Shown here: one piece after another, positions 1 to 35,721 of the stretch | Numbering within the stretch: position 1 is the first letter of the stretch | Layout: every line of letters begins with the position of its first letter | Assembly: GCA_039680175.1 (NCBI GenBank) | Contig: JBDKTO010000096.1 | Location: forward strand, 1-35,721 | Source of the DNA: Veillonellales bacterium | GTDB lineage: Bacteria; Bacillota; Negativicutes; JAAYSF01 | DNA length: 35,721 bases | Reading direction: 5' to 3' | The notes under the pieces: model-generated | The model's database searches: none | Seen by the model: the letters and a program-made list of their open reading frames with translations, nothing else | What the model was told of the DNA's origin: nothing | Made by a program: the position numbers and the translations under genes

Positions 1-253
1 ATATGGGAGTCTCTCCTTTGTTGCTAGTGTATTTTTGCGATTACATTATAACAAAGTGGAGGCTTTTTTTGCATCTTTTAGCTTCACCTATTGGTTCCTG
101 TTGGTACGCTGAAGCAATAGTTTTGCTAGTCTGCTCCGTGCTTTTTTTGGACTGCAAGAAGGGTAATGACAGGTATTGTCGAAAAATAATAATAATTAAG
201 GGACTATTAACTTTTTGATAGCAGGCAAAGAAGGTGAAGAGGGGGGTGCTCTT
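1..253. other. Left-edge leader, no supported gene
   Basis: AT-rich stretch before the first gene. An open frame of 71 codons runs through it (3-218) but has no convincing ribosome binding site, no family resemblance and skewed composition, so I do not call it. Only the purine-rich Shine-Dalgarno region just before 254 is supported. Confidence 0.5.
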
Positions 254-2878
254 ATGGAGAAAAAAGAGTCAGAGCGAAGTGCTTTGCAGATTACGATTGT
301 TTACATGCTAGCCAGTATTTTATGGATTCTATTTTCGGAGAGCATTCTTCATAAGCTGTGTACCAACCTTGAAACGATAGCCTGGTTATCGGTCATTAAG
401 GGCTGGCTTTTTGTCGGACTTACAGGCGGGATACTGTATAAACTGATTGCTCATTCCTATCATAGTTTAAAAGAAAAAAATACCACTTTGGCTAGGTTGA
501 ATGAAGAATTGCTGGCATCGGAGGAAGAATTGCGTCAGCAGTTGGAAGAATTGCTGCAGCGGGAGGAAGAAATCCGCCGACAAAATTTAGTGTTAAATTC
601 ACTGCAGGATACGGCTCTGGGGTTAATGAACCAGCGCGATTTAAAAGAATTATTAAATGATATCGCGGGAAGTGCGGCTAAGCTAATCGGTACCGAGCAT
701 GTCCATATCATTATAGCGAACGAAGCAAAGGGTGTTTTTGAAAGGAAGGTCGGACTGGGTATTTTTGCCGATCATGTATGGTGCGATATCAATCTAACGG
801 AAGGTCTTGTCGGTCAAGTATACCGGACTGGTGAAGTGAAGACGGTTGATCAGTACCGTTTATGGGAAAACCGCCGGTGCGATTTAGTTTTTGATCAGGT
901 GGATGCTACAGTGCAAGTGCCGCTTCGATTACAGTCTAAGGTTGTGGGAGTTCTGGGACTGGCTTTTGTTCAATCTGAAAAGAAATTTGGCAAGCATGCG
1001 TTGGCTTTGTTATCCCGCTTTGCCGAGCTGGCTTCCATCGCCTTAGAGAATGCCAACCTGCTTGCAACCTATAAGAATGAATTGATGGAACGAATACAGG
1101 CTGAAGAAGCACTTGAAATGTCTCAGGCCAATTATCAGGCGGTTTTTAATGCGGCTAACGATGGCATTTTCGTCCAGGATATCGATACCGGAAAAATTTT
1201 GGATGCAAACGAAAAATTTGGTGAAATATGTGGACGTTCCTGTAAGGAAATCATTACAGGAGGGATTGCCGGGTTTGGAACAGGCAAATTTCCTTATAGT
1301 GAGCAAGAAGCCATAGCATGGCTCTATAAGGCAGCGAAGGAAGGACCGCAGCTTTTTGAATGGAGAATTCAACATGGGATGGGAGAAGACATCTGGACGG
1401 AAGTGAATTTAAAGCGAACAAAGCTCGGCAACCAGCAGTGTATATTAGCGGTGGTTCGTGATATTTCCGATCGGAAAAAGAAAGAAGCGGAATTCCATCG
1501 GATTTATCGAAAAAACGAAGCTCTGATTAATGCCATTCCTGATTTCATGCTGCTGATTCGGCGGGACGGCACTTTTATGGATTATAAGGCGCAGAAAGAT
1601 ATATTGTATTTACTGCCCGAACATTTTTTAGGGAAAACGGTTGGCGATGTTATGCCCAAGGCTTTGGCGCAGCAAATTATGGCTCACATCGAAAATGCTT
1701 TCGCAACGGGTAAACTGCAGATGTTTGAATATCAGCTTCCGGTAAACCGCATTCTGCAGTATTATGAAGCTAGAATCGTGCCGAGCGGCAATGACGAAGT
1801 CTTTTCCATTATCCGTAATATCACGGATAAAAAGCGCATGGAGGAGCAACTGGAGTTTATCAGTCTCCATGATTCTTTGACCGGTTTATATAACAGGGGA
1901 TATTTCGAAGAGGAAATGAAACGGCTGGGAGAGGTGCGTGATGGTGTTGCCGGACTGATCCTTTGCGATTTGGACGGGCTGAAGCTGATTAATGATACTT
2001 TGGGACATAGTATGGGCGATCAGGTGTTAAAAGTGATTGCCCATATTTTAAAAGCAGCGTTTCGTCCGGAGGATATGGTGGCGCGGATTGGCGGCGACGA
2101 ATTCGCTGTGCTTCTTCCGTCAAACTCCATTCCGCTATTCGAAGCTGCCTGTCAGCGAATTTGGCAGCTAATCAAAGAATATAATAGTAAGCAGCCGATT
2201 GTACCTATCAGTTTGTCGATGGGCTTTGCTGTCAGCAAGGAAAATGCGATTGATAGTAATGCCTTATTTAAAGAAGCGGATCGCAAAATGTATCGGGAGA
2301 AATTGCACCGGCAGCAAAGCAAAAAGAGCGCTGTAGTGAAGGCGCTGATGAAGGCGCTGGAAGTCCGGGATTTTATCACCGAAGGCCATGGCGAACGGCT
2401 GCAGGGACTGGTAGCTGCGCTGGCGGCGGCTATTGGTTTACCGGAACATCAGATTGCCGACCTTCGTCTTTTGGCCCGGTTTCATGATATCGGTAAAGTG
2501 GGAATACCGGACAGCATTCTGTTTAAACCGGCTCCTCTGACAGTCGATGAATTTGCTGTCATGCAGGGACATTGCGAGATCGGTTACCGTATTGCGAAAA
2601 CAGCTCCCGAACTGGAGCCTATTGCCGAGGGGATCCTGAAGCACCAGGAGTGGTGGAATGGAGAAGGATATCCTCTGGGCATCAAGGGTGGGGAGATACC
2701 GATAGAGTGTCGCATTCTGGCCATTGCCGATGCTTATGATGCCATGACTAACGATCGTCCTTATCGTAAGGCGCTGACGATGGAAGAGGCGATTGCCGAA
2801 CTTCGCCAGTGCGCCGGCAAACAGTTTGATCCGGATTTAATAGAGCCGTTTATTAGGATACTGACAGAAGTGGCATGA
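254..2878 (+). CDS. Membrane GAF-PAS-PAS-GGDEF-HD-GYP cyclic-di-GMP enzyme
   Basis: Bifunctional c-di-GMP turnover protein of 874 residues. Two hydrophobic helices (about residues 12-32 and 45-65) are followed by a Glu-rich coiled coil (about 75-110), a GAF domain (about 125-270), two PAS domains (about 300-420 and 430-545), a GGDEF domain and an HD-GYP domain. The cyclase signature GGDEF is intact at 613-617. An RxxD inhibitory site (RPED) lies exactly five residues before it, so product inhibition is likely. The phosphodiesterase part has HD at 744-745 (FHDIGKVGIPD) and a GYP loop (NGEGYP). Both activities look competent. The ATG at 254 is chosen because a strong AAGAGGGGGG Shine-Dalgarno sits about 8 bases upstream; an in-frame TTG at 215 has none. 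It is apparently a single gene, and the signal sensed by GAF/PAS is unknown. Confidence 0.93.
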   Translation: MEKKESERSALQITIVYMLASILWILFSESILHKLCTNLETIAWLSVIKGWLFVGLTGGILYKLIAHSYHSLKEKNTTLARLNEELLASEEELRQQLEELLQREEEIRRQNLVLNSLQDTALGLMNQRDLKELLNDIAGSAAKLIGTEHVHIIIANEAKGVFERKVGLGIFADHVWCDINLTEGLVGQVYRTGEVKTVDQYRLWENRRCDLVFDQVDATVQVPLRLQSKVVGVLGLAFVQSEKKFGKHALALLSRFAELASIALENANLLATYKNELMERIQAEEALEMSQANYQAVFNAANDGIFVQDIDTGKILDANEKFGEICGRSCKEIITGGIAGFGTGKFPYSEQEAIAWLYKAAKEGPQLFEWRIQHGMGEDIWTEVNLKRTKLGNQQCILAVVRDISDRKKKEAEFHRIYRKNEALINAIPDFMLLIRRDGTFMDYKAQKDILYLLPEHFLGKTVGDVMPKALAQQIMAHIENAFATGKLQMFEYQLPVNRILQYYEARIVPSGNDEVFSIIRNITDKKRMEEQLEFISLHDSLTGLYNRGYFEEEMKRLGEVRDGVAGLILCDLDGLKLINDTLGHSMGDQVLKVIAHILKAAFRPEDMVARIGGDEFAVLLPSNSIPLFEAACQRIWQLIKEYNSKQPIVPISLSMGFAVSKENAIDSNALFKEADRKMYREKLHRQQSKKSAVVKALMKALEVRDFITEGHGERLQGLVAALAAAIGLPEHQIADLRLLARFHDIGKVGIPDSILFKPAPLTVDEFAVMQGHCEIGYRIAKTAPELEPIAEGILKHQEWWNGEGYPLGIKGGEIPIECRILAIADAYDAMTNDRPYRKALTMEEAIAELRQCAGKQFDPDLIEPFIRILTEVA

Positions 2879-3033
2879 AGCGGCCGGACCCTGTTCGCAT
2901 AATGAATAGTGTATACTTGTGAAAAAATTATCAAAAGGTATTGAATTTTTCAATAATATAGACGATAATATAACTAAAGAAAGTTCCACACACATCTACT
3001 ATGGAAATAATATAGAAGGAGTGTGAAAACATC
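2879..3033. promoter_or_regulatory. AT-rich promoter region of the 49-residue membrane peptide
   Basis: The intergenic region is very AT-rich. It contains a 7-bp dyad (2939-2945 paired with 2949-2955, spacer TTT) and a TAATAT-like -10 candidate further on. No confident -35 was found. The Shine-Dalgarno AGAAGGAGTG precedes the small gene. The exact promoter is not resolved. Confidence 0.3.
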
Positions 3034-3183
3034 ATGAAAAAGATTTTTCAGTTTCTCTATCAATTTTTGGGAGTTCTCGTTTATCCTGCAATGTTTTTAG
3101 GAGCGGTTCTCATGCTGTTTGTTTCACCGATAATGTATGTTGTGGATAGTATTGCTCATTTGAAGCACAGAGCTGTAAATTAA
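3034..3183 (+). CDS. Small single-pass membrane protein, 49 residues, unknown
   Basis: ATG at 3034 to TAA at 3181-3183 encodes 49 residues. The N-terminus is basic (MKKIFQFLYQ). A hydrophobic stretch of about 30 residues spans residues 10-38 and has a central proline, followed by a short polar tail ending HLKHRAVN. A good Shine-Dalgarno (GAAGGAGTG) lies about 10 bases upstream, and a perfect 12-bp hairpin starts only 8 bases after the stop. Both support a real gene. I do not recognise the family. It could be a regulatory membrane peptide or a stress-induced small protein; no toxin-antitoxin partner is seen next to it. Confidence 0.6.
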   Translation: MKKIFQFLYQFLGVLVYPAMFLGAVLMLFVSPIMYVVDSIAHLKHRAVN

Positions 3184-3190
3184 GCTGTAG

Positions 3191-3220
3191 CAACAAGCAA
3201 GCATCACCGCTTGCTTGTTG
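3191..3220. terminator. Perfect 12-bp hairpin between convergent genes
   Basis: CAACAAGCAAGC (3191-3202) pairs perfectly with GCTTGCTTGTTG (3209-3220) around the loop ATCACC. It lies between the stop of the 49-residue peptide and the stop of the convergent gene at 3227. It lacks a clear T-tract on either strand, so it is probably a weak bidirectional terminator or a 3'-end stabiliser. Confidence 0.55.
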
Positions 3221-3226
3221 GGCAGA

Positions 3227-3700
3227 TTAGATGGTAAATCCGATAGTGGCGGGGAGGCTTTTAATAAAACCGTCTTTTTGGTAATAGTCTTTAATGGCAG
3301 TGAAGATATATTCATATACATCCTTTTGGGTATTTGGTTCTTGGATTTGAAATTCTTTGCGGCTCATTCCTATTCGGATTATAAAGTATTCTTTCATTTT
3401 TTTAAATCTGGCTGCGGCCAATATTCGATCATTTTCATCACCAGAGTGAATGTTGAGAGAAAATATCACGTCATAAAAACCATCCGGGCTGTGATTGATG
3501 GCTTTTGCCAACGGCAAAGCAGTTTCTATGTTCAGGGGATCGGTGAGGAGATGAAATTGCAGCGCATTTTCCGGACTTTGGAGAAAATCGGTTAATCCTG
3601 CGAAAAAGTTTTCTATGAAGGTAGAACAGCTTGTTTCGTATTCCTGGAGCCGGGAAGCTGCCGCCCGGTACAGCGTGCATAATTCGTCGTATTTCGCCAT
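3227..3700 (-). CDS. Hypothetical soluble protein, 157 residues
   Basis: I do not recognise this protein. It is a 157-residue, mixed-charge soluble polypeptide with no signal peptide or membrane segment, and looks mainly alpha-helical in its N-terminal half (MAKYDELCTLYRAAASRLQE). The start at 3700 is preferred over an in-frame upstream one at 3715 because GGGGGA lies about 6 bases before it. A 126-codon frame on the opposite strand overlaps it but is less protein-like. It is transcribed away from dinB, with a large palindrome between the two promoters. Confidence 0.6.
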   Translation of the reverse strand: MAKYDELCTLYRAAASRLQEYETSCSTFIENFFAGLTDFLQSPENALQFHLLTDPLNIETALPLAKAINHSPDGFYDVIFSLNIHSGDENDRILAAARFKKMKEYFIIRIGMSRKEFQIQEPNTQKDVYEYIFTAIKDYYQKDGFIKSLPATIGFTI

Positions 3701-3783
3701 AAAAATTTCCCCCAATCTTTTACTCTTTACACTATGCGGCTTGCTGCGATAAATTTACACGTTACTTAAAATTTTTTATAACG

Positions 3784-3817
3784 AAAAAGGGAACTCTTGA
3801 TCAAGAGTTCCCTTTTT
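3784..3817. terminator. Perfect 34-bp palindrome, terminator-like, in a divergent intergenic region
   Basis: The two 17-base halves (3784-3800 and 3801-3817) are exactly self-complementary, with an A5 start and a T5 end, so each strand would form a GC-containing hairpin followed by T residues. It sits between the starts of two divergent genes, where a terminator is not expected. It may end an unannotated small transcript, insulate the promoters, or act as an operator. Confidence 0.6.
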
Positions 3818-3987
3818 GGCCTACAATGATTGGCTTAAATCCGCCGGCTTGCGTTTCCAAAGCAAAAGTTTTGCTAATTTGGCGAGGGCTGTTTTTTGAC
3901 AATGAATCCCGGTTCAAGGACAGAAAGGAATAGGCGACAGCAGGGATTATCCCGGAATTGAAGAATTTTCTATATGGGTGATAGGCA

Positions 3988-5136
3988 ATGCAGCGATGGA
4001 TTATTCATGTGGACATGGATGCGTTTTTTGCTTCGGTGGAACAAAGAGACAATGACCAGCTGCGAGGGAAACCGGTCATTGTGGGCGGCTTGGGCAGCCG
4101 GGGCGTGGTATCTACAGCTTCTTATGAGGCCAGACGGCTCGGAGTTCATTCGGCCATGCCTATGGCCGAAGCCCGCCGCCTTTGCCCCCAGGGAATTTAT
4201 TTACCGGGCGATCACAAAAAATACGTCCAGGTATCGGCTCGGATTCAGGATATTTTGGCGGATTTTTCGCCGGTCATTGAGCCGTTGTCTTTAGATGAAG
4301 CTTTTCTTGATATGACCGGTATGGAAAGGCTTTTTCCCGATATCGCTGCTGCGGCCCGTCAGATTAAAAAGCGCATCAGAGGGGAGCTGGAACTGACTGC
4401 TTCGGCAGGGGCCGCACCTAATAAATTTTTGGCTAAACTGGCTTCGGATTTAGAAAAGCCGGATGGCTTGGTAGTTATCCGGCCGGGAGAGGCAGCGGCA
4501 GTCTTAGAGCCCCTTTCCGTCAGTCATTTATGGGGCGTGGGAAAAGCGGCCACTGATGTTTTACATAAATTGGGAATCAAAACCATCGGTCAGCTAGCCC
4601 GGACGGATGCGGTTTTCTTAGCTCAGTACTTCGGTAAAGCGGCTTATGAAATGAACCGCCTGTCTCGTGGCCTGGATGATCGTCCGGTTATCCCCGGACG
4701 GGAGCCGAAATCAGTCGGTAAAGAGGTAACATTTGCAACTGATTTGTTGGTGCCGGAAGATATTCGCAGCCAATTGCTGCTTTTGGCGGAGAAGGTGGGC
4801 TGGCGGCTTCGCCGCAGGGGATATTTTGCCCGGACGATAACTGTTAAAATTCGCTTCGCTTCTTTTCGGACCATTACCCGCCGCCGTACGCTGACGGAAC
4901 CAACCCAGTTCGATGAAGTTTTGTTTGCAACGGCTTTGGATATTTGCCAGGGTCTTTCTTTGCCGGAAGGTATACGGCTGCTGGGAATTAGTGCCGCTAA
5001 CCTGCAGTCAGGCGGCGGGCAGATTTCCTTATTTGACGGGCAGTCGAAAAAACGCAGTGCGTTGTATCGGACACTGGATCAATTAAAAGCCCGGTTTGGT
5101 GAAGGGATTGTGACGAAGGGAAGCAGCAGCAAATAG
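3988..5136 (+). CDS. dinB: DNA polymerase IV (Y-family translesion polymerase)
   Basis: Full-length Y-family polymerase of 382 residues that copies past damaged template bases. The N-terminal catalytic block HVDMDAFFASVEQ starts at about residue 7, and the second acidic motif SLDEAFLD is at about 103-110. The helix-hairpin-helix thumb (LWGVGKAATDVLHKLGI) and the little-finger domain follow. A beta-clamp peptide QISLF lies near residue 345, about 33 residues before the C-terminus rather than at the very end. The ATG at 3988 is fixed by the conserved N-terminus, although its Shine-Dalgarno is weak. I looked for a GAAC-N4-GTTC LexA box upstream and did not find one. Confidence 0.96.
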   Translation: MQRWIIHVDMDAFFASVEQRDNDQLRGKPVIVGGLGSRGVVSTASYEARRLGVHSAMPMAEARRLCPQGIYLPGDHKKYVQVSARIQDILADFSPVIEPLSLDEAFLDMTGMERLFPDIAAAARQIKKRIRGELELTASAGAAPNKFLAKLASDLEKPDGLVVIRPGEAAAVLEPLSVSHLWGVGKAATDVLHKLGIKTIGQLARTDAVFLAQYFGKAAYEMNRLSRGLDDRPVIPGREPKSVGKEVTFATDLLVPEDIRSQLLLLAEKVGWRLRRRGYFARTITVKIRFASFRTITRRRTLTEPTQFDEVLFATALDICQGLSLPEGIRLLGISAANLQSGGGQISLFDGQSKKRSALYRTLDQLKARFGEGIVTKGSSSK

Positions 5137-5198
5137 ACATAGCTATTGATTTTTTGGCATAGGTTGTAAGAAGGGAGAAAGTGGGGGGGTGAGGGCAT

Positions 5199-6632
5199 AT
5201 GACAGGCGAACCGGTTTGGCCGCAGCTGGATGAAGCGCAGCTGGCAGATACGGCGATTATCGGCTTGGAGGAAGATGCCGATTTCAATTGTCATGGGGAT
5301 AAAACGCTCGTTATGATGAACGGTTGGGCGGAAGGTCCGGTGGCAGTGGTACTGAGGGGTGGCAGTAACGCCCAGTCGGTGTTGGAATTTTTGCAGCAGA
5401 CAGGGTTGCGGGAAATTGAAATTTATCATCGGGAGGAAAAAATTCCCCAGTTGGAAGAGGTTTTTTTGTCCACAGTTGTGGCTCGGGCCCACCATATTTT
5501 TGAAAATACGAATGTATATTGGCGGCGGGATTCTTCTATTTACGAATTAGTGAAAGACATTGGTACAAAATATGGCACACTCGTATTTGGGGCACCGCTG
5601 GCTGTTTCTGAGATCCGGCATTTTTATCAAAAAATCAAAAGAATTTTTACCGGCAGCATTATCGTTGTGCGGGCTCCCCTCAAGGAAACGGAATTTGTTG
5701 AAGGCGGGGAGATTTACAAATGGGTTCGGGCCCGGACTTTTGATGGCGGTGATTTTTCTTTAGCCGGAGTGCTGCACAATTACAAAAAGAAGCGGAGCCT
5801 TAAAATTGCTGTGGTTCTCCCTACTTTAAATGAGGAAGAAACAGTGGGCAGAGTGATTCAGACAGCGCTGGAAGTGAAAAATGTCGGTTTAATTGACGAA
5901 GTTCTGCTTATTGATTCCGGCTCTGCGGATCGAACAGTGGAAATTGCCCGGTCTTATCCCATACCGGTTTATCAGCACCGGGAGATACGGCCGGATTTGG
6001 GGCGGTACAGGGGCAAGGGGGAGGCTATGTTTAAAAGTGCTTTTGTCACCGATGCGGATGTCATCGCTTGGGTGGATACGGATATAGCTACAATTACGCC
6101 TCGCTTTTTCTACGGACTGCTGGGTCCAATTCTTGCTTATCCGGAAATTCAGTTTGTCAAGGGATACTTCATCCGGCCGATTGTCGTGGAAGCCAGCGGC
6201 ATGGAATTGGGAGGCGGGCGGGTGACGGAATTATTGGTGCGGCCATGGATTAATGCCTTTGTACCGGAATTGTCAGGATATATTCAACCTCTGGCCGGGA
6301 CTGTGGCGATTCATAGCAATTTATTGCGCGCTATGAGAATTCCCACTCATTATGGCGTGGAAATTGCCATGCTGCTTCAGGCAGTGGCAAAGAGCGGTTT
6401 ATGGTCAACCTGCCAGGTTAATCTTGGCGAAGTCATCCATCGGTCCAAAGATGTATTGGGGCTAAGCGAAATGTCATTTCAGATTTTGCAGGTTTTAAGA
6501 GAGCTTCAACGCGGCAAGGGAGAGACGGAGCAAAATAATATGCTGCGGCGGGTATTTTCTTCCGGCGGTAAATTTGAAATTGGTATCAAACGGTTTCCAA
6601 CTCATTGGCGCGAATATCCGGATCACGATTAA
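5199..6632 (+). CDS. gpgS: Glucosyl-3-phosphoglycerate synthase with N-terminal extension
   Basis: Residues about 201-477 are a GT81/GT2-like glycosyltransferase. Visible motifs are VVLPTLNEEETVG (about 206-218), LIDSGSADRTVEIA, the RGKGEAM segment, the metal-binding DTD at 293-295, and ELSGYIQPLAG. GpgS transfers glucose from a nucleotide sugar to 3-phosphoglycerate, the first step to glucosylglycerate-type solutes or methylglucose polysaccharide. Residues 1-200 are extra; canonical GpgS proteins begin near the glycosyltransferase fold. This extension has a Rossmann/USP-like alternation of strands and helices but I cannot name it. No GpgP phosphatase gene adjoins. The stop overlaps that of the convergent gene by 4 bases. 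The start is supported by a GGGGGGGTGAGGG ribosome-binding region. Confidence 0.85.
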   Translation: MTGEPVWPQLDEAQLADTAIIGLEEDADFNCHGDKTLVMMNGWAEGPVAVVLRGGSNAQSVLEFLQQTGLREIEIYHREEKIPQLEEVFLSTVVARAHHIFENTNVYWRRDSSIYELVKDIGTKYGTLVFGAPLAVSEIRHFYQKIKRIFTGSIIVVRAPLKETEFVEGGEIYKWVRARTFDGGDFSLAGVLHNYKKKRSLKIAVVLPTLNEEETVGRVIQTALEVKNVGLIDEVLLIDSGSADRTVEIARSYPIPVYQHREIRPDLGRYRGKGEAMFKSAFVTDADVIAWVDTDIATITPRFFYGLLGPILAYPEIQFVKGYFIRPIVVEASGMELGGGRVTELLVRPWINAFVPELSGYIQPLAGTVAIHSNLLRAMRIPTHYGVEIAMLLQAVAKSGLWSTCQVNLGEVIHRSKDVLGLSEMSFQILQVLRELQRGKGETEQNNMLRRVFSSGGKFEIGIKRFPTHWREYPDHD

Positions 6633-6940
6633 TTCCGGCGGCGGAGGCGGTATTGCAGAACCGCCAGTATTTGTTCGGGAGTTAAGCCGGTAATGTTTAA
6701 AGTGATGGCAGCGGGATGGTTTTGAATGTCGTGGCTAATGTTGCCAAGGGTAATATGGGCAGTTTCGGTCAAACTAGTGTGGGAGGTTACCATATCAGGG
6801 TGATAGCCCGAAAGAAGTATGGCATCAACTTTTTTCCCGGGGAAATGGGCGGTTTGCAGATCAATGACGGTATAGCCCTGCTGAAATAAAAAAGTAGCCA
6901 GGTTTTGGCTGTAGGATTGCAGTGCAATAATTTTTGACAT
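6629..6940 (-). CDS. YkuS-like (UPF0180) small protein
   Basis: A 103-residue protein resembling the UPF0180/YkuS family. It begins KIIALQSYSQNLATFLFQQG, continues with a V-D-L strand and a KKVDAILLSGYHPDMV block, and has a C-terminal helix typical of these small alpha/beta proteins (TGLTPEQILAVLQYRL). Family function is unknown. It is somewhat longer than the usual ~80-100 residues because of an insertion around residues 55-75. Its 3' end overlaps gpgS by 4 bases in convergent orientation. Confidence 0.6.
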   Translation of the reverse strand: MSKIIALQSYSQNLATFLFQQGYTVIDLQTAHFPGKKVDAILLSGYHPDMVTSHTSLTETAHITLGNISHDIQNHPAAITLNITGLTPEQILAVLQYRLRRRN

Positions 6941-7017
6941 AAAAACGGCGTCCTTTCCATTGCGGTTTTTGTTAGTATGTCCGCCGAAAGGAAGTTTTAG
7001 TTCATACGGAGGGTGAA

Positions 7018-8148
7018 ATGATGAATCGGAAACGAATACTGGATGAATTTTTTGAGCTGGTGCAGATTACCTGCTCAAGCGGAGCTGAGCAGGAGGTTGG
7101 GGCGCTATTAAAGAAACGATTGTCAGAACTAAAATTAGAGGTAACCGAGGATGAGGCCGGAGAAAAAACCGGCGGTAACTGCGGCAATATTCTGGCCCGT
7201 TTGCCGGCTACGGTTGAGGGAGCGCCGAGTATTATGCTGAGCGCTCATTTGGACTGCGTAGACCCTTGCAGCGGGATTCAGCCGCAAGTGAAGGACGGGG
7301 TGATTACGTCGGCGGGGGATACTATTCTTGGTTCCGATGATAAGGCGGGGGTAGCGGTTATTATGGAAGCGCTGCGGGTGCTTGATGAATCCGGTATGCC
7401 CCACGGCGAACTGCAGGTGATTTTCACCGTATCCGAGGAAAGTGGGCTATTAGGTTCGAAAAATCTGGAGCGGCGAAAATTAACGGCAGATTTTGGCTAT
7501 GCTCTGGATTCCAGCGGCAGACCAGGCAGAATCATTATTAGAGCGCCCGGGGAAAATACGATCAAGGTTGCAGTCAAAGGGAAAACAGCTCACGCCGGTA
7601 TTGCGCCTGAGGAGGGAATCAATGCCATTGTTGTGGCCGGTAAGGCTCTGGCTGAACTGAAGCAGGGACGGATTGACGCTGAAACCACTGCCAATGTGGG
7701 AATTATCAAAGGCGGTCAGGCGACAAATATTGTACCGGATAAAGTGGAAATTACCTGTGAAGCTCGCAGTCATAGCATGGAGAAGCTACAGGCAGTAACG
7801 GAAGATATCAAAAAGACTTTCCAGCGGGTGGCGAAGGCTAACGGCGGTCAGGCGGACGTTCAGGTCGAAACAGATTTTCCCGCTTACCGTCTGGCGGAGG
7901 ATGCGCCGGTAGCCGTATTGGCGGCACAGGCAGCGTCCGCTGTCGGACTGGGTCCCGTGCTGGAGGCGACCGGCGGCGGCAGCGACGCTAATGTATTTAA
8001 CAGCCACGGCATTCCCACCGCTGTATTGGGTGTGGGCATGAGCAAAGTACATACCCGGGAGGAATATATTAAGGAAGAACATTTGTATCAAGGCGCGGCC
8101 TGGACGCTAGCCATCATTCAGGCGGCGGCAGAACTGAAAAGGCAGTAA
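7018..8148 (+). CDS. M20 family metallopeptidase (PepT/YqjE-like)
   Basis: A di-zinc aminopeptidase-like protein of 376 residues. The metal/catalytic motifs are in order: SAHLDCVDP (His and Asp), LGSDDKAGVAV (bridging Asp), SEESGLLGS (Glu-Glu), ALDSSG, and a late TGGGSDANVFNSHGIP. A dimerisation domain occupies about 180-290 (KTAHAGIAPEEGIN). It resembles the tripeptidase T-like branch annotated yqjE in Bacillus and probably trims cytosolic peptides. The start is either of two adjacent ATG codons at 7018/7021 behind GGAGGGTGAA. It ends at a strong shared bidirectional terminator. Confidence 0.9.
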   Translation: MMNRKRILDEFFELVQITCSSGAEQEVGALLKKRLSELKLEVTEDEAGEKTGGNCGNILARLPATVEGAPSIMLSAHLDCVDPCSGIQPQVKDGVITSAGDTILGSDDKAGVAVIMEALRVLDESGMPHGELQVIFTVSEESGLLGSKNLERRKLTADFGYALDSSGRPGRIIIRAPGENTIKVAVKGKTAHAGIAPEEGINAIVVAGKALAELKQGRIDAETTANVGIIKGGQATNIVPDKVEITCEARSHSMEKLQAVTEDIKKTFQRVAKANGGQADVQVETDFPAYRLAEDAPVAVLAAQAASAVGLGPVLEATGGGSDANVFNSHGIPTAVLGVGMSKVHTREEYIKEEHLYQGAAWTLAIIQAAAELKRQ

Positions 8149-8188
8149 AATAAACCCGGATGGGGAATTTCCCATTCGGGTTTATTTT
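8147..8188. terminator. Bidirectional rho-independent terminator
   Basis: An 18-bp stem (8147-8164 with 8171-8188, one G-T wobble) and 6-base loop. An A-rich left flank and T-rich right flank give a T-tract on both strands. It serves the M20 peptidase gene (+) and the YtpB-like gene (-), whose stop codon lies inside it. Confidence 0.9.
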
Positions 8189-9260
8189 ACTGCAGGTTTT
8201 GTTTGCAGCGCAGGAGTCGGCAGAGGGTGTAAATCAGACGAGTATATACACCGCCGGTATGAAGTAAGGCTTGCTTGATGTTTTGCTGGCTTGGCAGTTC
8301 GGTTTTCGGGTCCGACAAATACATAGCAAACAGTCCCTGGACCACGGTGCGGGTAAATACCGGATGGGAAAGGGAGGCCGCCTGCCGCAGGGCCTGCTGC
8401 CCGAAATAGGTAAGACGGGACATTTTCTGCTGTTCACTTTCATAGTAAGATACGAAGTTCAGGTCGCCATTTTTTTCGTCTTCAACGGTATCAATAAAGT
8501 AGTCCAGCAGGATATGGAAACCGCTGATCCAGGGAAAGTAGGCGCCGGATATCCGGGTGACTTCGGCTGCTGTTAAGGCTGGACTGCCGGCAGCGGCGCA
8601 AAGGGTGAACATTCCCAGGGTGGAGCCGGTGGCAGCGGCAAATTCCCAATCGGTAATTTCGGGATAGGCGCTGCTGTGGCGGTGGATCCACTGGGCCATT
8701 TTGGCTTCCCGGAGAGATTTGTCGATATGTTTGTATGTCTGTAACTCGCTGTACAATTCAGCCAGCCGCAGCACCTCCGGTTTTACCAGTTCATAGGCCG
8801 GCAGCCGGGACGTCTGCTGCCGGCAGGTTTCAACCAAGGTCTCCAGGTAACCGCCGTCGTCTTTGAAGGGATAATATCGGTAGAAATCAGGCAGCGGTGC
8901 AGCGGGGTCAAGGGCGCAGGTCATTGCCAGGTGCAATTGGCGAAAGGCCTGTTCATCCGTAATGCCGGTTCGATCGCACAGATTGTCCAAATAATCGCTG
9001 ATGGTCTGCAGGGCAACTACCAGACGGACGAAGTCCGGCATAGCTACCCCCGGATACAGACTATAGACACTGCCTCCTTGACAGTGAAATTTTTTATCCC
9101 GCATACTGGCTAAAGCCTGCTCTCGTAGCGCAGGACCGCTGTGCTGCGTTGCATACTGGCGCCAATAGGCAAGTTCCTGATTGACGACCGGAAACACGTT
9201 GCCGATGAATTGGTGAAGTAGGCGGACACTGCAAGCGGTGTCAGCAAGGGAAGGAAACAT
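8187..9260 (-). CDS. ytpB: DUF2600 / YtpB-like tetraprenyl-beta-curcumene synthase family protein
   Basis: A 357-residue all-helical protein matching the DUF2600/YtpB family, whose B. subtilis member cyclises C35 prenyl diphosphate to tetraprenyl-beta-curcumene. Visible family blocks are HCQGGSVYSLYPG (about 59-71), the acidic QTISDYLDNLCDR (about 85-97), YKHIDKSLREAKM, and a second acidic cluster LLDYFIDTVEDEKNGDLN (about 251-268). These Asp-rich helices are expected to bind Mg-diphosphate. The Shine-Dalgarno CGGAGGC precedes the ATG at 9260, and a good promoter lies just upstream. No squalene-hopene-type cyclase is adjacent, so the product may be used elsewhere. The family call is secure; the exact substrate is inferred. 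Confidence 0.85.
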   Translation of the reverse strand: MFPSLADTACSVRLLHQFIGNVFPVVNQELAYWRQYATQHSGPALREQALASMRDKKFHCQGGSVYSLYPGVAMPDFVRLVVALQTISDYLDNLCDRTGITDEQAFRQLHLAMTCALDPAAPLPDFYRYYPFKDDGGYLETLVETCRQQTSRLPAYELVKPEVLRLAELYSELQTYKHIDKSLREAKMAQWIHRHSSAYPEITDWEFAAATGSTLGMFTLCAAAGSPALTAAEVTRISGAYFPWISGFHILLDYFIDTVEDEKNGDLNFVSYYESEQQKMSRLTYFGQQALRQAASLSHPVFTRTVVQGLFAMYLSDPKTELPSQQNIKQALLHTGGVYTRLIYTLCRLLRCKQNLQ

Positions 9261-9289
9261 GGCTGCCTCCGAAAGGTTAAGATAATTCT

Positions 9290-9318
9290 ATTGTACCCGT
9301 TTTTGTTTCATTTTTGCA
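9290..9318 (-). promoter_or_regulatory. Sigma-A type promoter of the ytpB-like gene
   Basis: Read on the minus strand: TTGCAA (9318-9313), 17-base spacer, TACAAT (9295-9290), about 30 bases before the start codon. Both hexamers are near consensus. Confidence 0.65.
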
Positions 9319-9353
9319 AGAAAAAGACTGTGACCAGAGTACTGCGATTTGAT

Positions 9354-11042
9354 TTACGGAGAATCATAATTATAAAGCTTGATGTGGTTATACAGTGTAC
9401 TTAAGGATATATGGAGAGCTTGGGCAGCGGCTTTTTTCCCTGATGTTGTGAGTCCGTATTTTTTTAATGCCCGGGTTATCATCACTTTTTCCACTTCGTC
9501 CAAAGGCGTAATTTCTTCTGTTGGCAGCGACGACTGCAAAGGAAATGCGGAATATATAAACTGCAGGTTTTTCGGGGTAATAATGTTGTTATCACATAAT
9601 GTAAAGGCTCGGATGAGAACGTTCTCCAATTCGCGGACGTTTCCCGGCCAGGAATAGTTAATCAGCAGCTTAAGGCTGTCATCAGGAATCAGGGGGACCG
9701 GTTTTTTGAATTTTTTTGCAATTTTTGCCATAAGGTAGTTCGTCAGTGCCGGGATATCGTCTTTCCGCTCACACAGGGGGGAAAGGTTGATTGCAATCAC
9801 CTGGAGACGATAAAACAAGTCTTCACGGAAAGTTCCTTTGCGCACCATTTTTTCTAAATCCTTATTGGTTGCCGCTATAATTCTGGCGTCAATGGGAATG
9901 CGCTGATTACTGCCCAGACGCTCTATTTCCTTTTCCTGGAGAACCCGGAGAAGTTTAGCCTGGACGTTAAAATTTAGATCACCGATTTCATCTAAAAATA
10001 GAGTGCCTTGATCCGCTAGTTGGAATTTTCCTATTTTAGGTTTATCGGCACCGGTGAAGGCGCCTTTCTCATGACCGAACAATTCGCTTTCTAATAAAGA
10101 ATCCGGGATGGAAGCGCAGTTTATTGAGATAAACGGCTTATTGCAGCGGGGACTTGCCTGGTGGATGGCGTTGGCTAAAATTTCCTTGCCGGTGCCGCTT
10201 TTTCCCGTGATCAGGATGGTTGAGTCACTGCTGGCTGCCCGTTTGCTAAGGTTGATGGCGGCCAGTAATTTTTTGTTGGTGCCAATTAAATCGTTAAAAG
10301 TATATTTGTGAGGTTTTGACTGATCGAGTTCTTGACTTAAGGACTCAATGAGGGCTTTACTCATTGAGAGCTCTTTGGAGAGACGAAGAATATCAGTGAC
10401 TTCCTGGAAAGTTACAACTGCACCGCGCAGGGTAGTGTTACGATAAATCGGTGCGCCGTTAGAGATGACATCGGCACAGGAGCCTATTGCCTGATTGCGG
10501 ACGCCCAGAGCCGCTCTTCCAGTTTGCAAAACTTGTTCTCCGGCTCCGTCCGGCGATACATCGCGAATGTTGGTGCCGATGCGATCCGAGGCATGGATTC
10601 CGGTTATTCGGGAGAATGCGGGGTTAATGTACTCAATAACACCCTGGGCATTAATAATTTGAACGCCATCGGCGGCGGCGTTTAATGCGCTAAGATATTT
10701 TAAACGTTTGTCTTCGCTGTCATTGAGCTGCTGCGTCAAGCTGCTGAATATTTCGCAAAACATGCGAGTTGCTTCGTAACTAATAATTTGTCCTAATTTG
10801 GTTTTAGACGGAGGAGGAGAAACTGGTGTGCCGGAACACAAAAAAATTAGCTGCGGCTCGTATTTCAAAAGGCCGTTAAAACTTTTTACGCGGGGAATGT
10901 TAAATTTGGTGCAATATTTTTCTATCAGCGGGGTGGAAGCTGCAGGAATATAGACTACATTTATGTTAAAATCCTGCATTTTATTAAAAAATGTAAGTAA
11001 AAATTCGGTTTCAGGAGACATTCCTGCTAACGCAATTTTCAT
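9354..11042 (-). CDS. Sigma-54 dependent transcriptional activator with PAS domain
   Basis: Bacterial enhancer-binding protein, 562 residues. Residues 1-80 form a Rossmann-like alpha/beta unit (MKIALAGMSPETEFLLTFF...) that I cannot name. A PAS domain spans about 113-225, and an AAA+ domain follows with Walker A GKSGTGKE (280-287), the sigma-54 contact loop GAFTGA (327-332) and Walker B GTLFLDEIGD (about 346-355). A Fis-type helix-turn-helix is at the C-terminus (KKAAAQALHISLSTLYNHI). All ATPase motifs are intact. It is transcribed divergently from the asd operon, whose promoter is a perfect sigma-54 site, so it is almost certainly that operon's activator. The small-molecule cue is unknown; the PAS or N-terminal domain would sense it. 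Confidence 0.94.
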   Translation of the reverse strand: MKIALAGMSPETEFLLTFFNKMQDFNINVVYIPAASTPLIEKYCTKFNIPRVKSFNGLLKYEPQLIFLCSGTPVSPPPSKTKLGQIISYEATRMFCEIFSSLTQQLNDSEDKRLKYLSALNAAADGVQIINAQGVIEYINPAFSRITGIHASDRIGTNIRDVSPDGAGEQVLQTGRAALGVRNQAIGSCADVISNGAPIYRNTTLRGAVVTFQEVTDILRLSKELSMSKALIESLSQELDQSKPHKYTFNDLIGTNKKLLAAINLSKRAASSDSTILITGKSGTGKEILANAIHQASPRCNKPFISINCASIPDSLLESELFGHEKGAFTGADKPKIGKFQLADQGTLFLDEIGDLNFNVQAKLLRVLQEKEIERLGSNQRIPIDARIIAATNKDLEKMVRKGTFREDLFYRLQVIAINLSPLCERKDDIPALTNYLMAKIAKKFKKPVPLIPDDSLKLLINYSWPGNVRELENVLIRAFTLCDNNIITPKNLQFIYSAFPLQSSLPTEEITPLDEVEKVMITRALKKYGLTTSGKKAAAQALHISLSTLYNHIKLYNYDSP

Positions 11043-11078
11043 GTAATACAGACACCGCCTACTATGTTGTAATTAACC

Positions 11079-11117
11079 AAAGAGGTTCAAGAAGATAACC
11101 GCTTCTTGAACCTCTTT
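11079..11117. terminator. 16-bp hairpin in the leader of the sigma-54 regulator gene
   Basis: Bases 11079-11094 pair perfectly with 11102-11117 around a 7-base loop. It lies 37 bases upstream of the regulator's ATG, between divergent genes. Short A/T runs flank it, so it could terminate a leader transcript or be an attenuator. Confidence 0.5.
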
Positions 11118-11244
11118 GTCCATTACTTTAAATTAATGCAATTATAACATAGCAATAAGCAAATGTCTATGAATTAGCGAGTTTTAATTTGTAAAAATTA
11201 GAAAACAATGCTTTTATCAGGAGAAAGAAGGGCTAGCGGCAAAA

Positions 11245-11267
11245 ATAATTATAATTTTTATAATTAT
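11245..11267. promoter_or_regulatory. AT-rich dyad, candidate upstream activator site
   Basis: Perfect 10-bp inverted repeat, ATAATTATAA (11245-11254) and TTATAATTAT (11258-11267), with a TTT spacer. Its centre is about 87 bp before the predicted transcription start of the sigma-54 promoter, a usual distance for an enhancer-binding protein. Binding by the divergent regulator is inferred. Confidence 0.5.
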
Positions 11268-11316
11268 CAGTTTAGATATTTGTCGAAAAAACAGTGAAAA
11301 ACGGGCATTTGAGAGT

Positions 11317-11333
11317 TGGCACGGATATTGCAT
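11317..11333 (+). promoter_or_regulatory. Sigma-54 (-24/-12) promoter of the asd operon
   Basis: TGGCACG-N4-TTGCAT, an exact match to the RpoN consensus with the invariant GG (11318-11319) and GC (11330-11331) correctly spaced. Transcription is predicted to start near 11343, leaving a leader of about 70 bases before asd. Confidence 0.93.
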
Positions 11334-11414
11334 AATCAATAGATGAGTAAGCGGATTCAGTTTGGAAACGTTTACAAAATTCAGAGTACCATTACATAGG
11401 AGGTTAGTCGGAAA

Positions 11415-12440
11415 ATGAAAAAGTACAATGTTGCTATTCTAGGAGCAACCGGAGCTGTAGGAACGGAGCTGCTCCGCATCCTTGAATCACGGAAGTTTCC
11501 TTTCAATGAACTGAAATTGTTGGCGTTGGAAGTGGGTACGGTAATTCCGTTTATGGGGAAAAATTATACTGTGGAAGAAGCAAATGCCGAGGCTTTTAAG
11601 GGGATTGATATCGCACTGTTTGCCGGGGGGCCGATTAGTAAAGTTATGGCACCGGAGGCTGTAAAAGCCGGTGCGGTCGTAATCGACAACAGCAGCACTT
11701 TCCGTATGGATCCGCAGGTTCCGCTGGTTATTCCGGAAGTCAATCCGGAAGATTTGGATCGGCATCATGGCATTATTGCTAATCCTAATTGTTCCACCAT
11801 CATTATGGTTATGGCGCTGAATCCGATTCATCAGCAGGCACAATTGCGCCGGGTTGTTGCTTCCACTTGTCAGGCTGTATCGGGAGCAGGTAAGGCAGCA
11901 ATTGATGAATTGAATAACCAGGCCCGGGATATATTGGCAGGCAAAGAACCGCAAGCTTCTATTTTACCGGTCGGCAGTTTGGAAAAGCATTATCCTGTGG
12001 CTTTTAACATTATTCCGCAGATTGATGTTTTTCACGAAGACGGCTATACCAAAGAGGACATGAAGCTCGTAAATGAAACAAGAAAGATTATGCATTTGCC
12101 GGATCTGCGAATTACGGTAACGACTACGAGAGTGCCGGTGATCCGCAGCCATTCGGAATTCCTTAATATTGAAACGGAAAAGAAATTGACGGTTCCTGAA
12201 ACAAAAGAGATATTGGCGAAAGCACCGGGAGTAATTGTAAAAGATAATCCGGCTAAGCAGGAATATCCTATGCCCGCCTTTACTTCCGGACTGGACGAAG
12301 TTTTTGTCGGCAGAATCCGGGAAGACAATACGGTTCCGGCCGGCTTGAATCTCTGGGTAGTGGGCGATCAGATCCGTAAAGGCGCTGCCCTCAATGCGGT
12401 ACAGATTGCTGAAAAAATGATTGAAAGAAACCTCATTTAA
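11415..12440 (+). CDS. asd: Aspartate-semialdehyde dehydrogenase
   Basis: NADP-dependent enzyme interconverting L-aspartyl-4-phosphate and L-aspartate-4-semialdehyde; 341 residues, normal length. Seen: the nucleotide-binding GATGAVGTELLR at about 10-21, the catalytic Cys126 in IANPNCST, GAGKAAIDELNNQ, and the late RVPVIRSHSE block with the catalytic His. The Shine-Dalgarno AGGAGG is 10-15 bases before ATG 11415. It is the first gene of a 12-gene unit under a sigma-54 promoter, unusual for a biosynthetic asd. The reaction is reversible, so in this context it may oxidise the semialdehyde to aspartyl phosphate. Confidence 0.95.
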   Translation: MKKYNVAILGATGAVGTELLRILESRKFPFNELKLLALEVGTVIPFMGKNYTVEEANAEAFKGIDIALFAGGPISKVMAPEAVKAGAVVIDNSSTFRMDPQVPLVIPEVNPEDLDRHHGIIANPNCSTIIMVMALNPIHQQAQLRRVVASTCQAVSGAGKAAIDELNNQARDILAGKEPQASILPVGSLEKHYPVAFNIIPQIDVFHEDGYTKEDMKLVNETRKIMHLPDLRITVTTTRVPVIRSHSEFLNIETEKKLTVPETKEILAKAPGVIVKDNPAKQEYPMPAFTSGLDEVFVGRIREDNTVPAGLNLWVVGDQIRKGAALNAVQIAEKMIERNLI

Positions 12441-12472
12441 AGAAAGTAAAGAAAAGAAAGGAGGCTGGGTGA

Positions 12473-13681
12473 ATGAAACTGCTGGTTCAAAAATTTGGCG
12501 GAACTTCGGTTAGCACGCCTGAACGCAGGCAGCAAGCGGCGCAAAAAATACTGCAGGCGGTAAAAGACGGCTACAGCCCGGTTGTGGTGGTATCTGCGCC
12601 GGGAAGGATCGGCGAGCCCTATGCTACCGATACGTTAATACAAACAGCCAAACAGGAATGCCCGGCTATTGAGAAGCGGGAACTGGATATGATCATGTCC
12701 TGCGGCGAGATTATCGCCGGGGTGATTGTTACGGGAACGCTGAAAAATTCCGGACTGGATGCGGTGCTGCTAACCGGGCAGCAGGCTGGTATTATTACGA
12801 CCTGCCGTCATGGTAATGCGCAAATCCTTCATATCCGGCCGGATGCCATACTGAAACACGCGGCAGAAGGCAAGGTCGTGGTTGTAGCAGGTTTTCAGGG
12901 AATCAGCGAAGACGGCGATATCACAACGCTGGGCCGCGGCGGCAGCGATACGACGGCTGCTGCCATCGGGGCGGCGATTCAGGCCGCCGCAGTCGATATT
13001 TATACCGATGTGAACGGCATGATGACAGCCGATCCCCGGATCGTTTCCGATGCTCGTACTATTCCGGCAATCTCTTATGAAGCGGCCTATCAAATGGCGG
13101 TTCAGGGAGCTAAAGTGATTCATCCCCGGGCTGTCGAGATTTCCATGCGGTATAATATTCCCCTCAATGTAAAATGCACTTTTTCGGAGGAGGCAGGCAC
13201 AGCAATTTCCAATGATTCAGCCGGGATGATTGAGCGTCCGAAAAATTTTGCAACGATTGGCATTGCGCAGCAAAAAGGCTACGGCGTGTTAAAACTGCAT
13301 AATGGAGATGGGTTTAATCATGCCAATACCCAGGCTGTATTTAAGGAATTGGCAGCTACCGGCGGGGATAAGGACTTTATGGGCGTGACGGAAAATGATA
13401 TTGAGATCGTTGCCGAAGAACCAGTGATTGAAGCCATCGGGGAGATTTGCTCAACGGAAGGAATCGAAATTCAGGAAAAGAGAACAGGCTGTGTAAAGAT
13501 TTCTCTGATTGGGCGGTATGCATCGGATGATGCCGGCTTGTTCAGCACTTTCGTGGAAATGTTTTACCGCCATAACATTAAAGTGTTATGTACCTTTACC
13601 GGTACCTCTTCCATATCCGGCCTTGTAGAGACAGAAGCCATGGAGGCAGCGGTTCAGGCGATCCATCAGGATTTGTTTTAA
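12473..13681 (+). CDS. dapG: Aspartate kinase, DapG-like
   Basis: A 402-residue aspartokinase interconverting aspartate + ATP and aspartyl phosphate. Seen: KFGGTSV at 7-13, the DapG-type PYATDTLI and MSCGEII blocks, AGFQGISEDGDITTLGRGGSDTTAAA with the catalytic loop, and TDVNGMMTADPR. Two C-terminal ACT repeats (about 265-400) are present. The effector-binding turn, usually like GISVDFFNI in DapG proteins, reads GGDKDFMGV here, so feedback control may be altered. The order asd-dapG-dapA matches the end of the B. subtilis spoVF operon. It follows asd by 32 bases, with ribosome site AAAGGAGGC. Confidence 0.93.
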   Translation: MKLLVQKFGGTSVSTPERRQQAAQKILQAVKDGYSPVVVVSAPGRIGEPYATDTLIQTAKQECPAIEKRELDMIMSCGEIIAGVIVTGTLKNSGLDAVLLTGQQAGIITTCRHGNAQILHIRPDAILKHAAEGKVVVVAGFQGISEDGDITTLGRGGSDTTAAAIGAAIQAAAVDIYTDVNGMMTADPRIVSDARTIPAISYEAAYQMAVQGAKVIHPRAVEISMRYNIPLNVKCTFSEEAGTAISNDSAGMIERPKNFATIGIAQQKGYGVLKLHNGDGFNHANTQAVFKELAATGGDKDFMGVTENDIEIVAEEPVIEAIGEICSTEGIEIQEKRTGCVKISLIGRYASDDAGLFSTFVEMFYRHNIKVLCTFTGTSSISGLVETEAMEAAVQAIHQDLF

Positions 13682-13721
13682 AGGGGATTATTTCCCCAAT
13701 ATAGAATAGGGAGGAAGAAAG

Positions 13722-14612
13722 ATGAAATCATTTGGCAGAGTATTAACCGCAATGATTACACCGTTTCACGAGGATTTGACTGTTGACTACGAGGGAGCGG
13801 CTAATTTAGCCCGCTATTTGGTGGCCAACGGTTCAGACGGCCTGGTGGTGGCCGGCAGCACCGGTGAAGCGGCGACGCTGACGGAGGAGGAACGCTTGCA
13901 TCTCTTTTCCACCGTCCTGGATGCGGTAGGGGATCAGGCAGCTGTGATCGGCGGAACAGGGAACAATAATACAGCATCTACCGTTCAATTTTCCCGTAAG
14001 GCGGCAAAACTGGGGCTGCACGGTGTATTAGTGGCCGCGCCTTACTATAATAAGCCGACGCAGAAAGGAATATATCAGCATATTGCGGCAGTGGCCGATG
14101 CGGTGGATACGCCGATTGTAGTGTACAATATTCCGGGCAGAACAGGCGTCAACATTTTGCCGGAGACCGCATTGAAACTGGCTGCATTGCCGAATGTAAA
14201 GGCCATTAAGGAATCCAGCGGCAATTTAGAACAAATTGCTGCGATTATCCGGCAGAAACCGGCAGATGTGGCTGTCTATTCCGGTGATGATGCATTGACT
14301 TTGCCGATATTGTCTATTGGCGGTCAGGGAATTGTCAGCGTGGCGTCCCATATTGTGGGCAATGAAATCAAGGCAATGGTCGACGCTTATCAGGCAGGAC
14401 GGGTAGCGGAAGCCAGAGACATGCATTTGAAATTACTGCCAATATTTAAAGTTTTATTTATTACGACGAATCCAATTCCGGTAAAATCTGCCGTTAGCCT
14501 GCTTGGCTTATCTACCGATAAGTTGAGGCTGCCATTGACGACAGCAGAAGCGGACGAGGTCGCCAAGATTAGGCAAGCGATGCTGGAAGCTGGGTTAACG
14601 ATCAAGGGATAG
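13722..14612 (+). CDS. dapA: 4-hydroxy-tetrahydrodipicolinate synthase
   Basis: Class I aldolase condensing pyruvate with aspartate semialdehyde; 296 residues. The active-site set is complete: Schiff-base Lys163 in AIKESSGN, Tyr135 in YNIPGRTG, Arg140, Tyr109 in PYYNKP, and Ser46-Thr47 in GSTGE. This pattern is genuine DapA rather than a hydroxyproline-pathway deaminase of the same fold. The Shine-Dalgarno GGGAGGAAG precedes ATG 13722. Within this operon it could act in the retro-aldol direction, releasing pyruvate and aspartate semialdehyde. Confidence 0.94.
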   Translation: MKSFGRVLTAMITPFHEDLTVDYEGAANLARYLVANGSDGLVVAGSTGEAATLTEEERLHLFSTVLDAVGDQAAVIGGTGNNNTASTVQFSRKAAKLGLHGVLVAAPYYNKPTQKGIYQHIAAVADAVDTPIVVYNIPGRTGVNILPETALKLAALPNVKAIKESSGNLEQIAAIIRQKPADVAVYSGDDALTLPILSIGGQGIVSVASHIVGNEIKAMVDAYQAGRVAEARDMHLKLLPIFKVLFITTNPIPVKSAVSLLGLSTDKLRLPLTTAEADEVAKIRQAMLEAGLTIKG

Positions 14613-14626
14613 GGGAGGACATCACA

Positions 14627-15364
14627 TTGATCATTACAGGGGGAACAACAAACTATGGAGCGGAGATCGGGATTATTATGCTGGATACCATCTTTCCGCG
14701 TATTGTCGGCGATATTGGAAATGCCGGAACCTTTTCTTTTCCCGTGCGATATAAGACGGTTCACCGTGCTTTCCCTACTAAAGTAGTGCTGGAAAACGAT
14801 GCGGCTTTACTCAGTGGATTTATTGCGGCCGCTCGCGAACTGGAAGCTGAGGGAGTGAGGGCGCTCACTACAAGCTGCGGTTTTTTGGCTGTTTATCAGC
14901 AGGAATTAGCTGCTGCGGTATCAATACCGGTGTTTGCCTCCAGTTTGTTGCAGGTACCCCTGGTGGAAAGAATGATCGCTCCGAATCGAAAAGTTGTGAT
15001 TGTAACGGCTCACAAAGGGAAGCTGAGTTCCCGGCATTTGCTGGGAACAGGCATTACCGGGGAGCCGCCGGTTATTGTTGGTATGGAGGAAAAACCGGAA
15101 TTTTATCAAACCTTTGTTATGCAAAAAACGACCATGGATCTGGATAAGGTTAGGGAAGAAGTGGAAGAAACGGCTTGTAAAATTAAGGAAAATTATCGGG
15201 AAGCCGGGGCCATTGTCCTTGAGTGTACGAATTTACCACCCTTTAGATCTATTTTTCAGCAAGTTACCGGGTTGCCGGTGTTCGATATAACAACGCTTGT
15301 TAATTATATTCATCATAGCCTGAACTGGACCAGACAAGTGGATACCGGAAGAATGCATGTATAA
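14627..15364 (+). CDS. Asp/Glu/hydantoin racemase superfamily protein
   Basis: A 245-residue cofactor-independent racemase-like protein. The two cysteines expected as the acid/base pair are visible: Cys84 in TTSCGF and Cys200 in LECTNLPP. The N-terminal TGGTTNYGAEIGI and central TAHKGKL also fit the superfamily. The start is a TTG at 14627, 8 bases after AGGGGAGG; no ATG fits. It lies 14 bases after dapA, so translation is probably coupled. Substrate is unknown: it may racemise the imported amino acid, or an intermediate such as aspartate, or the family's AMDase/maleate-isomerase-type chemistry may apply. Confidence 0.8.
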   Translation: MIITGGTTNYGAEIGIIMLDTIFPRIVGDIGNAGTFSFPVRYKTVHRAFPTKVVLENDAALLSGFIAAARELEAEGVRALTTSCGFLAVYQQELAAAVSIPVFASSLLQVPLVERMIAPNRKVVIVTAHKGKLSSRHLLGTGITGEPPVIVGMEEKPEFYQTFVMQKTTMDLDKVREEVEETACKIKENYREAGAIVLECTNLPPFRSIFQQVTGLPVFDITTLVNYIHHSLNWTRQVDTGRMHV

Positions 15365-15410
15365 GAGACGGTTGCGGAGCATCAAATAAATAAACGGGAG
15401 ATGAGTCGAA

Positions 15411-16859
15411 GTGGAAATTACCGAAGTCGGGAAAATTGCATTATGGATATTGGCAATCTTAATTCCGATCCAGTTGATCATCGGTGCTGTGGTATCCCGA
15501 AAAAGCGGCCAGGATGCAAGCCACTATTTTATTAGCGGCAAACAACTTCCTTTCATTTTGGTTTTCTTTACTGATTTTGCCACTGTCATGGGAGTGGGAA
15601 ATTTTGTCGGATATGCCGGCAAAGGCTATGATATAGGGTTGAGTCAGCTGTGGATGATGGCCGGTGAGCAAGGCAGCAAGATCGTGTTTGCTTTGTGTCT
15701 GGCTGGAATTATCGGTCGTTATGCGTATACGACCATTAATGAATTTTTGGAAAAAGAACTGTTTCATGATAAATGGCTGAGAGCTATCGGTGGGATTTTG
15801 ATGACATTGCCGATGATCTGCTGGACAGGAGCTCAGGCTATCGGCATCGGCTTTATTTTGTCCGGCATTATGGGAGTGGATCCTACTACCGGTATTTGGA
15901 TTGCTGCTTTGACGGCGATTCTGTATACTGTTATGGGCGGCATGTGGGCCATTGCCTGGACCGATGTGGTGCAGGGAGTTATCCGGGTCATTGTCGGCTT
16001 CGTCTTTTTCGGAGTTGTCTATGCCGGGGTTCATGGTTTCGGCGGAATCGCGAATGCTGTTGCGGCAAGCGCTAAACCGGAGATGCTTGAAGTCAATGGT
16101 ATTGGGTTTTGGGCAGCCGTTGCTTTATTCTTAACTCCGGTGTGCGGACAGTTTACCGACCAGGCTTGGTGGCAGCGCTGTTATGCGGCAAAAGACAGCA
16201 AAACTGCCAGAAACGGATTTTTAACGACAGCAGTAATGGCAGTCATTATGTGCTCGGCCAGTATCATGGTCGGTATGGCCGCCTATACATTAAATCCGGA
16301 TCTCCCCAAAGCGGATATGGCCTTTTCCTGGCTTATGGCTAATTATATGAATCCGTGGCTGTCGGCGCTGCTGGTGGTTACGATTATCGGTGCTGATATG
16401 ACTGTATCTGCCGGGCGGCTGAATTCCGGCGTTACGTTATTGATCATGGATGTTATCAAACCATTGATTGCTCCCCATATGGCTGATAAAAAATTGGTCG
16501 ATATGGGAAGATGGCTGACATTGGTTTTGGGTATTTTTGCTGTGGCTGTTGCCCTGGCTTTTCCGTCCGTCCTTTCAGCTGCTTTATTTGGTTACGCGGT
16601 TACAGGCGGCGGTTTATTCATCCCGCTTATCTTAGGGCTGGCCTGGAAGGATCAGAATGGCAAAACGTATGTTACTAAAAACGCGGTTATGTGGTCGCTG
16701 ATTATTGCCGGTGGTACTGCGGCTGTTATTCAGTACATGCCTGCCAACGCCACGATATTCCGCGGCGGGATTGTACCTGGGGTTTTGATTTCCCTGGTAT
16801 TAACGGTTGGTATCAGCTTGTTTGAAAGACAGTCGCAAAAGACTACTATAAGCGGTTAA
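15411..16859 (+). CDS. Sodium:solute symporter family transporter (SSS)
   Basis: A 482-residue membrane protein with about 13 hydrophobic helices. It has SSS hallmarks: a SGKQLPF-type loop after the first helix, FATVMGVGNFVGYAGKGYD in the second, and MGGMWAIAWTDVVQG in the middle. The family uses the Na+ gradient to import proline, pantothenate, sugars or carboxylates. Start is GTG 15411 behind GGGAGATGAG. Its position in a sigma-54 operon between a racemase-like gene and a dehydrogenase suggests that it imports the pathway's substrate, which sequence alone does not reveal. Confidence 0.92.
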   Translation: MEITEVGKIALWILAILIPIQLIIGAVVSRKSGQDASHYFISGKQLPFILVFFTDFATVMGVGNFVGYAGKGYDIGLSQLWMMAGEQGSKIVFALCLAGIIGRYAYTTINEFLEKELFHDKWLRAIGGILMTLPMICWTGAQAIGIGFILSGIMGVDPTTGIWIAALTAILYTVMGGMWAIAWTDVVQGVIRVIVGFVFFGVVYAGVHGFGGIANAVAASAKPEMLEVNGIGFWAAVALFLTPVCGQFTDQAWWQRCYAAKDSKTARNGFLTTAVMAVIMCSASIMVGMAAYTLNPDLPKADMAFSWLMANYMNPWLSALLVVTIIGADMTVSAGRLNSGVTLLIMDVIKPLIAPHMADKKLVDMGRWLTLVLGIFAVAVALAFPSVLSAALFGYAVTGGGLFIPLILGLAWKDQNGKTYVTKNAVMWSLIIAGGTAAVIQYMPANATIFRGGIVPGVLISLVLTVGISLFERQSQKTTISG

Positions 16860-16881
16860 GACAGTTTGCTGGGGCAGGGAA

Positions 16882-16897
16882 GCAGGTAACTACCTGC
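16882..16897 (+). other. Intra-operon hairpin between symporter and dehydrogenase genes
   Basis: GCAGGTA (16882-16888) pairs with TACCTGC (16891-16897), extended by flanking CAGG/CCTG with a bulge. There is no T-tract, so it looks like an mRNA stability or processing element rather than a terminator. Confidence 0.4.
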
Positions 16898-16947
16898 CCT
16901 GGTAATCCAATGATTCTTGGCGGAGAAATCATGGGAGGAGGAATAAC

Positions 16948-17274
16948 ATGGAGATTGTAAAACACCCGGTATTGGGAGAAATGCCGAAAGTAAAGACGGT
17001 CACGATTTATTTCGAAGGTACTCCGATCGTTGCCCGGGAAGGACAAACCGTAGCTTCGGCCCTTATGTCAAACGGGATTTATAAATTGGGCCATAGCCGG
17101 AATTCGTCACAGGCCAGAGGTTTGTATTGCGGCAGCGGGCGCTGTCAGAGCTGCTTAATGAGTATTAATGGTGTGGATCATGTGAGAAGCTGCAAGACGT
17201 TGGTTAGAGAAGGAATGGTCGTTAAACAATGTACCGGTGATCCGGATGTCAGGAGAGATCGTCATGAAGACTGA
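16948..17274 (+). CDS. (2Fe-2S) ferredoxin-like subunit of flavin dehydrogenase
   Basis: A 108-residue plant-type 2Fe-2S protein of the Fer2_4 / HcnA-like kind. Four cluster cysteines are visible at 61, 66, 69 and 82 (CGSGRCQSC then SCK). It matches the small gamma subunit of hydrogen cyanide synthase, opine oxidase and dye-linked proline/hydroxyproline dehydrogenases. GGAGGAGG precedes ATG 16948. It overlaps the next gene by 11 bases, so the two are translationally coupled and probably form one complex. Confidence 0.88.
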   Translation: MEIVKHPVLGEMPKVKTVTIYFEGTPIVAREGQTVASALMSNGIYKLGHSRNSSQARGLYCGSGRCQSCLMSINGVDHVRSCKTLVREGMVVKQCTGDPDVRRDRHED

Positions 17275-18337
17275 TGTTCTAATTGTAGGCGGAGGCCCCT
17301 CCGGGTTAGCCGCAGCGTATGAAGTAGTTTCGCGGGGCTATAAGGCGACGATTGTAGATGAAGCCTGGAGCCTTGGCGGGCAATTGCGGCAGCAGACTCA
17401 GTTTCTGATGTCCCTGCCGGCGCCATGGGCGGGGCTGCGCGGATTTCAAGTCGCAGACCGGCTGACTAAACGGTTACAGAAGTACCTAGTAGAGTATTTG
17501 TTGAATCATGAAGTGATTGGCCTTTATGCGGATGGCAGTGTGGGAGTCAGCAGCGGGGAAAAAATAATGAAAATTGAACCTGCCTGCACCGTTGTCGCCA
17601 CAGGGGCTGCAGAGTCGGCAGTGACATTTCCCGGCTGGACGCTGCCAGGGGTGATGACAGTTGGCGCGGCTCAAATTTTGATTAACCGGGAGCGGGTTTA
17701 TCCGGGCAAAACAGCGCTGGTCGTTGGATCCAGCGATATGGCTTTGGAAATTACCCGGCAAATGCATGATGTCGGTATTCATATAATGGGAGTTGCTGAA
17801 TCGGCCGATAAACTTTTGGCTAAAGATCAGCGGATCATTGATTCTTTTGAAAAAACAGGCATTCCTATTTTTTTACAGACTGATGTGACAGCAGCCACAG
17901 GAAGCGGCAAAGTGGAAGAAGTTCAGTTGCATTCCCGCCGGAATTCCTCAGATGAAGCAATGAAGTATTCGGTGGATTTCCTTTGCGTCGATGGCGGACG
18001 GCACCCTATTCTTGAACTGTTCTCGATCCTGAACTGCCCCTTCCAATATCAGCAAGCGCTTGGCGGGTGGGTTCCCAGTTACAGTGATACATTGCAGGCA
18101 GCGGCTGACGGGGTTTTTGCGGCCGGTCAAGCGGCAGGAGTTACCTGCCAGGCCGGAGTTCTTTTAACCGGGGCAATTGCGGGAATCGGCGCTGTGGATT
18201 ATCTGGAGAAGAAAACAACAGAAGAACGGGAAACAGCCCGCCAAAATTACTGGGAGCAGCTTCAAAAAATTGAATCTTGCCAGTTGCCTGAAGTTTGGCA
18301 GGCACGGTTGACTCATATCAAAAACTATCCGGGTTAA
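17264..18337 (+). CDS. FAD-dependent oxidoreductase subunit (HcnB/OoxA-like, alpha)
   Basis: A 357-residue pyridine-nucleotide-disulphide-oxidoreductase-type flavoprotein. The FAD motif GGGPSGLAAAYE lies at about 8-19, followed by ATGA and the C-terminal FAAGQAAGV, which binds the flavin. The second dinucleotide fold reads LVVGSSDMALE, lacking the usual GxGxxG, so NAD(P)H is unlikely to be a substrate. The start at ATG 17264 is preferred because AGGAGAG is 6 bases upstream; ATG 17246 is possible. In related complexes this subunit shuttles electrons between the 2Fe-2S proteins and the catalytic DAO subunit. OoxA-type homologues carry the BFD domain at the C-terminus; here it is a separate gene. 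Confidence 0.87.
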   Translation: MKTDVLIVGGGPSGLAAAYEVVSRGYKATIVDEAWSLGGQLRQQTQFLMSLPAPWAGLRGFQVADRLTKRLQKYLVEYLLNHEVIGLYADGSVGVSSGEKIMKIEPACTVVATGAAESAVTFPGWTLPGVMTVGAAQILINRERVYPGKTALVVGSSDMALEITRQMHDVGIHIMGVAESADKLLAKDQRIIDSFEKTGIPIFLQTDVTAATGSGKVEEVQLHSRRNSSDEAMKYSVDFLCVDGGRHPILELFSILNCPFQYQQALGGWVPSYSDTLQAAADGVFAAGQAAGVTCQAGVLLTGAIAGIGAVDYLEKKTTEERETARQNYWEQLQKIESCQLPEVWQARLTHIKNYPG

Positions 18338-18383
18338 CAGCAGGATGAACCGGTGAGCTTTAGCAAGAAGGGGAGGACGTAAA

Positions 18384-18713
18384 TTGGATAAGTCGACAAT
18401 AGTCTGCCGTTGTGAAGAGATTACGGTTGGCGATGTTGAAAATGCAATCGCCCAGGGAGCGGAAACCTTTGATGATGTCAAAAGGCTGACGCGGGGTGGT
18501 ATGGGACTTTGTCAGGGGAAAACATGCCGGACGGTCATTTCGGAACTGATTGCCCAACTTAAGGGAGAATCTGTAGCCGCTGTTCCTGTTCCCCGGCTCA
18601 GAATGCCGCTTAGACCAATTCCTATGGAAATTTTAGCGGCAAATCAATCCGGAACTTCGGCAATGTTTGACCTTTTGGATCAGGCAAGCCGGAAGGAAAG
18701 GCAGGAGAAGTAG
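18384..18713 (+). CDS. BFD-like [2Fe-2S]-binding subunit
   Basis: A 109-residue protein with a bacterioferritin-associated-ferredoxin-like domain. Cys8 and Cys10 (VCRCEE) and Cys43 and Cys48 (GLCQGKTC) give the CxC-x32-CxxxxC cluster site. The tail (about 65-109) is proline-rich and may dock to the partner flavoprotein. TTG 18384 is the start, 6-8 bases after GGGGAGGA. In opine oxidase and proline dehydrogenase complexes this domain is fused to the alpha flavoprotein, so this operon has a split version. Confidence 0.87.
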   Translation: MDKSTIVCRCEEITVGDVENAIAQGAETFDDVKRLTRGGMGLCQGKTCRTVISELIAQLKGESVAAVPVPRLRMPLRPIPMEILAANQSGTSAMFDLLDQASRKERQEK

Positions 18714-18714
18714 A

Positions 18715-19788
18715 TTGTCCAGGGAATATGATACAATTATTATCGGCGGCGGCATTATCGGCAATGGAATTGCCTATCATCTGTCGGAGGTTCAGTCGGA
18801 CGGGATTTTAGTGCTGGATAAAAATTATCCTTTAAGCGGCACATCCGGATCCACTCAGGCGTGGATTTGGATCCATAGCAAGAGTCCCTCCTGGTATGCG
18901 GAATTTTCCTTGTACAGTGCGGAATTGTATGGGTATTTGCAGCGAAAAATCGGTGATATTGAATTTGATCGTGCCGGCGGCATTTCTCCCTTTTTTACGG
19001 AAACCGAAAGAGAGCAGGCGTTTAAATTAGCGGAATGCCAAGCTGAAGTGGGAATTGAGATTCAGGTTTTAAATCGGGAAGACGCTTTGGCCCGGGAGCC
19101 GGCTTTATCCCCTAAAATTCTCGGAGCGATGTACAGCCCGGCAGACGGCAATGTGAATCCGATGCGGTTGGTAGAGCAGTATATGCGGGCTTCGAAAAAA
19201 AACGGGGTTACTTTTGAGTACTATAATCCGGTGACAGGCATTGAAAAGCAACAGGGTTCATTTATTGTAACAACAGCAAAAACGGTATTTCGCTGCAAGA
19301 AATTAATTCTCAGCGCCGGCATTTGGACCAGGGAACTGGGCAAGCTGTTGGGAATTGATGTCCCGGTTAAACCGGTGCGGGGACAGATTATTATCACAGA
19401 ACCGTTGGCGCCTTTGATGAAACATACTTTATCGATTATGCGGCAGACCAGTAACGGTGAAGTTTTAGTCGGCAATTCCCAGGAAAATGCCGGGATTGAT
19501 CGACGGTCTACACTGGATGTCATGATTGAAACTGCCAATATGGCTGTTAAGTATGTACCGGATTTGGCAAAGGCCAAAGTTGTTCGCGGATTTTCCGGCC
19601 TGAGGGTAATGCCGGAGGATGAGTTCCCGATTTTTGGCGTGGTTCCCGGAATTGAGAATCTGTATGTTGCGGCGCTGCATAGCGGGATCACATTATCACC
19701 GCTGATTGGTACTTTAATGACCGAGCTAATCACCGGGGGTGAGACTTCCGTTCCCATTGACCGGTTTAGCATTACACGGTTTGCTTGA
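18715..19788 (+). CDS. DAO-family FAD-dependent amino/imino acid dehydrogenase (beta, catalytic)
   Basis: A 357-residue D-amino-acid-oxidase/glycine-oxidase-fold flavoprotein. The FAD motif IIIGGGIIGNGIAYHL is at about 8-23. The middle has GGISPFFTETE, then AGIWTRELGK and KPVRGQIIITEP. The C-terminal FSGLRVMPEDEFPIFG and HSGITLSPLIG complete the fold. It should oxidise a C-N bond of an amino or imino acid (compare HcnC, OoxB and proline/hydroxyproline dehydrogenase beta). The start is TTG 18715, only one base after the preceding stop and 7 bases after AGGAGA; a more upstream frame start would overlap the BFD gene by 47 bases. Electrons would pass to the 2Fe-2S/FAD subunits and then probably to Etf. 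Confidence 0.88.
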   Translation: MSREYDTIIIGGGIIGNGIAYHLSEVQSDGILVLDKNYPLSGTSGSTQAWIWIHSKSPSWYAEFSLYSAELYGYLQRKIGDIEFDRAGGISPFFTETEREQAFKLAECQAEVGIEIQVLNREDALAREPALSPKILGAMYSPADGNVNPMRLVEQYMRASKKNGVTFEYYNPVTGIEKQQGSFIVTTAKTVFRCKKLILSAGIWTRELGKLLGIDVPVKPVRGQIIITEPLAPLMKHTLSIMRQTSNGEVLVGNSQENAGIDRRSTLDVMIETANMAVKYVPDLAKAKVVRGFSGLRVMPEDEFPIFGVVPGIENLYVAALHSGITLSPLIGTLMTELITGGETSVPIDRFSITRFA

Positions 19789-19806
19789 AGATAGGGGGAT
19801 AAAGAC

Positions 19807-20580
19807 ATGCATATTATTGTATACATAAAACAAACTTTCGATACCGAGGCGCAAATTGCCGTCGACAGTAATGGGAAAATTGACAGTAACGGAGTTCATT
19901 TTGTCGTAAACCCTTACGATGAATATGCTATCGAAGAGGGGGTACGGCTGAAAGAAAAGTTTGGCGGTGATGTTACCGTTATCACCATGGGCGGCAACCG
20001 GGCTCAGGACGCTTTGCGCACGGCATTGGCCATGGGGGCGGATAAGGCGGTTTTAATTGACGATTCCGCCTTGGAAAAAACCGATGAATGGGTTACGGCC
20101 AACGTACTTACCCAAGCAGTTGCTTCTTTGCCGTATGATGTAATTTTTACCGGGCGCATGGCGATTGATGACGGTTCCGGTCAGGTTGGCGTCCGTGTGG
20201 CGGAAAATTTGCACATCCCTTCCGTAACAAATGCAGTCAAAATTGAAATCAACGAAAAATCCGCGGTAGTCACGCAGGAAATTGACGGCGGCACCGCTAG
20301 TTTGGAAGTTTCTTTACCAGCCGTATTTACAGCGCAGAAAGGATTAAATGATCCCCGCTATCCTTCTGTGGCTGGCATGATGAAAGCAAAACGGAAAGAA
20401 TTGAAAAAAATCAGCCTTACCGATCTGGGGCTTGAAAAGGAAAAGCTGGTCGCTAAAATGACAGTGGGAAAATATGCCGTATCGGCGGCCCGGCAAGCAG
20501 GTAAAAAACTGCAGGGAAGTTCTGCCCAGCAAGTTGCTGAATTAGTGAATCTATTAAAGACAGAAGTTAAGGCTTTTTAA
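19807..20580 (+). CDS. etfB: Electron transfer flavoprotein beta subunit
   Basis: A 257-residue EtfB, normal length. Seen: the N-terminal HIIVYIKQTFDTE strand, NPYDEYAIEEGVRLKE, ALAMGADKAVLI, and the AMP/FAD-binding GRMAIDDGSGQVGVRVAENL in the middle. With EtfA it forms the one-electron carrier taking electrons from flavin dehydrogenases. GGGGGATAAAG precedes ATG 19807. It lies 18 bases after the DAO gene and 17 before etfA. The sequence gives no clear sign of the bifurcating type. Confidence 0.95.
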   Translation: MHIIVYIKQTFDTEAQIAVDSNGKIDSNGVHFVVNPYDEYAIEEGVRLKEKFGGDVTVITMGGNRAQDALRTALAMGADKAVLIDDSALEKTDEWVTANVLTQAVASLPYDVIFTGRMAIDDGSGQVGVRVAENLHIPSVTNAVKIEINEKSAVVTQEIDGGTASLEVSLPAVFTAQKGLNDPRYPSVAGMMKAKRKELKKISLTDLGLEKEKLVAKMTVGKYAVSAARQAGKKLQGSSAQQVAELVNLLKTEVKAF

Positions 20581-20597
20581 AGAGAGGAGCATTGGAA

Positions 20598-21584
20598 ATG
20601 GCCAAGGGAATATGGATTATCATCGAACATAATCAAGGAAAAATTCGTAAAGTCTCTTTGGAACTGTTAAGTCAGGCCAGGAAAATGGCCGCTCAGTCAG
20701 GAGAAGCTTTGACTGCTGTTGTGCTGGGGGAAAATGTCCAGAAACTTGTTTCTGAGATTTCCGCTTACGGCGCAGATAAAATTATTTTAGCAGAAGAACC
20801 ACGGTTGGCAGAGTATACAACCGGAGCTTATACTTCGGTTCTCAACAAAATGATCCGTCAGGAAGAGCCGCGGGCTGTTCTCTTCGGGCATACAGGTATG
20901 AGCCGTGATTTAGCGCCTCGTCTGGCACAGCGCCTTGGCGTGGGTGTTGCCTCCGACTGTATTGGTATGGAATTGGCTGAGAAAACCTTCCTGCAATTTA
21001 AACGTCCTGTTTACGCCGGTAAAGCTTTTGCTGCTGTTGCGGCCGAAAACTGTCCGGTTATGGCAACCATTCGACCGAATACATTTGCAGTTGCGGAGCC
21101 CGATTCCAGTTTACAGGCGGAAGTAGCAGCATATTCTGTGGAAATCGATCCGCAGGATATTTGGAGTGTTATCAAGGATGTAGCGGTCGCGGTTTCGAAA
21201 CGTCCGGAATTGACCGATGCGAATATTATTGTATCCGGCGGGCGGGGAATGCAGGGACCGGAGAATTTTGCCCTGCTTGAAGCATTGGCTGATACGATGG
21301 GGGCGGCGGTAGGCGCATCCCGTGTGGCTGTGGATGCCGGCTGGCTGGACCACGAATTTCAGGTCGGGCAGACAGGAAAAACGGTTTCACCGACTCTTTA
21401 TATTGCCTGTGGAATTTCAGGCGCAATTCAACATTTGGCCGGCATGAATTCTTCCCGCTATATTGTTGCGATCAATAAAGATCCGGAGGCAAATATCTTT
21501 AATGTAGCTGATTATGGAATTGTCGGCGACTTATTTGAAATTGTACCGTTGCTGACGCAGGAAATAAAAGCAGCTGTAAAATAA
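20598..21584 (+). CDS. etfA: Electron transfer flavoprotein alpha subunit
   Basis: A 328-residue EtfA. The C-terminal FAD-binding region is intact: VGASRVAVDAGWL, QVGQTGKTVSP, YIACGISGAIQHLAGM, and AINKDPEANIFNVADYGIVGD. The start at ATG 20598 is 8 bases after AGAGGAG; an in-frame TTG at 20592 is too close to it. In clostridia lacking SpoVF, an EtfA has been implicated in dipicolinate formation, which is relevant because this operon also holds asd-dapG-dapA. The immediate neighbour is an ETF:quinone-type oxidoreductase, favouring a respiratory role. Confidence 0.95.
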   Translation: MAKGIWIIIEHNQGKIRKVSLELLSQARKMAAQSGEALTAVVLGENVQKLVSEISAYGADKIILAEEPRLAEYTTGAYTSVLNKMIRQEEPRAVLFGHTGMSRDLAPRLAQRLGVGVASDCIGMELAEKTFLQFKRPVYAGKAFAAVAAENCPVMATIRPNTFAVAEPDSSLQAEVAAYSVEIDPQDIWSVIKDVAVAVSKRPELTDANIIVSGGRGMQGPENFALLEALADTMGAAVGASRVAVDAGWLDHEFQVGQTGKTVSPTLYIACGISGAIQHLAGMNSSRYIVAINKDPEANIFNVADYGIVGDLFEIVPLLTQEIKAAVK

Positions 21585-21596
21585 GGAGAGAGAAAA

Positions 21597-23621
21597 ATGG
21601 CAACCCGGCAGATTTACTGGAATATCGAAGGACATTTTCTGCTCTACCTGTTTTTATTGATTGCTGTCGGATTTTTCGCATACGGTGTTTATCGGCGGGT
21701 AAAGCTGTGGCAAATGGGGCAGCCGGAAAATCGCTGGCAGAATGTTTGGCAGGGAATTCAGGATGTTTTGCTTTACGGATTTTTCCACAAACGAATTATG
21801 AAAGAAAAGTATCCTGGGAGTATGCACCTGTTTATTTTCTGGGGATTTGTCTTCCTGGCTTTTGCCACCGCTGTTGTGGCAGTGCATACTGATTTGGGAG
21901 TTCCCATTTATCAGGGAGGACTTTACTTATTTGTGAAATGTACCGCCAATTTCTTTGGCTTATTAGCAGTGTGCGGCATTTTAATGGCCGCCTGGCGGCG
22001 TTACGTAATCCGACCGAGACGTCTGGATAATAAACCGGAAGATGGAATTACTCTGGCGCTGATCTTTTTGATTTTGCTGACCGGGTTCTTACTGGAATCG
22101 GCTCGTATAGCTGCTACCGCTGATCCTTGGGCCGATTGGGCTTTTGTCGGGAAATGGTTGTCTGCACCATTGACAGGCCTTGATGCAGCCGCTTTGCTGA
22201 CACTGCATCGTTGCCTTTGGTGGTTTCATATGCTTCTGGTTATGTCGTTTATCGCGTATTTTCCTTATTCAAAACTGTTTCATATTATTTTGGCGCCGCT
22301 TAATCAATTTTTCCGTTACCGGGGTCCTGTCGGAGTGCCGGCAGCAATTGATTTTGAGGATGAAAGCTTGGAATCCTATGGCAAGGATGAATTGCAGCAG
22401 TTTTCCTGGAAAACATTGTTTAACAGTGACGTTTGTCTGCGGTGCGGTCGTTGTCAGGAATTTTGTCCCGCGTTTTTAAGCGGCAAGCATTTAAATCCGA
22501 AAGCAGTGATTCAGGCTATCAAGGTGCATATGGAGGAAATCGGCAGGGCGTCGGCACAGCAGCAGACGGACCCGTCGTCAGAGGCGGAAACTGCTGCAGC
22601 CGGCTCTTCCCCGGTGCGCTCATTGATTGGTGAAGTTATTCCGGAAGAGGATATTTGGGCATGTACTACGTGCCATTCCTGCGAACAGCAATGCCCGGTG
22701 TTTGTTGAGCATGTAGGAAAAACGATTGAGCTGCGCCGCCATCTGGTGCTTATGGAAAGTCGTTTTCCGGCGGAAGCCCAGGCAGCCTTTCGCAATATGG
22801 AAAATAACGGTAACCCATGGGGCATCTGCTGGAGCACACGGGATCAATTTCTTAAAAGCTTAGGGGTGCCGACGTATGAAGAGAATCCGGCGGCGGATGT
22901 TTTGTATTGGCCGGGGTGCTCCGGTGCTTTTGACTGCCGAAATCAAAAGGTATCTAAGGCAGTTGTGCATTTATTACAGGCGGCAGGAGTCAATTTTGCT
23001 GTTTTGGGCAATGAAGAAAAGTGCTGCGGTGATTCAGCCCGCCGCTTGGGCAATGAGTATCTGTTTTACTCTCTGGCAAGTGAAAATATTGAGGCGATGA
23101 AGCGCTACGGCGTGAAGACAATCGTGACCCAGTGTCCCCATTGCTTTAATATTCTGAAGAACGAATATCCCCAGCTTGGCGGTCACTTTACCGTATTCCA
23201 CCATACAGAATTTCTTTTGCAGCTGGTCAAGTCAGGTCAGTTGACTTTGCAGAAAAAGTCCGGGCAAAGTATTGCCTATCATGATTCCTGCTATTTAGGG
23301 CGATATAATCAAATTTATCAGCCGCCGCGGGAATTGCTGACAGCAGCAGGGCTGGAAGTCAGAGAAATGTCTCATGCTTTTGAGAAAAGTTTTTGCTGCG
23401 GCGCCGGCGGCGGCAGAATGTGGCTGGAGGAAAAAGAAGGAGACCGAATCAATGTGATGCGCGCCCAGGAGGCTTTAGCTACCAATCCGGATCTGGTAGG
23501 AACCGCCTGCCCGTTCTGTCTGTCGATGCTGGATGAGGCGGTAACAACTGTTGCCGGCGATGAGAAGAGAAAAACGATGGATATTGCGGAAATACTGGAG
23601 CAGCATTTATCCCAAGAATGA
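21597..23621 (+). CDS. Membrane (Fe-S) oxidoreductase, EMO-type ETF:menaquinone oxidoreductase
   Basis: A 674-residue fusion. Residues 1-240 are a NarI-like membrane domain with about six helices and candidate heme histidines (MHLFIF at about 77, TLHRCLWWFH at 204 and 211, KLFHI at 229). Next are two 4Fe-4S motifs: Cys280-283-286-290 and Cys356-359-362-366. Two CCG domains follow (KCCGDSARRLG, FCCGAGGGRMW) like HdrD/GlpC/LldE. This architecture is the ETF:menaquinone oxidoreductase (EMO) group found beside etfBA in anaerobes. It would accept electrons from Etf and reduce menaquinone. The low-complexity Ala/Gln stretch between the two cluster motifs (about 318-340) is a linker. It ends the operon. 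Confidence 0.9.
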   Translation: MATRQIYWNIEGHFLLYLFLLIAVGFFAYGVYRRVKLWQMGQPENRWQNVWQGIQDVLLYGFFHKRIMKEKYPGSMHLFIFWGFVFLAFATAVVAVHTDLGVPIYQGGLYLFVKCTANFFGLLAVCGILMAAWRRYVIRPRRLDNKPEDGITLALIFLILLTGFLLESARIAATADPWADWAFVGKWLSAPLTGLDAAALLTLHRCLWWFHMLLVMSFIAYFPYSKLFHIILAPLNQFFRYRGPVGVPAAIDFEDESLESYGKDELQQFSWKTLFNSDVCLRCGRCQEFCPAFLSGKHLNPKAVIQAIKVHMEEIGRASAQQQTDPSSEAETAAAGSSPVRSLIGEVIPEEDIWACTTCHSCEQQCPVFVEHVGKTIELRRHLVLMESRFPAEAQAAFRNMENNGNPWGICWSTRDQFLKSLGVPTYEENPAADVLYWPGCSGAFDCRNQKVSKAVVHLLQAAGVNFAVLGNEEKCCGDSARRLGNEYLFYSLASENIEAMKRYGVKTIVTQCPHCFNILKNEYPQLGGHFTVFHHTEFLLQLVKSGQLTLQKKSGQSIAYHDSCYLGRYNQIYQPPRELLTAAGLEVREMSHAFEKSFCCGAGGGRMWLEEKEGDRINVMRAQEALATNPDLVGTACPFCLSMLDEAVTTVAGDEKRKTMDIAEILEQHLSQE

Positions 23622-23651
23622 TTTTTTAGGAAAATACAGGCGAGACAAGAG

Positions 23652-23697
23652 GAGGATCCGGTTCAGAGACTGTAACTTAGTTCTGAAGCGGATTCTC
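23652..23697 (+). terminator. Imperfect stem-loop after the operon, possible terminator
   Basis: Bases 23652-23667 pair with 23682-23697 with two mismatches, followed by GCTTTTAT. A weak T-tract makes partial read-through into the chemoreceptor gene possible. Confidence 0.4.
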
Positions 23698-23771
23698 GCT
23701 TTTATAATTGCTGTCCTGACTGATTTGTCGCAACCAGGTAAGAAGACAACGATACATACAGGAGGTCAAAA

Positions 23772-25760
23772 ATGCTTAAATTCCATAATTTGAGGAATAA
23801 ATTGTCAATTTACATATTGATTCCTGTTTTAGTTGGAATCGCCATTTTAATTTCAGTTTCTTATTATACTGCCTGGAATACCTTGAATCGCCAGGTTAAC
23901 AGTACGCTGCAGTTTATGACCCAGGCCTATAACGGCCAAATCGTCAGCTGGTTTGCTGAAAAAGAAGCGGTAGTAACGAACATTGCTGAAATATTATCCA
24001 GCAAGGACATGTCGGAAGAGGAGCAAATTCATTTATTGGCTACATTGAAGCAGACAATGCCGGAAGTCAGCAATATTTATGTAGGGTATGCGGACAAGCG
24101 GGATTACAATGCGATTCCAACAGTATTGCCACCGGGATTTGATCCCACCAGCCGGCCCTGGTATAAAAAGGCAGTCGCTGCTCAGGGAAAGATTGCCTAT
24201 TCTGATTTTTACCTGAACACGAATAAGGAACCACGGGTTAGTATCGTAAAAGCGATGCAGGCCAATGGCCAGACTATTGGTGTGGTAGCGGCCGATATTA
24301 GCTTGGATCATCTGCGGGGAGTGGTGCAGGGAATCAAGGTCGGCGATACCGGATACGCGTTTTTAATGGAGCATACCGGTGCTTTTCTTTATCATCCGTC
24401 CTTTAATATGACGGATAATATCGGGAAAGTAGAACCCGGTTCATTTCCTCAGGACAAGGAATGGTATCTGAATGGGGAGCAGGGTATTGCCACGGGCAGT
24501 GTGGGAGGCAAAGAAATTGTCAGTGCAAAAATTCCGGTAGGGAAAACCGGCTGGACTCTTGTGGCCAATGCGCCGGTAGAGGAATTGTTTGCCGGAGTGA
24601 CTGCTTTACGGACAAGATTACTGATTGGCGGCTTGATTTTAATTTTGTTGGTAGCCTTTGTAGTGTTTTATGTTGCCCGGGGAACGGTTCAACCGCTGAC
24701 ACGTTTGGCGGGAATGGCTGACGAGATAGCAAGAGGCAATCTTACCGGTTCCAGGGAACTTAATTATCATTCTCAGGATGAAATAGGAAAATTGGCTGCC
24801 AGCTTTGCGACGATGGCTGGTAATCTGCGAAGTATAACGCTTGGAGTGTCGGAATCGGCAGCTCAGGTGGCAGCTGCGTCGGAACAACTCAGTGCCAGTG
24901 CGGAACAGTCGGCCCAGGCAGCCAATCAGGTTGCGGTAAGCATTACTGAAGTGGCTCAGGGAACGGAAAATCAGGCGAAAGCCACGGTCAATACGACGGC
25001 GACTATTGAAAAAATGTCTGCCGGCGTGCAGCAGGCGTCCGCCAATGCCAATAATGTAGCCTCAGTGGCCGATCAAACTTCCCAAGCGGCGAATGACGGC
25101 AGTCAAGCGATTGGCAAGGCTGTCAGCCAGATGAAAACCATTGAGGAATCTTTTCAATTTATTACCGACGCTGTAAATCGTTTAAACCAGCGGTCCCAGG
25201 AAATTGAAAAATTTGTAGAGGCGATTTCCGGCATTGCCGGTCAAACTAATCTGCTTGCCCTGAATGCCGCCATTGAAGCTGCCCGCGCCGGTGAGCAGGG
25301 AAAAGGGTTTGCTGTTGTGGCTGAAGAAGTGCGAAAATTAGCGGAGCAGTCGCAGCAAGCGGCAAAACAGATTGCTGTTTTGATTCATGATACAGCGGAT
25401 GATACCGAAAAAGCCGTGCTCGCCACAAACAGCGGTTCGGAGGAAGTAAAGACAGGAACGGAAGTAGTGAATAAGGCAGGCCGTGTATTTAGCGAAATAC
25501 AGCGGCTGGTAAATGAAGTCACTGCCCAAATTGAGCAAATATCCGCAACCATACAGCAGCTTGCCGACAACAGTCAGGAGATTGTTTCCTCGGTTGAATC
25601 CATTGATACCATTACCAAGGAAACAGCAGCGCATACCCAGACCGTATCGGCAGCGACAGAAGAGGAGTCGGCGTCCATGGAGGAAATTGCTGCCTCCAGT
25701 CAGAAACTCTCTGCTTTAGCACAGAAACTGCAAGACGCTATTAATAAATTTAAGGTGTAA
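23772..25760 (+). CDS. Methyl-accepting chemotaxis protein with amino-acid-type dCache sensor
   Basis: A 662-residue chemoreceptor. TM1 is at about 11-32 and the periplasmic dCache at about 35-275. TM2 is at about 279-300, followed by HAMP and a full signalling domain whose hairpin tip reads [38 protein letters not shown] (given as separate short blocks in the protein, about residues 493-530). The sensor shows R128, W130, Y131, Y143, D145 and D175, matching the dCache_1AA amino-acid-binding signature as I recall it, with Phe123 at the usual Tyr position. AGGAGGTC precedes ATG 23772. It lies 150 bases after the sigma-54 operon on the same strand, so it may sense that pathway's substrate. Confidence 0.93.
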
Positions 25761-25791
25761 GGCATCAAAGTGAAGCGGGGATAAAACGAAC

Positions 25792-25850
25792 ATAAAAGCG
25801 AAGTGATCGGTGATATTGAAAAATATTGCCGACCGCTTCGCTTTTATTTT
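25792..25850. terminator. Bidirectional rho-independent terminator
   Basis: A long stem (25792-25817 with 25822-25847, several G-T pairs; the outer 12 pairs are perfect) ends in TTTTATTTT on the plus strand and A-rich sequence on the other. It serves the chemoreceptor gene and the convergent ppx. Confidence 0.9.
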
Positions 25851-25877
25851 AATCGACAGTGACATATAAACGCTTTT

Positions 25878-27398
25878 TTAGCTTTGCAAGCAAAGGGGTA
25901 CTCCCAATTCCTTTTTAAACCACTTGCTATGTTTCATCACTGCTTCTTCTTCGATGGCAGCCGATTCGCTGACGGTCAGCCGGAGGACGGCCTGCCCCTC
26001 TTCCAGAGTTGCTGTGACCGCTTGTACCAGCTGCATTTGGGTGATATCCAGACTTTCCGCCATGGCTAATAAGAGCGACAACTTACGCGCCGTCTCCCAG
26101 TCGGGTTTATCAAAGAATTCGCTGTACAGCTTATTGCGGATATATTTGCCGGAGGGGCCGTTATGCCAGCCGGCGATAACGGCAACCAACATTTGTTCCC
26201 GGTGGGTAAGGCCGAACAGGCGGGCATTTTCGATCAAGTAGGCGCTGTGCCGGGGGTGATCGTAGTAATTAATGGGGATACCGCAGTCGTGGAGCAGGGC
26301 GGCTACCTGCAGCAATGTCTTCTCTCGGGAATCCGTATTGAGTAAAGGCTGCCAGCCTTTCAGCAAGCTGGCGGCCAGTATGGCTACATGCGTCGCATGG
26401 GAGGCATCTACCTGATAAAAGGACAGCATGTTTCGGGTGCTGTGATCCAGTATGTCGGCAATGACCTCGTTCTGGCCCTGGCAGGAGCGATAATATTGCA
26501 GGAACATGCCTTCTCGGACGCCGCAGCCGCTAATGATGAGCTGAGAAGCTTGGGTATAATCAAACAAGCAGCTTACGATGCTCATACCGGGGAGAATAAT
26601 GTCGGCCCGCTCGCTGCTAAGACCGGGAGTTTTACGCCGCTGGCTCAAGGTGGTGGTAGACAGCTGCTTAAACAGTTCGTGAAAAGAGAGAGCACCCAGC
26701 CGGTAATTATGAACTTTGCCAAAAGGATAATTTTTGCACCGTTGATCCATTTTGGCGATATTCCGGGCGGTACCGCCTACACCAATGAGAGGCAGCGACA
26801 GACTTTTCAACCACTTTATCCGGGAAATTTGGTGGAAAATAAAATCACGCAATTCGTTCAACCGGCTATCGCTGATTTTTTTTTGCAGTTCAAATTTTTC
26901 GGCGAGATTGACGGCGCCAAAGGGCAGACTTATGACTTTATCGGCATTGCGGCTGCGGATGAGAGTCAGCTCGGTACTGCCGCCTCCCAAGTCGAATAAC
27001 AAAGCATCGGTCACATCAAGGGTGTTGACTACACCAAGGAATCCCAGCTTAGCTTCGGCTTCGCCGCTGATCATTCGCAGGGGAATACCGGTTTCCTGCC
27101 GGGCGGTTTGAATAAATTCGCTGCCGTTTTTTGCGTTGCGCACGGCAGCGGTGGCGATGGCCATGATTTTATTGACGTTGAACAGCCGGATCATATGGGC
27201 GAACACCTGAAGCGTGGCGATAGCCCGTATCATGGCGGTAGGCTGCAGCAGACCGTCCTTGCTCATACCCTCGCTGAGCCGAACGGTTTCTTTTTGATTG
27301 TATACTAAATTATAGGCGCCGTTGGAGTAAGTGTGCATAATGATAAGACGGGCAGAATTGGATCCCAGGTCAATGATTGCGATACGTTCGGTGATAAT
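25878..27398 (-). CDS. ppx: Exopolyphosphatase / Ppx-GppA phosphatase with HD domain; non-canonical ATT start
   Basis: About 506 residues. The N-terminal ASKHA fold carries IAIIDLGSNSARLI (about 7-20), ATAAVRNAKNG, the catalytic-Glu block ISGEAEAKLGF, and DLGGGSTEL. A C-terminal HD-like domain has LLHDCGIPINYYDHPRHS and AGWH. It hydrolyses polyphosphate and possibly pppGpp. The first conventional start (ATG ending at 27338) would delete the essential DLGSNS loop. The frame stays open to a stop at 27426-27428, but the added codons contain no ATG, GTG or TTG. An ATT at 27398-27396, 6 bases after AGG within AAAGGCAGGTG, is the best start; CTG at 27401 and ATC at 27395 are alternatives. It is divergent from the second ppx-like gene and ppk. 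Confidence 0.85.
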   Translation of the reverse strand: MITERIAIIDLGSNSARLIIMHTYSNGAYNLVYNQKETVRLSEGMSKDGLLQPTAMIRAIATLQVFAHMIRLFNVNKIMAIATAAVRNAKNGSEFIQTARQETGIPLRMISGEAEAKLGFLGVVNTLDVTDALLFDLGGGSTELTLIRSRNADKVISLPFGAVNLAEKFELQKKISDSRLNELRDFIFHQISRIKWLKSLSLPLIGVGGTARNIAKMDQRCKNYPFGKVHNYRLGALSFHELFKQLSTTTLSQRRKTPGLSSERADIILPGMSIVSCLFDYTQASQLIISGCGVREGMFLQYYRSCQGQNEVIADILDHSTRNMLSFYQVDASHATHVAILAASLLKGWQPLLNTDSREKTLLQVAALLHDCGIPINYYDHPRHSAYLIENARLFGLTHREQMLVAVIAGWHNGPSGKYIRNKLYSEFFDKPDWETARKLSLLLAMAESLDITQMQLVQAVTATLEEGQAVLRLTVSESAAIEEEAVMKHSKWFKKELGVPLCLQS

Positions 27399-27542
27399 CA
27401 GACACCTGCCTTTCTTTTCACTTTCTTATTCGCTGTTTTTAAAGAAATCCTTTTTCAACGACAAAAATTTACAAAATGTTAATATATCGGCAGGGGGATT
27501 TTTATCTTCCGGCAACGAAAGTTTCCCTGAGAGGTGGGATGT

Positions 27543-29096
27543 GTGTTGGGTAAAACGTCACCTAATCGGTTCGCTGCCATTCATGTAGGATCCGAGCAGG
27601 TCAGCGTTCACATTGTTGAATATACTACAATTCAGGATATTAAAGTTGTTGAAATGGCCAGCCGCCATGTGGCTTTGGGGGAAGAGACCTTTAAGACGGG
27701 CCGTATCAGCTTTGCGGCGGTGGGAGAAATCTGCGAACTTTTGAAGGGATACCGGCGGATGTTTGCCGAACATGGGGTTCGGGACTATCGTTTGGTTGCC
27801 ACTACCGCTATTCGCGAAGCGGAAAACCAACAATATATTATCGATCAGATTCAGGTAAAAACCGGGTTCATAGTGGAAGTATGCGATATGCCCCAGGAAA
27901 TCTTCATTAAATATGCGGCGCTGTTTAAAACCGTTCAGGACAGAAATTTGCTGGAAGCAGAAAACGCTATTTTGTTTGTGGATATTTCTTCCGGTGGGTT
28001 GGGTATTACTTTGTATAAAGACGGAGAATTAAAATATCAGCAGAACATTCATATTGGCGTGCTTCGCATCAAAGAAGGCTTTGCCCAATACCAACGGGAC
28101 TCGGCTCATTTTCAGCAGGCGCTGGCGGAATATATCTATAGTGTTATCGAGCCGGTGCAACAGGCGCTAAACAAGCAGGATATCCGGTATCTGGTTCTTT
28201 CCGGCACGGAGACCAGACTGCTGCTGACGATGCTGGGACAGGAAAATCCGGGGAAGTTATCTCTGGTTAGTCTGGCAGATTTTTATAAATTATATGATCA
28301 GGTTAAATTGTTAAATTTGCCTCAAATCGTACAGAACTTTGGATTTTCCGAGCAAAAGGCGGAGATGGTGTTACCTACCATCATATTGTACAAGCAAATT
28401 TTAAACCTGACTACGGTAGGCCAAATTCTGATTCCCGACACTCAGTTGATTGACGGAATTACGCTGTTGCATATTGGAGAGAAAACAAAGCAAGAATGGT
28501 TGCTGGCCCTGGAGAATCAGACGTTGAGCCTGGCCCGGGGCATCGGCTGCAAATATCAGTATGATCCCAGCCATGCGGCAAGTGTGGAAAAATTATCCCT
28601 CAGCCTGTTCGATCGCCTTACCCGCATTCATGGTCTGGGGAAACGGGAACGGTTATTGCTACAGGCGGCCGCTATTTTACATGATATCGGTAAATTTGTA
28701 AGTCTGCGCAGCCATTATTTTTATTCTTACCGGTTGATCCGGTCATCGGATATTTTGGGATTTTCCGAAGCGGGAAAAAACATTATGGCGAATATCGCCT
28801 TATATCACTCCAAAGGAGTTCCGGCTAACACCGATCCCAATTTGCAGGGCTTAACCCCCAAACAGCGAGTAATTATTGCCAAACTGGCGGCAATTATTCG
28901 CCTGGCCGATGCCTTGGACCGTACCCATCGTCAAAAGATCAACAGTTATGAGATCGCTCTTAAGGGCGATGAACTATTCATTACGGTTACCACGCAGGAG
29001 GATTATTCCCTGGAAGAGTGGACTTTTCTAGACAAAGCCACTTTTTTTGAAGATGTATTTGGCATTGCCGCGATACTAAGAAGACGGGCAGGATGA
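27543..29096 (+). CDS. Degenerate Ppx/GppA-like protein with HD domain
   Basis: About 517 residues with the same layout as the divergent ppx: an N-terminal ASKHA domain and a C-terminal HD domain with AAILHDIGKFVS and HSKGVP. Active-site motifs of the first domain have decayed: the DLGSNS loop reads HVGSEQ, the GGGS loop reads DISSGGLGIT, and the catalytic-Glu segment reads CDMPQEIFIKYAAL. The HD motif is intact. It may be a polyphosphate- or nucleotide-binding regulator or an HD hydrolase, rather than an exopolyphosphatase. Start: GTG 27543, 6 bases after AGAGGTG; TTG 27546 is equally possible. It ends 4 bases before ppk, so the two are co-translated. Confidence 0.82.
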   Translation: MLGKTSPNRFAAIHVGSEQVSVHIVEYTTIQDIKVVEMASRHVALGEETFKTGRISFAAVGEICELLKGYRRMFAEHGVRDYRLVATTAIREAENQQYIIDQIQVKTGFIVEVCDMPQEIFIKYAALFKTVQDRNLLEAENAILFVDISSGGLGITLYKDGELKYQQNIHIGVLRIKEGFAQYQRDSAHFQQALAEYIYSVIEPVQQALNKQDIRYLVLSGTETRLLLTMLGQENPGKLSLVSLADFYKLYDQVKLLNLPQIVQNFGFSEQKAEMVLPTIILYKQILNLTTVGQILIPDTQLIDGITLLHIGEKTKQEWLLALENQTLSLARGIGCKYQYDPSHAASVEKLSLSLFDRLTRIHGLGKRERLLLQAAAILHDIGKFVSLRSHYFYSYRLIRSSDILGFSEAGKNIMANIALYHSKGVPANTDPNLQGLTPKQRVIIAKLAAIIRLADALDRTHRQKINSYEIALKGDELFITVTTQEDYSLEEWTFLDKATFFEDVFGIAAILRRRAG

Positions 29097-29100
29097 GAGT

Positions 29101-31194
29101 ATGTTTGATAAACAGGAATATTTTATTAATCGGGAATTAAGCTGGTTAAAATTTAATATCCGGGTGTTGAATGAAGCAAATGAAAAAAATAATCCTTTGT
29201 TGGAACAACTTAAATTTATTGCGATTACCAGTTCCAATCTTGATGAGTTTTTTATGATCCGGGTCGCCGGATTAAAACATCAAAAAGACAGCGGCATTAA
29301 CAAGGTTGATGCCGCCGGCTTGACGGTTGAGCAGCAGTTAGCGGAAATCGCGGTAGTGACTCATGAATTGGTGCAGTGCCAATACCGTTATCTTAAGAAA
29401 AATCTGCAAGCGCTGGAGGAACAACAGCTTTATTTTGTGACGCCGGAGAAACTGCCCGAAAAAACGCTGGAATGGATTGAATCCTACTTTTATACTACTC
29501 TTTATCCGGTCCTTACTCCCATGGGGGTGGATGCCGGACATCCCTTTCCTTTGCTGGCCAACCGGACGCTGAATCTGGTGGTGACGCTGCGGCGGCAAGA
29601 GGAGGAAAGCCGGGCGGTGATTCCGGTGCCCGGCGTATTGCCGCGTATCATTGAACTTCCCGGACAGAGCCGGAAGAAACGGTTTGTCTTTCTGGAGGAT
29701 ATCATCAAAAAATATGGCTCACGGCTGTTTCGGGGCTATAAGATTCAGCATATTGCTCCTTTTCGGATTACCCGCAATGCGGATATGACCATTGACGAGG
29801 AAGATGCCGAGGATTTATTGGCAGAAGTTGAAAAATCCCTGCGGCAGAGGAAACGGGGCCAAGCGGTACGTCTGGAAATCAGTAAAAGCGCCAATCAGGG
29901 GATTAAAAAATTTTTAGCCGAAGAACTAAAACTGGAGCCGCGGGATATCTACGAAATTTCCGGCCCGCTGGATACTACCTGTTTTATGAAATTTGCCGCT
30001 TTACCGGGATATGATCACCTGCGCTACCAGCCCCTTACGCCTCAAATTCCCGTGAGAATCAGAGAAGAGGAAGATCTGTTTGCAGCAATTCGCCGACAGG
30101 ATATTTTACTCCACCACCCCTACGAATCCTTTGAGACCGTTGTGGATTTCGCCCGGTTGGCGGCTAACGATTCTCAGGTTCTGGCTATGAAACAGACGTT
30201 GTACCGGGTAAGCGGCAACTCGCCTATTGTTCAGGCATTGGCGCAGGCTGCCGAGAATGGCAAGCAGGTTACTGTACTGGTGGAACTGAAAGCCCGCTTT
30301 GATGAAGAGAATAACATTTTATGGGCCAAACGGCTGGAAGAGGCCGGTTGTCATGTTATCTATGGACTGGTAGGGCTGAAAACCCATGCTAAAATGATGC
30401 TCATTGTCCGGCAGGAGGAAGACGGCATCAAACGGTATGTTCATATGGGAACCGGGAATTATAATGATGCAACCGCTCGGCTGTATACCGATATGGGACT
30501 GTTAACCGCCAATGATCAGTTTGGCGCCGATGCATCGGCATTTTTCAATATGCTGTCCGGCTATTCCGATCCTCCGGTTTGGAATAAGGTCGTCGTAGCG
30601 CCCCTTGGACTCAGGGAAAAGTTGAAAGAACTGATTGATAATGAAATCGCTTTCGTTCAGGCGGGAGAGCCAAGCCGCATTGTTGCCAAGATGAATTCGC
30701 TGATTGACAAAGATATTATTATGAAATTGTATGAAGCTTCTGCTGCCGGAGTGAAGATTGATCTGATAGTCCGCGGGATTTGCGGCTTAAGGCCCGGCAT
30801 AGCGGGAGTCAGTGATAACATTACGGTGCGCAGTATTGTCGGCCGGTTCTTGGAGCATCACCGGATTTTCTATTTTACCAACGGCGGTGACAAAAAGATG
30901 TTTTTGTCCAGCGCCGACTGGATGCCCAGGAATTTGAACGAACGGGTGGAATTGATGTTTCCGGTGGAGGATGATCGCCACATCGCCCGGATTCGCAGTA
31001 TATTGTCCCTGCTGCTGAAAGATAATCAAAAATCGTATGTAATGCGAAGCGATGGCAGCTACCGCCGGGCAGACAAGCGGGGGAAGGCGGTAAACAGCCA
31101 GGAAGAATTATATCGTAAGGCCGAAGAGGCAGCCAAGCCGACGGTCATTTCTCTGGAGCAAAGACTGCAGCCCATGTTTCGCAAAGAAGAGTAG
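29101..31194 (+). CDS. ppk1: Polyphosphate kinase 1
   Basis: A 697-residue PPK1 catalysing reversible transfer of the ATP gamma-phosphate to polyphosphate. The N-terminus YFINRELSWLKFNIRVL is diagnostic. ITSSNLDEFFMIRVAGL follows, then the PLD-like C-terminal halves with the phosphorylated His448 in HMGTGNYNDATARLYTDMG. The second His block is FLEHHRIFYF, followed by MPRNLNERVELMFPV. Length and motifs are normal. It starts 4 bases after the preceding stop, with Shine-Dalgarno AGGATGAGAG inside that gene's end. Confidence 0.97.
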   Translation: MFDKQEYFINRELSWLKFNIRVLNEANEKNNPLLEQLKFIAITSSNLDEFFMIRVAGLKHQKDSGINKVDAAGLTVEQQLAEIAVVTHELVQCQYRYLKKNLQALEEQQLYFVTPEKLPEKTLEWIESYFYTTLYPVLTPMGVDAGHPFPLLANRTLNLVVTLRRQEEESRAVIPVPGVLPRIIELPGQSRKKRFVFLEDIIKKYGSRLFRGYKIQHIAPFRITRNADMTIDEEDAEDLLAEVEKSLRQRKRGQAVRLEISKSANQGIKKFLAEELKLEPRDIYEISGPLDTTCFMKFAALPGYDHLRYQPLTPQIPVRIREEEDLFAAIRRQDILLHHPYESFETVVDFARLAANDSQVLAMKQTLYRVSGNSPIVQALAQAAENGKQVTVLVELKARFDEENNILWAKRLEEAGCHVIYGLVGLKTHAKMMLIVRQEEDGIKRYVHMGTGNYNDATARLYTDMGLLTANDQFGADASAFFNMLSGYSDPPVWNKVVVAPLGLREKLKELIDNEIAFVQAGEPSRIVAKMNSLIDKDIIMKLYEASAAGVKIDLIVRGICGLRPGIAGVSDNITVRSIVGRFLEHHRIFYFTNGGDKKMFLSSADWMPRNLNERVELMFPVEDDRHIARIRSILSLLLKDNQKSYVMRSDGSYRRADKRGKAVNSQEELYRKAEEAAKPTVISLEQRLQPMFRKEE

Positions 31195-31199
31195 AATTG

Positions 31200-31245
31200 G
31201 CTATGAGCTATGAGCTATGAGCTATGAGCTATGAGCTATGAGCTA
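31200..31245. repeat. 7-bp tandem repeat, 6.6 copies of GCTATGA
   Basis: Six exact copies of GCTATGA from 31200 to 31241, then GCTA. It is in the short gap between the ppk1 stop (31192-31194) and the stop of the convergent DUF441 gene. Such a perfect short repeat is prone to slipped-strand length change. It is outside both reading frames. Confidence 0.97.
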
Positions 31246-31253
31246 AATCTCCC

Positions 31254-31709
31254 TTACTTGATCAGATGGGCGACTGTCAGCGCCAGGGATACCATACCGC
31301 CGGCGATGAGGGGGCCGACGGCCACTCCCTTGAAAAAGCAGACGCCGGCGATAGTACCGACAATCAGCGCGGCTACGGCTTCCGGGGATTCTTTAATAAA
31401 GAATACTCCCCGTCCGGCAGCCCAGGCGGCGAAGATGCCGGTAACAATAGCCAGGATGCCTACCGGATTTTTAAAGGCAACGGCCATATCGGTCAATGAA
31501 ATACGGCCGGTGGCAACGGGGACCAGGATGGCTACTGTTAAAATCAAAATGCCGAGAGAAATTCCATGATTTTCAATTAGCGGGAACCAAGTATCAAATC
31601 CCAGCAGCTTAACGATCAAAAGAAAAGCGGCGGCGATTGATACGGTATTATTGTTTCCCACGACTGCTAATGCCAATATGACTAATATCGGCAGGTTTTC
31701 CATATGCAT
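31254..31709 (-). CDS. DUF441 (UPF0756) membrane protein
   Basis: A 151-residue membrane protein with about four hydrophobic helices, matching the UPF0756/YeaL family. Visible blocks are NLPILVILALAVVGNNNTVS at the N-terminus, TWFPLIENHGISLGI, and a C-terminal GVAVGPLIAGGMVSL. Family function is unknown. The first ATG (31709) is chosen because AAGGATG lies about 10 bases upstream. It is convergent with ppk1 across a tandem repeat. Confidence 0.88.
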   Translation of the reverse strand: MHMENLPILVILALAVVGNNNTVSIAAAFLLIVKLLGFDTWFPLIENHGISLGILILTVAILVPVATGRISLTDMAVAFKNPVGILAIVTGIFAAWAAGRGVFFIKESPEAVAALIVGTIAGVCFFKGVAVGPLIAGGMVSLALTVAHLIK

Positions 31710-31758
31710 TTAGACCACATCCTTATAGCGATGAATATTAGACTTAGGTAACTTCTGC

Positions 31759-31788
31759 TTGCGCAAGGACTATCCTGCTTGTTATAAT
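31759..31788 (+). promoter_or_regulatory. Sigma-A type promoter of the 95-residue protein
   Basis: TTGCGC (31759-31764), 18-base spacer, and a perfect TATAAT (31783-31788), about 50 bases before the start codon. Confidence 0.65.
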
Positions 31789-31840
31789 AATTTTTAGATG
31801 ACTTTTAGAGAAAAAAAGTAAAGGCAGGTGCATAGCGAAA

Positions 31841-32128
31841 ATGGGAGATATATTCCGGGTAGCCGTTCATTACGAGGAAGATAACGGCTATATTGAATAC
31901 AATGCAGTCAACAAAAATATCCGGGTAGAACTGGCCGATGAGACGAAACGCCGTGAAGTCGAAGCTTATTTGGCAGAACCTCATGTTATGTCGGTTCCTC
32001 AGCATACGCTATTGGATTTTCATGATGTAACCGTTGCGGCCAATCAAGATGTAGAAAGCTTTAAATTAGCCGTAACTCGTATCTGGGAAAAGCTAGGCGT
32101 CCATGTTGATTGGAGCCGCCCTATTTAA
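31841..32128 (+). CDS. Small conserved-looking protein, 95 residues, unknown
   Basis: I do not recognise a family. It is a soluble 95-residue protein with strand-rich character at the start (FRVAVHYEEDNGYIEYNAV), a charged middle, and a helix near the C-terminus (DVESFKLAVTRIWEKLGVHV). It has its own promoter, an AGGCAGGTG ribosome site about 10 bases upstream, and a clear terminator, so it is a real single-gene unit. It could be a small regulatory or binding protein. Confidence 0.75.
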   Translation: MGDIFRVAVHYEEDNGYIEYNAVNKNIRVELADETKRREVEAYLAEPHVMSVPQHTLLDFHDVTVAANQDVESFKLAVTRIWEKLGVHVDWSRPI

Positions 32129-32143
32129 GATCTCAGACAATCA

Positions 32144-32180
32144 GCCTGATTTGGCTGAATTTGCGAAATCAGGCCTTTTT
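32144..32180 (+). terminator. Rho-independent terminator
   Basis: GCCTGATTT (32144-32152) pairs with AAATCAGGC (32166-32174), followed by CTTTTT. It ends the 95-residue protein transcript. Confidence 0.85.
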
Positions 32181-32197
32181 GTGCTTAAAATCAAAGC

Positions 32198-32317
32198 TTA
32201 TCCACAAAGTTATTCACAAAATACCCTTAAATGTGGATAACTTAAATGTGGATAGGTGGATAAGTAGGGAAAACCAGCGATTTGCAAGATAAATTTCTGT
32301 CGACAGTGTGTGGATAA
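32198..32317. other. Cluster of DnaA boxes
   Basis: Within 120 bases lie four perfect TTATNCACA boxes: TTATCCACA at 32198-32206 (+), TTATTCACA at 32210-32218 (+), and TGTGGATAA at 32232-32240 and 32309-32317 (-). One-mismatch boxes are at 32247-32255 (-) and 32255-32263 (-), and a weaker one lies at 32321-32329. The two + boxes face the - boxes. The surroundings are AT-rich. It precedes tRNA-Arg; no dnaA, dnaN or rpmH is present. Confidence 0.85.
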
Positions 32318-32364
32318 TTTTGTGGAAACAAATTTTGACAAAAACAGCAGGCGAATTGCATAAC

Positions 32365-32393
32365 TTGACTTTGAGAAAATATTGTGGTAAGAT
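32365..32393 (+). promoter_or_regulatory. Promoter of tRNA-Arg
   Basis: TTGACT (32365-32370), 17-base spacer, TAAGAT (32388-32393), 36 bases before the tRNA. A second TTGACA at 32335-32340 has no good -10. DnaA boxes lie just upstream. Confidence 0.7.
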
Positions 32394-32428
32394 AACTTCT
32401 GTTGATAGTGCTAGTAAGAGTTCAATAT

Positions 32429-32505
32429 GGCTCCGTAGCTCAGCTGGATAGAGCGTTTGACTACGAATCAAAAGGTCGTGGGTTCGAATCCCCCCGGGGT
32501 CACCA
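32429..32505 (+). tRNA. tRNA-Arg (anticodon ACG)
   Basis: Cloverleaf visible: acceptor 32429-32435 with 32495-32501 (two G-U pairs), D arm GCTC...GAGC, anticodon stem TTTGA/TCAAA with loop CTACGAA (ACG at 32463-32465), T loop TTCGAAT, and encoded CCA at 32503-32505. The T stem GTGGG/CCCCC has one T-C mismatch. ACG is expected to be deaminated to ICG by TadA. Confidence 0.95.
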
Positions 32506-32531
32506 TTCATTACATGCAATTTATTGTAAAG

Positions 32532-32558
32532 GTTCTGGAACTTTCCAGGACTTTTTTT
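32532..32558 (+). terminator. Rho-independent terminator of tRNA-Arg
   Basis: GTTCTGGAA (32532-32540) pairs with TTCCAGGAC (32543-32551), followed by seven T residues. Confidence 0.88.
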
Positions 32559-32706
32559 GTTTATCAAAACATATACATGGAAAGAAGAAAATCATCGCAG
32601 TAATTTAAATCAAATTTATTAAGGGGTTAGTTATAGAGAGGAAATTGCTGCTGAAAGCCGAAATAGATTGTATATTTTGGTGATTAAAAGTGAAAGAGGG
32701 ATAAGG

Positions 32707-33483
32707 GTGCGATTGCGATTTTGTCCTTCGTGCGGGGGCAAGCTGCCTCCTCAGACAGAAGGAATACGGTTCTGTCCTTTTTGCGGGGAAAACGTAGCCC
32801 GATTTGCCGAAACAGAGCGCGAGAATGAGCAAGACCATGCTAATGGATTAGGCGAAAAGACAGAGATTTTGGCTGAGAAATATTATACGGTGGTATTGAA
32901 ATCATGCGGCAACAAGGAACGTTTGGCAAAGCGCCTGAGCGAGGTTCTCCGTCGCGGTCTGACGGCTACGCGCATGGCGGTTGACATGGTGCCCTGCGTG
33001 ATTATGTACAAAAGCAAGGCCTGTGATATCGAGACCGTAATTCGTATTCTTGAAGATGAAAATCTCTACTATACAGTGATTAGGGGAAATTTCGATTTTT
33101 CTGTTTCTATTGAGAATATAATTCCCGGATTTTTTGATTTGGATGAACAACTGCAGCTTACGCTTCGCAATACGCCGGCTGCTTTGTGGCTGGGAGAACA
33201 GGTACGGCTGGTCGTACCTGAAGTATTGGCGGAAGATCGGCTTGGCTCGCTGGTAGTAACTGACCGGAGTTTGTATGTCTTTCCGGATTCAGCAGGCGAA
33301 CGGCGTACAGAGTGGTTCACGATTCCCTATGCTCATTTGGCAGAGGTGGTGAATCACAGAGAGCAAAGCGGCGAATTGGAACTGATTTACAAAGAATATA
33401 ACCGGGAAGAGTGGCTGCGGATTGACAATGGGGAGCAATTGGAAAAGGTGTATGAGCAAATCCGGCGAGGGCTGCTGCGGTGA
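32707..33483 (+). CDS. Zinc-ribbon protein, 258 residues, unknown
   Basis: The N-terminus is a double CxxC zinc ribbon (FCPSCGGKLPP then FCPFCGENVA, residues about 5-30), followed by an acidic linker. An alpha/beta region (about 60-130) resembles a ribosomal-L7/L12-like or ACT-sized fold (VVLKSCGNKERLAKRLSEVL). The C-terminal part (about 165-258) is PH-like (GSLVVTDRSLYVFPD...). I do not assign a function. The start is GTG 32707, 6 bases after AGAGGG; upstream in-frame starts lack ribosome sites. It is a single-gene unit ending at a terminator. Confidence 0.75.
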   Translation: MRLRFCPSCGGKLPPQTEGIRFCPFCGENVARFAETERENEQDHANGLGEKTEILAEKYYTVVLKSCGNKERLAKRLSEVLRRGLTATRMAVDMVPCVIMYKSKACDIETVIRILEDENLYYTVIRGNFDFSVSIENIIPGFFDLDEQLQLTLRNTPAALWLGEQVRLVVPEVLAEDRLGSLVVTDRSLYVFPDSAGERRTEWFTIPYAHLAEVVNHREQSGELELIYKEYNREEWLRIDNGEQLEKVYEQIRRGLLR

Positions 33484-33552
33484 CGGAGCTCGTTGCGGGG
33501 CAGTGAGGGTTTGGCTAGTCAGACGGGATTGATAAATAAATTAGGCAAAAGT

Positions 33553-33600
33553 AAAAGACACTGTTTGTCATCAGGACATTCGTGTCTTTTATTTTTATTT
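33553..33600 (+). terminator. Rho-independent terminator
   Basis: AAAAGACAC (33553-33561) pairs with GTGTCTTTT (33582-33590) around an inner TGTC/GACA stem, followed by ATTTTTATTT. It ends the zinc-ribbon gene. Confidence 0.85.
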
Positions 33601-33654
33601 TATCGGAAAGCATAAATTATATTTTAAAATTATTCAATAAATATAAATAAAATA

Positions 33655-33684
33655 TTGCGTTTAAGCAAAGTTTCGATATATAAT
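33655..33684 (+). promoter_or_regulatory. Promoter of the azlBCD unit
   Basis: TTGCGT (33655-33660), 18-base spacer, perfect TATAAT (33679-33684). The preceding 60 bases are almost purely A/T, as expected for autoregulatory binding by an Lrp-type protein, though no specific operator was resolved. Confidence 0.6.
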
Positions 33685-33716
33685 TTTAATATTAAATAAG
33701 AATGGAGAATTATATT

Positions 33717-34187
33717 ATGATTACACTTGACAACTATGATAAAGCAATTCTTAAGGCTTTGCAAAGGGATTCTTCTATATCGAATTTGGACTTATCGAAA
33801 TTGATAGGGTTATCCACGTCGGCATGCCTTGCGAGAACAAAGAATTTAAAAGAATTAGGCGTTATCAAACAATTTACAACGATTGTTGATGAAAAAAAAT
33901 TGGGGATGGACACTCTCGCGTTTATTATGGTGAATTTGGTGCCCCTTAACAGAGAAACTGCTAATTTCTTTGTAGCGGAAGTCAATAAGCTTCCTCAGGT
34001 ACTTGAATGCTATACTCTTACCGGCAGTCGGGACTATCTTTTAAAGATCGTTGCTAAGGATATGAAGAGTTATAGGGATTTTGTGATTGATTCGGTTATG
34101 GCAATACCCGGAGTGAGCCGGGTGGAAACCAGTATTGTAATGAGCATTGAAAAAAGAACAATATCTCTACCAATTGAACAAGAATAG
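33717..34187 (+). CDS. azlB: Lrp/AsnC family transcriptional regulator
   Basis: A 156-residue Lrp-type regulator. The N-terminal helix-turn-helix (LDNYDKAILKALQRDSSISN then DLSKLIGLSTSACLARTKNL) is followed by the RAM effector domain (about 65-140, with YTLTGSRDYLLKIVAKD). The start at ATG 33717 is chosen because GGAG sits 9 bases upstream; ATG 33702 has no ribosome site. It lies just before azlC-azlD, as in the B. subtilis azlB locus, and probably controls them in response to a branched-chain amino acid. Confidence 0.9.
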   Translation: MITLDNYDKAILKALQRDSSISNLDLSKLIGLSTSACLARTKNLKELGVIKQFTTIVDEKKLGMDTLAFIMVNLVPLNRETANFFVAEVNKLPQVLECYTLTGSRDYLLKIVAKDMKSYRDFVIDSVMAIPGVSRVETSIVMSIEKRTISLPIEQE

Positions 34188-34200
34188 TGAGGTACTAGCG

Positions 34201-34899
34201 ATGGGAGTAAAAACGAGAGCCTTAAAAGCGGCTTTTCCATATACGATTCCGGTATTGACTGGATACATATTTCTCGGTGCTGCTTACGGCATCTTGATGA
34301 ACAGTAAAGGGTATTCTTTGGGGTTGACGGTGTTGATGAGCATCATTACTTATGCAGGTTCGATGCAGTTTGTGGCTGTTAATCTGCTGGCTGCAGCGTT
34401 TAACCCGCTGTATGCCTTTTTACTGACGCTTATGATAAACGCAAGACATTTATTTTATGGTATTTCTATGTTGAACAGGTTTAGCGGAACAGGTAAGAAA
34501 AAAATGTATCTGGTTTTCGGACTTACCGATGAAACTTTTTCGCTCCTTTGCTCAACCGAGCCACCTCGGGGTATCGACAGAAATTGGTTTATGTTTTTTG
34601 TAACGTTGTTAGACCATTTATATTGGATAACAGGCTCGATATTGGGAGGGGTTGTAGGGGCAATGGTTTCTTTTAATACTAAAGGCATCGATTTTGTTAT
34701 GACCGCTTTATTTGTGGTTATTCTTACAAATCAATGGAAATCACAAAAACACCACTCCCCAGCAATAATTGGCATAGGAGTAACGGCTGCGTGTCTGTTC
34801 TTTTTTGGCTCGATTCATTTTATGATTCCTTCCATGGTCATGATTGTTGTAATATTGACCTTATTTAAAGCACCGATTGAAAGGAAGGTAGCAGAATGA
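34201..34899 (+). CDS. azlC: Branched-chain amino acid exporter subunit AzlC
   Basis: A 232-residue polytopic membrane protein of the AzlC family. Seen: FPYTIPVLTGYIFLGAAYGI, SIITYAGSMQFVAVNLL, LTLMINARHLFYGISML, and FGLTDETFSLL, all family hallmarks. It forms the large subunit of an AzlCD exporter for branched-chain amino acids or analogues. ATG 34201 with AGGT 8-9 bases upstream is preferred; an in-frame start at 34147 would overlap the regulator gene. Its stop overlaps the azlD start (ATGA). Confidence 0.92.
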   Translation: MGVKTRALKAAFPYTIPVLTGYIFLGAAYGILMNSKGYSLGLTVLMSIITYAGSMQFVAVNLLAAAFNPLYAFLLTLMINARHLFYGISMLNRFSGTGKKKMYLVFGLTDETFSLLCSTEPPRGIDRNWFMFFVTLLDHLYWITGSILGGVVGAMVSFNTKGIDFVMTALFVVILTNQWKSQKHHSPAIIGIGVTAACLFFFGSIHFMIPSMVMIVVILTLFKAPIERKVAE

Positions 34900-35231
34900 T
34901 ATCAAGCCTACAGCAGTCTTTGATTATTGTTGCGATGGTCACAGTGGGAACTGCCCTGACACGATTTTTGCCGTTTATTTTATTTCCGGATAACCGGGAA
35001 ACTCCCCAATATATCCGCTATTTGGGGAAGGTACTTCCATTCGCAGTAATTGGTCTTTTAATTGTTTATTGTTTGAAAAGTGTATCTGTTTTGTCTGCTC
35101 CGTATGGGATTCCCGAGGGCATTGCAATCGGCTGTATCGTACTATTTCAGCTGTGGAAAAGTAACACGTTTCTCAGTATTGGCGGCGGGACGGTACTTTA
35201 TATGATTTTGGTACAATTTGTATTTATATAA
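34896..35231 (+). CDS. azlD: Branched-chain amino acid exporter subunit AzlD
   Basis: A 111-residue small membrane partner of AzlC with about three to four hydrophobic helices. Visible: TVGTALTRFLPFILFPDNRETPQ, split here as TRFLPFILFP and a PQYIRYLGKVLPFAVIGLL block typical of AzlD. It overlaps azlC by 4 bases (ATGA), consistent with translational coupling in a stoichiometric complex. Confidence 0.9.
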   Translation: MISSLQQSLIIVAMVTVGTALTRFLPFILFPDNRETPQYIRYLGKVLPFAVIGLLIVYCLKSVSVLSAPYGIPEGIAIGCIVLFQLWKSNTFLSIGGGTVLYMILVQFVFI

Positions 35232-35414
35232 TGCAGTGGATGCGGCGGGATCGCTGTTAACCCATATTCATCACTCGGATAGTCATTACCGCGCTACATG
35301 AATTTTATGGGATTAATAAACCATCCTTGTTGTTCAAGAATATGGGAATACTTGCAGACACTAATTCAATTTGATTTATTTATGTGGATTAATTTGCTAA
35401 GAAGAGTTAAAATC
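35232..35414. other. Gene-free AT-rich leader region
   Basis: No gene was found. It separates azlD from the riboswitch and must hold the riboswitch transcript's promoter, but I could not pick a convincing -35/-10 pair. No clear azlD terminator was seen either. Confidence 0.4.
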
Positions 35415-35422
35415 ATCTTAAG

Positions 35423-35507
35423 TAAATATTGGCAAACTTGCTGAAAAGTAAGGACGCAAAGCCATGTGTCTAAGATACCATTTGGTATTATGATTGTCAG
35501 GTTGCTG
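35423..35507 (+). ncRNA. Cyclic-di-GMP-I (GEMM-I) riboswitch aptamer
   Basis: Core signature GGCAAAC (35431-35437), then the stem CTTGCT-GAAA-AGTAAG (35437-35452) with the conserved GNRA tetraloop, followed by GGACGCAAAGCC (35452-35463). A second stem (35475-35488, ATACCA/TGGTAT) and CAGGTTGC complete the fold. This is the GEMM-I layout that binds c-di-GMP. Confidence 0.88.
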
Positions 35508-35533
35508 TTTTGGTCGAGCCAAAATGATTTTTT
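35508..35533 (+). terminator. First hairpin after the riboswitch (expression platform)
   Basis: TTTTGG (35508-35513) pairs with CCAAAA (35519-35524), followed by ATTTTTT. It begins one base after the aptamer and probably competes with its closing stem. Confidence 0.65.
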
Positions 35534-35534
35534 G

Positions 35535-35557
35535 CCAGACTAAACGTCTGGTTTTTT
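35535..35557 (+). terminator. Second terminator hairpin after the riboswitch
   Basis: CCAGAC (35535-35540) pairs with GTCTGG (35546-35551), followed by six T residues. It is a strong intrinsic terminator only two bases after the first hairpin's T-tract. Confidence 0.8.
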
Positions 35558-35662
35558 GTTTATATTAAAAAAGCTGTGCTTTTTATAGAGCAGGACTTTT
35601 CAAAAGGATACTTTAACATTCGTTTGCCGGTATGTGAATAATTGTAGCTATGGAAAGAAGTG

Positions 35663-35721
35663 ATGACGATTAATACAATCCTTGCAATTCAGTTGAATAT
35701 TTTTATGGTGATATTATTGTT
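35663..35721 (+). CDS. Truncated gene, N-terminus of a membrane protein
   Basis: ATG 35663 opens a frame running off the right edge (19 codons). The N-terminus MTINTILAIQLNIFMVILL is a membrane-anchor-like hydrophobic stretch. A weak GAAAGAAG ribosome site precedes it. It lies directly behind the c-di-GMP riboswitch and its terminators, so its transcription is probably controlled by c-di-GMP. Such anchors are common in GGDEF proteins, but the product cannot be named from this fragment. Confidence 0.55.
   Translation, partial: MTINTILAIQLNIFMVILL

Follow-up and report, generated by a model that had tools for sequence, protein, structure and literature searches.

We found that a second copy of the genes for aspartate-semialdehyde dehydrogenase (Asd), aspartokinase and DapA shares an operon with genes for an importer and an amino- or imino-acid dehydrogenase, behind a sigma-54 promoter and an activator of its own. 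A first-pass annotation of this DNA had proposed that an imported amino or imino acid is oxidised there and then split by DapA acting as a retro-aldolase; the gene arrangement behind that proposal stands, and the substrate, the direction and the gain of ATP remain interpretation. Textbooks treat aspartokinase, Asd and DapA as enzymes of biosynthesis, and here the lysine pathway may run backwards, feeding on an imported amino acid. We put at a little over four in ten the probability that this sigma-54-controlled operon breaks down a single amino acid taken up from outside, the likeliest being an isomer of diaminopimelate or a close relative, via reversed DapA, Asd and kinase reactions. If true, this would be a new use of the three enzymes, with a second copy, its regulatory (ACT) part diverged, placed in an inducible-looking operon for uptake and oxidation in four genomes of two families. 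It would also be a route turning the signature amino acid of peptidoglycan into aspartate, pyruvate and ATP. Automatic annotation would probably score the operon as lysine synthesis.

The window (the whole stretch of DNA analysed, 35.7 kb) carries 12 ORFs on the plus strand at 11415-23621, with asd first and the gene for a membrane FeS protein last; the gaps are 11-88 nt, and there are two overlaps (Table 1). Protein families were assigned with Pfam and NCBIfam. The perfect -24/-12 promoter, the 12 same-strand genes and the divergent sigma-54 activator that had been described before were all recovered by the pattern scan, the ORFs and the family matches. The earlier gene list also holds, except that its title had omitted the Asp/Glu-racemase-family gene between dapA and the transporter. 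The label 'dapG' is right in naming an aspartokinase, but this kinase is diverged and falls under the DapG-type equivalog cut-off. Asd and DapA are assigned both by equivalog score and by retained catalytic or active-site motifs (NPNC, STCQAVSG and RVPVIRSH in Asd; GSTGE, YYNKP, YNIPGRT and IKESSG in DapA). The membrane FeS protein is presumed to be an Etf:menaquinone reductase, and it is uncertain whether the chemoreceptor-like gene behind it belongs to the operon. An ATG at 17264 is a possible start of the alpha-type FAD subunit. The start of the beta-type DAO subunit is likewise uncertain; in the alignment, the N-terminus of its relatives is 9 residues shorter.

Table 1. Features of the window and the matches or motifs on which their assignment rests
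Feature	Position	Strand	Evidence
PrdR-like sigma-54 activator (N-terminal domain, PAS, AAA+, HTH), divergent	9354..11042	-	Pfam Sigma54_activat 1.1e-72, PAS
Sigma-54 (-24/-12) promoter TGGCACGGATATTGCA	11317..11332	+	0 mismatches to TGGCAYRN4TTGCW
asd, aspartate-semialdehyde dehydrogenase	11415..12440	+	PRK14874 463 bits, cut-off 223
Aspartokinase, DapG type, diverged ACT region	12473..13681	+	AA_kinase; PRK08210 439 bits, below cut-off 474
dapA, 4-hydroxy-tetrahydrodipicolinate synthase	13722..14612	+	TIGR00674 344 bits, cut-off 206
PLP-independent Asp/Glu-racemase-family protein (PRK07475)	14627..15364	+	PRK07475 290 bits, cut-off 231
Sodium:solute symporter (SSS family), importer	15411..16859	+	PF00474 2.3e-34
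Gamma-type 2Fe-2S subunit of dehydrogenase	16948..17274	+	Fer2_4; C-X4-C-X2-C-X12-C
Alpha-type FAD subunit (HcnB/SoxA-like)	17237..18337	+	Pyr_redox_2; soxA-type 120 bits, far below cut-off
BFD-like 2Fe-2S subunit, split from alpha	18384..18713	+	Fer2_BFD, SO_alpha_A3; C-X-C-X32-C-X4-C
Beta-type catalytic DAO-family FAD subunit	18667..19788	+	DAO (PF01266) 2.7e-66
EtfB	19807..20580	+	PF01012 2.4e-48
EtfA	20592..21584	+	PF00766, PF01012
Membrane FeS protein: NarI-like membrane part, 4Fe-4S part, two CCG domains	21597..23621	+	Nitrate_red_gam, Fer4, CCG x2
Candidate methyl-accepting chemoreceptor, by look of translation	23772..25760	+	ORF; 150 nt past operon

In the established pathway, the asd-ask-dapA trio spans exactly the steps between HTPA and pyruvate plus aspartate. 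We infer from the gene content a scheme for its reversal, including the substrate, inducer, stereochemistry, direction, ATP yield, electron route and loss of feedback. The substrate, for example a peptidoglycan-derived diaminopimelate isomer, would be imported by the SSS symporter, and it or its product would be sensed by the PrdR-like activator. The racemase would supply the enantiomer open to oxidation by the DAO subunit, and the electrons would travel through both 2Fe-2S subunits and FAD, then on to Etf, the membrane FeS protein and menaquinone. The oxidation product would reach the level of dihydrodipicolinate or HTPA, which DapA would split into pyruvate and aspartate semialdehyde. Asd, with phosphate and NADP+, would convert the latter into aspartyl phosphate, from which a kinase freed of feedback control would make aspartate and ATP. 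This full sequence, from cell-wall diaminopimelate or a hydroxylated relative to ATP, is offered tentatively and at somewhat less than even odds. Its weak point is thermodynamic: the oxidation of tetrahydrodipicolinate to dihydrodipicolinate, the DapB-type step, is energetically very unfavourable with NADP+ and may be close to balance with menaquinone, and no gene of the operon is assigned to it. The scheme therefore works only if the flavin/Etf/menaquinone branch also carries out this oxidation or if the substrate is a hydroxylated diaminopimelate. In marine Pseudomonadota, diaminopimelate catabolism by LysA decarboxylation to lysine has been described (PMC9602339); the same nutrient would be used here, but no decarboxylase family is found among the 12 operon genes. 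Titles and opening lines of abstracts, mostly of non-subscription articles, on diaminopimelate catabolism, dipicolinate degradation, reverse Asd or DapA, and sigma-54 with asd gave no description of this gene set.

These are not the only copies in the genome, because a second dapB-asd-ask-dapA set lies apart from the operon on contig C1, as a search for housekeeping copies suggested earlier has now shown. The operon genes share the three enzymes and their order with this type of cluster (housekeeping copies in the class are usually ordered asd-ask-dapA), and differ from it in the absence of dapB, the ACT-diverged kinase, the sigma-54 control and the linkage to uptake and oxidation genes. The two sets are 65% (asd), 45% (kinase) and 61% (dapA) identical. 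The C1 kinase passes the DapG-type equivalog (PRK08210) with 554 bits, whereas the operon kinase fails. Between these two kinases, the kinase part is 57% and the ACT part 28% identical; five comparisons involving the window kinase give 21-37% identity for the ACT part, versus 50-65% in three housekeeping pairs. The DSH motif of ACT2 is absent from 4/4 operon kinases and present in the four housekeeping copies checked, and the alignment shows the kinase motifs retained in the operon enzymes. The operon trio is apparently a copy free of feedback control. The main rival to catabolism is forward use of such a copy: an imported amino acid (lysine, diaminopimelate or an analogue) would shut the housekeeping kinase and pathway, and the uninhibited trio would keep aspartate-family amino acids and the cell wall supplied while the dehydrogenase oxidises the imported compound. 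The diverged ACT part without DSH fits this explanation, the three reactions keep their usual direction and sigma-54 control is compatible with it. It needs the kinase alone, however, or perhaps DapA as well, whereas the trio also includes asd, and the operon of genome G735 (below) includes dapB; neither Asd nor DapB is known to be a feedback-controlled step. We regard forward supply as unlikely.

Because the 15-nt promoter core is identical just 5' of asd at three other loci (L062, L063 and L064; 4/4 trio operons) and, at 15 columns, far exceeds any other stretch without variation in the intergenic alignment (the next has 4), a chance match at 11317-11332 seems unlikely. It is the sole zero-mismatch site of the 35.7 kb window, in which 18 sites with two or fewer mismatches were found against a chance expectation of 20.2. 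Upstream, at 11078-11118, is a perfect 17-bp inverted repeat, which the three relatives lack in this alignment. The activator's best NCBIfam match is PrdR, although it does not reach that equivalog (424 bits vs cut-off 795). Activator family, -24/-12 promoter and linkage to an amino-acid catabolic operon recall the regulons for amino-acid fermentation that PrdR-type sigma-54 activators control in Clostridiales (PMC6615313). Unlike those regulons, the operon would be oxidative rather than reductive and has no proline reductase genes; 'lysine' and 'dap' have 0 occurrences in the main text of that article. The PAS domain of the activator is 70-72% identical to those of the activators of three related operons and 34-50% identical to those of seven other activators compared. 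Because this similarity holds across two lineages, a common inducer is likely for the four operons, although their dehydrogenases differ.

The related operons were retrieved by a search with the kinase. Mere chance neighbourhood was rejected because the activator-asd-ask-dapA-racemase unit recurs, with the same promoter core, in three genomes of another family (G308, G312 and G309), at identities of 54-59% (activator), 72-74% (asd), 54-55% (ask), 59-61% (dapA) and 58-60% (racemase). The first-pass annotation had proposed looking in relatives for the same gene order, and it holds for this unit; the SSS, Fer2, FAD, BFD and DAO genes that follow are of like kind but non-orthologous (28-46% identical), and Etf has no match in the three loci (20 kb each). 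A strict search with the DAO subunit (limits 1e-80/1e-70) hit the own genome alone among 380 class and 398 phylum genomes; the DAO of the related operons is a different one, with 31% identity, and so escaped it. In midpoint-rooted trees with 26 (asd), 26 (ask) and 24 (dapA) housekeeping rows, the four operon trios fall on one side of a branch (100/100, 100/100 and 99/95, respectively). Within the relatives' genus, dN of the trio is 0.025-0.078 versus dS of 0.22-0.41, and the trio is under purifying selection in the three relatives; the second kinase is missing in 2/5 genomes of this genus. Matches in G022 (56%) and G024 (52%), in the kinase part only, are of housekeeping level, the kinase parts of housekeeping aspartokinases being 57-61% identical.

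Heteromeric flavin dehydrogenases of amino acids and opines, such as D-hydroxyproline dehydrogenase, the flavin opine dehydrogenase OdhABC, the HCN synthase HcnABC and archaeal L-proline dehydrogenase, have a DAO-type FAD beta subunit, an FAD-bearing alpha subunit, two kinds of 2Fe-2S motif and a transporter in the operon, according to PMC4575208. The window has all of these: its beta subunit belongs to the DAO superfamily with Gly-X-Gly-X2-Gly as GGGIIG, and both motif kinds are present, that of the Fer2 protein being the one given there and that of the BFD protein having a longer middle spacing (32) than the 15-20 given. Unlike in those enzymes, alpha is split into FAD and BFD genes (17237-18337 and 18384-18713), the Arg-X-Trp FMN motif was not found in beta (R-X-W occurs anywhere in the sequence only in the Oceanisphaera protein, one of eight DAO proteins scanned), and EtfBA, the membrane FeS protein and the DapA, Asd and kinase genes adjoin in the operon. 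The best solved chains for the DAO subunit are glycine oxidase and dimethylglycine dehydrogenase; its structure prediction has a mean pLDDT of 31, from which no substrate is readable. In the racemase-family protein, Cys84 and Cys200 are invariant among five aligned proteins. Its predicted fold (pLDDT 84.5; best Z 16.3 over 207 residues, rmsd 2.9) resembles allantoin, hydantoin, aspartate and glutamate racemases about equally and names no substrate. In proline reduction, a racemase acts ahead of the main enzyme.

In the hydroxyproline route, a DapA-family enzyme acts on pyrroline carboxylate. DapA, Asd and the kinase could likewise have been recruited to the product of another amino acid, with ATP gained from the acyl-phosphate. 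In Chelatococcus (L029), a dapA-annotated gene and an aldehyde dehydrogenase gene adjoin a related trimeric dehydrogenase with a presumable role in hydroxyproline use, and D-hydroxyproline dehydrogenase belongs to the same family (PMC4575208). The operon DapA, however, shares about 60% of its residues with housekeeping DapA and keeps YNIPGRT, YYNKP and IKESSG, whereas the DapA-like proteins of L029 and L111 are without YN.PGRT; the motifs of Asd and the kinase are retained as well. The Pfam matches for these 12 proteins of the operon include neither a proline-racemase-family epimerase nor an ALDH-family semialdehyde dehydrogenase. Because of this absence and the retained YN.PGRT, hydroxyproline was set back as a leading substrate, and recruitment in general appears quite improbable.

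The dehydrogenase also occurs without the trio. It is present in 12 of 20 racemase stretches from the phylum, in the relatives' form (DAO 39-56% identical to theirs), and an asd or kinase match in 0/20; an alanine-dehydrogenase-like neighbour scores below cut-off at L102, with similar frames at L099 and L106. These neighbourhoods show that the racemase-dehydrogenase core is not diaminopimelate-specific. In favour of the catabolic reading, family members with unrelated beta subunits can act on one common substrate (PMC4575208). A dehydrogenase orthologous to that of the window stands without the trio at L022, the one locus found by a contig scan with the DAO protein, and orthologous SSS, BFD and DAO genes without it lie on contig C41 of the own genome.

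Another candidate role is dipicolinate synthesis. The trio could provide HTPA for spores, with the flavin complex and Etf oxidising dihydrodipicolinate to dipicolinate in place of DpaAB. DpaA gave two weak matches in the own genome, none over the cut-off, and in Bacillus subtilis dpaAB is followed by asd-dapG-dapA. For Clostridium perfringens, EtfA has been described as a dipicolinate synthase (PMC5104732, PMC3533761). The sigma-54 promoter, PrdR-like activator, importer and racemase would, however, be out of place, the three other trio loci have no Etf match in their 20 kb, L022 has the same dehydrogenase alone, and the gene order is simply the housekeeping one; this explanation is very improbable. 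Still less credible is import of dipicolinate or another pyridine or piperidine dicarboxylate, with the flavin complex working reductively before an unchanged DapA, Asd and kinase sequence: a dipicolinate-fermenting coculture reportedly exists in older literature, but the racemase and the amine-oxidising DAO-type subunit would be left without a role, and their core is found without the trio.

As the first-pass annotation had noted, the operon has no DapB-like step. Against the scheme, a single dapB over the cut-off occurs in each of the four genomes with the operon trio. In its favour, a divergent activator (PAS only 36% identical to the window's) in G735, a separate lineage, faces permease-DAO-BFD-Fer2-FAD-Fd-racemase-dapB, and upstream of these genes lies a sigma-54-like site with 1 mismatch. 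This dapB, the only one linked in the 20 racemase stretches, scores 200 bits against a cut-off of 122, keeps EKHHNQKVDAPSGTA and is a second copy, another being on contig C58.

The window (35,721 bases) is the entire contig C96, one of the 121 contigs that make up a genome of 4.08 Mb. The first-pass annotation described a perfect sigma-54 promoter, 12 same-strand genes and a divergent activator, and open reading frames and family searches bore this out: 12 plus-strand genes lie between the activator gene and a chemoreceptor-like gene, with a single perfect sigma-54 site in front. According to the family searches, they encode, in order, Asd, aspartokinase (Ask), DapA, a PRK07475 racemase-family protein, a sodium:solute symporter (SSS), a 2Fe-2S protein (Fer2), a FAD subunit, a BFD 2Fe-2S subunit, a DAO-family FAD subunit, EtfB, EtfA, and a membrane FeS protein composed of a NarI-like part, a 4Fe-4S part, and two CCG parts. 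The intergenic gaps are 11-88 nt, with two overlaps.

Coordinates of features in the window and in two comparison loci
Feature	Locus	Positions	Strand	Remark
DUF2600 protein gene	window	8187-9260	minus	adjoins activator gene; Pfam match nearly full-length
Divergent activator gene	window	9354-11042	minus	
Perfect 17-bp inverted repeat	window	11078-11118		activator-asd interval; 7-nt loop
Sigma-54 site, perfect	window	11317-11332		before the 12-gene operon
Chemoreceptor-like gene	window	23772-25760		150 nt past operon end
Two Ppx/GppA-family genes, then polyphosphate kinase gene	window	25878-31194		
Second SSS/BFD/DAO set	L018 (contig C41, own genome)	3861-11501		own PrdR-like activator; zero-mismatch sigma-54 site
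DapA-like protein	L111	15981-16949		near two racemase genes; passes dapA cut-off

The asd, ask, and dapA genes of the operon (the trio) are additional copies. Housekeeping dapB, asd, ask, and dapA, which the first-pass annotation had proposed to seek, are consecutive on contig C1, whose dapB is the only one over the cut-off in this genome; a third aspartokinase is on contig C67. Because asd matches were found within 1.5-kb flanks at all 26 of the best further kinase loci of a longer class-search list (L036-L061), and dapA matches also at 24, asd-ask-dapA is the usual order in the class, and the operon trio is this usual block minus dapB. Catalytic motifs are retained in the operon Asd, DapA, and kinase. 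The window kinase is 57% identical to the housekeeping copy of its own genome in the kinase part and 28% in the ACT part, and 66-67% and 33-37% identical, respectively, to two other operon copies; the corresponding values for three pairs of housekeeping kinases are 66-76% and 50-65%. The DSH motif of ACT2 was present in four of four housekeeping copies checked and in none of four operon copies. The simplest reading of this divergence and motif loss is that the feedback control of the operon kinase has been lost or changed.

We searched 379 class genomes with the kinase, and 129 matched at 1e-60. Three relatives (G308, G312, and G309), all from one genus of another family, were found to have a second kinase with 54-55% full-length identity to that of the window, and the remaining full-length matches were at most 48% identical. 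Partial matches in G022 (56%) and G024 (52%) covered the kinase part only, and the other two members of the relatives' genus (G310 and G311) had a single kinase match each. The loci of the three relatives (L062-L064) have the order divergent activator, asd, ask, dapA, racemase, SSS, Fer2, FAD, 4Fe-4S protein (read in L062), BFD, and DAO. Identity to the window is 54-74% for the activator, trio, and racemase and 28-46% for SSS, Fer2, FAD, BFD, and DAO, and no Etf match was found in any of these 20-kb loci. Conversely, L022, a contig of a metagenome-assembled genome, has an orthologous dehydrogenase (67-72%) and a racemase (46%) without the trio, and on C41 orthologous SSS, BFD, and DAO (69-75%) are accompanied, in place of the trio, by a 2-hydroxyacid dehydrogenase and an aminotransferase. 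The activator-asd-ask-dapA-racemase unit therefore adjoins two distinct modules for uptake and oxidation that are of the same type. There is a published precedent for unrelated beta subunits in this family of heteromeric flavin dehydrogenases sharing a substrate (PMC4575208). No Fer2 or FAD subunit match was found in the 20-kb stretch of C41, whose set may borrow these subunits from the window operon.

In midpoint-rooted maximum-likelihood trees, the four trio copies were together on one side of a branch for each gene, with support of 100/100 for asd (30 rows; bootstrap not settled), 100/100 for ask (30 rows), and 99/95 for dapA (28 rows). The rows removed before the trees were built were L036, whose genes are those of L065; L050, which is close to L044; and the kinase of C67. 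Within the relatives' genus, dN of the trio was 0.025-0.078 and dS was 0.22-0.41.

The sequence TGGCACGGATATTGC precedes asd in all three relatives at the same place as in the window. It spans 15 columns of the intergenic alignment, in which the next-longest fully conserved run has 4. The inverted repeat of the window was not found in these aligned regions of the relatives. The activators of the window and the relatives are 70-72% identical in the PAS domain and 73-74% in the AAA+ domain, whereas PAS identity is 34-50% in seven other activators (C41, L022, L103, L096, L105, L107, and L100); residues 1-109 are poorly conserved in all ten compared. The PAS similarity across two lineages suggests that these activators sense the same signal. 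A study that reconstructed the sigma-54 regulons of Clostridiales assigned PrdR and others to amino-acid fermentation, and the words 'lysine' and 'dap' are absent from its main text (PMC6615313).

Between them, DapA, Asd, and aspartokinase interconvert exactly HTPA (the DapA product) and pyruvate plus aspartate (plus ATP). As an importer, a racemase, and an amine-oxidising complex are encoded beside them, a catabolic scheme that starts from a diaminopimelate-type amino acid, close to that of the first-pass annotation, is parsimonious. One amino centre would be oxidised to give a ring at the level of dihydrodipicolinate or HTPA, which would undergo retro-aldol cleavage, and the acyl phosphate would then yield aspartate and ATP. 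The chief rival explanation is that the trio is used forward, as a feedback-free biosynthetic copy, with which the diverged ACT part would be compatible. The weak point of the catabolic scheme is that plain diaminopimelate would give tetrahydrodipicolinate, and one further oxidation is required. This oxidation is steeply uphill with NADP+ and perhaps near level with menaquinone. The Etf and membrane protein of the window would fit a high-potential electron sink, but the relatives' 20-kb loci gave no Etf match. A hydroxylated diaminopimelate would bypass the extra oxidation; we know of no abundant source of one. Marine Pseudomonadota use diaminopimelate via LysA (PMC9602339), and PMC5104732 and PMC3533761 both cite a dipicolinate synthase role of EtfA. 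A literature search that included diaminopimelate catabolism, with most subscription papers outside its scope, found no description of this gene set.

A racemase profile matched at 30 places in 24 of 398 phylum genomes, including that of the window. Of the other 29 places, 21 were examined in 20 fetched stretches, and the remaining eight had low scores; the stretches L107, L108, L112, and L113 are short or end at a contig edge. A FAD-DAO dehydrogenase of the same kind was found in 12 of the 20 and a sigma-54-activator match in seven; no asd or kinase match was found in any. L103, from genome G735, has a divergent activator (PAS domain 36% identical to the window's) and the order permease-DAO-BFD-Fer2-FAD-Fd-racemase-dapB, with a sigma-54-like site upstream (one mismatch). 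Its dapB (200 bits versus a cut-off of 122, catalytic motif kept) is a second copy, and G735 is the sole genome with two dapB genes over the cut-off among 10 searched. Thus, in this single case, a second lineage has linked a duplicate of another lysine-pathway gene to the same kind of operon.

Other racemase neighbours are alanine-dehydrogenase-like genes in L102 (under its cut-off) and in L099 and L106 (by similarity of translations), a serine-dehydratase-like gene (under cut-off) in L104 of G735, a stretch in which no dehydrogenase match was found, and a gene with the annotation DUF108 (a family that includes aspartate dehydrogenases) on a plasmid of Rhizobium. As the neighbours differ between loci, the racemase family probably acts on several amino acids, and the partner enzymes, in the window DapA, Asd, and aspartokinase, may hint at which. 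The predicted structure of the window racemase (pLDDT 84.5) resembles those of allantoin, hydantoin, aspartate, and glutamate racemases, which assigns it to a superfamily rather than to one substrate. G735 has four PRK07475-type racemase genes in differing contexts (L103, L104, L105, and L109). The DapA-like protein of L111 has YNLPAHTG where DapA has YN.PGRTG and is probably not a true DapA. On an Oceanisphaera plasmid, the locus L025, which lies close to dddP and phosphonate genes, has genes for SSS, a DAO protein, and a PRK07475-like racemase opposite an operon that encodes RidA, a TRAP transporter, and a dehydrogenase resembling HcnABC.

Follow-up and report, generated by a model that had tools for sequence, protein, structure and literature searches.

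A short, conserved DnaA-box element beside a tRNA-Arg gene in Negativicutes: a probable remote site for controlling the start of chromosome replication

What is the function of a dense group of DnaA boxes that lies between a small gene and a tRNA gene, away from dnaA? The question is raised by a contig of a Veillonellales bacterium, 35,721 nucleotides long and analysed over its whole length (here called the window), for which a preliminary description had offered three readings: a DnaA-titrating locus of the datA or DBC type, a regulated promoter for tRNA-Arg, or the chromosomal origin itself in an unusual setting. Remote sites for the control of DnaA have been characterised in detail in E. 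coli; the clusters of B. subtilis are, to our knowledge, known as groups of boxes without a defined architecture. Analysis of the window and of related genomes indicates that the short element probably serves to control, from a distance, the start of chromosome replication.

The box cluster and its neighbours in the window

The cluster itself proved to be real, with four perfect boxes exactly where they had been placed; the near-perfect boxes are three and not two, as had been counted (Table 1). The region is AT-rich, as described, the first 140 bp having a GC content of 34%, and it lies away from dnaA, dnaN and rpmH, since dnaA is on another contig (C89, the window being C96). The 35.7-kb window holds 10 perfect TTWTNCACA boxes in all, four of them in the cluster, while shuffled sequences are expected to contain 3.4. 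In the whole genome (4.08 Mb) TTATNCACA occurs 158 times, versus 71 for its reversed control, and from the genome-wide density the chance that any one box has three more within 120 bp was computed as about 1e-8.

Table 1. Coordinates of the element, its neighbours and related clusters; positions without a prefix refer to the window
Feature	Position	Strand	Remarks
95-aa protein gene, no known family	31841-32128	+	conserved upstream neighbour
DnaA box 1, TTATCCACA, core	32198-32206	+	perfect; offset 0 in relatives
DnaA box 2, TTATTCACA, core	32210-32218	+	perfect; 12 bp past box 1
Spacer, 13 bp	32219-32231		constant length; ends A-rich, centre C-rich
DnaA box 3, TTATCCACA on the minus strand, core	32232-32240	-	perfect; faces boxes 1 and 2
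One-mismatch DnaA box, CTATCCACA	32247-32255	-	
One-mismatch DnaA box, TTATCCACC	32255-32263	-	
Distal DnaA box 4, TTATCCACA	32309-32317	-	perfect; offset +111
Distal DnaA box 5, GTTTCCACA	32321-32329	-	one mismatch; 12 bp past box 4
Promoter-like TTGACT-N17-TAAGAT of tRNA-Arg	32365-32393	+	read from sequence
tRNA-Arg(ACG)	32429-32505	+	follows the core in 31 of 45 loci
Second core copies	L045:1501-1543, L048:1501-1543		
Cores outside the class	L136:1501-1543, L137:576-618, L138:1501-1543		
Second DnaA-box cluster of the same genome	C25:104398-104530 (L141:1199-1331)		directly downstream of tsaD/gcp

The boxes occupy the gap between a gene for a 95-aa protein and tRNA-Arg(ACG). The tRNA gene has a promoter-like sequence of its own, so that the boxes sit upstream of this promoter. 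The 95-aa protein, encoded in 313 of 380 Negativicutes genomes, carries a nearly invariant C-terminal VDWSRP motif and has no relative in Pfam, NCBIfam or PDB, and for this reason its identification as a known DnaA regulator was rejected. A known RNA element was likewise discarded, since Rfam gives the tRNA alone, all other matches being far under the gathering scores. Elsewhere in the window, a divergent pair of Ppx/GppA-type genes (25878-27338, minus strand; 27534-29096, plus strand) adjoins ppk, and a short tandem repeat with the unit GAGCTAT is found just past ppk (31200-31245).

Conservation and fixed geometry in the Negativicutes

The conservation of the cluster beside tRNA-Arg in relatives, which had been put forward as a check, is strongly borne out. 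Taking the 95-aa gene or tRNA-Arg as a neighbour to define a shared locus context, 45 loci were collected from 21 of the 35 families sampled, and their core geometry is nearly unchanged: a plus-strand box at 0, a second at +12, a minus-strand box at +34 and usually another minus-strand box near +110. Box 3 is at +34 in 44 of the 45 loci, and box 2 is found at +12 in the relatives although the search pattern did not require it. Between distant loci fetched by means of the 95-aa protein, the core boxes are 93% identical, a figure somewhat favoured by the definition of core-bearing loci (at most two mismatches), whereas the spacers and flanks reach 34%.

Searches that started from the boxes gave a concordant picture. 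Of the 380 genomes of the class, 51 contain the pattern TTATCCACA-N25-TGTGGATAA, most of them a single time, and none contains its reversed control. When the gap was left free between 10 and 40, the matches listed for families outside f2 and f20 had a gap of 25 (13 in the case of the inner pair), with few exceptions, such as a gap of 17, seen once in genome G084, and of 26 in family f17. A profile built on the core sequence alone matched 230 genomes at E <=0.01, many of them weakly. In the open papers searched, no DnaA-box element was found described for Negativicutes.

With the 95-aa protein as the sole bait, two other genomes of the order (protein identity 57-59%) were found to have the gene, the box cluster and tRNA-Arg(ACG) in the same order. 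Of all 29 loci of relatives fetched by this protein, 15 are not from family f20, and 14 of these have the cluster within 1.5 kb; none of the 14 from f20 has it within this distance; in the fifteenth non-f20 locus (G083) it is 8.5 kb from the 95-aa gene and yet beside tRNA-Arg. The exact motif is seldom found in families f2, f33 and f35, which have small genomes and in which the DnaA-box system may have been lost or altered. Many f20 genomes, such as G240-G258, carry four to eight paired-box motifs each, mostly with other spacings, which suggests an expanded set of DnaA-box clusters in this family; the exact-pattern matches from f20 without box 2 (L059, L060, L066, L067, L071) were excluded as other clusters.

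The distal box is less rigid in its position, and its shifts are regular. A strict minus-strand box is found at +107 to +113 in 27 of the 45 loci; with the range widened to +84 to +113, 37 loci from 19 families have one; by family, the offsets cluster near 88, 99 and 110, that is, one helical turn apart. The phasing at 10.5 bp gave R = 0.68, a value reached 0 times in 20,000 uniform draws, a significance that is optimistic because the families are related. Shifts by approximately whole helical turns are what a complex that is looped or co-planar would be expected to show.

Copies of the core are also found in other surroundings. Two genomes of two families (G081 and G084) have a second copy flanked by genes for a lysA-like decarboxylase and for a histidine kinase, and in three genomes of other Bacillota families a 0/12/34 core has a coiled-coil gene on one side and a LysM-type gene on the other.

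Position relative to oriC and proposed role

In 13 genomes of relatives, belonging to five families, the element is 104-408 kb from dnaA, equal to 2-11% of the genome, some of the genome lengths being rounded and not all genomes closed; the genome of the window is a draft of 121 contigs. The second core copy of G084 is 211 kb from dnaA on the opposite side. The proximity to oriC may partly reflect inherited gene order.

On these grounds we consider it moderately probable that the element is a cis-acting, oriC-proximal DnaA-binding control site, which sequesters DnaA in the manner of the B. subtilis DBCs. DnaA would assemble on boxes 1-3, with the tandem pair, 12 bp apart, facing the single opposed box, and the distal boxes, some 110 bp off and in helical phase, may join this assembly, so that DnaA would be sequestered on core and distal boxes together. 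A site in this position would be replicated soon after initiation, its binding capacity for DnaA would double early, and the consequent lowering of free DnaA, probably in the ATP form, at oriC would prevent premature re-initiation. We infer binding by DnaA, its sequestration, an effect on initiation timing and a nucleotide preference of the element as the most likely interpretation.

Among the three readings first offered, the titrating locus is the best supported, by the invariant class-wide geometry, the oriC-proximal location wherever it was measured and the second cluster after tsaD/gcp; in the arrangement of its boxes, the core is closer to E. coli DARS, which the preliminary description had not considered, than to datA. 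Simple titration would not require a fixed three-box geometry, which hints at a role of a more specific kind, in nucleotide exchange or hydrolysis. It can be proposed, tentatively, that the Negativicutes possess an ancient, geometry-locked site for switching the nucleotide of DnaA, an analogue of DARS or datA that works without an IHF pair.

Alternative readings and comparison with known systems

A DARS-like function is a rather doubtful alternative: ADP-DnaA would interact head to head on the opposed boxes, release ADP and be recharged with ATP, and initiation would be promoted instead of restrained. The cores of E. coli DARS1 and DARS2, as read from MG1655 and in agreement with PMC5742627, have boxes at 0(+)/+14(-)/+26(-), and the Negativicutes core, read on the other strand, has them at 0(+)/+22(-)/+34(-). 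The two designs share three boxes in the same order of orientation, box I being opposed to a tandem pair II-III with a step of 12 bp, and a geometry so strictly kept suggests that DnaA assembles on it in a specific way. However, the start-to-start step of the opposed pair I-II is 22 bp in the window and in every relative, 8 bp more than the 14 bp of both E. coli cores; the element is near oriC, unlike DARS1 and DARS2; and its own genome contains only one HU/IHF-family gene and thus no IHF heterodimer, which DARS2 needs.

Unlikely as the main explanation is the second reading of the preliminary description, here understood as a region through which DnaA would regulate the tRNA-Arg(ACG) promoter and so couple translation capacity to the replication cycle. 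A tRNA-Arg gene follows the core in the same orientation, at 160-510 bp, in 31 of the 45 loci (17 families); G083 keeps this association, its distant 95-aa gene notwithstanding, and in the window the boxes stop 35 bp short of the promoter-like -35 box. Against this, in families f25, f22 and f31 the core is kept while tRNA-Arg is mostly not adjacent, other copies lie beside the decarboxylase and kinase genes, and those of other Bacillota in yet another context; moreover, some 160 bp or more separate the core from the likely start site downstream, and the distance between core and tRNA varies. Since the core persists where tRNA-Arg is no longer adjacent, the element is more than a tRNA promoter and is independent of the tRNA-Arg gene, even if promoter regulation may be a secondary role.

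A datA-like site, stimulating the hydrolysis of ATP by DnaA, appears quite improbable. Like the Negativicutes element, datA is an oriC-proximal DnaA-box cluster adjoining tRNA genes (PMC10950094), but these are upstream of datA and downstream of the element; moreover, the essential boxes of datA all point in one direction around an IHF site (PMC5742627), whereas core box 3 is opposed here, and the genome offers no IHF pair.

It is still less credible that the boxes are clustered by chance or are sites for some other protein: boxes and spacing are invariant in 21 families, the reversed control gave zero, and the box sequence equals the DnaA consensus and recurs at the oriC of the same genome. 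Finally, the third of the original readings, the chromosomal origin, or a second one, was rejected, since the element has the density of clustered boxes and the 12-bp steps of a bacterial oriC but neither dnaA and dnaN nor a skew switch: the real oriC is on contig C89, where box clusters flank dnaA and the gene order, as read from the sequence, is the usual rnpA-rpmH-dnaA-dnaN; in G305, a relative with a complete genome, the GC skew is negative on either side of the element (3965 kb, -0.10; 3982 kb, -0.04; 4010 kb, -0.14) and becomes positive only at dnaA; no skew change occurs along the window; and the distance from dnaA is variable.

Sequestration of the DBC type remains the preferred reading, and the clusters of B. 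subtilis are its closest model. These too are intergenic, lie outside oriC and are described as oriC-proximal, as is the element with its several boxes of the high-affinity type. One of the regions most strongly bound by DnaA in B. subtilis is downstream of gcp (gcp/ydiF; PMC4447404), and in the genome of the window, too, tsaD/gcp is directly followed by a cluster, a match which supports the placing of the window's cluster in a DBC-type system. The joint deletion of six DnaA-box clusters leads to early initiation in B. subtilis (PMC5295017, PMC13220808). Conversely, neither a fixed box geometry nor a tRNA-Arg locus was found reported for the B. subtilis clusters, and the locus of the window is absent from the top B. 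subtilis regions listed in PMC4447404.

The invariant spacing of the boxes throughout the class, in most cases at a single locus, provides a defined sequence for testing, and with it the question can be addressed of whether DnaA control in Bacillota relies on simple titration or on a nucleotide switch like those of DARS and datA. If the latter were true, remote, DNA-catalysed regulation of DnaA would exist in Bacillota too and would not be a proteobacterial speciality. The frequent presence of tRNA-Arg as a neighbour, for its part, recalls datA with its tRNA-Gly operon.
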